A program made the position numbers and the translations under genes. Below are positions 1 to 64,000 of a stretch of DNA of 64,000 nucleotides, piece by piece. Numbering within the stretch: position 1 is the first letter of the stretch; every line of letters begins with the position of its first letter. The stretch comes from Aplectana chamaeleonis (taxonomy: Eukaryota; Nematoda; Chromadorea; Rhabditida; Cosmocercidae): contig JAPDOI010000021.1 in assembly GCA_029168955.1 (NCBI GenBank), positions 460,001 through 524,000 on the forward strand, read 5' to 3'. Below the pieces are notes generated by a model. That model saw only the letters and a list, made by a program, of their open reading frames with translations, was not told the DNA's origin and ran no database searches.

Positions 1-3000
1 AGTGGTCGGGACCCGAATAGGAGTGCACAGAGCGCCGAAAAAAGTGGTCGGGACCCTAGTGAGAGTGCACAGCGCGCCGGGGAAAGTAGGCGGGATCCAA
101 GTGGGAGTGAATAGAGCGCCGGAAAAAGTGGTCGGGACCCGAATAGGAGTGCACAGAGCGCCGAAAAAAGTGGTCGGGACCCTAGTGAGGGTGCACAGCG
201 CGCCGGGAAAGTAGGCGGGATCCAAGTGGGAGTGAATAGAGCGCCGGAAAAAGTGGGCGGGACCGAAGTGGGAGTAAACAGAGCACGGGAAAAAAGGACG
301 CGACCCAACTGGGAGTGCGTAGGCCGCCCGTAGAAGTGGGCGGGACCCAAATAGGAGTGCACAGAGCGCCGGGGAAAGTGGTCGCTGCCCTAATGAGAGT
401 GCACAGCGCGCCGGGGAAAATAGGCGGGAACCAAGTGGGAGTGAATAGAGCGCCGGAAAAAAGTGGTCGGGACCCTAGTGAGAGTGCACAGCGCGCCGGG
501 AAAGTAGGCGGGATCCAACTGGGAGTCCACAGAGCGCCGGGAACTGTGGACGGGACCCAAGTGGGAGTGCACAACGCGCCGGTAAAAGTAGGCGGGACCC
601 ATCTGGGAGTCCACAGAGCGCCCATAAAAGTGGGCGGGACCCAATTGGGAGTCCACAGAGCGCCGGGAACTGTGGACGGGACCCAAGTGGGAGTGCACAA
701 CGCGCCGGGAAAAGTGGGCGGGACCGAACTGGGAGTAAACAGAGCGCCGGGAAAAGTGGACGGGACCCGAGTGGGAGTGCGTAGAACGCCGGAAAAAGGG
801 GGCGGGACCCAACTGGGAGTGCGTAGAGCGCCAGAAAAAGTGAGCGGGACCGCCGTGGGAGTAAACGGAGCGCCGGGAAAAGTGGACGGGACCCGAGTGG
901 GAGTAAACAGAGCGCCGGGAAAAGTGGACGGGACCCGAGTGGGAGTGCGTAGAACGCCGGAAAAAGTGGGCGGGACCCAACTGGGAGTAAGCAGAGCGCC
1001 AGGAAAAGTGGACGCGACCGAACTGGGAGTAAACAGAGCGCCGGGAAAAGTGGACGGGACCCGAGTGGGAGTGCGTAGAGCGCCAGAAAAAGTGGGCGGG
1101 ACCGAACTGGGAGTAAACAGAGCGCCGGGAAAGGTGGACGGGACCGAACTGGGAGTAAACAGAGCGCCGGGAAAGGTGGACGGGACCCGAGTGGGAGTGC
1201 GTAGAACGCCGGAAAAAGTGGGCGGGACCCAACTGGGAGTGCGTAGAGCGCCAGAAAAAGTGGGCGGGACCGAACTGGGAGTAAACAGAGCGCCGGGAAA
1301 AGTGGGCGGGACCGAACTGGGAGTAAACAGAGCGCCGGGAAAAGTGGACGGGACCGAACTGGGAGTAAACAGAGCGCCGGGAAAAGTGGACGGGACCCGA
1401 GTGGGAGTGCGTAGAACGCCGGAAAAAGTGTACGGGACCCAACTGGGAGTGCGTAGAGCGCCAGAAAAGGTGGGCGGAACCGAACTGGGAGTAAACAGAG
1501 CGCCGGGAAAAGTGGACGGGACACGAGTGGGAGTGCGTAGAACGCCGGAAAAAGTGGTCGGGAATCTAGTGAGAGTGCACAGCGCGCCGGAAAAAGTGGG
1601 CGGGACCCAACTGGGAGTGCGTAGAGCGCCAGAAAAAATGGGCGGGACCGATCTGGGAGTAAACAGAGCGCCGGGAAAAGTGGACGGGACCCAACTGGAA
1701 GTGCGTAGAGCGCCAGAAAAAGTGGGCGGGACCGAACTGGGAGTAAACAGAGCGCCGGGAAAAGTGGACGGGACCCGAGTGGGAGTGCGGAGAACGGCGG
1801 AAAAAGTCGTCGGGACGCTAGTGAGAGTGAACAGCGCGCCGGAAAAAGTGGGCGGGATCCAACTGGGAGTGCACAAAGCGCCGGAAAAAGTGGGCGGGAC
1901 CGAACTGGGAGCAAACAGAGCGCCGGGAAAAGTGGACGGGACACGAGTGGGAGTGCGTAGAACGCCGGAAAAAGTGGTCGGGAAGCTAGTGAGAGTGCAC
2001 AGCGCGCCGGGAAAAGTGGACGGGACCCAACTGGGAGTGCGTAGAGCGCCAGAAAAAGTGGGCGGGACCGAACTGGGAGTAAACAGAGCGCCGGGAAAAG
2101 TGGACGGGACCGAACTGGGAGTAAACAGAGCGCCGGGAAAAGTGGACGGGACCCGAGTGGGAGTGCGTAGAACGCCGGAAAAAGTGTACGGGACCCAACT
2201 GGGGGTGCGTAGAGCGCCAGAAAAAGTGGGCGGAACCGAACTGGGAGTAAACAGAGCGCCGGGAAAAGGGGACGGGACACCAGTGGGAGGGCGTAGAACG
2301 CCGGAAAAAGTGGTCGGGAATCTAGTGAGAGTGCACAGCGCGCCGGAAAAAGAGGGCGGGACCCAACTGGGAGTGCGTAGAGCGCCAGAAAAAGTGGGCG
2401 GGACCGATCTGGGAGTAAACAGAGCGCCGGGAAAAGTGGGCGGGACCCAACTGGAAGTGCGCAGAGCATGCCCAGAAAAAGTGGGCGGGACCGAACTGGG
2501 AGTAAACAGAGCGCCGGGAAAAGTGGACGGGACCCGAGTGGGAGTGCGTAGAACGCCGGAAAAAGTGGTCAGGAAGCTAGCAAGAGTGCACAGAGCGCCG
2601 GGAAAAGTGGACGGGACCCAACTGGAAGTGCGTAGAGCGCCAGAAAAAGTGGGCGGGACCGAACTGGGAGTAAACAGAGCGCCGGGAAAAGTGGACGGGA
2701 CCCGAGTGGGAGTGCGTAGAACGCCGGAAAAAGTGGTCGGGAAGCTAGTGAGAGTGCACAGCGCGCCGGAAAAAGAGGGCGGGACCCAACTGGGAGTGCG
2801 TAGAGCGCCAGAAAAAGTGGGCGGGACCGAACTGGGAGTAAACAGAGCGCCGGGAAAAGTGGACGAGACCCGAGTGGGAGTGCGTAGAACGCCAGAAAAA
2901 AAGTGGGCGGGACCGAACTGGGAGTAAACAGAGCGCCGGGAAAAGTGGACGAGACCCGAGTGGGAGTGCGTAGAGCGCCAGAAAAAAGTGGGCGGGACCC

Positions 3001-6000
3001 AACTGGGAGTGCGTAGAGCGCCAGAAAAAGTGGGCGGAACCGAACTGGGAGTAAACAGAGCGCCGGGAAAAGTGGACGGGACACGAGTGGGAGTGCGTAG
3101 AACGCCGGAAAAGGTGGTCGGGAATCTAGTGAGAGTGCACAGCGCGCCGGGAAAAGTGGACGGGACCCAACTGGGAGTGCGTAGAGCGCCAGAAAAAGTG
3201 GGCGGGACCGAACTGGGAGTAAACAGAGCGCCGGGAAAAGTGGACGGGACCCAACTGGGAGTGCGTAGAGCGCCAGAAAAAGTGGGCGGGACCGAACTGG
3301 GAGTAAACAGAGCGCCGGGAAAAGTGGACGGGACCCGAGTGGGAGTGCGTAGAACGCCGGAAAAAGTGGTCGGGAAGCTAGCAAGAGTGCACAGAGCGCC
3401 GGGAAAAGTGGACGGGACCCAACTGGAAGTGCGTAGAGCGCCAGAAAAAGTGGGCGGAACCGAACTGGGAGTAAACAGAGCGCCGGGAAAAGGGGACGGG
3501 ACACGAGTGGGAGTGCGTAGAACGCCGGAAAAAGTGGTCGGGAATCTAGTGAGAGTGCACAGCGCGCCGGAAAAAGAGGGCGGGACCCAACTGGGAGTGC
3601 GTAGAGCGCCAGAAAAAGTGGGCGGGACCGATCTGGGAGTAAACAGAGCGCCGGGAAAAGTGGACGGGACCCAACTGGAAGTGCGCAGAGCGCCAGAAAA
3701 AGTGGGCGGGACCGAACTGGGAGTAAACAGAGCGCCGGGAAAAGTGGACGGGACCCGAGTGGGAGTGCGTAGAACGCCGGAAAAAGTGGTCGGGAAGCTG
3801 AGCAAGTGCACAGAGCGCCGGGAAAAGTGGACGGGACCCAACTGGAAGTGCGTAGAGCGCCAGAAAAAGTGGGCGGGACCGAACTGGGAGTAAACAGAGC
3901 GCCGGGAAAAGTGGACGGGACCCGAGTGGGAGTGCGTAGAACGCCGGAAAAAGTGGTCGGGAATCTAGTGAGAGTGCACAGCGCGCCGGAAAAAGAGGGC
4001 GGGACCCAACTGGGAGTGCGTAGAGCGCCAGAAAAAGTGGGCGGGACCGAGCTGGGGGGAAACAGAGCGCCGGGAAAAGTGGACGGGACCCAACTGGAAG
4101 TGCGTAGAGCGCCAGAAAAAGTGGGCGGGACCGAACTGGGAGTAAACAGAGCGCCGGGAAAAGTGGACGGGACCCGAGTGGGAGTGCGTAGAACGCCGGA
4201 AAAAGTGTACGGGACCCAACTGGGGGTGCGTAGAGCGCCAGAAAAAGTGGGCGGAACCGAACTGGGAGTAAACAGAGCGCCGGGAAAAGTGGACGGGACA
4301 CGAGTGGGAGTGCGTAGAACGCCGGAAAAAGTGGTCGGGAATCTAGTGAGAGTGCACAGCGCGCCGGAAAAAGTGGGCGGGACCCAACTGGGAGTGCGTA
4401 GAGCGCCAGAAAAAGTGGGCGGGACCGATCTGGGAGTAAACAGAGCGCCGGGAAAAGTGGACGGGACCCAACTGGGAGTGCGTAGAGCGCCAGAAAAAGT
4501 GGGCGGGACCGAACTGGGAGTAAACAGAGCGCCGGGAAAAGTGGACCGGACCCAACTGGGGGTGCGTAGAGGGCCAGAAAAAGTGGTCGGGAAGCTAGCA
4601 GAGTGCACAGAGCGCCGGGAAAAGTGGACGGGACCTAACTGGAAGGGCGTAGAGCGCCAGAAAAAGTGGGAGGAACCGAACTGGGAGTAAACAGAGCGCC
4701 GGGAAAAGTGGACGGGACCCGAGTGGGAGGGCATAGAACGCCGGAAAAAGTGGTCGGGAAGCTGGCGAGAGTGCACAGCGCGCCGGAAAAAGGGGGCGGG
4801 ACCCAACTGGGAGTGCATCGAGCGCCAGAAAAAGTGGGCGGGACCGAACTGGGAGTAAGCAGAGCGCCGGGAAAAGTGGACGGGACCCGAGTGGGAGTGC
4901 GTAGAACGCCGGAAAAAGTGGTCGGGAATCTAGTGAGAGTGCACAGCGCGCCGGAAAAAGTGGGCGGGACCCAACTGGGAGTAAGCAGAGCGCCGGGAAA
5001 AGTGGACGGGACCGAACTGGGAGTAAACAGAGCGCCGGGAAAAGTGGACGGGACCCGAGTGGAAGTGCGTAGAACGCCGGAAAAAGTGGGCGGGACCCAA
5101 CTGGGAGTGCGTAGAGCGCCAGAAAAGGTGGGCGGAACCGAACTGGGAGTAAACAGAGCGCCGGGAAAAGTGGACGGGACACGAGTGGGAGTGCGTAGAA
5201 CGCCGGAAAAAGTGGTCGGGAATCTAGTGAGAGTGCACAGCGCGCCGGAAAAAGTGGGCGGGACCCAACTGGGAGTGCGTAGAGCGCCAGAAAAAATGGG
5301 CGGGACCGATCTGGGAGTAAACAGAGCGCCGGGAAAAGTGGACGGGACCCGAGTGGGAGTGCGTAGAACGCCGGAAAAAGTGGTCGGGAAGCTAGCGAGA
5401 GTGCACAGCGCGCCGGAAAAAGTGGGCGGGACCCAACTGGGAGTGCATAGAGCGCCAGAAAAAGTGGGCGGGACCGAACTGGGAGTAAGCAGAGCGCCGG
5501 GAAAAGTGGACGGGACCCGAGTGGGAGTGCGTAGAACGCCGGAAAAAGTGGTCGGGAATCTAGTGAGAGTGCACAGCGCGCCGGGAAAAGTGGACGGGAC
5601 CCAACTGGAAGTGCGTAGAGCGCCAGAAAAAGTGGGCGGGACCGAACTGGGAGTAAGCAGAGCGCCGGGAAAAGTAAACGGGACCGAACTGGGAGTAAAC
5701 AGAGCGCCGGGAAAAGTGGACGGGACCCGAGTGGGAGTGCGTAGAACGCCGGAAAAAGTGTACGGGACCCAACTGGGGGTGCGTAGAGCGCCAGAAAAAG
5801 TGGGCGGAACCGAACTGGGAGTAAACAGAGCGCCGGGAAAAGTGGACGGGACACGAGTGGGAGTGCGTAGAACGCCGGAAAAAGTGGTCGGGAATCTAGT
5901 GAGAGTGCACAGCGCGCCGGAAAAAGTGGGCGGGACCCAACTGGGAGTGCGTAGAGCGCCAGAAAAAGTGGGCGGGACCGATCTGGGAGTAAACAGAGCG

Positions 6001-7312
6001 CCGGGAAAAGTGGACGGGACCCAACTGGAAGTGCGTAGAGCGCCAGAAAAAGTGGGCGGGACCGAACTGGGAGTAAACAGAGCGCCGGGAAAAGTGGACG
6101 GGACCCGAGTGGGAGTGCGTAGAACGCCGGAAAAAGTGGTCGGGAAGCTAGCAAGAGTGCACAGAGCGCCGGGAAAAGTGGACGGGACCCAACTGGAAGT
6201 GCGTAGAGCGCCAGAAAAAGTGGGCGGGACCGAACTGGGAGTAAACAGAGCGCCGGGAAAAGTGGACGGGACCCGAGTGGGAGTGCGTAGAACGCCGGAA
6301 AAAGTGGTCGGGAAGCTAGCGAGAGTGCACAGCGCGCCGGAAAAAGTGGGCGGGACCCAACTGGGAGTGCATAGAGCGCCAGAAAAAGTGGGCGGGACCG
6401 AACTGGGAGTAAGCAGAGCGCCGGGAAAAGTGGACGGGACCCGAGTGGGAGTGCGTAGAACGCCGGAAAAAGTGGTCGGGAATCTAGTGAGAGTGCACAG
6501 CGCGCCGGAAAAAGTGGGCGGGACCCAACTGGGAGTAAGCAGAGCGCCGGGAAAAGTGGACGGGACCGAACTGGGAGTAAACAGAGCGCCGGGAAAAGTG
6601 GACGGGACCCGAGTGGAAGTGCGTAGAACGCCGGAAAAAGTGGGCGGGACCCAACTGGGAGTAAGCAGAGCGCCGGGAAAAGTGGACGGGACCGAACTGG
6701 TAGTAAACAGAGCGCCGGGAATAGTGGACGGGACCCGAGTGGGAGTGCGTAGAACGCCGGGAAAAGTGGTGGTAGCCCAACTGGGAGTCCACAGAGCGCC
6801 GGGAACTGTGGACGGGACCCAAGTGGGAGTGCACAACGCGCCGGTAAAAGTAGGCGGGACCCATCTGGGAGTCCACAGAGCGCCCATAAAAGTGGGCGTG
6901 ACCCAATTGGGAGTCCACAGAGCGCCGGGAACTGTGGACGGGACCCAAGCGGGAGTGCAAAACGCGCCGGTAAAAGTAGGCGGGACCCAACTGGGAGTCC
7001 ACAAAGCGCCGGGAACTGTGGACGGGTCCCAAGTGGGAGTGCACTGCGCGCCGGGAAAAGTGGGCGGGACCCAACTGGGAGTGCGTAGAGCGCCAGAAAA
7101 AGTGGGCGGGCCGAACTGGGAGTAAACAGCGCGTCGGAAAAAGTGGACGGGACCCAAGTGGGAGTGCACAACGCGCCGGTAAAAGTAGGCGTGACCCATC
7201 TGGGAGTCCACAGAGCGCCGGGAACTGTGGACGGGACCCAAGTGGGAGTGCACAGCGTGTCGGGAAAAGTGGACGGGAGCCAAGTGGGAGTTGGCAGAGC
7301 GCCGGGGAAAGT
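1..7312 (+). repeat. Satellite A, 42-bp tandem monomers, about 174 copies
   Basis: Head-to-tail monomers of 42 bp read through the whole stretch with only small indels. A typical unit contains GTGGGCGGGACC, then AACTGGGAGT, then GAGCGCCGGGAAAA. Several monomer classes alternate: one with GAGTAAACAG, one with GAGTGCGTAGAACG, one with GAGAGTGCACAGCGCG and one with GAGTGCGTAGAGCG. They form irregular higher-order blocks of about 6 to 8 monomers. The left edge is cut by the window. Most monomers also carry a GGGCGG GC-box-like core. The 42-bp unit is a multiple of three and lacks stops in several frames, which creates open frames of up to about 1,200 codons on both strands. These look like by-products. 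Function unknown. Confidence 0.97.
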
Positions 7313-7379
7313 AACGTGTCTCCTACAGTGCCGAGCAGATGCGATGGGCAGAAAGGCTGTGAACGGCCTGTTTTCGGGT

Positions 7380-7574
7380 CTATCCTAGACGGAGTGGCAC
7401 CCCAGACTTATTGATAGAAATTAAGAAAAACTCTGATAAATGATGCCTATCAGTGCTATCAATCATTGTTTTTATAAAATCTCTACAGAAATACTTCGTT
7501 TGGTAGCCTTACCAGTCGGTGGTTCACTTAATTTGTCTTGAATCGTGGGTGCCCCCCCCCCCCGTCTAGGATAG
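7380..7574. mobile_element. M1-short: 195-bp terminal-inverted-repeat MITE
   Basis: The left end CTATCCTAGACGG (from 7380) is the exact reverse complement of the right end CCGTCTAGGATAG (ending at 7574). The match resumes further in as GGCACC (left) against GGTGCC (right, before a C run). The interior is AT-rich with no coding potential. It begins 67 bp after the last satellite A monomer. The same terminal motif and the same subterminal sequence recur at 20195 and 34755, flanking satellite B. No convincing target duplication is visible, so the superfamily is not assigned. Confidence 0.75.
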
Positions 7575-7628
7575 TGCTCTGTCTTCTTCATCCTATCTCT
7601 GAGAATAACCTTCGGTAAAATGAAATGA

Positions 7629-8218
7629 AATTATCTGACTGTTTTGCTTCGCTTCGAGAGGTTCATGATTTGGCATTAAAATATTTGTGAGAAACTCGTT
7701 AAAAGAAGAGAAATACTCGGTGCATTTGATTTTTCATGGGATTTAACACAGAAGAAACACTAAAAGCTCGATGAAATGATGTACCACTGATTTGGATGTG
7801 CGTTTTCTTACTAAAAAAAAAGAAAAAAAAACTGAGTGTGGTTTTGAAAGGCCAAATCACGCGCGTTTTACTGAGCCCTGAAATAAATATATTCGTCAAA
7901 AATGAAATAGGGTGGGAGCCACAAAATAATATTTCAAGGAGCTCAGACTTGCAAACTTTAACAATGAGCAATCAATTGTTCTCAGGGAGCGCGAGATTAG
8001 CCCTTTCAAAACCACACTCACTTTTTCGATTTTTAGTAAGAAAGCGCACATCCAAATCAGTGGTACATCATTTCATCGAGCTTTTAGTGTTTCTTCTGTG
8101 TTAAATCCCATGACAAATCAAATGCACCAAGTATTTCACTTCTTTTAACGAGTTTCTCACAAATATTTTTATGCCAAATCATGAACCTCTCGAAGCGAAG
8201 CAAAACAGTCAGATAATC
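7629..8218. mobile_element. Foldback element F1 with about 235-bp inverted arms
   Basis: The arm starting ATTATCTGACTGTTTTGC at 7629 returns as its reverse complement ending CAGTCAGATAAT at 8218. The arms run to roughly 7870 and from roughly 7985 and differ by scattered substitutions and small indels. The loop is about 110 bp. No coding potential. The short open frames here are mirror images of each other. It is a non-autonomous foldback or MITE of unknown superfamily. Confidence 0.85.
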
Positions 8219-9122
8219 TATAATTTGAATTCTGTAAGTGTTTGCCTTAATAAGCGGAGAATAAGATATGACAAATCAGAAGAAAAACGTGTATTATTTT
8301 TCTCCTGCAATTTGACAGAACATGCACTTCGTTTTTTTTGGCGTTCGGTTTAGGCACCCCCTTTGCCCTCTCTTCAACGTCCATTATGCACCCCCCTTAG
8401 GGTAACCGGGACGCGTGCCCAGCCCTGGTGGGAAGACAGCTTAAACGGTGGCTAAGATACAACAAAATCGGGGTCAAAACTTAAAAAACTTTTATAATCG
8501 GCTTGAGTCGCCAAGATTTTTTGTCTGTTTCGCAATAGCCCAAAAATAAGAGGGTTTAAGGCACATGCTTGGATATTAGAATTTATCAGATTGAAGAGTA
8601 TTCAAGGTTCAGTTACCGTTCCTTTGCCTAAACGAACACCAACTGTTCCGACACTTAGCAGGGCACTGGTATAGGACGTGGGCGGGGTGGCCCAATGGGT
8701 CAGCTGGCCCACGAGATTTTCACCCACTTCCCGACCGTTTTTTCCGTTCTTACTCTTCGTAGAAGAACCAAAAGCTTACGTTTCCGCCGAAAAATGGGCA
8801 ACTCTTTTTTGTGAACACTGCCTTCAAGAATCGGTTACGAAACGCTTCTGAATTCAAGATGCAAAGGAATCATGAAGTAAGTTCACCCATTCACGAACAC
8901 GCCTAATTTTGGGTGACTGCACTTTCGGACTGCGTGCAGTATTGCGTTACCGTATACCGTTTGCTCGGATGGCAATACACCGAAAATAGATTTTTGTTTC
9001 TCATGTTCATAGTGAAGCTATCAGTGAGGTAAACATTGTACCAACATTTCCGCTCATAAATGCCTTCCTTCCAAGAGAAAAAAACTACATGAAATAACAT
9101 CGTACGTTCGTGCCGTGGCAGT
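8219..9122. other. Intergenic stretch; one MITE end remnant
   Basis: No open frame with support is seen. At 8811-8827 the sequence GTGAACACTGCCTTCAA matches the right end of the TTAA MITE family annotated at 37520-38003, so this is an isolated terminal remnant. The rest is moderately AT-rich and unassigned. It may include the 5' untranslated part of LINE A. Confidence 0.4.
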
Positions 9123-9772
9123 GTGGAGGAAACAACATCACCTTCGTGCAAACCGACATCAATACCTCCACCGAGAGGGTTTTTGTCATGGGAGAGTTGC
9201 TGGCTGGCCCCAGCTCTCCTGAGGATTCTACTACAAAGGGCTGGCGTCGAGAGGAATCCTGGACCTGTGCAGAAGTATCAATGTGCCACCTGCAGCAAGA
9301 AAGTCAACTGGAATGGAACAAGCGTCCAATGCTTTGGATGCCAAAGGTGGGTGCACTTCTCCTGTTCAGGTCTTAGTTCTGTGAGGCATCACAACTCATC
9401 CTTCCGTTGTGTTCTGTGCTCCGCCCCCAGCAACTCTGATTCCTCATTCACCAACCGCCCCCTCTCTATTGTACATATAAATTTTAACGGCCTTCGTACC
9501 AAATTGTCTGAACTCTCACTCTTCGCACGTACTCATCATCCGGATGTTATTATGGTTCAAGAAACCAAACTCTCTCCCTCTACCACTTATCCCCAACCAA
9601 ACATTCCAGGCTACACTGCCTATCACATCCCAAGGACAGCTCTTGGAGGCGGAGTTTCTACGTTTGTACTTTCTAACTTACCTTCTCATCTAATTCCAAA
9701 TGTTCCTAAGGACGGTACTCTCGAGTACGTTCCCGTTCACCTCCCTCTTAAAACTCCATTATCTCTATTTAA
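9123..9772 (+). pseudogene. LINE A N-terminal part: 2A-like motif, PHD-like zinc finger, start of APE endonuclease
   Basis: An open frame from ATG 9123. Residues 41-48 read GVERNPGP, matching the C-terminal signature of 2A ribosome-skipping peptides (D-V/I-E-x-N-P-G-P), with Gly where most have Asp. A Cys4-His-Cys3 arrangement follows (C54, C57, C70, C73, H78, C81, C96, C99), the spacing of a PHD finger. From about residue 115 the APE-type endonuclease begins, with HINFNGLRTKL and VQETKL; the Glu of the latter is the usual catalytic metal ligand. The frame then runs into the MITE at 9773 and becomes meaningless. Fusing a finger to the endonuclease in one frame is known in CR1-like elements. 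The true start could lie further upstream. Confidence 0.8.
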
Positions 9773-10259
9773 AGGCACTGTTCGCGATAAACTCCATCCT
9801 CGAAATTTTCATGACAAACGCTTCTCGTGGCTCTCAGAAGTAGAACAGCGTCGAAAAAACGGGACGGATAGCTACCCAGGAGCCGCAAAACGGCTTATAA
9901 AAGTGGGCAAACCCGGCCAATGTGGGCAAGTCCGGCCCCTTTCCGCCCCTCGACGTGAACAAAGGAACACTCGAAATCGTGAGTTGAGCGATGGTTTCCG
10001 ATCAAAAGCCCCGCTCTTCCCTTCATTCTCAACTTCTCTCTTTACTCAGGTCAGCTCGCATACATGGGCTGCAAAAGACGGAAGTTACAAGCCTCGGACA
10101 ACTCGTCCACCATTTTCCCTAGCTCAATTTTTGAGGGACCATAACTCCATTCCCAGAAGGTCTTGTACGATTCCAGAAGCATCATTGGATTTAGAATGGG
10201 ACCGGTTTCAAGATAGGCAAAAAAAAACAGAAAAGCGATTTTCATCGCGAACAGTGCCT
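9773..10259. mobile_element. TTAA MITE (T0) inside the LINE A endonuclease
   Basis: The ends are inverted: AGGCACTGTTCGCGAT at the left, ATCGCGAACAGTGCCT at the right. The left flank is TTAA (9769-9772) and the right flank TTCA, one change from TTAA. The LINE copy at 62808-64000 reads straight across this point, which confirms an insertion. The interior carries the phrase ACAACTCGTCCACC, shared with the T1 and TB MITEs below. There is no transposase. Its TTAA duplication is of piggyBac type, but the terminal bases are not the classic piggyBac ones. Confidence 0.85.
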
Positions 10260-11460
10260 TTCATATTTACATCCCTCCCTCCACTTCTTGTCCCCCAACC
10301 TACAACCCCATACCTCTTCTTAAGCAGTTGCATGACTGCTCTCTCTCCCCATCAGCTGTCTTTGCAGGTGACTTCAATGCTCACACGTTCTGTTCTGCGC
10401 CTGAGTCCGACTCCAGAGGGGAAGACGTCGAGGAATGGGCTGAGGAGTGTGATCTGGTTATCCTAAATGATGATCGGCCTACTCGTCTCCCTTCCTACGG
10501 CCGACCTTCTAGCCCGGACATCTCCCTCGTTTCATCCAATCTTTCTAATGCTTGCACATGGTCCACTTGCACAACTCTTTCCAGCGACCACATTCCCGTC
10601 TTTCTCCATATTGATCTCTTAAACTCTCTTGCCCCTTATACTGGTATTCGTCAACGTTCTTATCTCAATTTAGGCGTTGCTGACTGGGGCCTGTTCAGAG
10701 AGGTTGCGCTCCGCCAGGCAGGTGAGTATCCATGGAATGGCGATGTGCACCAGAAAGAGCGTCACATATCTGACGCCACCCGGAAAGCTACGAAATCGGC
10801 CATACCTGAAGGACGGGTAAAAATTTTCTACTCTTATGTCACCAGGGAGATTCTACAGAAGATCAGAACAAGAGATGAAAAGAGGGCTGAGAATCATTTG
10901 GACCCTGAGGTGGCCAAGCTGTAAGAAGAGATAAAAAAGGATCCGGACAAGCACAAGAAAGACAGTTGGGAAAAGTTCACTGTAAGGGTGAATTTTAAAG
11001 CCGACGGAACAACGGCGTGGAAAGTATTGAGGAAGATATGTGGCAAGTGCGCCCCCTCCTCGAACTCTACCATAGAGTTCGATAACAGCGTCTTCAAATC
11101 AGGAAAAGCTGCCGCATATGCTCTTGGCTAAAATTTCTTCATCACACGTACCAAGCGAGGCGTACAAAACAAGAGAACTATGCCGTCTGCCGCTCATGAA
11201 CGCTACTGAGGCCTCTACTCCTGCTCAAGTGGAGAAGGCTATCAAGGAAATGCGGAACTCGAAGGCTCTCGGAGCTGATGGTATCTCAGCAGCCATCTTG
11301 AAGAAGCTTCCCACGGAACTTCTACCGATGATCGCAGATATCATAAACACTTTGCCTAAGCCAGGCAAATCGCAAAGCACGGCGAAGGGCTATCTCCCTA
11401 TTAGCCTGTTATCACCGATCGCGAAAGTAGCCGAACAGCTAATCGTAAGGGACCTGCAGA
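10260..11460 (+). pseudogene. LINE A endonuclease C-terminus, linker and reverse transcriptase start
   Basis: The frame resumes after the MITE with HIYIPPSTSCPP and continues to VFAGDFNAH (coding bases around 10367-10384) and SDHIPVFLHI (around 10583). The GDFN and SDH motifs supply the remaining catalytic residues of the APE fold. An in-frame stop at 10921 falls after DPEVAKL, and another at about 11129 falls within ALGxNFFIT; LINE B has a sense codon at both places. RT-type sequence then starts: STPAQVEKAIKEMRNSKALG, ADGISAAILKKLP, and LPISLLSPIAKVAEQLI. The usual segment between IIN and LPKPGK is missing, a small internal deletion. The frame stops at the hAT-type insertion at 11461. Confidence 0.82.
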
Positions 11461-14132
11461 CAGGGTTCGGCGCGGGGTGTGGATATCCACACCGGGGGGT
11501 CTGAGCTGCGCAATGGTGGAGGGAGGGGGGTCTGAGCTCCACCGGGAGACCACATGAACCATTCTGACCGTGGGTAGTAGGTACACTGTCTAGAAAAATT
11601 TTGTTGCGAATGATTCGGTAATCATGTCCAATAAACATGAAACCTTGTAGTAATTAAATTAACGTAAATGTTGAATCTATAGTAAAGGTTCTCCTACGAT
11701 TGAATATAAGGCACATAGGTTCTGGATAGTTGTGTACTGAATTGCAAATAAGAACAGATTGGAAGCTACGGAATGGGGCGGAAGAAAAGAGAGGACGCGA
11801 TGAATAAAGTTATTGGCAAAGGCGAAGATGACGAAATGTACTAAAGAAATAAATATGTTTTATGAGGAAAACAGGTCACTTTAAATGTATGGAAAACACG
11901 CTTTAATAAGTGGTTGGATATGAAAATAGGTGCTTCAACATTATCCAGACCAGACATGGCAAAAACACTCGCTAGTTGAAAAGAGCGTCATCTAATCTGG
12001 TTACGTTTCGAATTTCATTCTCCGAAACCCACTTATACACCAAACACACGACACGGGTTCGATCCCGCAAAGTGCTTAATTTTTGCAAGACGTTAGACCT
12101 CACATTTTTTTGCAAAGTGAGTGTCACGAAAATAAGATATTCAAGTCGAGAATGGTAGATTTACCCTATATACAAATTTTCAGTCTCTAAGATGGACGCT
12201 GAAAGCCACTTCCCTGTGTGGCCCACACCTGTCGCAGGTGCGATCGCGCTGGAAGTCTACATTTTTGCAAGGTATGAGTCAGTAGAATACGATGATCGAG
12301 TCCAGCGTGGTCGATTTATCCCATATACTCACTTTCACCGTCCAACATAGATGCTGAACACCGCTACAGTATAAGGCCTCACACTTTTCTCAGGTGTGGT
12401 CCCGCCGGAAGTCGTCAATTTCGAAATTTAGGTGTGACGAGAGTAGGATATTTGAGTCCAGCGTAGTCGATTAACCCTATATACAATCTTTTGCCGTCTC
12501 AGTATAGCGCTGAAGACCGCTGCATATACTGCAGGAGAAGGTGAAAAAAATTACAAGTCAGCAAACCTAAAATAGGGTTTTAAAACAGCTGTAACTTAAG
12601 TTGCAAATGAGCTATCTCGGGTTTGAGCAAAACTAAGAAACTAGGCTTGTAACCCTACCAAATGAAACCTTAACCGATCCCAGAGGACGCTTTACAAAAA
12701 ATTTTACTAGGTGTGGACATTTGATGTTTTCAGCATAAATGTCCACACCTAGCCAGTGCATTTAGGTGTGGACATTTATGCTCAAAACATCAAATGTCCA
12801 CACCTAGTAAATTTTTTTGTAAGGCGTCCTCTGGGAGCGAGTAAAGTTTCATTCGGTAGGGTTACAAACCTAGTTTCTTAGTTTTGCTCAAACCCGGGGT
12901 AACTCTTTTGGAAGTTAAGTTACAGGTGTTTTAAAACCCTATTCCAGGTTTGTGGACTTTTTACCTTGTTCCGCTTCCTATGTAGCGCTCTTCGGCGTTA
13001 CGCTGAGGCGGTAAAAGATTGCACCCAGAGTAAATCGACCACGCTGGACTCAAATATCCTACTCTCGTCACACCTAAATTTCGAAATTGACGACTTCCGG
13101 CGGGACCACACCTGAGAAAAGTGTGAGGCCTGGTACTGTAGCGGTGTTCAGCATCTATGTTGGACGGTGAAAGTGAGTATATGGGATAAATCGACCACGC
13201 TGGACTCGACCATCGTGTTCTACTGACTCATGCCTTGCAAAAATGTAGACTTCCAGCGCGATCGCACCTGCGACAGGTGTGGGCCACACAGGGAAGTGGC
13301 TTTCAGCGTCCATCTTAGAGACTGAAAATTTGTATATAGGGTAAATCTACCACTCTCGACTCTAATATCTTATTTTCGTGACCCTTCATTTGCAAAAAAA
13401 TATGAGGTCTAACGTCTTGCAAAAATTAAGCACTTTGCGGGATCGAACCCGTGTCGTGTGTTTGGTGTATGAGTGGGTTTCGGAGAATGAAATTCGAAAC
13501 GTAACCAGATTAGATGACGCTCTTTCGAACCAGAAGTCTATACATCTGAAGTAAAATGTTCTTCTTGGACTTGCGAAATGAATTTACGAACTCATATTAA
13601 TTTAAAAACACATTTATTTCTTCGAGACATCCCGTATTCTTGAACTTAGCCAATCCCTTCATCTTCTCCACGCTTCTTTTCCACCACATATTTACCTTAG
13701 CTTCCTACCGGGAATCATTCACAATTTCTGGAAATACGTTCAAACCTATGTGTCTTACATTCAACATTAGGAGAGCCTTCACTATAATCAAAACCCTTAC
13801 TTTAGCTAAGATTTTCAAAAACGCAGGCAACTTCATGTAATCCGTCAAGAAAAACCTCGTCCGTGATCTTTTTCAATGTCAATGTCTTGTTTTTTGAAAT
13901 GGTTGTTCTTCTTCAAATTATACATCTTTTAGAATAAGTTGCTCCTTTTGTTTTAATTTTACTACAAAAACAGACAATTAACACTCCTGGGAGGAGGTCC
14001 GAGAAAATCACCAAAAATTTGACCTACTAACGCTTCTGGGAGGGGTCTGAGAAAAGCGCCAAAAGTTTGCTTTTAGAGGGTAGGGGGGGTCTGAGAAAAT
14101 TTAGCCTTGTCCACACCTCGTGCCGAACCCTG
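11461..14132. mobile_element. Non-autonomous hAT-type element, 2672 bp, in the LINE A reverse transcriptase
   Basis: The left end CAGGGTTCGGCGCGGGGT is inverted at the right end as ...GTGCCGAACCCTG, with about 21 of 23 terminal bases matching. The flanks are an exact 8-bp duplication, CCTGCAGA at 11453-11460 and 14133-14140. CAGGG-type ends plus an 8-bp duplication are diagnostic of the hAT superfamily. Near both ends the motif GGGGTCTGAG or close variants is repeated, as expected for subterminal transposase-binding sites. No transposase is encoded. Most of the interior is the 1.55-kb palindrome annotated separately. Removing the element joins IVRDLQ to the downstream HQHGVRKLHSTTTALL. Confidence 0.92.
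11976..13529. repeat. 1.55-kb imperfect palindrome with degenerate 155-bp subrepeats
   Basis: The arm AAGAGCGTCATCTAATCTGG (from 11981) is mirrored by its reverse complement ending at 13524. The inversion continues to a centre near 12755, where GGTGTGGACATTT-type sequence occurs in alternating orientation. Each arm has a degenerate tandem repeat of about 155 bp; related GCTGAA-containing starts lie at about 12191, 12348 and 12503. Each unit has a GGTGYGRTCSCGC-type segment, and the outermost copy reads GGGTTCGATCCCGC, which resembles a tRNA B box. It lies wholly within the hAT-type element. It may be an older insertion or the element's own foldback core. Confidence 0.85.
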
Positions 14133-15143
14133 CCTGCAGAGCAGAATGAGGCACAGCAACATCAACATGGGGTTAGAAAGCTTCACTCCACCACCACTGC
14201 CCTTCTGGAGATTGTCAGCTATGCGGTCGATGGGTTCAATATCAGAAAGCCTCTTAGAACAGTGGCCGTTGCCCTCGATCTAACCAAAGCATTTGATTCT
14301 GTTAACCTAGGACTTTCGTCCGAGAAACTATTGAAGTCCTCGCTACAACCGTGGCAGAAGCGTTGGATAGCAGCGTTTACGAAAGGTCGTCGGGCCAAAG
14401 TGCTATTCCAGAATCACGTCTTTGATAGTATACCTGTAGCAGCCGGTGTGCCGCAGGGTGGAGTTTTGTCACCTGCCCTCTTCAACCTGTATATTGAAGA
14501 CCTACCTGAGCCTCCTGAAGATTTGTATAAAAATTGTTGCGTATGCCGACGATATCACCATCATGTGCCGTAATCGTGACATACAGGTAGCCGCAAACAA
14601 GATCAGCGACTATCTCGTCGAGCTTAAAAACTTTCTCGATAGTATGATGCTCACAGTTTCCGCGGCGAAGTCTTCTGTTTCGGTATTCACATCTGACCCA
14701 AAGGAACACAGCGCCCAACCTGTGTTCAGGTGGGATGGTAACCTCTTGCCTACAGCGAAATTTCCCAAACTGCTGGGCCTCGTTTTGGACCCATCGCTGA
14801 AGTTTCACAAAAATGCTGAACAGAAGCGGGCAATTATCAAGGCAAAGCTTAATGTGTTGAGAGCTCTAGGAGGAACGTCATGGGGTGGCAGCAGAGAGAC
14901 AATCTTGACGACATATCGAGCTATTCTGCATCCTGCATTGGAGTATGCTGCACCTGTCTGGCAGCACATCGTGTCGGACAGTTCCTGTACTAAGATGTAG
15001 CGAATTCAGAATGCTGCACTTCGAATAGCCACTGGATGTGCAAAAAGCTCACCGATTGAGCACCTTCACGCCGAGGCCCGTATCTTGCCAGTGAAAGAGC
15101 GTTGTCAGCTCCAGGCTCAGCAGATGTTCATTGATGTCCTCAA
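14133..15143 (+). pseudogene. LINE A reverse transcriptase catalytic part and C-terminus
   Basis: The RT continues after the hAT-type insertion: VALDLTKAFDSVN (motif A), GVPQGGVLSPALFNLYIEDL (motif B), YADDITIM (motif C, the catalytic Asp pair) and FPKLLGLVLDPSLKFHKN (motif D/E region). One extra A in the A5 run at 14529-14533 shifts the frame just before YADD. A stop at 14998 replaces a sense codon between SCTKM and RIQNAALRIATGC. The C-terminal part (HLHAEARILPVKERCQLQAQ) is then broken at 15144 by a MITE. The copy is therefore inactive. The stops, the frameshift and the nested elements all point to an old insertion. Confidence 0.87.
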
Positions 15144-15412
15144 AGGCAGTGTTCACGATGATTTTCGTTCCCGAGTTTTCCACTCAAAACAAAGCGTTGG
15201 CCACCGAGTGTTACAGAAATTACGAAGAAACGGCGAGAAACGCACTAAAACGTCATATTTCAGTGACATTAAACTCTGTCTTGGACTAGTTGTCCAGTTG
15301 TATGAACATGTTCACGGTGGTTGTCACCCGTGAAAAATTGGGTCAGTCGGAAATGGAAGAATATTTCAGGCAAAATAGTACTAGATAGGGTCCGAAGAAG
15401 ACTACGGAGCCA
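15144..15412. mobile_element. Truncated TTAA MITE (T2 family) at the LINE A 3' end
   Basis: It begins AGGCAGTGTTCACGATGATT after TCAA, a decayed TTAA. Its sequence is the reverse complement of the right half of the full T2 copy at 37520-38003; shared stretches include ATGAACATG / CATGTTCA and ACTAGTTGTCC / GGACAACTAGT. It stops at 15412, where a CAGGGTTCGGC end begins, so only about half remains. Confidence 0.7.
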
Positions 15413-15560
15413 GGGTTCGGCGTGAGGTGTGATGTATCACAGAGGGGGGGGGGTCGGACCCATCGACATCCGGTGGGATGGGGGGTCGGACCTTTTGTCA
15501 ACCAAGAAACAAGATGGACTTCTATCAGGCCGGAGGGGGGGGGTTGAGAACCATACCATT
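15413..15560. mobile_element. hAT-type element left end, orphan
   Basis: It begins CAGGGTTCGGCGTGAGGTGT, near-identical to the left end of the element at 11461, and is followed by repeated GGGGGTCGGACC motifs. No matching right end ending in CGAACCCTG is found downstream, so it is truncated or rearranged. A weaker relative starts at about 45619 (CAGGCTAGAGCGCGAGGTGT). Confidence 0.55.
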
Positions 15561-16019
15561 AGTATATATAAAAAATGACGGCAAAATGAGATCACAATAA
15601 GAGGCAAGATATAAAATGGGGATGTAAAAATGAGGCAGGAACACACAAGAAGAGCTTACAATTCACTGGTGATAAAGCATGCAAGACAATAGACGACGGT
15701 AGCACGGCCATCGTTAGTGACTCTGACATGGAGGAGTCTTGGAAAGGTAAAATGTGTCGGCAAAGCGCTCCTGGATATGTCGGCAAAGGTGTTGAGTATT
15801 GGCTGTCATCTTGGTCATTATAAGCGGACTATCCTGTCCACGAAATGACACAGATGTTCTGGATTTTCGTAATCTAAGATGCATTCTTAAGCGATTTAGA
15901 GTTCACAGGTTCGATCCCGCTAAATATAAAAATTTGGCAAAGCTGTAAAACGATGGGTAGCTGACTGTCACAAAAGAGCGTTGTTCACTGTGATATCTCT
16001 TACAATTTCCTTAATGAAA
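15561..16019. other. Unassigned intergenic DNA
   Basis: No supported gene. At about 15908 the sequence GGTTCGATCCCGC resembles a tRNA B box, as in the 12-kb palindrome. No A box or cloverleaf pairing is found around it, so it is not called a tRNA. Confidence 0.35.
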
Positions 16020-16447
16020 TCGCCTTTCGATTTTTACGCCCTCAGGGCACATAGGAGTGGTTGCGGGCGCGGAACCCACATTTTGAATACGAATGTCGGC
16101 ATGGGAGAACGCTCCCGAAATTTCATGGATGCAGCTTCAATCCGAACAGCACTACATAGGGTGGGCGGAGTCTGTTTTCATGCCCTGAGGGCACATAGGT
16201 GCGGTGTCAGGCATCAAAACCACATTAAGTAATTGGCTATCCGGACTTGAAAACGCACCTAAAATTTCATGGATGCAGCTTCAATCCGAACAGCGCTACA
16301 TAGAGTGGGCGGAGTCTGTTTTCATGCCCTGAGGGCACATAGGTGCGGTTTCAGTCATCAAAACCACATAAGTAATTGGCTATCCGGATTTGAAAACGCA
16401 GCCAAAATTTCATGGATGCAGCTTCAATCCGAACAGCGCTACATACT
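16020..16447 (+). repeat. Short tandem array, about 2.8 units of 143-144 bp
   Basis: The phrase ATGGATGCAGCTTCAATCCG starts at 16125, 16269 and 16412, giving periods of 144 and 143 bp. GCCCTGAGGGCACATAGG recurs in each unit, the first copy lacking part of it. GCCCTGAGGGC is a small perfect palindrome. A diverged version of the palindromic part (GCCCCGTGGGCACATGC) lies at about 46644, so the repeat is dispersed. The in-frame reading in two units is a by-product. Confidence 0.8.
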
Positions 16448-17326
16448 CGGACAGAAAATAGGGCTGACCGCTCGCAACAATAGGACGGACCGCGGGATCG
16501 GCGACGTTCCGACCGCATCATTGCGAGCGTTCCGACCGGTATTCAGCCGCGGTCAGTACGAAAGTGAGCGCGTTCCGAACGCAAATCTGCATCACGGCGC
16601 TTTGCGTTCGGACCGCGGGCAAGTATGATATCACGGCGCCCTTCCGATGGGAGGGGCTCAGAACAGCGCAATACGCCAACAGGAGATCCTACAATCATGG
16701 TGCCCACTACTGGCTATTTCAGTATGAAATAGCCAGTACTGGATATCACGATTGGGGGACTCGATGCTAGCGTATTGCATAACAACATAACACTAAAATG
16801 ATAAAACACAAATTTATTACCAAATTAATCACTTGATGGTACATCAATTAGTAATGAAACGATAATTGTGAAACAAATTGTGTTGGTTCACAATAATGGC
16901 AAACGGTCACACACAAAAATATGCAACGAAATACATTACATGATCGAGTTCACAAGTTTCCAAAAATTACTTCAAATACTTGAATAAAAAAACGAATTGG
17001 AAGTATGGGCAATTTGGATTTCAGAATCCGAAAATAGTGCACGTGGGTGTGATTATAAATGTTAAATATTCGAAAAAACAAGTGAAAATAAATTTTAGTA
17101 ACTGAAAACGTATTTACTCGAACTGTGAATTCCCTTTTTGTGTCCTGTCCAGTCAAGTGATTCATATTTTGAATGTTATTAGTGTAAAAATCTAATCCGC
17201 ATTCATTTATTGTGCTTCCACGCTGTTACATGAAAATTATGTTTCGAACAACACGGTTTCCAATTATTTCAAATCATCTTTCAAAAATTGTGAACCCTAA
17301 AAATAAAACTTTTACAGCGCACAAAA
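16448..17326. other. CG-rich repeat patch, a hairpin, then AT-rich DNA
   Basis: 16480-16620 is unusually CG-rich, with repeated GCGTTCCGAACG / GACCGCGG-type words. 16709-16737 is a perfect hairpin with a 13-bp stem (ACTGGCTATTTCA), a 3-nt loop and its exact complement. From about 16780 the sequence is AT-rich with no recognisable feature. Confidence 0.5.
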
Positions 17327-17635
17327 GTGAAGTCATCAAAACTGAGAACCCAAGTGGTAACTGATCAGTGTTTTCCAAGGACACAGATACCCAGAGCGCG
17401 TTTAAAAAATATAGCTAACTATAAGACTGACTGCACATTCGAGGTTCCCTACAGCAAAGAAGCGAAATCGATATCATTAAACGAGATAATGGTAGTAGGG
17501 CATGTTATAAGGCTAGTAGAACTTACAAATATCTCCCCATGTGAAACTAAGTGGGCATCTACAAAACCCGCACTAAGTTTTGTAAAAACGGGGAGCATCT
17601 GGCAAACTTGGCAAAAAAACGTCCGATGCATGTAA
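17327..17635 (+). CDS. Hypothetical open frame, 102 codons
   Basis: ATG at 17327 opens a frame to a stop at 17635. It encodes a basic, soluble-looking peptide with a central stretch ISLNEIMVVGHVIRLVELTN. No domain is recognised, and there are no flanking splice signals or homologous copy in the window. The setting is AT-rich intergenic DNA just before a TTAA MITE. A chance open frame is quite possible; it is listed only because it is long for this base composition. Confidence 0.18.
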   Translation: MKSSKLRTQVVTDQCFPRTQIPRARLKNIANYKTDCTFEVPYSKEAKSISLNEIMVVGHVIRLVELTNISPCETKWASTKPALSFVKTGSIWQTWQKNVRCM

Positions 17636-17704
17636 CTTTTTTGAATAGTGATTTTTTCGAAATCTGAAAACGCTAGCATATTCGCAGATAAAAAAGCTAC
17701 TTAA

Positions 17705-18188
17705 AGGCACAGTACACCCTCAGATATGAATTTTGAGATTTTCATGTAATTGTGTAGAAGACCCCTCCTGTATAACACGTGCCAAATGCCAGATCTTATT
17801 TCCTCCAAATAAGCGAGATATAAGCGACCACCACAGGCCCGACCCCCTTCGCTCACCACCACAGGCCCGACCCCCTAACAGACTTTTGAACTCGAAAGCG
17901 GCTCGATGGATGGATGAATTCCAACAAGTCGACGTTCTTCAGTCCATTTTCGGACTGTCTCCTTATCCTAGCTTTCTCTCACGCAACGATTGCAAATGAA
18001 GAGAAATACAGGCCTGAGACAAGTCGTCCACCAAATTTTCACCCTCAAAATCTAGGCATCTTTGAACAGCCATAACCCTGTTCGAAGGGGGTGTTTGACG
18101 ATTTCAAAGACACCACTGTGATCGGCGTGTGACTCTCTCCAAGATAAGCATGAAATCTGAAAATAATTTTTTTGGGTGTCCTGTGCCT
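17705..18188. mobile_element. TTAA MITE T1, copy a (484 bp)
   Basis: The ends AGGCACAGTACACCC and GGGTGTCCTGTGCCT are inverted, with TTAA on both sides (17701-17704 and 18189-18192). The interior has a CCACCACAGGCCCGACCCCC-type segment, partly duplicated in tandem in this copy, and ACAAGTCGTCCACC. Copies b and c are at 37060 and 45742. No coding capacity. Confidence 0.92.
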
Positions 18189-18384
18189 TTAAAGGCAGCG
18201 TTCACGATGATCATCCTCGTTGACTTTCCACAGTGAAATGATAGGCGAGAAGGATCCTAGGCTCCCAGTGTCGAAAGAACGGTAGAAAACGAGCCAGGAG
18301 CGGCAAAATAACGGCTGCAAACAAGCGTTTTGGTGCCCCAGACACGGCTGGTGCTCCAGATCCGCCTCTCGGAATGAACAAATG
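18189..18384. repeat. T2-type MITE left end fragment abutting T1
   Basis: After the shared TTAA the sequence continues AGGCAGCGTTCACGATGATC, a T2-family left end. It has no recognisable right end before the retrotransposon tail at 18385. The same T1-TTAA-T2 junction occurs at 37515-37520. Confidence 0.55.
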
Positions 18385-18421
18385 AAGACTCAGATTCACT
18401 CACTCTCACTCACTCATCCCA
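18385..18421 (-). repeat. Microsatellite tail of the RTE-like element
   Basis: ACTCACTCACTC-type repeat on the plus strand, directly after the stop codon of the minus-strand reverse transcriptase. It replaces a poly(A) tail, as in RTE elements. Confidence 0.7.
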
Positions 18422-19492
18422 TTAGCTGGCGGCTGGCGGAGCGGGATGACCTCTCAACCAGTACACTGCTGTAGGTGCCATAGGAGCTCCAGTGGCCTGA
18501 ACGATACGCTTCCATTCAGAACGATTAGCCGCAATTATTTTAGCGTTAACGACACTGCACCGTTGAGATTTCAGATCAGCTTCGACTTGCTTCACCCACG
18601 TCTTCTTCGGGGCAGTTCTCTCGACCTTCCATGGTTTTGGGCGTTTTCTCCATAGCAAGCTGTGCGGTAGTCGACTGGCTTCCATTCTGCATACGTGTCC
18701 AAACCAGCGCAACCTTTTCGTTCGGATTTGTTCCTCGATTGTCGGTTGATGGTCGCAGCTGTCTCGTATAACGTCGTTGCGTATGCGATCTCTTAACGTT
18801 GTTCCGAGAATTCGCCGCAAACACCGCATTTGGAAGACCTCTAGCTTGCTGAGATCCGACTTGAGCAAGGTCCACGACTCTGAGCCGTACAATAGAATCG
18901 GCATTATAAGAGATCGGAAGATCCGCATCTTGGTCTTGATTGACACATTGCCCTTTTTCCACAGACACCAGCCTAGTGAAGCAAAAGCAGCACACGCCTG
19001 CCCGATCCTGCACTGTATCTCAGTTGTGGCCACTACCTTGCGCTGTTGCACCACCGATCCTAAGTACTTGAACTCCTCAACTTGCTGGAGCTCAGCTCCT
19101 TCGAAGAACACAGAAGCACGTGAACCGTCTGACGTCATGACTTTGGTCTTGTCCTTATTTATCCGTAGACCGTACGAATCCGCGATATCTGCTATATCCT
19201 TCATCAAATTCGTAGCTTCCATATCAGTATCGGTGAACACAGCGCTGTCGTCCGCAAACATCAAGTCTGTGAGGAACTCGTTATCGCCATATTGGACCCC
19301 TCTTCTATCTTTGAAAACCTTTCTCATAATGGCGTCGACCACAGTGTTGAATAGCAGTGGCGAAATCACATCTCCTTGCCGGACTCCTGCATTGACCGCA
19401 AATTCTTCGGACAGCTTGTCCCCGACGCGAATGCAGCTAGTGGAACCGCTGTATGTTCCCTGCAGGAGCTTCACAATTTTCTCCGGATTACA
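18422..19492 (-). pseudogene. RTE-like non-LTR retrotransposon, 3' part of the reverse transcriptase
   Basis: On the minus strand an open frame of about 356 codons holds the second half of a reverse transcriptase. It starts NPEKIVKLLQG, followed by AGVRQGDVISPLLFN (motif B), LMFADDSAVFTDT (motif C with the catalytic FADD) and INKDKTKVM, then FKYLGSVV. A C-terminal connection/thumb region follows with LLYGSESWTL and RLRWFGHVCRM, typical of RTE-type elements. Motif A and the endonuclease are missing, so the copy is 5'-truncated, the usual result of incomplete target-primed reverse transcription. The frame ends in a clean stop at 18422-18424. A GAGTGAGTGAGAG-type tail follows (plus 18385-18421), as expected for RTE microsatellite tails. 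The intact frame suggests a fairly recent insertion. Confidence 0.85.
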
Positions 19493-19735
19493 GGAATGCT
19501 GTAGACTCAGATTACAGGAATGATCAAGTTAAGGAAGTGCTGATAAGTGAGCTGTTTGCTTCATTGCACTGATAGGTATCATCCTCCTAGCGGTCAATTC
19601 CTCCACGCTCAAAAATCAACGTAAATAAGAGAGAGCCTATAGCTTTGCTACGACGGCCTCTCCAAAGGTAGTGCGCAGAAACTTAACGGGATCATCGTAC
19701 TGTAGTGCAGCATTTCCTAGAACAATAATCGGGAC

Positions 19736-20192
19736 GTCGTGAAAAGTGCTTCTGACTTCTGATGACGTCATCGGGACGTCGTGAAAAGTGCTGGCTTCTG
19801 ATGACGTCATCGGGACGTCGTGAAAAGTGCTTCTGGCTTCTGATGAGGTCATCAGGACGTCGTGAAAAGTGCTTCTGGCCTCTGATGACGTCATCGGGAC
19901 GTCGTGAAAAGTGCTTCTGGCCTCTGATGACGTCATCGGGACGTCGTGGAAAGTGCTTCTGGCTTCTGATGACGTCATCGGGACGTCGTGAAAAGTGCTT
20001 CTGGCTTCTGATGACGTCATTGGGACGTCGTGAAAAGTGCTTCTGGCTTCTGATGACGTCATCGGGACGTCGTGAAAAGTGCTTCTGGCTTCTGATGACG
20101 TCGTCGGGACGTCGTGAAAAGTGCTTCTGGCTTCTGATGACGTCATCGGGACGTCGTGAAAAGTGCTTCTGGCTTCTGATGACGTCATCGGG
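19736..20192 (-). repeat. Satellite B, short array in minus orientation, about 11 monomers
   Basis: 42-bp monomers of the same sequence as the main array, inverted. Each reads GACGTCGTGAAAAGTGC, then TTCTGGCTTC, then TGATGACGTCATC. It ends in ...GACGTCATCGGGGG, and the M1 terminus starts at 20195. The first unit is preceded by unrelated sequence. Core variants include GATGAGGTCATC (about 19843) and GACGTCGTC (about 20098). Confidence 0.96.
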
Positions 20193-20305
20193 GGACTATC
20201 TCAGACGGGGGGCTTTAAGATGTATGTATTGAAATGACCAAAAGCTTCCACGAAAGATGCTTGATACTGCTATCAATAATTGTTGTTATGAAAATTCTAT
20301 AGAAA

Positions 20306-20943
20306 TCTATCCAAAAGGGGTCTTCCAAGCGAAAGAGGTTTGGTTCGCGCCAGAAACGTTCCAACAAAAAGCGAACAATAGGAAAGAGAGGTGAGGAGAG
20401 TGTACAAAAAGTAAACAATATTTTCTCCAAGCGAAATTCTCGGTCGACTCTTCTATACAGCGAAAACGAACCGTTGCGGTATTCTACTCGGAAGTACTTT
20501 GTAGTTCCAAAAATAACTCCGATCATGCGAGAACCGTTAAAAATATACATGTATTTGTATATGCGAGTTTTCATTGAAAGGGATGATGTAAAACTGGCCA
20601 GAGCAGACAGTTAACCCCGGCTCTTGGGAAAAATGAAACAATCGAAATACAACATCAAGCAAGAGTATTCTCACATAATCTCGTGAACGAATAAAAGTCC
20701 TTTTTTTGAACCATTGCTCTTCCTCGTAAAATACCACAACGGTTTGTTTTCGCTGTATAGAAGAGTCGACCGAGAATTTCGCTTGGAGAAAATATTGTTT
20801 ACTTTTTGTACACTCTCCTCACCTCACTTTCCTATTGTTCGCTTTTTGTTGGAAGGTTTCTGGCGCGAACCAAACCTCTTTCGCTTGGAAGACCCCTTTT
20901 GGGTAGAATTGTTCACTTTTTTTTTGATATTACGCAGTAATAT
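20306..20943. mobile_element. Foldback element F2, left copy
   Basis: The arm AAAAGGGGTCTTCCAAGCG (about 20315) continues through TGTACAAAAAGTAAACAATA and GGTCGACTCTTCTATACAGC. It returns in inverse order at 20745-20905. The right outer end carries the hairpin GATATTACGCAGTAATATC (about 20920-20940). Arms are about 190 bp and the centre about 240 bp. A second copy in opposite orientation lies at 35080-35630. Confidence 0.85.
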
Positions 20944-21352
20944 CCCTGAAAAATATGCAACACTTATCAACCTTTCTGAACTGATACTATAATCAGTAAG
21001 TAATGAACAGCATCGGCACAAAATTCTCACCGTAAACAAAATTCATGATAACCAATTGATAAAGAGTAGGGTGTAAAAGAAATTGAGAGCGGTGTGTTTT
21101 CATTCACACACCGTCTCTCTCTGGAGGTGAGCGGCTGAAGCTGAACAGACTAGGGATTAGGGAAACAGCCCCACCGGTTATAAAGGTATCACGATATCTG
21201 GGCCTAAACATGGAAAACTCTGGCAAGAAAAACTGCTACACTTCCGTGAAAGTGCCGATGGCAAATTTTAAACTTGTGCAGTCAACTTGTGAAGCACGCA
21301 ACAAATGAAGCGCTACTCACATTTCGCGGCAATACGCACATATTACATGAAC
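20944..21352 (+). other. Spacer between F2 and the array; hairpin and a possible coding remnant
   Basis: 21092-21115 is a hairpin with a CGGTGTGT/ACACACCG stem. 21131-21307 is an ATG-less open frame of about 55 codons containing APPVIKVSRYLGLNMENSG and MANFKLVQSTCEA. The RYLGLN phrase is reminiscent of the region after RT motif C, so an old retroelement fragment is possible, but no catalytic motif is present. Weak. Confidence 0.25.
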
Positions 21353-24300
21353 CGCTCTGCACTTTTCACGACGTCCCGATGACGTCATCAGAAGCCCGAA
21401 GCACTTTTCACGACGTGCCGATGACGTCATCCGAAGCCCGAAGCACTTTTCACGACGTCCCGATGACGTCATTAGAAGCCCGAAGCACTTTTCACGACGC
21501 CCTTATGACGTCATTAGAAGCCCGAAGCACTTTTCACGACGTCCCGATGACGTCATTAGAAGCCCGAAGCACTTTTCACGACGTCCCGATGACGCCATCA
21601 GAAGCCCGAAGCACTTTTCACGACGTCCCGATGACGCCATCAGAAGCCAGATGCACTTTTCACGACGTCCCGATGACGTCATCAGAAGCCAGATGCACTT
21701 TTCACGACGTCCCGATGACGTCATCAGAAGCCCGAAGCACTTTTCACGACGTCCCGATGACGTCATCCGAAGCCCGAAGCACTTTTCACGACGTCCCGAT
21801 GACGTCATCAGAAGCCAGATGCACTTTTCACGACGTCCCGATGACGTCATCAGAAGCCCGAAGCACTTTTCACGACGTCCCGATGACGTCATCAGAAGCC
21901 AGATGCACTTTTCACGACGTGCCGATGACGTCATCCGAAGCCCGAAGCACTTTTCACGACGTCCCGATGACGTCATCAGAAGCCAGATGCACTTTTCACG
22001 ACGTCCCGATGACGTCATCAGAAGCCCGAAGCACTTTTCACGACGTCCCGATGACGTCATCCGAAGCCCGAAGCACTTTTCACGACGTCCCGATGACGTC
22101 ATCAGAAGCCCGAAGCACTTTTCACGACGTCCCGATGACGTCATCAGAAGCCCGAAGCACTTTTCACGACGTCCCGATGACGTCATCAGAAGCCAGATGC
22201 ACTTTTCACGACGTCCCGATGACGTCATCAGAAGCCAGATGCACTTTTCACGACGTCCCGATGACGTCATCAGAAGCCAGATGCACTTTTCACGACGTCC
22301 CGATGACGTCATCAGAAGCCCGAAGCACTTTTCACGACGTCCCGATGACGTCATCAGAAGCCAGATGCACTTTTCACGACGTCCCGATGACGTCATCAGA
22401 AGCCCGAAGCACTTTTCACGACGTCCCGATGACGTCATCAGAAGCCAGATGCACTTTTCACGACGTCCCGATGACGTCATCAGAAGCCCGAAGCACTTTT
22501 CACGACGTCCCGATGACGTCATCAGAAGCCAGATGCACTTTTCACGACGTGCCGATGACGTCATCCGAAGCCCGAAGCACTTTTCACGACGTCCCGATGA
22601 CGTCATCAGAAGCCAGATGCACTTTTCACGACGTCCCGATGACGTCATCAGAAGCCAGATGCACTTTTCACGACGTCCCGATGACGTCATCAGAAGCCAG
22701 ATGCACTTTTCACGACGTCCCGATGACGTCATCAGAAGCCAGATGCACTTTTCACGACGTCCCGATGACGTCATCAGAAGCCCGAAGCACTTTTCACGAC
22801 GTCCCGATGACGTCATCAGAAGCCCGAAGCACTTTTCACGACGTCCCGATGACGTCATCAGAAGCCCGAAGCACTTTTCACGACGTCCCGATGACGTCAT
22901 CAGAAGTCAGATGCACTTTTGACGACGTCCCGATGACGTCATGAGAAGCCCGAAGCACTTTTCACGACGTCCCGATGACGTCATCAGAAGCCAGAAGCAC
23001 TTTTCACGACGTCCCGATGACGTCATCAGAAGCCCGAAGCACTTTTCACGACGTCCCGATGACGTCATCAGAAGCCAGATGCACTTTTCACGACGTCCCG
23101 ATGACGTCATCAGAAGCCCGAAGCACTTTTCACGACGTCCCGATGACGTCATCAGAAGCCCGAAGCACTTTTCACGACGTCCCGATGACGTCATCAGAAG
23201 CCAGATGCACTTTTCACGACGTCCCGATGACGTCATCAGAAGCCCGAAGCACTTTTCACGACGTCCCGATGACGTCATCAGAAGCCAGAAGCACTTTTCA
23301 CGACGTCCCGATGACGTCATCAGAAGCCCGAAGCACTTTTCACGACGTCCCGATGACGTCATCAGAAGCCAGATGCACTTTTCACGACGTCCCGATGACG
23401 TCATCAGAAGCCAGATGCACTTTTCACGACGTCCCGATGACGTCATCAGAAGCCCGAAGCACTTTTCACGACGTGCCGATGACGTCATCCGAAGCCCGAA
23501 GCACTTTTCACGACGTCCCGATGACGTCATCAGAAGCCAGATGCACTTTTCACGACGTCCCGATGACGTCATCAGAAGCCCGAAGCACTTTTCACGACGT
23601 CCCGATGACGTCATCAGAAGCCAGATGCACTTTTCACGACGTGCCGATGACGTCATCCGAAGCCCGAAGCACTTTTCACGACGTCCCGATGACGTCATCA
23701 GAAGCCAGATGCACTTTTCACGACGTCCCGATGACGTCATCCGAAGCCCGAAGCACTTTTCACGACGTCCCGATGACGTCATCAGAAGCCAGATGCACTT
23801 TTCACGACGTCCCGATGACGTCATCAGAAGCCAGATGCACTTTTCACGACGTCCCGATGACGTCATCAGAAGCCAGATGCACTTTTCACGACGTCCCGAT
23901 GACGTCATCAGAAGCCAGATGCACTTTTCACGACGTCCCGATGACGTCATCAGAAGCCAGATGCACTTTTCACGACGTCCCGATGACGTCATCAGAAGCC
24001 AGATGCACTTTTCACGACGTCCCGATGACGTCATCCGAAGCCCGAAGCACTTTTCACGACGTCCCGATGACGTCATCAGAAGCCCGAAGCACTTTTCACG
24101 ACGTCCAGATGACGTCATCAGAAGCCAGATGCACTTTTCACGACGTCCCGATGACGTCATCAGAAGCCCGAAGCACTTTTCACGACGTCCCGATGACGTC
24201 ATCAGAAGCCAGATGCACTTTTCACGACGTCCCGATGACGTCATCAGAAGCCCGAAGCACTTTTCACGACGTCCCGATGACGTCATCAGAAGCCCGAAGC

Positions 24301-27300
24301 ACTTTTCACGACGTCCCGATGACGTCATCAGAAGCCCGAAGCACTTTTCACGACGTGCCGATGACGTCATCCGAAGCCAGATGCACTTTTCACGACGTCC
24401 CGATGACGTCATCAGAAGCCAGATGCACTTTTCACGACGTCCAGATGACGTCATCAGAAGCCAGATGCACTTTTCACGACGTCCCGATGACGTCATCAGA
24501 AGCCCGAAGCACTTTTCACGACGTCCCGATGACGTCATCAGAAGCCCGAAGCACTTTTCACGACGTGCCGATGACGTCATCCGAAGCCCGAAGCACTTTT
24601 CACGACGTCCCGATGACGTCATCCGAAGCCAGAAGCACTTTTCACGACGTCCCGATGACGTCATCAGAAGCCAGATGCACTTTTCACGACGTCCCGATGA
24701 CGTCATCAGAAGCCAGATGCACTTTTCACGACGTCCCGATGACGTCATCAGAAGCCCGAAGCACTTTTCACGACGTCCCGATGACGTCATCAGAAGCCAG
24801 ATGCACTTTTCACGACGTCCCGATGACGTCATCAGAAGCCAGATGCACTTTTCACGACGTCCCGATGACGTCATCAGAAGCCAGATGCACTTTTCACGAC
24901 GTCCCGATGACGTCATCAGAAGCCAGATGCACTTTTCACGACGTCCCGATGACGTCATCAGAAGCCAGATGCACTTTTCACGACGTCCCGATGACGTCAT
25001 CAGAAGCCCGAAGCACTTTTCACGACGTCCCGATGACGTCATCAGAAGCCAGATGCACTTTTCACGACGTCCCGATGACGTCATCAGAAGCCAGATGCAC
25101 TTTTCACGACGTCCCGATGACGTCATCAGAAGCCAGATGCACTTTTCACGACGTCCCGATGACGTCATCAGAAGCCCGAAGCACTTTTCACGACGTCCCG
25201 ATGACGTCATCAGAAGCCCGAAGCACTTTTCACGACGTCCCGATGACGTCATCAGAAGCCAGATGCACTTTTCACGACGTCCCGATGACGTCATCAGAAG
25301 CCAGATGCACTTTTCACGACGTCCCGATGACGTCATCAGAAGCCAGATGCACTTTTCACGACGTCCCGATGACGTCATCAGAAGCCAGATGCACTTTTCA
25401 CGACGTCCCGATGACGTCATCAGAAGCCAGATGCACTTTTCACGACGTCCCGATGACGTCATCAGAAGCCAGATGCACTTTTCACGACGTCCCGATGACG
25501 TCATCAGAAGCCAGATGCACTTTTCACGACGTCCCGATGACGTCATCAGAAGCCAGATGCACTTTTCACGACGTCCCGATGACGTCATCAGAAGCCAGAT
25601 GCACTTTTCACGACGTCCCGATGACGTCATCAGAAGCCCAGATGCACTTTTCACGACGACCCGATGACGTCATCAGAAGCCAGATGCACTTTTCACGACG
25701 TCCCGATGACGTCATCAGAAGCCAGATGCACTTTTCACGACGTCCCGATGACGTCATCAGAAGCCCGAAGCACTTTTCACGACGTCCCGATGACGTCATC
25801 AGAAGCCAGATGCACTTTTCACGACGTCCCGATGACATCATCAGAAGCCCGAAGCACTTTTCACGACGTCCCGATGACGTCATCAGAAGCCAGGTGCACT
25901 TTCACGACGTCCCGATGACGTCATCAGAAGCCAGATGCACTTTTCACGACGTCCCGATGACGTCATCAGAAGCCCGAAGCACTTTTCACGACGTCCCGAT
26001 GACGTCATCAGAAGCCCGAAGCACTTTTCACGACGTCCCGATGACGTCATCCGAAGCCCGAAGCACTTTTCACGACGTCCCGATGACGTCATCAGAAGCC
26101 AGATGCACTTTTCACGACGTCCCGATGACGTCATCAGAAGCCCGAAGCACTTTTCACGACGTCCCGATGACGTCATCAGAAGCCCGAAGCACTTTTCACG
26201 ACGTCCCGATGACGTCATCAGAAGCCAGATGCACTTTTCACGACGTCCCGATGACGTCATCAGAAGCCAGATGCACTTTTCACGACGTCCCGATGACGTC
26301 ATCAGAAGCCAGATGCACTTTTCACGACGTCCCGATGACGTCATCAGAAGCCCGAAGCACTTTTCACGACGTCCCGATGACGTCATCAGAAGCCAGATGC
26401 ACTTTTCACGACGTCCCGATGACGTCATCAGAAGCCCGAAGCACTTTTCACGACGTCCCGATGACGTCATCAGAAGCCAGATGCACTTTTCACGACGTCC
26501 CGATGACGTCATCAGAAGCCAGATGCACTTTTCACGACGTCCCGATGACGTCATCAGAAGCCCGAAGCACTTTTCACGACGTCCCGATGACGTCATCAGA
26601 AGCCAGATGCACTTTTCACGACGTCCCGATGACGTCATCAGAAGCCAGATGCACTTTTCACGACGTCCCGATGACGTCATCAGAAGCCAGATGCACTTTT
26701 CACGACGTCCCGATGACGTCATCAGAAGCCAGATGCACTTTTCACGACGTCCCGATGACGTCATCAGAAGCCAGATGCACTTTTCACGACGTCCCGATGA
26801 CGTCATCAGAAGCCAGATGCACTTTTCACGACGTCCCGATGACGTCATCAGAAGCCAGATGCACTTTTCACGACGTTCCGATGACGTCATCAGAAGCCAG
26901 ATGCACTTTTCACGACGTCCCGATGACGTCATCAGAAGCTAGAAGCACTTCTCACGACGTCCCGATGACGTCATCAGAAGCCAGATGCACTTTTCACGAC
27001 GTCCCGATGACGTCATCAGAAGCCAGATGCACTTTTCACGACGTCCCGATGACGTCATCAGAAGCCAGATGCACTTTCACGACGTCCCGATGACGTCATC
27101 AGAAGCCCGAAGCACTTTTCACGACGTCCCGATGACGTCATCAGAAGCCAGATGCACTTTTCACGACGTCCCGATGACGTCATCAGAAGCCAGATGCACT
27201 TTTCACGACGTCCCGATGACGTCATCAGAAGCCAGATGCACTTTTCACGACGTCCCGATGACGTCATCAGAAGCCCGAAGCACTTTTCACGACGTCCCGA

Positions 27301-30300
27301 TGACGTCATCAGAAGCCAGATGCACTTTTCACGACGTCCCGATGACGTCATCAGAAGCCAGATGCACTTTTCACGACGTCCCGATGACGTCATCAGAAGC
27401 CAGATGCACTTTCACGACGTCCCGATGACGTCATCAGAAGCCAGATGCACTTTTCACGACGTCCCGATGACGTCATCAGAAGCCAGATGCACTTTTCACG
27501 ACGTCCCGATGACGTCATCAGAAGCCAGATGCACTTTTCACGACGTCCCGATGACGTCATCAGAAGCCAGATGCACTTTTCACGACGTCCCGATGACGTC
27601 ATCAGAAGCCAGATGCACTTTTCACGACGTCCCGATGACGTCATCAGAAGCCAGATGCACTTTTCACGACGTCCCGATGACGTCATCAGAAGCCAGATGC
27701 ACTTTTCACGACGTCCCGATGACGTCATCAGAAGCCAGATGCACTTTTCACGACGTCCCGATGACGTCATCAGAAGCCAGATGCACTTTACACGACGTCC
27801 CGATGACGTCATCAGAAGCCAGATGCACTTTACACGACGTCCCGATGACGTCATCAGAAGCCAGATGCACTTTTCACGACGTCCCGATGACGTCATCAGA
27901 AGCCAGATGCACTTTTCACGACGTCCCGATGACGTCATCAGAAGCCAGATGCACTTTTCACGACGTCCCGATGACGTCATCAGAAGCCCGAAGCACTTTT
28001 CACGACGTCCCGATGACGTCATCAGAAGCCAGATGCACTTTTCACGACGTCCCGATGACGTCATCAGAAGCCAGATGCACTTTTCACGACGTCCCGATGA
28101 CGTCATCAGAAGCCAGATGCACTTTTCACGACGTCCCGATGACGTCATCAGAAGCCAGATGCACTTTTCACGACGTCCCGATGACGTCATCAGAAGCCAG
28201 ATGCACTTTTCACGACGTCCCGATGACGTCATCAGAAGCCAGATGCACTTTTCACGACGTCCCGATGACGTCATCAGAAGCCAGATGCACTTTTCACGAC
28301 GTCCAGATGACGTCATCAGAAGCCAGATGCACTTTTCACGACGTCCCGATGACGTCATCAGAAGCCAGATGCACTTTTCACGACGTCCCGATGACGTCAT
28401 CAGAAGCCAGATGCACTTTTCACGACGTCCCGATGACGTCATCAGAAGCCAGATGCACTTTTCACGACGTCCCGATGACGTCATCAGAAGCCCGAAGCAC
28501 TTTTCACGACGTCCCGATGACGTCATCAGAAGCCCGAAGTACTTTTCACGACGTGCCGATGACGTCATCCGAAGCCAGATGCACTTTTCACGACGTCCCG
28601 ATGACGTCATCAGAAGCCAGATGCACTTTTCACGACGTCCAGATGACGTCATCAGAAGCCCGAAGCACTTTTCACGACGTGCCGATGACGTCATCCGAAG
28701 CCCGAAGCACTTTTAACGACGCCCCGATGACGTCATCAGAAGCACGAAGCAATTTTCACGACGTGCCGATGACGTCGTCCGAAGCCCCAAGCAATTTTCA
28801 CGACGTGCCGATGACGTCATCCGAAGCCCGAATCACTTTTCACGACGTCCCGATGACGTCATCAGAAGCCCGAAGCACTTTTTACGACTTCCCGATGACG
28901 TCATCAGAAGCTCGAAGCAATTTTCACGTTGTGCCGATGACGTCATCCGAAGCCCGAAGCACTTTTCACGACGTGCCGATGACGTCATCCGAAGCCAGAT
29001 GCACTTTTCACGACGTCCCGATGACGTCATCAGAAGCCAGATGCACTTTTCACGACGTCCAGATGACGTCATCAGAAGCCAGATGCACTTTTCACGACGT
29101 CCCGATGACGTCGTCAGAAGCCAGATGCACTTTTCACGACGTCCCGATGACGTCATCAGAAGCCCGAAGCACTTTTCACGACGTCCCGATGACGTCATCA
29201 GAAGCCAGATGCACTTTTCACGACGTCCCGATGACGTCATCAGAAGCCAGATGCACTTTTCACGACGTCCCGATGACGTCATCAGAAGCCAGATGCACTT
29301 TTCACGACGTCCCGATGACGTCATCAGAAGCCAGATGCACTTTTCACGACGTCCAGATGACGTCATCAGAAGCCAGATGCACTTTTCACGACGTCCCGAT
29401 GACGTCATCAGAAGCCAGATGCACTTTTCACGACGTCCCTATGACGTCATCAGAAGCCAGACGCACTTTTCACGACGCCCCGATGACGTCATCAGAAGCC
29501 AGATGCACTTTTCACGACGTCCCGATGACGTCATCAGAAGCCAGATGCACTTTTCACGACGTCCCGATGACGTCATCAGAAGCCAGATGCACTTTTCACG
29601 ACGTCCCGATGACGTCATCAGAAGCCAGATGCATTTTTCATGACGTCCCGATGACGTCATCAGAAGCCAGATGCACTTTTCGCGACGTCCCGATGACGTC
29701 ATCAGAAGGCAGATGCACTTTTCACGCGTCCCAATGACGTCGTCAGAAGCCAGATGCACTTTTCACGGCGTCCCGATGACCTCATCAGAAGCCAGATGCA
29801 CTTTTCACGACGTCCCGATGACGTCATCAGAAGCCAGATGCACTTTTCACGACGTCCCGATGACGTCATCAGAAGCCAGATGCACTTTTCACGACCTCCC
29901 GATGACGTCATCAGAAGCCAGATGCACTTTTCACGACGTCCCGATGACGTCATCAGAAGCCAGATGCACTTTTCACGACGTCCCGATGACGTCATCAGAA
30001 GCCAGATGCACTTTTCACGACGTCCCGATGACGTCATCAGAAGCCAGATGCACTTTTCACGACGTCCCGATGACGTCATCAGAAGCCAGATGCACTTTTC
30101 ACGACGTCCCGATGACGTCATCAGAAGCCAGATGCACTTTTCACGACGTCCCGATGACGTCATCAGAAGCCAGATGCACTTTTCACGACGTCCCGATGAC
30201 GTCATCAAAAGCCAGGTGCACTTTTCACGACGTCCCGCTGACGTCATCAGAAGCCAGATGCACTTTTCACGACGTCCCGATGACGTCATCAGAAGCCAGA

Positions 30301-33300
30301 TGCACTTTTCACGACGTCCCGATGACGTCATCAGAAGCCAGATGCACTTTTCACGACGTCCCGATGACGTCATCAGAAGCCAGATGCACTTTTCACGACG
30401 TCCCGATGACGTCATCAGAAGCCAGATGCACTTTTCACGACGTCCCGATGACGTCATCAGAAGCCAGATGCACTTTTCACGACGTCCCGATGACGTCATC
30501 AGAAGCCAGATGCACTTTTCACGACGTCCAGATGACGTCATCAGAAGCCAGATGCACTTTTCACGACGTCCCGATGACGTCATCAGAAGCCAGATGCACT
30601 TTTCACGACGTCCCGATGACGTCATCAGAAGCCAGATGCACTTTTCACGACGTCCCGATGACGTCATCAGAAGCCAGATGCACTTTTCACGACGTCCCGA
30701 TGACGTCATCAGAAGCCAGATGCACTTTTCACGACGTCCCGATGACGTCATCAGAAGCCAGATGCACTTTTCACGACGTCCCGATGACGCCATCAGAAGC
30801 CAGATGCACTTTTCACGACGTCCCGATGACGTCATCAGAAGCCAGATGCACTTTTCACGACGTCCAGATGACGTCATCAGAAGCCAGATGCACTTTTCAC
30901 GACGTCCCGATGACGTCATCAGAAGCCCGAAGCACTTTTCACGACGTCCCGATGACGTCATCAGAAGCCAGATGCACTTTTCACGACGTCCCGATGACGT
31001 CATCAGAAGCCAGATGCACTTTTCACGACGTCCCGATGACGTCATCAGAAGCCAGATGCACTTTTCACGACGTCCCGATGACGTCATCAGAAGCCAGATG
31101 CACTTTTCACGACGTCCCGATGACGTCATCAGAAGCCAGATGCACTTTTCACGACGTCCCGATGACGTCATCAGAAGCCAGATGCACTTTTCACGACGTC
31201 CCGATGACGTCATCAGAAGCCAGATGCACTTTTCACGACGTCCCGATGACGTCATCAGAAGCCAGATGCACTTTTCACGACGTCCAGATGACGTCATCAG
31301 AAGCCAGATGCACTTTTCACGACGTCCCGATGACGTCATCAGAAGCCAGATGCACTTTTCACGACGTCCCGATGACGTCATCAGAAGCCAGATGCACTTT
31401 TCACGACGTCCCGATGACGTCATCAGAAGCCCGAAGCACTTTTCACGACGTCCAGATGACGTCATCAGAAGCCAGATGCACTTTTCACGACGTCCCGATG
31501 ACGTCATCAGAAGCCAGATGCACTTTTCACGACGTCCCGATGACGTCATCAGAAGCCAGATTCACTTTTCACGACGTCCCGATGACGTCATCAGAAGCCC
31601 GAAGCACTTTTCACGACGTCCCGATGACGTCATCAGAAGCCAGATGCACTTTTCACGACGTCCCGATGACGTCATCAGAAGCCAGATGCACTTTTCACGA
31701 CGTCCCGATGACGTCATCAGAAGCCCGAAGCACTTTTCACGACGTGCCGATGACGTCATCAGAAGCCAGATGCACTTTTCACGACGTCCCGATGACGTCA
31801 TCAGAAGCCAGATGCACTTTTCACGACGTCCCGATGACGTCATCAGAAGCCAGATGCACTTTTCACGACGTCCCGATGACGTCATCAGAAGCCAGATGCA
31901 CTTTTCTCGACGTCCCGATGACGTCATCAGAAGCCAGATGCACTTTTCACGACGTCCCGATGACGTCATCAGAAGCCAGATGCACTTTTCACGACGTCCC
32001 GATGACGTCATCAGAAGCCAGATGCACTTTTCACGACGTCCCGATGACGTCATCAGAAGCCAGATGCACTTTTCTCGACGTCCCGATGACGTCATCAGAA
32101 GCCAGATGCACTTTTCTCGACGTCCCGATGACGTCATCAGAAGCCAGATGCACTTTTCTCGACGTCCCGATGACGTCATCAGAAGCCAGATGCACTTTTC
32201 ACGACGTCCAGATGACGTCATCTGAAGCCAGATGCACTTTTCACGACGTCCCGATGACGTCATCAGAAGCCAGATGCACTTTTCACGACGTCCCGATGAC
32301 GTCATCAGAAGCCAGATGCACTTTTCACGACGTCCAGATGACGTCATCAAAAGCCAGATGCACTTTTCACGACGTCCCGATGACGTCATCAGAAGCCAGA
32401 TGCACTTTTCTCGACGTCCCGATGACGTCATCAGAAGCCAGATGCACTTTTCACGACGTCCCGATGACGTCATCAGAAGCCAGATGCACTTTTCACGACG
32501 TCCCCATGACGTCATCAAAAGTCAGATGCACTTTTCACGACGTCCAGATGACGTCATCAGAAGCCAGATGCACTTTTCACGACGTCCCGATGACGTCATC
32601 AGAAGCCCGAAGCACTTTTCACGACGTGCCGATGACGTCATCAGAAGCCAGATGCACTTTTCACGACGTCCCGATGACGTCATCAGAAGCCCGAAGCACT
32701 TTTCACGACGTCCAGATGACGTCATCAGAAGCCAGATGCACTTTTCACGACGTCCCGATGACGTCATCAGAAGCCAGATGCAGTTTTCACGACGTCCCGA
32801 TGACGTCATCAGAAGCCAGATGCACTTTTCACGACGTCCAGATGACGTCATCAAAAGCCAGATGCACTTTTCACGACGTCCCGATGACGTCATCAGAAGC
32901 CAGATGCACTTTTCTCGACGTCCCGATGACGTCATCAGAAGCCAGATGCACTTTTCACGACGTCCCGATGACGTCATCAGAAGCCAGATGCACTTTTCAC
33001 GACGTCCCCATGACGTCATCAAAAGTCAGATGCACTTTTCACGACGTCCAGATGACGTCATCAGAAGCCAGATGCACTTTTCACGACGTCCCGATGACGT
33101 CATCAGAAGCCCGAAGCACTTTTCACGACGTGCCGATGACGTCATCAGAAGCCAGATGCACTTTTCACGACGTCCCGATGACGTCATCAGAAGCCCGAAG
33201 CACTTTTCACGACGTCCAGATGACGTCATCAGAAGCCAGATGCACTTTTCACGACGTCTCGATGACGTCATCAGAAGCCAGATGCACTTTTCACGACGTC

Positions 33301-34108
33301 CCGATGACGTCATCAGAAGCCAGATTCACTTTTCACGACGTCCCGATGACGTCATCAGAAGCCCGAAGCACTTTTCACGACGTGCCGATGACGTCATCAG
33401 AAGCCAGATGCACTTTTCACGACGTCCCGATGACGTCATCAGAAGCCAGATGCACTTTTCACGACGTCCCGATGACGTCATCAGAAGCCCGAAGCACCTT
33501 TCACGACGTGCCGATGACGTCATCAGAAGCCAGATGCACTTTTCACGACGTCCCGATGACGTCATCAGAAGCCAGATGCACTTTTCACGACGTCCCGATG
33601 ACGTCATCAGAAGCCAGATGCACTTTTCACGACGTCCCGATGACGTCATCAGAAGCCCGAAGCACTTTTCACGACGTCCAGATGACGTCATCAGAAGCCA
33701 GATGCACTTTTCACGACGTCCCGATGACGTCATCAGAAGCCAGATGCACTTTTCACGACGTCCCGATGACGTCATCAGAAGCCCGAAGCACTTTTCACGA
33801 CGTCCAGATGACGTCATCAGAAGCGAGATGCACTTTTCACGACGTCCCGATGACGTCATCCGAAGCCCGAAGCACTTTTCACGACGTCCAGATGACGTCA
33901 TCAGAAGCCAGATGCACTTTTCACGACGTCCCGATGACGTCATCAGAAGCCCGAAGCACTTTTCACGACGTGCCGATGACGTCATCCGAAGCCCGAAGCA
34001 CTTTTCACGACGTCCCGATGACGTCATCAGAAGCCCGAAGCACTTTTCACGACGTCCCGATGACGTCATCAGAAGCCCGAAGCACTTTTCACGACGTGCC
34101 GATGACGT
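21353..34108 (+). repeat. Satellite B main array: about 304 monomers of 42 bp with CRE palindromes
   Basis: The monomer is CACTTTTCACGACGTCCC + GATGACGTCATC + AGAAGCC(A/C)GA(T/A)G. It contains the 12-bp palindrome GATGACGTCATC, whose core TGACGTCA is the consensus cAMP-response element for CREB/ATF bZIP factors. A second GACGTC core lies 11 bp upstream, centre to centre. Two main classes differ at CCAGATG versus CCCGAAG; minor variants are CCAGATGACG, TTTCTCGACG and GTGCCG. Core losses are few, for example at 21589, 21630, 25831, 28769, 29104, 29776 and 30787. A decayed patch lies at 28690-28960. One-base deletions (GCACTTTCACG) recur at about 25897, 27071 and 27406. Long open frames on both strands follow from the 3n unit length. 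Confidence 0.98.
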
Positions 34109-34233
34109 ATTCAGAATCCCCACTCACCTACAAATCGATTACTAACCAGCCTACGTACCCCCTACCAACTTACCTGTCTGCCAAGTTAATTGCAACGACC
34201 ATTGGCTATTAGCAGTGAGGACTGAAAAGCGTG

Positions 34234-34275
34234 ACGGCCCACGGCCTACGGCCTACGGCTTACGGCTCACGGCCT
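34234..34275 (+). repeat. Six 7-bp repeats ACGGCYY
   Basis: Tandem ACGGCCC, ACGGCCT twice, ACGGCTT, ACGGCTC, ACGGCCT. It sits between the end of satellite B and the right M1 subterminal region. Confidence 0.8.
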
Positions 34276-34690
34276 ACTGCGCACACCATGAAAATTTCTT
34301 AAGCTTTCGGGCTCACAACATTGTTATTTGTGAACCGATTTGGCTGAAATTTGGACAGCATGTGTCTTCTGGACCCCTTCACTTATATCCAGAAGGAAAT
34401 CTTCAGAAATTCTGGTTTAGAGATTCTATAAACTATTTTATAAAATTCTAAGTGATCACAAGGCCTAGGCAAAACCAAACCTCTCCAGCCGCTTCGCGGC
34501 TGGAGCGATAAGCTCTGGTACATCCCTAGTGACCTGTTGATTTCGATTATCACCAGCAGCGGAGCGGTGGGCCTCGATCAAATATAACTAGTGATAAGGG
34601 AGTTTCGACGGAAAAGCCACCGCTCCGCGCCGTGATAACCGAGAACATGAGTTCACTTGGAATGAAACAGAGTCTACTTCGATTTATAGC
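34276..34690. other. Right internal spacer of M1-long with nested hairpins
   Basis: CCAGCCGCTTCGCGGCTGG at about 34485 is a tight hairpin. GGAGCGGTGG (about 34559) and CCACCGCTCC (about 34617) form a wider inverted pair. No coding potential. Confidence 0.5.
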
Positions 34691-34755
34691 GTTTTCTGTA
34701 GGTGGTTTATTTGATTTCTGTCTTGTTTGCTGGGTGGCCCCCCGTCTATGATAAT

Positions 34756-34818
34756 CCCGTCATCGAAACGTCGTGAAAAGTGCATCTGGCTTCTGATGAC
34801 GTCCTCGGGACGTCGTCT
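34756..34818 (-). repeat. Lone satellite B monomer, minus orientation, next to the M1 right end
   Basis: GTCATCGAAACGTCGTGAAAAGTGCATCTGGCTTCTGATGACG-like sequence, one monomer plus a partial one. The CRE core here is decayed (GATGACGTCCTC). It lies about 90 bp upstream of the first ATG of the candidate gene at 34911, so it is a possible leftover promoter-proximal site. That role is inference. Confidence 0.85.
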
Positions 34819-34910
34819 CTACTTCTGCTGGGCTTTCTGAATCTTTCGCACAGATATTGACAGTAAGTAAAGTATTTGCGTTCACTGCAGTTGCAGAAGG
34901 ATCGCCGATA

Positions 34911-35823
34911 ATGGATCAAGAATCGAACAATTCAGGTGCTCCAGAGGCGGTTAATGTAAATTTCTGTAATTATAACTCTTTCACAAAGACGAGAAGTCGG
35001 TGTATATTAGCGGCCTATGTATGCACCGAACAAGTAAGCGTAATGAAGTATGCTAGTTTTGCATGAATTACATACATATGATATTACTGCGTAATATCGA
35101 TAAAAAGTGAACAATTCTATCAAAAAGGGGTCTTCCAAGCGAAAGAGTTTTGGTTCGAGTCAGAAACGTTCCAACAAAAAGGGAACAATAGGAAAGTGAA
35201 ATGAAGAGAGTGTACAAAAAGTGAACAATATAATTTCAAGGCGATATTCTTGGTCGACTTTCTTCTAAACAGCGAAAACAAACCGTTGTGATATTTTACG
35301 AGGAAGAGTTTAGTGTTCTCTAGAAAACGGCTTTTATTCCTTTCTCGACGTTTTATGGAAATACTCTTGTTTGATGCTGTACTTCTATTCTGCAGTTTCG
35401 CTTCTCCTTACAGCTGGAGCTAGCCATCTGTGTAAGTCTTTTCGAAATCATCCTCAGTTTTGATGATAAGTATTAGGTTTACATGCATATACATTTTAAT
35501 GGTTCTTGCGTAGTCAGAACCATTTTGGGAACCACAAAGTGCTTCCGTGTAGAACACCGCAACGGTTTGTTTTCGCTGTTTAGAAGAAAGTCGACCAAGA
35601 ATATCGCCTTGAAATTATATCACTAATTAGGCTCGGAGACACCTGGCATATGGCACCGTATGATGGAGTTCTCATCTATTTATTCGTCCATACTAATACA
35701 TGTATACTGAATCATTTGTTTCAGATCTCTCCTAAGAACTACAACTGCTTCCAAGATCATGTAGAGGTTCATATGAGGCAAGTGCACAATGTGATGCTCA
35801 AAAGCGGGGCTATTGTAACATAG
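34911..35823 (+). CDS. Candidate two-exon gene, small protein with a zinc-finger-like C-terminal helix
   Basis: Exon 1 is 34911-35033 and ends GAACAA before a GTAAGC donor. Exon 2 is 35725-35823, after the acceptor TTTGTTTCAG. Phase 0 is kept across the junction and the frame ends in TAG. The product is 73 aa, or 91 aa if the in-frame ATG at 34857 is used. The start at 34911 is preferred because a good acceptor, TTCACTGCAG, lies 20 bp before it, as for a trans-spliced leader. The exon 2 peptide contains CFQDHVEVHMRQVHN, which resembles the helix of a C2H2 finger (HMRxxH), but the upstream Cys pair is not correctly spaced, so a working finger is doubtful. The 691-bp intron contains a foldback element. 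No homologue is recognised. Confidence 0.42.
35080..35630. mobile_element. Foldback element F2, right copy, inverted relative to the left copy
   Basis: It starts with the ATATTACTGCGTAATATCG hairpin, then AAAAAGGGGTCTTCCAAGCG and GTGTACAAAAAGTGAACAAT. The arm returns inverted at about 35555-35625 but is cut short. The hairpin end faces satellite B, as in the left copy, so the pair is mirror-symmetric about the array. It lies within the intron of the candidate gene at 34911-35823. Confidence 0.82.
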
Positions 35824-36480
35824 AAAGCTACTGTATATTATTGTAGTAATACTGTGTACACATTATTTGTATCCTGAGGTGGACGTTTCACTTCAGCATT
35901 TTGTCAACGAATATGATGCATGGTGCTTTTTTAAATCTTTAACCAGTAATGTTAAGGGATTGGCACGAAAGAAGGGATAGTAAGTTCATTCAGATAATAA
36001 TTTTGTCGCCTCCATTGATAGCGTTACGTTTCGAAGGGAGAGTTCACTACAGAAACGATTATTGGGTTTCTGTCATCGATATCCGGTAACAATGAGGACG
36101 ACTGCAGCAAAAATCAGTTTACTCAATGTCGAACCGAATCGACTTCCTGTCTTCTATATAGAGAGGGGGCGGGGTGTCTTGTGAGTTTTACCATAGCTCT
36201 GAAGTTGCTTCCACAAACGTCAACCCTCCCTATTTTCAGTGAAACCAGTTAACAGTTCTGTGGTGGACACTGCCCTCATAAAGACTTGCATATAATAAAG
36301 ATCTTACGCTCTGGCGCTGCATTGAGCAGTAGCATCTGTATTCCAGTGTTCATTATTGGTTTCCTTGCAATGATATAACCGTTGGAAAAGGGGGCATATC
36401 GTCTCTTCATCGAAGAAAAACGCGAACACGTCAAAAGTTCGGCTACTTAGGGGTTCCAACCAGGGGTGCGGAGTTTTGCG
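35824..36480. other. Intergenic, no feature recognised
   Basis: AT-rich sequence after the stop codon of the 34.9-kb gene model. No polyadenylation signal in the immediate 3' region and no convincing exon were found. Confidence 0.35.
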
Positions 36481-36483
36481 AAT

Positions 36484-37056
36484 CATTTTGGCCTTTCTGT
36501 TCCCTGATTTCTGGAAAATCGGCATGTGTATCGAATCCACACCGCGGATGTGGTTAAGGAGCAGTTCGGCTGGCACACGCGACGCGCGCGAGCGTGTCTG
36601 TGGGGCGCGTTAACCGAGGGTCCTCAAAAAAGTTGCTGTTGTTTCATTTTAGCCGTCCCCCTTTATCACTTTTTGAATTTTATTCATCTTTTTTGCTTAT
36701 AATGTACTTTTTGACACGCACTGCTTCTCATACCATAGTTCCAGTAGGTTTCGCACATTCCATATAAGCTTTGTTTAGAGTTTTTTTGTTTCCTTCTCGG
36801 AGCGGAACGGGAGATCACGATATCGATTATCGTCTCACACAACAACAAAATGAACAAAATGCAAAAAACGATAAAGGGGAACTGCTAAAATGGAACAACA
36901 ACAACTTTTTTGAGGGCTCTCGGGAACGCGCCCCGAGGACGACACGCGCGTGCAGCGTTGTTCCGTCGCGTGTGCCAGCCGTACTGCTCCTTAGCCACAC
37001 CCGCGGTGTGGATTCGATCCCCGAGCCTGGAAAATTGGCCAAAATATTCAAACATT
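36484..37056. mobile_element. Inverted-repeat element with about 205-bp arms
   Basis: The left arm (to about 36690) and right arm (from about 36850) share, inverted, GATCGAATCCACACCGCGG, then AAGGAGCAGT, CGGCTGGCACACGCGACG and TCAAAAAAGTTG. The right arm reads GGTGTGGATTCGATCCCCG, another B-box-like word. The right arm ends where T1 copy b starts. No gene. Confidence 0.78.
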
Positions 37057-37059
37057 CAA

Positions 37060-37515
37060 AGGCACAGAACACCCAGAAATTTACTTCTCCGTTTCTATGC
37101 TTAAATTAGAGAAAATCACCCGCTGATCACAGTGGTGTCTTTGAAATCGTTCAAGAACCCTTACGAAGGGAGTTATGGCTCCTCAAAAAAGCCTAATATT
37201 TGAGGGCGGAAAATTGGTGGACGAGTTGTCTTAGACTTGGATTTCTTTTCATTCGCGGCCGTTACGCGAAAGCGAGCCAGGGGAAGGACAGAGACAGGTA
37301 ATGGACTGAAGAACGTAATCTCGGTTTAAATTCATCCATCCATCCAGCCGATATCGAGTTCGAAAACCCGGAAGGGGTCGGGCCTGTGGTGGTCGCTTAT
37401 ATCTCGCTTATTTGGAGGAATTGGAATCTCGCACTTGGCACGTGTTATACAGGAGGGGTCTACTACACAAGCAAATGAAAATCACAAAATTCATGTCTGA
37501 GGGTGTACTGTGCCT
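37060..37515. mobile_element. TTAA MITE T1, copy b
   Basis: Ends AGGCACAGAACACCC and GGGTGTACTGTGCCT. The left flank is TTCA (decayed TTAA) and the right flank is TTAA (37516-37519). It is in the opposite orientation to copy a: GTGGTGGTCGC and GGGTCGGGCCTGTGG lie on the right side. Confidence 0.9.
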
Positions 37516-37519
37516 TTAA

Positions 37520-38003
37520 AGGCAGTGTTAACGATAATCTTCAATTTTGAGATTATTCGCTATATCGATTAAGTGGCCCCCGGTTAGAACTAAAATGACG
37601 TAAAAATTGAGAAAAACGCACCAGAAGTACACGAAAACCTTAAGTATCAACCCGCCTCCTAAGTATCCCAGGAAGTGTTTGTTGCGACAATGAAAATTTT
37701 TGTGGACCCGTCCTTTGCAATTTTCTACTCTCTATTGCTCCGTTCTTTCCTTAGGGCCCTAACTAATCCTGCTTTGCATAAAATATTCTTCCATTTTCGA
37801 TTAGCCACATTTTTCGCCGGTGACAACCACCATGAACATGCTCATCCAACCGGACAACTAGTCCAGGCCAGAGAAGAATGTCACTGAAATACGACGTTTT
37901 AATGCGCTTCTCGCCATTTCTTCGTAATTTTGGTAGCCCTTGGAGGCCAACGCGTTGTTTTATGTGAAAAACTCGGGGACGAAAATCACCGTGAACACTG
38001 CCT
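37520..38003. mobile_element. TTAA MITE T2, full copy (484 bp)
   Basis: It starts AGGCAGTGTTAACGATAATC and ends CACCGTGAACACTGCCT, with TTAA on both sides (37516-37519, shared with T1, and 38004-38007). The half at 15144-15412 is a second copy. Confidence 0.88.
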
Positions 38004-38358
38004 TTAATGTATTCGTAATAATAAGTCGGAAGAACTTGTGGGTGGTTATCACGTACGCTATGAAAAACTCATGCGGACTCCTCTGGGTGTGAACCAGCAG
38101 AGGTAGATGTGTTCGAGGAAAGCGAGGTGGTTGATGGTTATAGTAGAAGTCGAAGTGAAAGGTCAATTACGGTGGAATTGTTTTCATGAAAGGCTGTAGG
38201 GCGGGTTTGCCAATTTCTTCATTTTTCCGGGCTTCATTTTTACATTGCTATCTTCTGGGTGACTTTGTGCTTCAGTTAATTACTCTGACAGAAAAGCTGT
38301 TATAAAATGCTCATATTTTGGATAACTTCATTGTGAATCCTTCTGTCTTGCGTCTTAA
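38004..38358. other. Short intergenic gap between MITEs
   Basis: About 350 bp without recognised features. Confidence 0.3.
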
Positions 38359-39010
38359 AGGCAGCATACACGCTCGCAAGCATAGTCGAGATAACAGCAT
38401 AGATAGGTCCGCACGGCCCGTACTATGTCGTCAACGACGTTTGGAGCGCTGAAAACTGTCCAGGATGACAATATTTGACAATGTTTGAACAATCATGCCT
38501 TGCACGCCCGTATTTTCACACCCCTTCGAGTAACATAATGAGAATCGATACTTGAGAAAACGTGTGATAATTGAGAGTGATAGCACTATCAAATGGGAGT
38601 GCACGAGATAAATAGCTTGGTTTACTTGAGTATAACATGTCTGCATACCTATTGACTCTCGTACACTTTCGAGAATGCCGCTCTACTTTGACTGACCTCT
38701 TGAAATGGAGGATTTTATCAGTGCACAAACATGTTATATTGAGGTAAATCGAGTTTTTTCTCTACTGCACTCCCTTTTTATAGTGCTATCATTCTAAGTT
38801 ATCACATGTTTTCTCAAGTATCGATTCTCATTCTGTTACTCGAAGGGGTGTGAAAATACGGGCGTGGAAGGCAAGATTGCTCAAACATTGTCAAATATTG
38901 TCATCCTGGACAGTTTTCAGCGCTTCAAACGTCGTTGACGACACAGAACGGGCCGTGCGGACCTATCTATGCTGTTATCTCGACTATGCTTGCGAGCGTG
39001 TATGCTGCCT
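38359..39010. mobile_element. TTAA foldback MITE T3, 652 bp, near-complete palindrome
   Basis: AGGCAGCATACACGCTCGC at the left and GCGAGCGTGTATGCTGCCT at the right, with TTAA on both sides (38355-38358 and 39011-39014). The arms stay complementary for about 240 bp each, through GATAACAGCATAGATAGG, CTGTCCAGGATGACAATA and GAGAATCGATACTTGAGAAA. As a palindromic transcript it would form a long double-stranded hairpin. Confidence 0.93.
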
Positions 39011-39067
39011 TTAAGGCTCATTCATAGCAGGTCGCTTCGACTAGTCGCGTCACTGCCAAGAGTTACA

Positions 39068-40345
39068 AAACCCGTCGCGGAACAGATCTTGCACTGACAA
39101 GGAAACCACAATAAGTCATAGTGACCATTCCAAATGACATGTACATTTCTAGAACCATTTTCGGACGAGAAGTCCGAATATGCCCATCGCAGCTGCCTAG
39201 ACCCACTCTGAAAAAAGTTATTGGCATTTTTTCTCCGATTTTCGTACTTATTGTACCCTCCAAAAAGCGCATTATTTTTACGAAAATCCGGAAACGGACC
39301 TCATAATCGTGTTCAGCGCCCAAAACTACCCCTCTAGACAAAGGTTGGGTGAAGGAACATTCTCCAAAGTTTGCGCAGACTGACAGCGTTTTGGACTTGT
39401 ACGGATTTTCGGTTGGGCGTTTATTTGTACCAATTGGAGTTCTCTCGAAGCGTTTTAGATAAATATTCCAGATTTGACTAAAAATTCGCTCTGGGGGGTT
39501 ATTTGGGGCGCTGATCACGAATCTGAGGCTCATTTATCGATTTTCCGAAGTTTTCGACTGTATTCGTTCACATATTCCCATCGGGGGAGAATTTGATGGC
39601 AAATCGCGACTTTTGACGCTTTCCGGAATGTGACGACAGATGTGGCTCAAATCGTTCTTCTGGAGTGGCATGCATGAATGCGGCGGCCAGTGTAGGGAGG
39701 CGCAACGTCACGTGCACGCATCGCAACTTGAATTCAAATCGTGACGCGTGCGTGCGGCGTGGCGCTCCCTGACCATCGGTGCCGCATTCATGCATGCCAC
39801 TCCTGAGGGTTATTTGGAGTGCTGAACACGAGTCTGATGTCGGTTTATCGATTTTTGGCAGCTTACGGTAGATTACGGTGGGTATACGGTAGTTTGGTCA
39901 AAGTCTCAGATTTGTCTCGAAGTTTCTATGTGGGGTTATTTGGCGTGCTGAATACGAATTTGATGTCCATTTGTCGATTATCGGAATATTGAGGAAGGTT
40001 TTGTCTCCTAAATGGCATGTTACCCACCGTAACCTACAGTAAACCTTAAAATTTGGGCAAGCAAACCACAGATTCGTGTTCAGCATCCCAGATTACCCCT
40101 ACATACATGTTTTTAGCGAAATCAGGAGAAAAATTTAAAAACACCCTAAAAATTCCATGGGGGGTGGTAACCTTACTTCGCCACGAAGCTTTAAAAAACG
40201 CTCATAACTTTTCAGAGTGGGTCTAGGCAGCTGCGATGGGCATATTCGGACTTTTCGTCCGAAAATGATTTCAGAAAAGTACATTTCATTTCGAATGGTC
40301 ACTATGACTTATTGTGGTTCCCTTGTGAGTCGCGACGGGTTGGAA
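39068..40345. mobile_element. 1.28-kb inverted-repeat element with a nested 144-bp MITE
   Basis: The left arm ACCACAATAAGTCATAGTGA (39105) continues through GCCCATCGCAGCTGCCTAGA. It is mirrored at about 40210-40325 by TCTAGGCAGCTGCGATGGGC and TCACTATGACTTATTGTGGT. Inside, the phrase GCTGAACACGA or its complement recurs (39310, 39508, 39819, 39945, 40074). At 39661-39804 a smaller element has ends GGAGTGGCATGCATGAATGC and its exact complement. Confidence 0.78.
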
Positions 40346-40429
40346 CAGTTTGCACCTTCAGTCGCGATCGCCGAGAGACTGGGGTATTTCATACTCAGGC
40401 AATTCGGTATCAGCAAGCGGCTAGCAGGA

Positions 40430-40800
40430 CAGGCGCAAGGGTTAAGTCATTCCCTTGCTGGTGGAAAAGGGGCGTTCCCTGGGCGTTCACAGGCCCCTTG
40501 CATGGGCCTGCACGAGAGGAGAAAAATTCACAAAGCATCGAGCCGTAGATTTTAGCAAGGGGGCTATGTCCCAAGTACAAGGGACCTGCAAAGACTCGCT
40601 ATTTTTTGCAAGGGAGTCATCTTCGGAGAGCAAGGGGGTTATGTTTCAAATTCAAGGGGCCTGCAAAGACCCGTAATTTTTAGCAAGGGAGTCATCCTCG
40701 GATTGCAAGGGGTGTTCAAAAGCTATCGTATATTAGCAAGGGAGGTCATGTTTAATCTCTCCATACTTCTCCTGCCTTGCCAAAGTTTCCTCGTCTCCCT
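40430..40800 (+). repeat. CAAGGG-rich block, copy 1
   Basis: AGCAAGGGRG-type words recur every 40-70 bp (about 40552, 40579, 40608, 40630, 40655, 40682, 40706, 40735). They alternate with CCTGCAAAGAC and GTCATC-type words. A second block of the same style is at 50040-50560. Not coding. Confidence 0.65.
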
Positions 40801-41531
40801 TGCTGCTGTTATTGGAATTTTTTAGCCCCGGTTCAGAAAAAGAGCTCTAATCGTGCCCCAGTCACTAAATTGGATCTTACTACACGATGAGAGCTCGTTC
40901 ATCCTCTTTGACCTTTCGCAGGTACACAACCACGCATTATACAAGCATGGCAAATTTTTAATGCTAAAAAAAAAGAAAAAAAAAGAAAACAAAGTATGAG
41001 AAAGAAGGTACACAACCACACATTAGACAAACATGGCTGACTTTTAATACTCAAAACAAACAATAAAGAGCAAGTGAAAAAGTATGAGAAAAAATTATAT
41101 TACAGAAACAAAGACCTTTACAGGTTTCAAAATCATTCACAGATACCATAAGTATATCATCTCGATCACAGAGTATAGTATTATACAGAGGCACCTTTCC
41201 CAGTAGTCACCTATTCAAAAAAAAACAACTGAACACTAATTCATGTATTTCTACTTTCTCTCATAAGCATTCTTTTCTCCCTATCCTACCTATATCCACA
41301 GCTCCATATTTACCTAACGGCATATGTGCATAAATTCTCCCTATGTGCTTCTCCCTCCCTATGTGTATCTATGTCCCTATGTATGTAATTCTTTTCTCCC
41401 TGTGTGCATAAATAACATCCCAAGGAAAAATTATTACATACAGCAGCGGTCATAGATCTAATGATATGACCTTTTCGCGGATACTGTTTTCATACATTTC
41501 CCGGCCTGGGCTTAGCGATACTTGATAAGAC
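40801..41531. other. Intergenic; pyrimidine-rich simple repeat
   Basis: ACACAACCACRCATTA is present twice (about 40924, 41012) around A-rich tracts, a short direct duplication of about 88 bp. 41270-41410 is rich in CTCCCTATGTG-type words. No gene seen. Confidence 0.4.
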
Positions 41532-41535
41532 TTAA

Positions 41536-41998
41536 AGGCAGCAGACACTCTCGAAAAGTTGTTGAGATAACTACGCTACTTGAACCGTATGGCCCCTAGT
41601 AGAACGCTCACGCCGTTGGAAGCGTCAAAAATGAGTGAAAACTACTAAATTTGAGTCGAAAATTTTCGTCAGCCACGCCCGTAAGCTTCCAACTGCGCCC
41701 CCTCAATATAAGAATACGGTCACTTCGGCTGGTTTTTGAAGCTTCCAACGAGGAGAGCATTCTAGTGCAGGCTGTAAGAGTCAATCGGTTTCGCTAAGCC
41801 AACCGTTTTATCCTTCATAGTACCTATTTCAACCGCTCGGGAAAACTCGTCCAATTTTACCGCATAACAAAACAGCCGTTGTTCCTGTTATTGCATGCAG
41901 TTTTCATCGGGGTTTTCGTTAGTTTCACATACTACTAGCTCAAAACCTTCGATTTATGACATAAAAATCGATACCATTTTCGAGCGTGTCTGCTGCCT
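41536..41998. mobile_element. TTAA MITE T3-like, 463 bp
   Basis: Ends AGGCAGCAGACACTCTCG and CGAGCGTGTCTGCTGCCT are inverted. The left flank is TTAA and the right TCAA. Only the outer ~30 bp resemble T3; the interior differs, with inverted CTTCCAAC / GCTTCCAACG segments. Confidence 0.85.
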
Positions 41999-42290
41999 TC
42001 AAGTATCTTATGGGTTATCACATGACTTGCTTCACACACGCACACAAGTTTAATTTTTGAGCGGGCAGTTTTCAAATATGGAATTTATTCATAATTCCGT
42101 TGTCAAATTTCAAAATAGAACTAAACCCTCGAAACGCGGATATTAATATCCCAAACCCGTAACACATATTCTTCATTAGAAGCTCTTCTGAATCGTTGTA
42201 TTATATTTCAAGAAAATATTCTTTACCAGAAGTTTTCTGGGAATGAATTTGATGAAATTATGCAATTTCGCACCTATCTCTTCGACGTTG

Positions 42291-42762
42291 AACGCACAGT
42301 CCAAGCTCGTGGGTAAAATTTGATATTATGGTCCGGACGCCCTGGGTAGCGACCCTGCCGAACGCTTAATCTCAATTCTTCAGAATAAGAGAAAAATCGA
42401 GCGCCCACTCTCTCCGCCCCCGAAATCAGCACCCATTCGCTCCGCCCACTTCGGGGTTATCGGTCTCGATAGGGACGAGAAACGAAGTGGAATCTAATCA
42501 AAAGCTATGTTCTTCCATTTGTTATCGGCCTAACTTCATAATGTGGTTTGCTCCGGCGCGATGACTACCAATGACGAGGAAAACAGGACCGTGACAACTC
42601 GTCCACGAAATTCTCGTAGTCCGAATTCACAATCGTTGAGTGGCCATAACTCCGTTCGCAGTGGGTTCTGAGCAATTCTAAGGGCACCGTTAAGATCAGT
42701 CCGACATTCTCTCCAATATAAGCTTTTAAACTGAAAAACGATTCTGAAGTTGAACTGTACCT
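42291..42762. mobile_element. TTAA MITE TB, copy 1
   Basis: About 470 bp, collinear with copy 2 at 43980. Shared phrases include AATCTCAA(T/C)TCTTCAGAAT, TCGATAGGGACGAGA and ACAACTCGTCCACGAA. The right end CTGTACCT is followed by TTAA; the left end is decayed. Confidence 0.82.
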
Positions 42763-43035
42763 TTAACGAAAAATGGCCAAATTCGTGTACCAGGTATACT
42801 TTGTCATAGTCCATAAAGAACATACATATTTAGGTGGGTTGTAGAGCAATTAGTTTTATAGGGGTAAATTTTTGAAAAACATGCCATAATCCGTTTAGTT
42901 TTCGGTCTTCAGAAAAATCTTGATAGAGACAGCTCTCTCACAAAGTTATACTACGATTCAGAATATCTTCTAATGGCGAATAACTGCTATGCGTTTGGAA
43001 TCGTATTAGTCATGTTTTGAGAGAATAGCCCTCAT

Positions 43036-43963
43036 TTAAAATATTACCACGAAGACGCTAATAAATCTCATATTCAAGAACTGCCCATGAAAACTAAAGC
43101 TTGTGCATGTGTTAAGGAAGGTTTGTGATACTCTGTGACATACTGAAGTTTCTTCAAGTTTCTCTATGTCTTGGCCGAGGAATGTGTAAAACAGTATCAG
43201 CAGAAATGCCATAGCAAAAGATTCCACTGTACCGGTAGTAACGAAAACCCATAAATTCACCTGCACATGAGATAGGAACTATGAAATGACAATAATTACA
43301 AAAAGGGAAACTACACTGATGCGAAACCTGGGGTTGTTTTCACATCTTCCCCTTGAACACAAGGGTTAGCATCGATGGCTATGAAATGAACTCTAGAAAG
43401 TTTTCCGTAACCATGTTATCTTCGTTTTATATGAAAGAAAACGATGAGAAATGGCTTACTTCTAGCATGTCCCCCTTGCCCTGTGGTAACGGGCTGATAG
43501 AAGGCTGTAGCAGCAGTGCGTTATCATCGTTTTTCACAGATAAGCGGATGATAGCATGACCACAGTAAAGTTGCTGGAACTCATTTCATAATCATCAATT
43601 CTATCCCAGGCGGGATACTGCCTCGTGTTTTAGGGGGAAGAAACACAAACGGCCTGTTAACAATTAAGAAGAATGTGTTCGACACAAATGTCTTCAAAAA
43701 ACATCCATCCAGTTACGAGGCTTTGCACTTCCCAGCGGCCCATCTACACTACTCAATTAGAGGTTTTTTTCTGAAACAGTTTTTTTAGTACTTGCTCCAT
43801 CAGAAACAGAGCTGATTATTGTAGCTGAGGTACTGTAGAAGGTGTGGGGAAAGCGAAATTCACTCACAATCCCCCAGATGCGTGGTTTGGTCGAACTTTT
43901 GGCGATTCTCTCAAACCTCAAAGCGTGATAGTTTGAAGATTTTCTCAGAGCTTGTACGACCAT
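43036..43963 (-). CDS. Candidate four-exon gene, small membrane protein of unknown function
   Basis: Minus strand. Exon 1 is 43963-43868 (ATG; donor GTGAGTG). Exon 2 is 43573-43460 (acceptor GAGTTCCAG, donor GTAAGCC). Exon 3 is 43260-43144 (acceptor CATGTGCAG, or 18 nt earlier at CATTTCATAG; donor GTATGTC). Exon 4 is 43080-43036, ending TAA. All junctions are phase 0 and the joined frame of about 122 aa has no stop. Exon 1 is basic, exon 2 has QLYCGHAIIRLSVKNDDNAL, and exon 3 carries a hydrophobic segment around FAMAFLLILFYTFLG, then an acidic stretch GQDIEKLEE. The last intron (63 nt) is in frame and stop-free, so its retention would also give protein. The gene is boxed between two TB MITEs, and its ATG lies 13 bp from one. 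No family recognised. Confidence 0.45.
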
Positions 43964-43979
43964 ATCGCGTTTTCGTTAA

Positions 43980-44453
43980 AGGCACAATCCCAGGTGGTGA
44001 GAAAAATTTGATACCATGGCCTGGACAATGTGTGTAGCAACCCTGACAAACGCGGAATCTCAACTCTTCAGAATAAGCGAGAAAACACGAGCATCCATTC
44101 TATCTTCCCCTCATATCAGCACTCATTTGCTCCCCCTACTTCAGAGTTTTCTGTCTCAATAGGGACGAGACGCGCCATGAATTCTGATAAAAATCTATGA
44201 TCTACCATTTGGTATCGGTCTAGCTTCATATTGTGGCCTGCTACGGCGCCATGGCTGCGAACGACGAGGGAAAACAGGCTCGAGACAACTCGTCCACGAA
44301 TTTCTCATCGTCACAAATCACAATTTTTGAAGGGCAATATTCCCGTTTGTAGTGGGTTCTGAGCGAATCTGGGGACAACATTATGATCAGCCCGAAATTC
44401 TCTCTAAGATAAGCAAAGAAAATGGAAAACGGTCGAGAAGTTGGACGCTGCCT
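43980..44453. mobile_element. TTAA MITE TB, copy 2 (474 bp)
   Basis: It starts AGGCACAATCCC and ends GGACGCTGCCT, with TTAA on both sides (43976-43979, 44454-44457). It covers the immediate upstream region of the 43.0-44.0-kb gene and so would supply its promoter or 5' UTR if the model is right. Confidence 0.88.
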
Positions 44454-44879
44454 TTAATGATGTACCGTTGTTCTCACTGTGTTCGAGCACTCTCCCCGGA
44501 ATGAGTTTTACGTTATACAGAGACTGGCAGAGACTCGCGTAGGTCCTTTCTGTATAATCCTCTGTTTGATTCCTTTTTGCCCTCATTACATCATTCTAGC
44601 CTTGTTCCGAGAAGCGCAGACGATTGTACAGTGTCGTTTTGCTAGGGTTGTAGATGTAATTTCATACCAAACTCGTCTTCCCCCCTTTTGCAGTCTTAAT
44701 AAGTAGACGTAACCATCTGTCGGTTTTGTAATTTTTTACAGAACATCCAATTGTTTGAAAGGAATCGCGCTGGGATTATCTACTTGAAATTAAAAAAAGA
44801 AAGGAAAGAGTGCTGACCCTTTTTGTTGTTTTTATGATGTTTGTTACTTTGTCAGGTCTCCTCCTCAGGACATTTTTGT
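44454..44879. other. Intergenic, no feature recognised
   Basis: AT-rich, with acceptor-like tracts (TTTTTTACAG at about 44738 plus strand) but no exon with an open continuation. Confidence 0.3.
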
Positions 44880-44988
44880 TTACTTGATTTCGACTTTAAA
44901 AACATCTTTCTGCTTGTCGCCGTAACTAACCACGATATAGTTGTTCGTATGTTGAGAGCAGCTCGAGGCCCAACAACAATTGCCGCTA
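44880..44988 (-). CDS. Candidate terminal exon, Cys-rich C-terminus
   Basis: On the minus strand, after the acceptor GTTCTCACAG (ending 44989), a 109-nt exon reads (phase 2 entry) SGNCCWASSCSQH followed by NNYIVVSYGDKQKDVFKVEI and a stop at 44880. Codon composition looks protein-like. An overlapping frame upstream (45001-45183) reads FPKNFLVVEAVAKVEAVKAV and ends in a stop at 45001. The two are not easily joined, since the gap would be a 31-nt intron, so the upstream exon is unresolved. Only the C-terminal exon is proposed. No homologue recognised. Confidence 0.28.
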
Positions 44989-45179
44989 CTGTGAGAACAA
45001 CTAGAACAACTTAACTTTAGCGACAGCTTTGACAGCCTCAACTTTAGCGACAGCTTCAACAACTAAGAAATTCTTCGGAAAAAGTAATGGCGAATACTGC
45101 TGCTTTGGTCGAGAAAACGGTTGTAGAGTATGATAATAGCATTTGAGGGAAGCCTCGTAGACTAAAAGTTTCTGGGAAC

Positions 45180-45446
45180 TCAAAAAGCGATTAAAGACTT
45201 TCTATTCTCTAGATGCCATTGGCTCGCTTTAGTCAGACAGCAACCCCGGGGTGACTGGAGAAGGTCATATTCTCTACGGACTGATCGCAGATTCATGAGG
45301 GCCGAATAGCCGTCAACGATAGGCTTCCTAGGTTGATGGTCGGCCGGATCAAGGGCACTACTGCACCTTCTGTATTTGGTAGCGGCAAACGTAACGGGCC
45401 GACAGCGGGCAACACTCCAAGCGGCAGATTTATTGCGGGCAACCAC
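45180..45446 (-). CDS. Hypothetical open frame, 88 codons
   Basis: A minus-strand frame in a locally GC-richer patch. It contains ARCRPVTFAATKYRRCSS, then RSVRREYDLLQSPRGCC. The plus strand has a 60-codon frame over the same stretch (45333-45515), so strand is uncertain. No domain and no splice-signal support. Possibly a gene fragment or chance. Confidence 0.15.
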   Translation of the reverse strand: MVARNKSAAWSVARCRPVTFAATKYRRCSSALDPADHQPRKPIVDGYSALMNLRSVRREYDLLQSPRGCCLTKASQWHLENRKSLIAF

Positions 45447-45741
45447 AAATTTCCTCTCTGGTGGTACGCACTATATTTAACCGAACGGAAGGATATCCGG
45501 ATTCTTGAGCGCTAGATTTATTTAGGATTTTCGGGATTATTCCTTCAAGTCCATAAGAAAATGTTCAAAAAAAAATTCGATTTTTACATTAATCCGAAAA
45601 AGAAGATTATTTGACCAGGCTAGAGCGCGAGGTGTGATACAAGTTTGATCCGACCCCCCCCCCCTAATCCCGTAATTTCCCCAGCCCCCAGCGGTGAGCA
45701 GGTAATGATTGATCACGACCAAGGGAGGGGGGAGGTCCTAA

Positions 45742-46639
45742 AGGCACAGTACACCCTAAGACATGAATTTCTTGATTTTTATTTGACTGTGTAGTAGATC
45801 CCACCTGAATAACACACGCCAAGTGCGAGATCTCAATTCCTTCAAAAAAGCGAGATATACGCGACTACCACAGTATAGTTGTACAATTTCGAAAAAAATG
45901 TCCAACGAACGAGAATCGAAATTTTTTCGTTCGAAATACTTTCGAACGAACGAATTCCGAAAAACGTTCGAAATTTCGGAGGTCGAACGAACGAAATTCG
46001 AAACTAATCGAACCTTCGATTTTTTTTTCGAAATTTGTCGAAAATTTTCGAAATTTTTTTTCCAAATTTGTTTGAAAGTATTCCGAACGAACGAATTTCG
46101 TAAAAAAATTCGAAAAATCGGATTTCGAACGAATGAAAAATGTTCAATTGTTTCAAAATGATTCGAACGAATTTTTCAATTTTCCTTCGAAACAATTTCG
46201 AACGAACGAAATTTGAAAAAATTTTCGAACGAACGAAAAAAATTTCGAAAAATCTTTCGAAAATTTCGTTCGTGTACAACTATACACCAGAGGCCCGACC
46301 TCCTTCGCTCACCACCACAGGCCCGGTCCTGATTTTCGATCTGAATAGCGGCTTGATGGATGGATGGATTGCAACGAGCCTCCGTTCTTCACCCCATTAC
46401 CGGGCTGTCTCCTTATCCTGGCTTGCACTCGTTTAACGATCACGAATTAAGAAAAAATACAGGCCTGAGACAACTCGTCCATTAATTTTTCACCCTTAAA
46501 ATATAGGCATGTTAAAGGAGCCATAACTCTGTTCATAGGGGGTCTTGGACGATTTCAGCGATACCACTGTGATCAGCGTGTGACCCTCTTCAAGAAAAGC
46601 ATGAAATCTGAAAAATTATTTTTTGGGTGTTCTGTGTCT
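45742..46639. mobile_element. TTAA MITE T1, copy c, interrupted
   Basis: Ends AGGCACAGTACACCC and GGGTGTTCTGTGTCT. The flanks are CTAA and TTAT, each one change from TTAA. It is collinear with copy a except for a 411-bp insertion at 45874-46284, within the ACCACAGGCCC segment. Without the insertion its length is 487 bp, matching copy a. Confidence 0.88.
45874..46284. mobile_element. 411-bp element of TTCGAAC words with 12-bp inverted ends, nested in T1
   Basis: The ends TATAGTTGTACA and TGTACAACTATA are exact inverses. The whole interior is built from TTCGAACGAACG / AAATTTTTCGAA-type words on both strands. The uninterrupted T1 sequence at the same place in copy a (ACCACCACAGGCCC) shows the insertion point. 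A family of its own; superfamily unknown. Confidence 0.82.
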
Positions 46640-47493
46640 TTATGCCCCGTGGGCACATGCTTGCAGTTTCGGGTACGTGAATTGTGGTGCACGCAAAGTG
46701 TGCACCAGATTTGGCTTTAGCTCGCCCATGCGCAACTCTGCGATTCCGGATAACTCCGTCCAAAGGGGTGTGGCTCTTGGTTTACCTTAGCAGACGCGGC
46801 CACATGTGGCTTCCCCGTCTACCTTGCTTACTAGGAAAACATAGTGTCAAGCACTTGGCAGGTGCTATAGAAGAGTTATCCGCTACATACCCATATGAAA
46901 CTCAGAATCCTCGAACGTGAATTTTGACCCCCTCTCCCCATGTATTTTGACATGTGGGAAATCTCAATTCCTCCAGACAGATGTTGAAAGAAAACAAGCC
47001 CCAAGCCCCCGCAGAGAGACCATGTGCCACGCCTCTTCAAACGGAAAGCTAAGGGCCACGCCCATGTTCAGGCGGTTGCTGTCCCACGAGGCAAAGGTGG
47101 GGTACGTGAAAATTGCCAAAAATTTTCCCTGAAAATTCAAAGACACAAATTGTTTGGAAACTTCACCTGAAAATTCATTTGAAATTGAAAATTCACGACA
47201 GTTTTTGAAAATATTTTTCACCCAGCGATACCTAGATTATTGGAAGTACGAGACAACGGTCTGCTCGACTCTGGCCACACCTCTCTGGACGAGCTTTGCA
47301 ATTAAGTATAGGCCAAACGCGCGAGCGATTTCAGGCAGAGTTATTGATTTTCCGTACTTCTGTGGTAAGCCCCAAGGGAAGATCCCAGATGACGTAAACT
47401 AGGCTTAAGACAGCTTCTCCGCAAAACTGTGACAATTAGAAATTTAGGCGAATTCTTAGAAGTTGCGGAAGGTATCGGAGCATTTTAGAGATA
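46640..47493. other. Intergenic, scattered repeat words
   Basis: 46644-46665 resembles the GCCCTGAGGGC part of the 16.0-kb tandem repeat. 46990-47160 includes CCACGCCTCTTC and CCACGCCCATG words. No gene called. Confidence 0.35.
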
Positions 47494-47767
47494 CTACACA
47501 TTATTATCGTAGCGAGATTTCCCTCCCCCTAGCAGAAAATCTGAAAAAAGAAACAACTCTTGGTGGGCAATGTGCCTTCAAATGGTTCTTACTATAATTG
47601 AGGAAATAATATTGTCAATATAGGTAATACATCGTGAAAATATATAAAATTTATCGGCCGATAATTCACTTACATGAAAACTTCTCCATAACGAGTGCAG
47701 GATACTGAGTAGGCATGCGGTCTGGAACAAAGTCCAAGTCGTCCGTGTTGCTCGGCTGCACCATGTT
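47494..47767 (-). CDS. Candidate two-exon gene, 45-aa protein
   Basis: Minus strand. Exon 1 is 47767-47674, after the acceptor CTTTTTTATAG; ATG follows 3 nt later, as in trans-spliced nematode messages. The donor is GTAAGTG. Exon 2 is 47540-47494, after the strong acceptor TTTCTTTTTTCAG, ending in TAG. The phase-1 junction (T + AT) keeps the frame. The peptide has an acidic N-terminal part (NTDDLDFVPDRMPTQYPALV), then EKFSYFLLGGGKSRYDNNV. The intron is 133 nt. No domain recognised, and further upstream exons are possible. Confidence 0.35.
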
Positions 47768-49060
47768 CTATAAAAAAGAAATAATTGAAATGTTGACCTC
47801 AAACCAAGAACAGAAAACGTTCCGCCTAGAAATTCAATGACTTTTGAATAGTTAGCCTAGTTGAAATCGTCAGATATGAAAGGAACGAAAGAGTTCTTGA
47901 ACATGAGTCCCAACTTCTTGAAAAACTTCAAAAAATCTATTTGAAACAATCAGTTCACATGTAGCATTGAGAGCGTAAAATACTCCTTTTTCTAGTTTTT
48001 GACCTAAAAACAATTGAAAATTTCAGGACAGAAACTAAGGAATATAAGAATAGATGCAAGGAAATTCAAGTATAAATGCGCGTGAAGTTAGCCGCGCCAT
48101 TTGTCTAGTTCTATTTCAATTATCATACTCTATGTATGTGAGCCTCACATAACGTCTTCACAATTTAGTATTCATAAGACTATGATAAAGACCACCCGCA
48201 AAGTTCACTCTTCTCCATGTGGTCTTCCTATGAAAGCTAACTGGAAGAAAATAATGCGCTCTCGAGTGTACACAACACAACTTATTTTTTTAGAAACTTA
48301 TTAGACAAATTGTGAAAGTCGCGAAATCGCTCTTTTTGCGACTTTTTTTGAAAAATATGAGTCCAATTCAAGTTTATTTCTATCATTGAAATTAAGCTTT
48401 TTTTTCAAATTTAGGACATTTCTAAATTTTTTCAATTTTTGGTTTTTGAAAAAATCTAATTCGTTATGAAACCTTCAATTTTTTGAATTAGAAAAATTTC
48501 TACATTATTTCATTTTTTTGGAAAATCTAAAATCATTTCAAATCCAAGAAAATTTGAATTTGATTCAGGTTTATTTCTTGTAACCAGCCACTAGAACTAT
48601 TTGACGGAGACTAAGCTTCGTCGGTGGTCTGTGTAATATTGGTGGCGACTAGAGTGCGACTTCTGATTAAATTAAACTTCTTGGGACTCTCAAAAAAGTC
48701 TGAAAAAGACACAAAAGACAAGAGAAGAGAAAAAGACTCAAGGAGTGGTTGATCAAGAAGTCGAGTACGCGAATGGAACCGAGTGCATTTCGAGTTTTCG
48801 AGAAGCGTCAGTTGTAAACAGGTCGAGACGTATCAAGACAACGACAAGTCTAGACAAGATATTGACACGATTTTAAAGCCATCGCAGCGAGGGAGGGAGT
48901 GCGAGTATGGAGCTTTGGGGGTGCGGGGGAACAAATCATACGTATCGATCAAGCATGATCAGACAGGTAATTGCAGGTACATATACATGTTTTATAACTT
49001 CGACAGTCATGTTTCAGAGTTAGGAGCCGATCGGGCTCCCGAAGCTCTATTCCGCTATTC
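47768..49060. other. AT-rich intergenic DNA
   Basis: 48330-48570 is strongly A/T-biased with TTTTTCAAAT-type words. Other parts have no recognised repeats and no supported exon. Confidence 0.35.
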
Positions 49061-49061
49061 G

Positions 49062-49790
49062 GAGGGGGGGGGGGCTACTGTGGTATCGTATTTGGCCACG
49101 CCCATTTAACCGTGCCGCCGCGCAATTAAAGGCAGTGGTCGCGATAAAAGATGCTTGTCTTCTTTTCCTCTCTAAACCCTTTTCTGGGTTCAAAGTAGTA
49201 GGACCTATAAGAAAAATCGCGAAAAAACCGCTGTTTCAGGCCAAATTTGAAGCCTAAACTTTTTTGTCATTTGATGGTGGACGAGCCCACTCCACATCAT
49301 CGGCATCGATGACCTCTTATATCAAGAACATCAGCTGGCTTGAAATTGAATTTCAGTCAATGAACCTTCGGAATTATGTACACATCTAGTCAAAAACATT
49401 GACTGAAGTGCTTTCTTTCATTGCTCAACTGTTTTTATTAGGTAAATTTGCAGTTATTTCTCCCTCTGAATGTCGATGTTTTTTGACTGCTCGGCATGAG
49501 GCGGCGATCTTTTTTTGCTGCGCCGTGCACGTGTGCACGAACTGGGATCTTTGGGCCTTAGAAACTCTTATTCTAGCCCGTTTTTCACCGCACAACCCTC
49601 CAAGTTTTTCAGCTGTTTTCGATCTGAGCCGATTTTTGTAGTTTTTTAGATTACGTTTTTCATCGCGACCACTGCCTTTAAAGCTCCTAACCTCTCTCCC
49701 CCCTCCAGAATCAGGAAAGTCGTCGCGCGGGAAAATGGGCGTGGCCACGCACGATACCACAGTCCCCCCCGCGATAGCACCCAAACTCTT
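49062..49790. repeat. Outer inverted repeat around the T4 MITE
   Basis: ACTGTGGTATCG and GGCCACGCCCATTT at about 49077-49107 recur inverted at about 49735-49763 (AAATGGGCGTGGCCACGC, then CGATACCACAGT). A T4 MITE has landed inside what may be an older short foldback. Confidence 0.7.
49130..49677. mobile_element. TTAA MITE T4 (548 bp)
   Basis: AGGCAGTGGTCGCGATAAAA at the left and CATCGCGACCACTGCCT at the right, with TTAA on both sides (49126-49129, 49678-49681). The interior is unrelated to T1-T3; it has CACGTGTGCACG and a GATGGTGGACGAGCC segment. Confidence 0.92.
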
Positions 49791-50039
49791 GCTCAGTTCA
49801 GCAAATTCAAGCCATTTAAATCACTTCATTAAAATCAAACCACTTTTCTCTGGTCAAATAGGGGATGGGAACGATACGGATTTCCCCAAACATGAATATT
49901 TCACAGGCCTACGTACAGAAACCGGATTCGCCCAGAAATAATAAAGAAAATTAAACATCAGAACAGAAGAAGGTTGAATAAAACAGGCTGACATCTTACG
50001 ACGCTGATCAATGGTGCATATCATCGATTTTTTTTTTGG

Positions 50040-50580
50040 TTTACTCCAGCAGCAAGGGGATCGCAAAGCCGAATTCGCTGCAGGACCCCTCTACCAACAT
50101 CAAGGGGCCAGAAGTCATGGAGGCAGCAGCGTTGCAAGTTCAAGGGAATATCAAGGGAATAGTAGAAACAACAGCATCAAGGGAGGTGAACTCTTCCTAT
50201 TGGCTGTTCCGAAAACAATATTAGCGAGTGGGATACCTCCCCGAATTCCGGAATCAGCAAGGGGGCTGAACTGTGACAGCAGCAAGGGAAGTGTGCTCAT
50301 TGAACCAATCACAGCGCAGAGTGGGTGGGGTTACGACATCATCGCGATGCCTCGTCTAGCGCTGCAAGAGCAAGGGAGTAGATGTCGAGCGGTGGTCATT
50401 CCGAATCAGCAAGGGAGTCTAATTCTCTAATGGACAGACACGCCCCCGACCAATCACGTGCGACCACACACCTAGCAGCAGTGCTCCCTTGATCGGCCTT
50501 GAGCCTGCATCGTAGAAAATAGGGCGGAGACTGGACTTTTGCTAGCCCCTTGCTAATATCAGTTTGCCTGAGTAGTTCCT
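50040..50580 (+). repeat. CAAGGG-rich block, copy 2
   Basis: AGCAAGGGRN, TCAAGGG and GCAAGGG words occur about a dozen times between 50051 and 50415. The reverse form CTCCCTTG / CCCCTTGC follows at 50480-50560. The setting is similar to 40430-40800. Confidence 0.62.
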
Positions 50581-50581
50581 C

Positions 50582-50971
50582 GTGAGAGACACCGCTGATA
50601 CGCATGCTGCACCGCCGCAGCCTGGGACAAGTGCATGTTCGCAGATCAATCGCCCGGTCCTCGCGAACTCCCGTGAAGCCGTGGCAGCCCAAGCGCCTGC
50701 TCAGCATCACCAAGATGCACCTCTGGACCAGAGACCGAGATCGCTAGACGATCACGGCCAACCGCTCGAAATACGTTTCGATCCTCATACACAGTCGTAC
50801 GAACAGTACAAGGAACTGCTGTGTAATATAGCGTGCTATGCGCCGAGCTCATCGCGAGATTCGTTAGGGGCTGAGCAGAGTTGGCGCGGCGCGGCGCGAT
50901 TGGGAATGCCGGCGCGGCGAGGCTTCCCAACCGCGCTGACAATCCACTCTGGCCGGCACGCGATGGGGTAG
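50582..50971 (+). CDS. Hypothetical open frame, possible exon
   Basis: A 129-codon frame with good codon-like composition up to about 50850, containing QPLEIRFDPHTQSYEQYKEL and LCNIACYA. Beyond that it enters the GC-rich palindrome and becomes low-complexity. No donor or domain was identified with confidence. It may be an exon or a fragment of a mobile-element protein. Confidence 0.2.
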   Translation: MRDTADTHAAPPQPGTSACSQINRPVLANSREAVAAQAPAQHHQDAPLDQRPRSLDDHGQPLEIRFDPHTQSYEQYKELLCNIACYAPSSSRDSLGAEQSWRGAARLGMPARRGFPTALTIHSGRHAMG

Positions 50972-51125
50972 GGGTCGAATAGAGTCTTGCCGCTGAAAGG
51001 AGCGGCGGAGGTAGAAGCGGCGCGGCGTGCCGCGCCGCCCAAGATTTCTCGACGCCGCCGATTTCCAACTGCTATGATCGGGCCGCGGCAAACTGGAGCG
51101 GCGACGCGCTTTTGCGTACTACGTA
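50872..51125. repeat. GC-rich palindromic island, copy 1
   Basis: GGCGCGGCGCGGCGCG, GAGCGGCGGAGGTAGAAGCG and GGCGTGCCGCGCCGCC words. It contains GAATAGAGTCTTGCCGC, whose inverse GCGGCGAGACTCTATTC lies in the second island at about 55039. Short TACGTACA-type sequence lies next to both islands. Confidence 0.6.
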
Positions 51126-51409
51126 CAGGGCTATGCACCTCCCATCTAAATATCTAATTGACTGGTTGTAATATTCAGATTCGCCAAGTTGGAGCTAGAC
51201 AATGTCACAGCGGCTTGAGTCATGTTCAGTGTCTCGCATAAGAAAAGAATATATATGATTTCAAGATAGACCAGTTGCCAAACAGAGCTGTTTCAAAACC
51301 TGAGGCTTCTCCCCCGAAAATGGATTTCGTGATCGATGTACAACTCTTCCGTTATCTTGTATTCATTTTTGTAGGATTATTATTGTAATATTTCACCTTA
51401 CGTATTCAC

Positions 51410-52130
51410 TAGACTTGGGGGCGAATCGAAAAATTATTTGAAAAAATATTCGAACTAATGGGATATTCTATATATTTGAAAGCCCCAATTTCTAATTTCC
51501 GAAAGGATCGATTTGTTCGGGATTTCGGACTTTTAGTTTTCTCGGGTATTCGGTTTATTCAGGGAAATAAATCATTTTTTTATCCAGTTATCGATTCTTT
51601 TGGAATTCTGCACTGATAGGTGTTTCGGATATTCGATTCATTCGGGATTTCAAATTAATTGGTTTTCCCAATATTTGCTTTTTTGACGAATCTGAATACT
51701 CAGTTTTCCGAATATTCGGACAAGTTTGGGTCAAGGCATTCGAATACTCTCTGTCACTGATAAAAAATTAGAGAATATTTGTTAATCATTCTGGAATAAT
51801 TCGAGGATTTTAATTTTCATCTGAATATGCGGACAAATCTTGCGATTATTCGAATCGAGTAGAGGATAAGTTTTTGAAAATTTTCATCAATTCCAAAAAA
51901 ACGGAGAGCCCTCATTCAATTATTATTTTTCAATAATTTATTCAACATTCTTAAAAATGCGTTATTCGACAAAATTCATTCAATCGGAAGTTTGGAAATG
52001 TCTCATTCAAATACATTTATTCATTCGGGGAATATATAATAAAAAGGATTTATTCAAAAAAACTCATTAGCCCGAGTTTTTTGCAGAAGTGGTCATGCGA
52101 ACTATTTATTTCTTCGGCGTATTCTAAAAA
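51410..52130. repeat. Degenerate ATTCGAAT-type AT-rich repeat
   Basis: Dozens of TATTCG, ATTCGGATATTCGA and CATTCGGG words on both strands. They resemble, but are looser than, the 45874-46284 element. A further fragment is at 52592-52605 (TATTCGAGTATTCG). No gene. Confidence 0.5.
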
Positions 52131-52170
52131 CATGGGGTGGCAGCAAACCTCACGAAATTGCCACTTAACA

Positions 52171-52452
52171 TTAATATCGAAGTGGCACTTGAGTGCAACT
52201 TCGGTTGTCAAAGGGTGATATGATGGACAGTAGATGGTGAGTTGATTTCAATGCTTCATTCAAAACTTCCCATTCACGCAAGACCGAACCATTCCCCGCG
52301 CGCTCCACAAAGGGGGGCAACGCCACTGCGCTATCCCGTCGACTGCCACTTGTCCCATGTGCATTACTAAGCATGTAGGTGGTTATGCAGCTACTTGCGT
52401 TGCTGAGTGCCCAGATGATGCGTAATAGAGCGTTAGGTTGAATAATTTCCAC
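52171..52452 (-). CDS. Hypothetical open frame, 93 codons
   Basis: A minus-strand frame, ATG near 52452, with NALLRIIWALSNASSCITTY and ALKSTHHLLSIISPF. It sits in a GC-balanced patch inside AT-rich DNA. No splice signals or domain recognised. It could be an exon or a retroelement scrap. Confidence 0.17.
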   Translation of the reverse strand: MEIIQPNALLRIIWALSNASSCITTYMLSNAHGTSGSRRDSAVALPPFVERAGNGSVLREWEVLNEALKSTHHLLSIISPFDNRSCTQVPLRY

Positions 52453-53082
52453 TTTCCGATTAATCCTAATATTTCCTCAGAGCCGAAATGTTTTCAGCTG
52501 TCCTTGGCATCAAACATTACGTGAGAGGCAAGGTTTCCATAACTGACGAAGGGTAGATTTCTGTCCTATCACTAACACTGCTATTACCATCTATTCGAGT
52601 ATTCGAATAAAAAACTCACTTAATTATCACCGGAATTTTCATGAGTGGACGGAATCCTGGTTTTTTTTTATCAAATAAGATAACCTTCCACTCGCCGTCA
52701 AATATGAGGTTCATATGAGGTGACATTCCATATTCACGGCTCTTGAGTAGAGGTGAATGGCTTATTGTTTTATTGTTCTTCTTCATATTTTGATTGCTAA
52801 ATATTTCTTGTTTCCATTTATTGAGGTTTTGTTCATCACAATTATTTTATATGGTTTTATAAGATCTCGATGTCGCTCGGGTATTTTACTTTGGATTTCG
52901 TTATTCTGACTCAAATTTATTTTTCTTCCTTTCTCTCCGGTAAAACTTATTTTCACTTCGTTATTGGTATCTTTTCTGAGAATGAGTATTCAATAAGATT
53001 TCAAACACACTTTCAAAAGATAATATTTTCAGAAAGCGAAAAACACCTGATTGCAGCTGTGTCTGCTCGATGTGATCATCTG

Positions 53083-53260
<178 letters not shown>

Positions 53261-53459
53261 CTTCTTGCATTATTGAGCTTATTTTTTTACCATGAACAAA
53301 AAACTTTTCGATACTCATTAATAAGAGTTTAATAGCCACGGGCGAGGTTGAACCTGCTCTGAGAGAAGCTGTTTTTCTATAAGTTTTTATTTTTTTGGTT
53401 TGCAGCTGCCGAAAGGAAATGTTTAACGAATGTTGATCCCAGCTTGCAGGACACCATCA

Positions 53460-53990
53460 AAAACCCTGGAATAAAAAAAGAGAAGCAAAAATCCATGGCT
53501 GTCAAACTCTAACAAATAATTATGAAAACATTTTAATGGAAAGAGATCGCCATATCGGTGCACGAAAGGAATAATAAAGATGAACATTACGGAGTAAATA
53601 CAGCTGCAGTCAGCGTTTTTTCTTCTGAAAACAATCAAAACTAAGCGGCGCATTCAAAATCCTGTGAAAAATCTCAAAAATGAATTCAAAAATACAAGGT
53701 GAAAAGGAGTTTCACCGAATAAAACAAACAATTTCCAAAACAGAAATTTAAAAATTGAAAGTAGAAATGCTTAAATGACATCAAATCGTTTGAAGACCAC
53801 CTGAAATGATTGCAGTGATGCAAGCCCAACAAATTAAAAAACTGAAACATTCAACAATTGAAATTTGAAATAGAAAATCAAATTGAAGAAGCCATTCCTC
53901 TCAAATTCTCCAAGGAAGGTCTGGGGGATGCTGAGGCAACTGCGGGGCATTTGATCGATTCCAAGCAATGCAATGGATTGCACTGTTATC
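53460..53990. repeat. Old dispersed repeat, copy 1
   Basis: Loosely similar, in the same order, to 55640-56110: ATCCATGGC, an AACATTTTAATG / AACGTTTTTCTT-type part, then CAGCTGCAGTCAG / AGCTGCATTCAG, then AAAATCCTGTG / AAAATCTTGTG, then AAATTGAA-rich sequence. Strongly diverged. Confidence 0.4.
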
Positions 53991-54134
53991 ACTGCCACAG
54001 CTGATAACATTCTATGAGGAGATAACAGACTGTTCCCTCGTCGCGCGCGGTATCATCCCTGCCGCTTCCCCCGTTCGTGGGCGTTCTTTCCGCGAGTCTC
54101 AATTCATACGCCTGGGTCGCGCCAGTCACCAACC

Positions 54135-54312
54135 ATGACTATGATCGCGGGGAAATTCTACTCGGGGAAGAATTTCGTGATGGCGATTTCGTCGGCCCTC
54201 CTAAACTACGCAGTGTTTCGTCCTTCTCTGACACTGCCTAAGAGGCTGATCTCACAACGACGTGACGGGAAGGGGAAGGCCACCCCGAAAGGGCCAAATA
54301 ATGTGAACGTGA
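54135..54312 (+). CDS. Candidate first exon, unknown protein
   Basis: ATG 54135 opens a frame with G/C-biased third codon positions, unlike the AT-rich surroundings. It reads MTMIAGKFYSGKNFVMAISS, then ALLNYAVFRPSLTLPKRLI. After GGGCCAAATAATGTGAAC a GTGAGC donor is available. Without splicing the frame runs to 54365. Upstream DNA is GC-rich (CGTCGCGCGCGG). No second exon was found downstream, so this is a fragment or an incomplete model. Confidence 0.28.
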
Positions 54313-54839
54313 GCTCGACCTCACATCACCATTTCGTGTGCAGGGTTCTTTTTTGGGTTTCCTAGACCTCGAAAACCCTCTCTACATCTAGCCTTTGAAA
54401 GCGTAAAGTGCCAGTTTAGTGACACTCTAAAGTGAATGTGAGGTTGAGGTTTCGAAAAGTTTGCTACCACCAATGGTGATCGGATCATTAATTCATTGGA
54501 AACCTAGCATCTAATGTCCATGTCTTGCACTCACTATTACTTATCGTGGCAACTCTACCTTTTCGAAAATTAGTTATTCATAGAAGACCTGCTTTCAGCT
54601 GAGAATAAGCTCCTCAAATGGAAATATAGAAAAACGTGGTTCAAAAGTTACGTGGGAGTTTTCGAAATCAAAGGTTAGAAAAAAATGAGTGCTCGAATTG
54701 GTGTTGAAATCTTTAAAACTCATCAAAAATCACGTTTAACCGGCCCAACACCTTACGAAAAGTGACCTTGATGTATGTACTTGCACAGCAAAAGGGACAT
54801 TCACCTCATAAACATATATGCGAGACCAATTAATCATGG

Positions 54840-55110
54840 AAAGCAGGCTCGACCGTCTGCTGTCGCCGCGCCACTTCGCCGCACCGCTCGGGGTTGTAAA
54901 GCGGCTCCGCCTCGCCATGCGGCAGCCGCCGGCGGCGGCCGCTGCCAGATTCTGCCCTGATCAGGTCTAATCGACCCGCCGCGCCGCCTCGCTGCACCGC
55001 GTGATCGATACGGCTGCACACAATGCTGCCGGGCCGCTGCGCGGCGAGACTCTATTCGGCCCCGTAGAGCGATTACGCCAAGTCACGTACATACGTACGT
55101 ACGTGAGTTG
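54840..55110. repeat. GC-rich island, copy 2
   Basis: CCGCCGGCGGCGGCCGC, GCCGGGCCGCTGCGCGGCG and CCGCCGCGCCGCC words, then TACATACGTACGTACGTG at 55088. It shares the inverted GAGACTCTATTC motif with the island at 50872. ATCGATACGGCTGC / CAATCGATACTGCTGC repeats at 55004 and 55130. Confidence 0.6.
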
Positions 55111-56915
55111 GCGTGAACACTTTGCGATCAATCGATACTGCTGCACTGCCTTGTTCAATTTGAGAGGAGTGGCTCCTTTAACTTTTATTCTTGTTTATAT
55201 TTCTTTTGTTGAACTGTTCTAGTGTTGTCACTCATTGTGATTGATTCATTATATTTATTTAAAGTGGTTTTCCTAGATTTTGAGATGCCTGAAGCCATTT
55301 TGCCTCCGTTTCTAATCTGTTTTTTGAAAAAATAGTTTTTTTGCCTTTCTAGCGAAATTTATTGTTAAGAAGTTGCTTTTGGATTCACGGAGATTTTCTG
55401 ATAAGAAAGATTTTTATTTGAAAAAAGAAACCAGCTGACCTCGGCTGGGTTTATTCGTTGTACCTATGTGATTGGTACTCCTTTCTGGTATTATTTATGT
55501 GAGTTCTCTTCATGATAAAAAGGTTTTAATAAGCATTTGTGAGTTTGGTGGCCGTGAGCAGGGTTTGATTTATTTTGGAAAGGGAATTTTCCATTTTTGT
55601 TTATTTCTCGTTTGCAAGTTATATGCAGCAGCTCACAGACCAAAAACATTCAACTGAAAAAAAAACACGAAAAAGATAAAGGATAACCATTTCCGAAACG
55701 GGTGTAGCCCCACCCATGGCCACCAAACTCTCACCATCAATCATCAGAAACGTTTTTCTTAAACAAAAGCCTTGTAATGCGGTACGGAAATGAAATAGAT
55801 GATTATAGAACACACATAAAGCTGCATTCAGTTGTTTTTTGTCTTGTCAAAACGTTGAAATAAGACGCGTATATAAAATCTTGTGGAAAATAAAAATTAA
55901 AGCGAAATTTTCGATTTTTCTTTTTTTTTCAATTTCAAACTCGAACTAAAAAATTTATTTCACAAAAAATTATGGTTGGAAACAGAGTCAAATTAGAAAA
56001 TCAAATAAGAATAATTGAAAAAATTAAATTGAAAATTAGAAGCTCAAAGCTGAAGCGACATCGAAATGCTTCAAGCCTACATGATTTAATTAAACGCCTC
56101 TGCATAGTTGAGCGGCAAAAGTCGCGCCGCCACATCGAAGGATAGAGGGCGGTTACGCAGCATCGTGCCTGCGCTCTATTCCCCAACTTCTGCTCGACCT
56201 TTGCCGCCAGACTATAGATAGACCGTAGGATGATCAAAAGCACAATAGTTGACAACATCAGAATGTTCAACCTTGAAAGTTTAAGAAGAAAAATTAAATA
56301 TGCAAGTCACTCGGAAGAGCCATGCTGGACGCCAGCGATCCTTTCTTTAGGTGCAATCGATGCGTCTCGATTTTGAGTGGCGCAAACTATGGATACAGCT
56401 TTACCACCCGCTGTCTGCGGTTGAACCGAAAATATCCCATCACACGATTTTGGCTTCACTACGGCCGTAACATTCTAGCGGTGCAGTGAAGGCCGAAAAC
56501 GCGATGCCCACGGACGCAGTCATAGAGCCCTTGATCGAAGGTGTTTAGCTAAATCATAGCATGATACAGAATGACGCTACAATAAGGGTGCGCCGCAGTC
56601 TAGAAGTGGTTGGACACTCAAGTCGGGTACATGAATGGGTAAGGTAGAAGTCTGAACAGTCTAACCTGACGTTTTATATGTAACCTGACTCTCATTTAGC
56701 CACTTCGGGATAAGAGACTCTCCGCTCACTTTATCGCTTCTGATCTATAACTGGCACAGCGAAGGCTTACGTGATTAGTCAACGGCGACAAAATATGGCC
56801 TTAGACAAAGCACAGATGACGCATTTATTATCCAAAAATAATCAACATAAGATGTAATGAATCAAATTTATCAACCATTTCGGCGTTGGTCAGCACTGGA
56901 AGCTTATGACGATGT
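55111..56915. other. Intergenic; includes old repeat copy 2 (55640-56110)
   Basis: 55200-55600 is T-rich without recognised features. 55640-56110 is the diverged partner of 53460-53990. 56110-56915 has no supported gene. Confidence 0.35.
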
Positions 56916-57148
56916 TTGATCATACGCCTGAAAAATTTCCAAATCATGTTCTATACTCAACTTTTACAAACATCAAGTCCACTTCAGAACAAAACCAACA
57001 TCATCATCGCACACGTACAACACCTAAAGAGGCAGCTAAATGCACAAAAGAATGCGAAAATTTTAGTGAACTATGCATTTAGCTTTACTTGGTGGGGTGA
57101 ACGCCTATTTGAACATCCTGTGAGTTGTTGTTTGGAAATTTTTCACAG

Positions 57149-57831
57149 TCATTCGTCACATATAAAGGGGGAGTGGTAGACTACCCAAAATGTTTTCCCC
57201 ATGGCCAACAGCCCACAGGAAGAGCGGTCGCATCATATTCAGTCGGGTGCGGCCTACCCTCTTCAAAAGTACCGCCGTTATCAGAGCAGAGTTTCGGTCC
57301 GCAAATACGGACTACGGCTGCTGCATCACGCGACACGAAGATAAACGTGCAGGAGAAAGGTGAGTCGTGCGGGGACCAAGTGGTCCCAACACGATAAGTA
57401 TTCTATTGCGTGATTCGATAGCCGTTGTCCGCAAATACGGACCGGATTTTGGCCCGAGAACGATTGAACAACTTCCTCCATGTCGGTCGGTGCTGCTCGT
57501 TCAATTGAAAAGCGTGGCCCACTCCGAAGTCGGGGCGAACAGGATTCGGCGAAAGGATGTACAGTGGCGGAAGCAAAAAATGGAGGCGGTGAAATTATTA
57601 GCAAAGCCGATCACGATACTAATATTCTTTTACTTCTTTACAGAAAACACCAAAACAAGTTCATGGATGGAGTCTGTCGACACAAATCGCAGTGTCGGTC
57701 GTGATTTTCTTTTATGGGTGCACAACACACTGACGCGAAGTCGGTATACGTGTTTATTGCTATGTGCACCGAATTCGCCCAAACGCTTTTGCGCCAATCA
57801 CAACTTCTACTGCTATTTGTACCGACTGTAG
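57149..57831 (+). CDS. Candidate spliced gene, last two exons, unknown protein
   Basis: Exon A is 57149-57359, with acceptor TTTTTCACAG and donor GTGAGTC. Exon B is 57644-57831, with acceptor CTTCTTTACAG, ending in TAG. The phase-1 junction (G + AA) keeps the frame. Exon A reads SFVTYKGGVVDYPKCFPHGQ and ends with TKINVQEK. Exon B reads NTKTSSWMESVDTNRSVGRD and ends in a Cys/Tyr-rich tail FCANHNFYCYLYRL. Together they encode about 132 aa, plus any upstream exons. An upstream frame (56916-57120) ending ERLFEHP before GTGAGTT is in phase but would imply a 29-nt intron, so it is not joined. The minus strand also has an open frame over 57326-57604. No family recognised. Confidence 0.36.
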
Positions 57832-58578
57832 GTCTTAAGACAGTGACTCGCTTGACCCTGCTACTGGGGAAATCCGCCCAACCCTATCGCTGTGTGCTGG
57901 ACAGGGTCGATCGGGGGCGGCATGCACGTACGCATGTGCCTTCACCCAAATTTTGCCCAGGGGTGTAGTTTTGGGCGCTGAACACATTTATGAGGTCCGT
58001 TTCCAAATTTTCGAAAATTAACGCCCTTCTTGGAGGGTACAAAAGCACTAAAAACGACCTTTTAAGCTTACAGCATCTTGGAACCTGCAGCACGGAACGG
58101 GATACGGCGCAGTTTTACTATTGAGCCGCTAGAGATTCTAACGATACTAGTCGTTTTGGCAGATGCGCTACCACTCTAAACACTTCCCTTGTTAGCAGGA
58201 AGGAATTGTGATTTCCTCCGTGGGATACGCTCCAAAACAGTTTTTTACACATGAACTCGCGGCCTCCCGCCGCTTCGAATACCCATTTCGGCTCTCATTA
58301 TTACTAGTTGCTGGGAGGAGATTCTCCGCCCACTTTCTCGCCATAAGCGTGGCAGGCAAATGACACAGCTGACGTGATAAGACAACGGCGAGACCGTGAG
58401 CGCAGAAACTCCTCCCGCAAGTGGACTGAACAAGCACCCCACTTTCGTTCAATTTGGAAAATCTAGGCGATAATAAGTGAAATTGAGAAAACGAATTATT
58501 TCCGCCAACAATGAAATACGGCAGAAAAATCTTGTTAAAAACTTAATTATAATCAGGAAGAGGTAAAAAATAAAAGTT
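57832..58578. other. Intergenic with repeat fragments
   Basis: 57940-58050 carries TTTGGGCGCTGAACACATTT and GAGGTCCGTTTCC, shared with the 39-40-kb inverted-repeat element. The remainder is unassigned. Confidence 0.35.
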
Positions 58579-58698
58579 TTAGTTGAAAACGAACCAGAAA
58601 GAAATCCTCGACGACTCCTTAAAAGTACAGTGCTTCATGACGGACCACTGATTGACGGTCTCACCTGGGATCCCAAACTTCGGCGCTAGGGATGTTAT
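58579..58698 (-). CDS. Candidate terminal exon, 39 residues
   Basis: After a consensus acceptor CCAAATTTCAG (ending 58699), the minus strand reads ITSLAPKFGIPGETVNQWSV, then MKHCTFKESSRISFWFVFN and TAA. Alternatively the exon stops at the GTGAGA donor after GGATCCCAG. A plus-strand frame of 94 codons starts at 58727 and is not compatible with an upstream minus exon there. No homologue known to me. Confidence 0.25.
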   Translation of the reverse strand: MTSLAPKFGIPGETVNQWSVMKHCTFKESSRISFWFVFN

Positions 58699-58726
58699 CT
58701 GAAATTTGGAGAAATTTATATAATAT

Positions 58727-59008
58727 ATGGAGAAGATACAAGAAGGGAAGCCTAGATTGAAACAGATAGAGCACTACTGTGCTTCTTTAGGTCAAATTAC
58801 GGTCCGCAATTGCGGGAAGTTTCCAGCGACGCAGCCGCCCATCTGTGGACTCCAGGTAGATTTTGGAAACTGGAAACTTGAAAAAATAGTAGAAAACTGT
58901 ATAAAAAAGACACATCGAGTCGGCTTTGGCGCTGGAAACTCAACCGACTCGAGCGCGTGCGGCCACAAAGCGTGTCGAGACGCAATTGTGGACGTTCAAG
59001 AGTTCACA
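58727..59008 (+). CDS. Hypothetical open frame, 94 codons
   Basis: It contains IEHYCASLGQITVRNCGKFP and ACGHKACRDAIVDVQEF, with Cys residues suggestive of a small soluble protein. There is no domain. A possible GTAGAT donor follows CTCCAG at about 58852. It could be chance. Confidence 0.15.
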
Positions 59009-59293
59009 TAGGGTTTCAAACTTGAACCCAGACATTCGCTGCACTCAATGCGTGTCTATGCAATATGCAATCAACTCGAAGACAAGGAGGTTTCGAGCAC
59101 AGTTAGGGGACGTGCTGCTAGGAGAGCACGTGCTCCTATTGTGTTCCAAATTCCAGCACGTGCCCCAACAAATGAAACGTTAAATGCGCATGATACACAT
59201 TCAATTCTATGGTAAAACGATTTTCCAAAAAAGGAAAGTGCACGACGCACTCCTGAGGCGGGACTCGGATGTTGGCAGCGTCGCCGGTTCAAT

Positions 59294-59567
59294 CAGGGTT
59301 GAGCAGGGTTGCGATCAGGCACAACGGGGGGTCGTAAAAAAATTCAGAAAACCTGAATAAAAAAATCAACATCGGAGGGGGGCTCGTAAAACTTTTCGAA
59401 AAAAAGGGGAGTTTACTCAGAACCACTTGCTAGACTAAAATAAGGCAAAAGAAATTCTAAAAAGCTGGAGCAATTTCTGATCTTGCGGGGGGGGTCGTAA
59501 AAATTTTGGTCAACAGGGGAGGGTCGTAGCTTCACCGAAAATTGGCGCAACGGCCTGCTCAACCCTG
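59294..59567. mobile_element. hAT-type MITE, 274 bp
   Basis: The left end CAGGGTTGAGCAGG is inverted at the right end CCTGCTCAACCCTG. Exact 8-bp target duplication GGTTCAAT at 59286-59293 and 59568-59575. Four GGGGGGTCGTAAAA-type repeats fill the interior, consistent with subterminal binding sites. The element at 61715 belongs to the same family. Confidence 0.93.
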
Positions 59568-59575
59568 GGTTCAAT

Positions 59576-61714
59576 TACCCAAGTTTGCGGTACTTGGCTC
59601 GCCCAGGCGCTGGCGGCCTCAGAGGGTGCTCCGCGAGCTAGCCCAGTCGCATGTTGGTGCGCGCGCCGCGTCGTGTGTTGGTGTACTGCTACGGTAGCGC
59701 TGGACTACCTTGCAGCACAAGCCTGTGCGATTAAGCTTTGCAGCACATGCTCCTGTGATGAAATTTTGCAGCACGTGCTGCTGTTTGAATCACGTGTCCC
59801 CTTCGATAGAGCCTTTCGATGGGTGATGTCACTCGAGTTAAATGCACATTCAACACGCAGTGAATGCGGCGGTTTTCTGAAAATATGGGCTCGTTTTAGT
59901 TCTGCGGAAGATCACGGTAGGTACACGGTACTTCGCTCGATTTCTCCGATTTGACTGGAATTTCGCCTAGAGAGGTTACACGATATGCTGATCACAAATA
60001 ACTTCTACGTTCCCAATTTTTTCTGAATATTTCAGTAGGTTGTGGTAGACAAGTGACAACAAACCTACCGTGATCCTTCCAAAACCGAGTAAACAATATT
60101 GGATTCGAGACCAGCACCTCAGAAAACCCTTTAGCACAACTTCGGATGAATCTAACAAAGGAACTAATTTTAGTCAGTTACCCATTCCGTATGAAATGTA
60201 CTTTTCTAGAATCATTTTGAACGTAAAATGAGTGCTCTTCTGCAGGTGGTTAAACCTCGCTGAAAAAAGTTGAAGAAGTTTTCCAAGGCCTCACGGTAAC
60301 GTAAAAGTAACCATCAGAGATTTCAGGAAGTTTTGAGATTTCTTTTGAGATTTTCTCAAAGCTTGTATTCAGAGGTAATGTACGATGCTGAACACGAATA
60401 TAGGGCCCGCTTGTCGAAATTATGAGGCTTACTGTAGGATATGGTAGGTGCCATGCCATTGAGGGTTCAGAACCCACCTCAATAATCTGAAAACCGACAA
60501 ACGAAGATTGAATTCGTATTCAGCTCCCCGAATAACCACCGCATGGGAAATTTGAGTCAAATTTGACTTTGACCAAACTACAGGCTATAAAACGGAGAAA
60601 TTCACATGGTTCCTATGCGTGCTGATGCAAAGCGGAGGTTAGAGACAGTGAGGGAGCGGAGAGCAGACGGAGGCCCAGGCGTCGCGCGCGCCGCTCGCGC
60701 CTCGAATGATGTGAATTACGACGTTTTGTGGAGGGTACCATATACCCATCGGAATCTACCGTAACGTATCGAAAATCGCAAAAAAAGAAAACATCAGATT
60801 CGTGTTAAGCACTCCAACTAACCCCCCAGAAACACTTTGAGCAAAAACTATCTTGGCACTACGAAAATCGTCGAAATTCGCGTTTCAGCTTGAAAATTTC
60901 CACCCTCAGGCGCTTCGGTCCCGGAGCCGCACCGAAAAGAATCGGAGCCGCCTGACAGTGCCGCTCTTTCTCCCATTTTCCGGGCCACTGCTGTTGCTGC
61001 TCGGGCCAATTGGAGGAGCCCGGACAGCAACACCAGCGGCGCGGACAGCAACAGGAGCCCACCAGCAGATTGGGAGAGAGAGCTGAATTGTCAGGCGGCT
61101 CAGGACCGAGAATCGCCTAAGCCAATGGGAAGCTTCAAACGGACTGAATCTTCGAAAAGTCGACAAATAAACAGAATCGTGATCAGCAACCCAAATAATC
61201 ATCATAGCGAAGGTTTCAGTAAAACGTGGAACATTCTTGTTACACGCTTTAAGAATCCCGTAACTGATATAACTCAACCACCAATCCGTACAAGACCAAA
61301 GCGTTGTTTCTCCATGCTAATTGTAAGTGCGAAGCATGAACGTTCACCTAAATTTCGTCCAGGGTAATTATTTCGGGAGCTGTATACGACTATGAGGTCT
61401 ATTTTCAGAAGTCTACTGCACTTTATGGAAGATGGATTGGCTACGAAAATAATAGGGAAAACGTCCATGACTTTTTTTCAGCTGTTTTAGGCAGCTTAGA
61501 AGGACATCGTACTCTATGTCCAAAAATCGTTCTAGAGAAGCACATTTCAATCTCGTATGAGTGCCTACGTTTTTCCTTCTCGACTTAGCTAAAGCACTCC
61601 CACCCACGCCACGCTTTCGCCCACCCCATTCTGAACTCGAATGAATTTTGCAAGGGAATAGAATCAACCTTGTCCGCCAAGATCAAGTGCGCCAACTGCG
61701 CGGGCTGTCCCTGA
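59576..61714. repeat. Mosaic of diverged GCTGAACACGA-type repeats and small palindromes
   Basis: GCTGATCACAAAT (59989), GCTGAACACGAATA (60393), GTATTCAGCTCCCC (60514), GTGTTAAGCACTCC (60801) and GTGATCAGCAACCC (61179) are diverged copies of the unit seen at 39-40 kb, on both strands. GCAGCACRTGC words repeat at 59700-59780. 60930-61110 is a foldback with GAGCCGCCTGACAG / CTGTCAGGCGGCTC-type arms. No supported gene. Confidence 0.5.
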
Positions 61715-62717
<1,003 letters not shown>

Positions 62718-62807
62718 GTCCCCGACTCTAATTTTAGGCAACAGCGAATAAACCAAAGGAGCAACGGATGCTGTTCAGTCAAGTTACACTCAAATCACTG
62801 GAAATAA

Positions 62808-64000
62808 TTAACTACCGGATGCTGCAGGTTGATTCCAGAGAAAATGTAGGCATCGGTTGAAACTCCATTCGCAGGATAGAATCAGTCTCTTTAGAACTGC
62901 TGGGCTCAAACCATCTGGCCCTACTGCCTTCGAATTACTCATTTCCTTGATCACCTTCTCGACCTGAGCGGGCGTGACTGCCTCATCTTCAGCCATGAGT
63001 GGCAATTTACAGAGTTCCCGCACTGTTATTCTGTTCTGCTTCTCTCTCTTGGTTCTAGTGATGAAAAAATGCTTCCCGAGGGCATTTGCGGCCTCTTTCC
63101 CTGCCTTGAAGACTCCACCTTCAAATTCAATCGGGGAATTGTTGGCGGAGGTGAACTTTCCGGAGATCCTTTTTCAAAGCCTTCCACGTTGCTGCTGCAT
63201 CACTTCTGAGTTCATCTTCTGAGTGAACGTTTCCCAAGTTTCCTTCTTGTGTCTGTCAAGGTCCCTCCTGATCTCGTTATCCAGCTCTGCGATGTCTGGG
63301 TCAAGGTGATCTGCAGCTCTCTTTGCGTCCCTTTGTTCTTATCTTCTGCAGTGTCTCCTGGTGACATTGGGAAAGAAGGTCTGACGCGACCTTCAGGGAT
63401 CGCATGTTTCATAGCCTTCAAGATAGCATCAGATAGGTGGCGCTCCTTCTGGTGTACGTCGCCATTCCACGGGTAACCAGCCGCATGGCGAAGCGCAACC
63501 TCCCTGAACAGGCTCCAGTCTGCAAGGCCTCAATTAAGATAAGAATGATGACGCACACTTGTATAGGGAGCAATAGAGTTAGAGAGATCAATATCGACAA
63601 AGACAGGAATGCATCACTGGGAAGAGTTGTGGATGTTGACCAAGAGCAAGCATTAGAGAGAGAGTAGAAGAGACAAGGGAGACGTCTGGGCTAGACCATC
63701 GGCCGTTGGCAGGGAGACGAGTAGGGCTGATCATCGTTTAGAATGACCAGGTCGCACTCCTCCGCCCATTCGTCGGCGTCATTTCCTCTAGCATCAGAGT
63801 CAAGCGACGAGCAGAATGTGTGAGCATTGAAGTCACCCGCAAAGACAATTGAGGGAGATAGAGAGCAGTCATACAGTTACTTGAGTAGAGGGATAGGGCT
63901 GTATGTTGGTGGACAGGATGTAGAGGGAGGAGTGTATATATTAAAAAGAGAAAGTGGTGTTTTTAGAGGTAGATGGATGGGGATGTACTCGAGACTGCCA
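62808..64000 (-). pseudogene. LINE B: second copy of the LINE A family, partial, cut by the window edge
   Basis: Read on the minus strand from 64000, the sequence gives EYIPIHLPLKTPLSLF, then FAGDFNAHTFCSS (endonuclease) and the linker with AIPEGRVRP. The RT start follows, with TPAQVEKVIKEMSNSKAVG and PDGLSPAVLKR, ending in FNRCLHFLWNQPAA at about 62815. It is collinear with LINE A from 9723 to about 11330 but without the T0 MITE. It has several stops and frame changes, including a stop where LINE A has LLKQLHDC, so it is inactive. The RT domain past its first motifs is missing. The endonuclease N-terminus lies beyond the window. Confidence 0.83.

Follow-up and report, generated by a model that had tools for sequence, protein, structure and literature searches.

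Satellite-like arrays within Helentrons are already known, and the question raised by the present locus is why monomers keep particular motifs: here the exact consensus site of a named regulator class stayed while the rest of the monomer drifted, across dispersed members of a mobile-element family. In the 64-kb window (the whole stretch of DNA analyzed), the main 42-bp array spanned 21358–34116 on the forward strand (303.9 copies, 96% matches; Tandem Repeats Finder). The octamer TGACGTCA, a CREB/ATF response element by sequence match only, had 305 occurrences in the window, compared with a shuffle mean of 1.29 and none of 100 shuffles reaching 305; 295 perfect sites were located within 21353–34116 and 10 elsewhere, and 287 full copies of the longer 12-bp palindrome GATGACGTCATC around TGACGTCA were found in the main array. 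The roughly 300 CREB/ATF sites in 12.8 kb announced by the initial annotation were thereby borne out, but the approximately 11 sites that it assigned to an outer array (19728–20192, 11.1 copies) came down to 9 intact ones, the tenth outside site being a lone TGACGTCA at 19130, outside both arrays.

The main array was young and homogeneous, with a mean pairwise difference of 1.85 of 42 positions, and it contained block copies, for example 10 monomers recurring at a lag of 12. Its diagnostic columns were 1, 18, 20, 33, and 40, all five of them outside the palindrome; monomer position 1 carried T in 209, A in 91, G in 1, and C in 1 of 302 monomers, and the two classes previously described at AGAAGCC(A/C)GA were real (A in 215 and C in 87 of 302). 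A protein-coding repeat was rejected, because the long open frames across the array only reflected that 42 is a multiple of 3. Rfam gave no match at gathering thresholds, and no exact matches were found in viral contigs or prokaryote genome contigs (records of the window's own genome possibly being omitted from that search). An RTE-like fragment had 268 relatives, and the named matches among the 120 listed came from nematodes, fish, a scorpion, a rotifer, insects, and molluscs. A common origin with the first array of the window (1–7312), also of 42-bp period, was likewise rejected: the two shared CACTTTTC, but alignment of their monomers did not exceed that of shuffled sequences, 43 of 200 of which scored equally well.

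The entire main array was contained in an element of 14,203 bp (20306–34508, forward strand), delimited by its termini, an empty site, and the termini of relatives, with borders uncertain by one base (20306–34508 or 20307–34509). The element began with TC and displayed a 192-bp inverted repeat at its 5' end, the left arm of which (20303–20494, forward strand) started 3 bases outside the element and was 95% complementary to the right arm (20719–20910, reverse strand), the arms lying 224 bp apart. A 12-bp subterminal inverted repeat AGAGGTTTGGTT was recognized in the 5' terminal sequence at 20334–20345 (forward strand), and its reverse complement was found near the 3' end at 34473–34484 (reverse strand), both sets of coordinates being hand-counted, the former from the 5' terminus. 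An ACGGCCT-type 7-bp microsatellite (34234–34277, forward strand) was placed between the array and the 3' end, followed by a stem-loop CTCCAGCCGC-TTC-GCGGCTGGAG (34483–34505, forward strand; 10-bp stem and 3-nt loop) identified from the terminal sequence and its fold, 3 bases from the terminus, and the element ended with CGA after this hairpin. The 53-nt stretch with the stem-loop folded at −13.3 kcal/mol (z −3.46), none of 200 shuffles being equally good, and such a terminal hairpin was present at one element end only.

The 14.2-kb copy had inserted into an older member of the same family. The older element lay in the opposite orientation (reverse strand) and was represented on one side by its array remnant (19728–20192, 11.1 copies with 9 intact sites) and the part of its internal module up to the insertion point (20193–20305, aligned to the relatives L032 and L033), and on the other side by the rest of this module (34509–34757, aligned to 34700, with GTCTATGATAATCCC at 34744–34758), 1.4 monomers of the 42-bp repeat (34758–34816, 95% over 59 bp), and a truncated 5' inverted-repeat region (35080–35620). 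Alignment showed the pre-insertion (empty) site in both L032 and L033, two uninterrupted relatives, and, judged against them, both junctions of the 20306–34508 copy shared AT. The nested insertion together with the uninterrupted relatives provided clean termini for this HINE-type family; nested and truncated copies are also described for oyster in PMC12628747.

The sequence comparison was extended to the host genome (1.04 Gb), where the monomer pattern gave 73,162 + 77,156 = 150,318 matches (at most 2 mismatches; about 6.3 Mb) and the 3' hairpin gave 1,754 + 1,793 = 3,547 matches (at most 1 mismatch), with 0 matches in the reversed-pattern control of the monomer search and 0 in the hairpin control. 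In 22 stretches totaling 95 kb (20 contig starts plus 2 beyond the window), the repeat was found in none, a result unsurprising, and uninformative, given a share of about 0.6% occurring in clumps. Nine further arrays, 0.6–6.2 kb long, were fetched from nine places on two contigs (4 on C1 and 5 on C2). Among the 11 arrays compared, 7 shared a common 3' flank with a sharp boundary, the 3' end of the main array recurring in 6 others; 6 had both termini in the expected orientation, and 9 had at least one terminus (a 5' match of the array Wsmall, being an arm of the neighboring element's inverted repeat, was not counted as a terminus), with neither terminus in L037. All 8 arrays followed by a 3' hairpin, and all 7 possessing a 5' end of their own, had the expected orientation relative to the termini, and the distance from hairpin to array was 325–400 bp in 7 arrays. 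The right target base was T in all 8 arrays with a 3' end, and the left one was T or A, each in 3 of the 6 two-ended arrays; only T was shared at the junctions over these 6, so no target duplication was longer than one base.

The array was very probably the internal tandem repeat of a HINE-type non-autonomous rolling-circle transposon, HINEs being non-autonomous Helentrons. The ends of the element fit the HINE definition, which includes subterminal inverted repeats and a 3' stem-loop (as given in PMC4067079 and PMC7492417): subterminal inverted repeats were present at both ends (at least 11 bp is the length for a shared family), a short palindrome lay near the 3' terminus, target-site duplication beyond one base was absent at T-rich or TT targets, and central tandem repeats had a fixed orientation to the termini, with L036, whose sole hairpin in the fetched stretch was reversed, as an exception to note. 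From the features of canonical Helitrons, the element had the 5' TC but not the 3' CTRR, and insertion between A and T was not the rule for the family (left base A in only 3 of the 6 two-ended arrays). Several observations stood against the HINE identity: (i) the microsatellite was located 3' of the array, not in the left (5') flank as in Cg_HINE of the Pacific oyster, and the 5' end was a 192-bp inverted repeat, also unlike Cg_HINE as described in PMC7492417; (ii) the hairpin of L031 was 1,257 bp from the array; (iii) L036, with the 5' end only, had C as its left target base in addition to the reversed hairpin; and (iv) the hairpin also occurred at L065, a locus lacking this array. As in the descriptions of DINE-1 and HINE-Mo (PMC4067079), the element combined subterminal inverted repeats of the 12–15 bp class with a 3' stem-loop near the terminus and T-rich/TT targets, but the repeat was 28 bases from the 5' terminus instead of the 2–4 reported there for mite families, and the 5' TC and the left target base (T, A, and once C) were further differences; microsatellites or tandem repeats are described in some copies only of those mite families.

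The likeness to Cg_HINE extended, according to PMC7492417, to a non-autonomous Helentron with subterminal inverted repeats, 3' palindrome, and microsatellite, and to a central satellite-like array of constant orientation, absent target duplication, and genome-wide dispersal. The longest array reported there had 29 monomers, and arrays of at least 5 made up 9% of the sample, whereas about 304 monomers were found here in one copy; the genome-wide load also differed, and the 42-bp monomer here had a constrained CRE. By analogy with such literature, an autonomous Helentron partner would have supplied Rep/helicase, the 3' stem-loop may have acted as terminator, and the internal array could have grown through rolling-circle or unequal-exchange amplification.

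The word "satellite" in the initial annotation missed that the tract was the inside of the larger element at about 20306–34508; a free-standing satellite was rejected because transposon termini flanked the arrays. That a classical pericentromeric or centromeric satellite merely adjoined the element by chance would suit the length and homogeneity of the main array, but it was highly improbable in view of arrays at many places (the nine fetched on C1 and C2, 0.6–6.2 kb) that shared transposon termini, mostly at similar distances. Scarcely credible was a foldback transposon with long inverted ends of tandem repeats, like Tetris of Drosophila virilis, as the two oppositely oriented arrays around a spacer in the window belonged to two different elements (the module of the small array continued past the big element and was uninterrupted in L032 and L033), the terminal hairpin was at one end only, and the empty site in these two relatives rejected it. 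Tetris (PMC4079207) is still comparable in that transposon repeats seed a satellite, the difference being its foldback ends, in place of which the inverted arrays here came from two nested elements.

Across pooled arrays, few parts of the monomer changed as slowly as the CRE palindrome. The per-position diversity check within the main array (302 of 303 monomers retained; the excluded one had more than 8 differences) gave 7 changes in the 8 columns of the core, while the remaining non-diagnostic columns averaged 2.62 changes each, which was suggestive only; the corresponding position permutations gave 0.019 for the core and 0.041 for the 12-mer. With a monomer segmentation blind to the palindrome (502 monomers from 10 arrays), changes per position came to 0.0207 for the core, compared with 0.058 for the 30 positions beyond the 12-mer. 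In 13 arrays with 842 monomers, the number of distinct variants per position was 6.4 in the core and 10.8 in these 30 positions, and the ratio between the TGACGTCA core and the other 34 positions was 0.58 (bootstrap 0.41–0.87); 9 of these 13 arrays were ascertained by a pattern that includes the palindrome, and positions 3–20 of the same pattern still varied at 0.0575. In these pooled tests, the position permutations disregarded kinship between monomers, and any monomer with more than 11 of 30 differences was excluded without being counted. L066, one of two arrays found by the hairpin alone, supported the core only, its 12-mer as a whole varying at 0.0754 versus 0.0778 in the other 30 positions. 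The better-kept core noted in the initial annotation stood for the pooled independent arrays and not for every single array. Of the 156 base pairs affected by a change, 1 was compensated; with paired changes so rare, the sequence rather than the pairing was kept, and hairpin correction was disfavored as the cause of conservation.

Our best guess, a tentative one, is that the palindrome may be kept because a CREB/ATF-type bZIP binds it and monomers keeping it are favored. Monomers with the palindrome might gain in that bound arrays would be open, escape silencing, or amplify more. The roles suggested in the initial annotation, namely titration of a bZIP factor, a chromatin domain, or a long-range enhancer, are speculative. 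One CREB-like bZIP sequence was present in the host genome, although the copy found carried an in-frame stop; the genome had three further bZIP matches.

Somewhat unlikely, if conceivable, is that the palindrome acts in cis as a signal for amplifying or replicating the array, monomers that retain it being copied more, with no role for a host transcription factor. Palindromes are frequent in satellite monomers and may aid proliferation, according to the 2025 review PMC12628747, and a young, homogeneous array (1.85 of 42) with block copies (10 monomers, lag 12) is consistent with such a signal; however, were pairing decisive, paired changes should be tolerated, and only the 1 of 156 pairs was compensated, while the first array of the window (1–7312) had been amplified at a period of 42 without TGACGTCA.

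Rather doubtful is the absence of any selection, under which the apparent conservation would come from sampling, monomer kinship, and chance, with the CRE coincidental. By arithmetic, about 1% of random 42-bp units would contain a 12-bp palindrome, the signal within the main array was weak (0.019 and 0.041), the bootstrap upper limit reached 0.87, and the core was not depleted in 3 of 13 arrays by rate (L032, L039, and Wsmall) or in 4 of 13 by distinct variants, L067 being added. Against this, the core and the 12-mer ranked 1st to 4th among the 42 circular windows across tests (core 2nd and 12-mer 1st in the first pooled test; 12-mer 1st with palindrome-blind segmentation; core 2nd and 12-mer 4th when distinct variants were counted), and the diverged subfamily L067, with 9 differences of 42, retained the palindrome unchanged, none of the 9 falling inside the 12-mer.

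The locus offers a testable case of a transposon array perhaps shaped by a host DNA-binding protein. A search of open-access titles and abstracts on CRE satellites, CREB plus transposons, and Helentrons plus transcription factors returned no such array, which is no proof of absence. A wider claim, that the HINE family has seeded the host genome with over 100,000 consensus CREB/ATF sites that host bZIP binding would keep intact, is unlikely; were it true, the element would either take advantage of the factor, through open chromatin and germline activity, or act as a genome-wide sink for it. The figure of more than 100,000 sites was inferred from the 150,318 pattern matches and the share of intact cores, and it corresponded to about nine times the chance expectation in 1.04 Gb.

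The ISX element is a Helitron. In Drosophila miranda, it likewise spreads a protein-binding site by transposition, the site being a predicted one in the present case; PMC4384637 describes 77 dispersed sites with dosage-compensation binding, in contrast to the more than 100,000 inferred, predicted sites here.

The big array occupied 21358–34116 (period 42 bp, 303.9 copies, 96% matches), as first noted by the initial annotation, and its roughly 300 CREB/ATF (CRE) sites were borne out by count: 295 copies of the 8-base core TGACGTCA, 287 of them inside the 12-bp palindrome GATGACGTCATC (the 12-mer). The small outer array Wsmall (19728–20192), inverted relative to the big array, did carry such sites, but nine were intact rather than the 11 or so first noted; the whole window contained 305 copies of TGACGTCA versus 1.29 expected. 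Monomers of the big array showed a mean pairwise difference of 1.85 per 42 positions and included duplicated blocks (e.g., 10 monomers at lag 12), and this low divergence together with block duplication was what recent amplification predicts. A low-stringency search of the window disclosed 1.4 extra monomers at 34758–34816; the sequence preceding them and the inner edge of Wsmall were two pieces of one module.

The sequence comparison was applied to 11 arrays from the 1.04-Gb assembly: nine fetched loci (L031 to L039) together with the big array and Wsmall (the window being C21:460001–524000). Seven of the 11 shared a 3′ flank with a sharp joint boundary, composed of an ACGGCCT-type microsatellite of variable length, subterminal AACCAAACCTCT, and, outward of the microsatellite, a stem-loop CTCCAGCCGC–TTC–GCGGCTGGAG ending 3 bases before the terminus (−13.3 kcal/mol and z −3.46 for the 53-nt stretch containing it). 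L036 shared about 200 bp of this flank with the terminus missing, L031 and L037 had little in common with the other arrays past the array edge, and Wsmall had nothing. On the 5′ side, copies had TCTATCC or TCTGTAA at the start, GGGGTCTTCC next, and AGAGGTTTGGTT 28 bases inside the terminus, close variants occurring for each of these; this 5′ terminus was not found in L033 or the window's older copy. Both termini were present in the expected orientation in 6/11 arrays and at least one in 9/11, while L037 had none among the 11 checked; a terminus match at Wsmall was discounted as an arm of its neighbour's inverted repeat. The 3′ hairpin lay 1,257 bp past the array in L031 versus 325–400 bp in the other seven, and the sole hairpin in the fetched stretch of L036 was reversed.

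Matching termini delimited a 14,203-bp element around the big array (20306–34508). The module was unbroken in L032 and L033, to which the window aligned until 20306 and again from 34508; this empty site indicated that the element was inserted into an older relative. The module and the 1.4 monomers, like Wsmall, are parts of that older copy. The bases AT were common to both junctions of the window copy, and T alone was common across the six arrays having both ends, so a duplication longer than 1 base was unsupported and the element borders were uncertain by one base. The right target base was T in all eight arrays with a 3′ end, while the left one was T in three and A in three of the six both-ended arrays, and C in L036.

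PMC4067079 and PMC7492417 describe non-autonomous Helentrons (HINEs) by subterminal inverted repeats, a 3′ palindrome, a microsatellite, a central block of tandem repeats whose orientation is constant, and no target duplication. The window element displayed these features with two departures, namely the location of its microsatellite on the 3′ side and a 192-bp inverted repeat at its 5′ end, and it lacked the 3′ CTRR end of canonical Helitrons; this identity was based on the termini and the empty site. A HINE copy would have entered an older copy by rolling-circle transposition, and the array inside it would have expanded by amplification. Oyster HINE arrays are reported to reach at most 29 monomers (PMC7492417), versus about 304 here.

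Across the assembly the CACTTTTCACGACGTNCCGATGACGTCATC pattern (up to two mismatches) had 73,162 + 77,156 matches, amounting arithmetically to about 6.3 Mb or 0.6% of the genome; the reversed pattern, used as a control, had 0. Some 15,000 copies of TGACGTCA were expected by chance in such a genome (calculated at 43% G+C, that of the window outside arrays), and hence the arrays dominated the supply of this site. The 3′ hairpin had 1,754 + 1,793 matches (control 0) and was not exclusive to arrays: among three loci picked by hairpin only, L066 and L067 contained a 42-bp array and L065 did not. The hairpin ended the array-free L065, part of which we take to resemble a reversed mariner transposase, so it may be common to more than one element family. 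L067 represented a diverged 42-bp-repeat subfamily with the palindrome lengthened to 16 bp (CTGATGACGTCATCAG).

The claim that the core is better kept than its surroundings held for pooled arrays but failed in L032, L039, and Wsmall by rate and in L067 by distinct variants (13 arrays). Per-position diversity in the big array gave seven changes over the eight core columns versus 2.62 per column elsewhere (permutation 0.019). In a set of 503 monomers from 10 other arrays, no 12-base window among the 42 varied less than the 12-mer, and just one 8-base window varied less than the core. To avoid circularity, monomers were re-cut from the 30 positions outside the palindrome only: variation per position was 0.0207 for the core and 0.0246 for the whole 12-mer, against 0.058 outside, and still 0.0575 at positions 3–20 belonging to the same search pattern as the palindrome, and the 12-mer lay below the rest in 9/11 arrays. 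When each variant was counted once per locus (13 arrays, 842 monomers), distinct variants per position numbered 6.4 in the core versus 10.8 in the 30 positions outside the 12-mer, and the ratio of the core to the other 34 positions was 0.58 (bootstrap over loci 0.41–0.87). The outer part of the 12-mer was variable in L066. L067 differed from the window consensus at nine positions, none inside the 12-mer (chance 0.03).

Retention of the CRE might, tentatively and judging from sequence, reflect binding by a bZIP protein. The genome had four bZIP_1 matches above cut-off, versus none in 14 control genomes: the best (L068, C1844:82401–82660) was CREB-like in both domain halves with an in-frame stop, and hence a probable pseudogene derived from a CREB gene of the host, and the second was nearest GCN4; the bZIP_1 search located no intact CREB gene in this genome. 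Almost as likely, the site is retained because it helps the array amplify. Compensated changes were found in 1/156 affected pairs (801 monomers), and such rarity argued that pairing itself was not the thing kept. The central CpG was altered in eight monomers across 11 arrays; the CpG at positions 15–16 and the C at 20 were far more variable, due largely to variants amplified in some arrays (e.g., L035). Chance conservation appears somewhat less likely than either of these readings. Any role of the array in titrating a bZIP factor, as an enhancer, or as a chromatin domain is speculation.

It is already published that HINEs can carry satellite-like arrays, nest in one another, and give rise to satellites as the arrays grow (PMC7492417, PMC12628747), and a Drosophila transposon is known to have dispersed protein-binding sites (PMC4384637). 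No title listed by the literature searches described a long array, a genome-wide CRE number, and CRE constraint together; what is unusual here is how long the array is, how often a single consensus site recurs genome-wide, and that this site shows a sign of constraint.

A second 42-bp array (1–7312; 174 copies, 77%), unrelated in sequence to the big array, ended beside a relative (about 200 bp, 7376–7580) of the module and a 188-bp inverted repeat (arms 7630–7817 and 8030–8217). CACTTTTC was common to both 42-bp arrays, and the region 1–7312 plus 7376–8217 was probably another HINE-type family with equal monomer length. The 10 kb preceding the window (C21:450001–460000) were all N, either a gap or withheld sequence, and the first array may therefore be cut off there.

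Retrotransposon remnants comprised (i) a truncated RTE-like reverse transcriptase at 18422–19528 (minus strand; RVT_1 E 2.9e-17), with named matches including nematodes and fish among others, and (ii) frame-broken non-LTR pieces at 9093–15000 (plus) and 62808–63945 (minus), carrying endonuclease, reverse transcriptase, and a PHD finger below cut-off; two database searches each yielded a single relative, and part of this non-LTR element had a 73% copy near the right end of the window, and VERNPGP upstream of the PHD finger presumably resembles a 2A peptide motif. Also present were two more large inverted repeats at 11972–13533 (576-bp arms, 93%) and 38349–39020 (295-bp arms, 91%) and long (AT)n microsatellites at 53084–53256 and 62422–62603.
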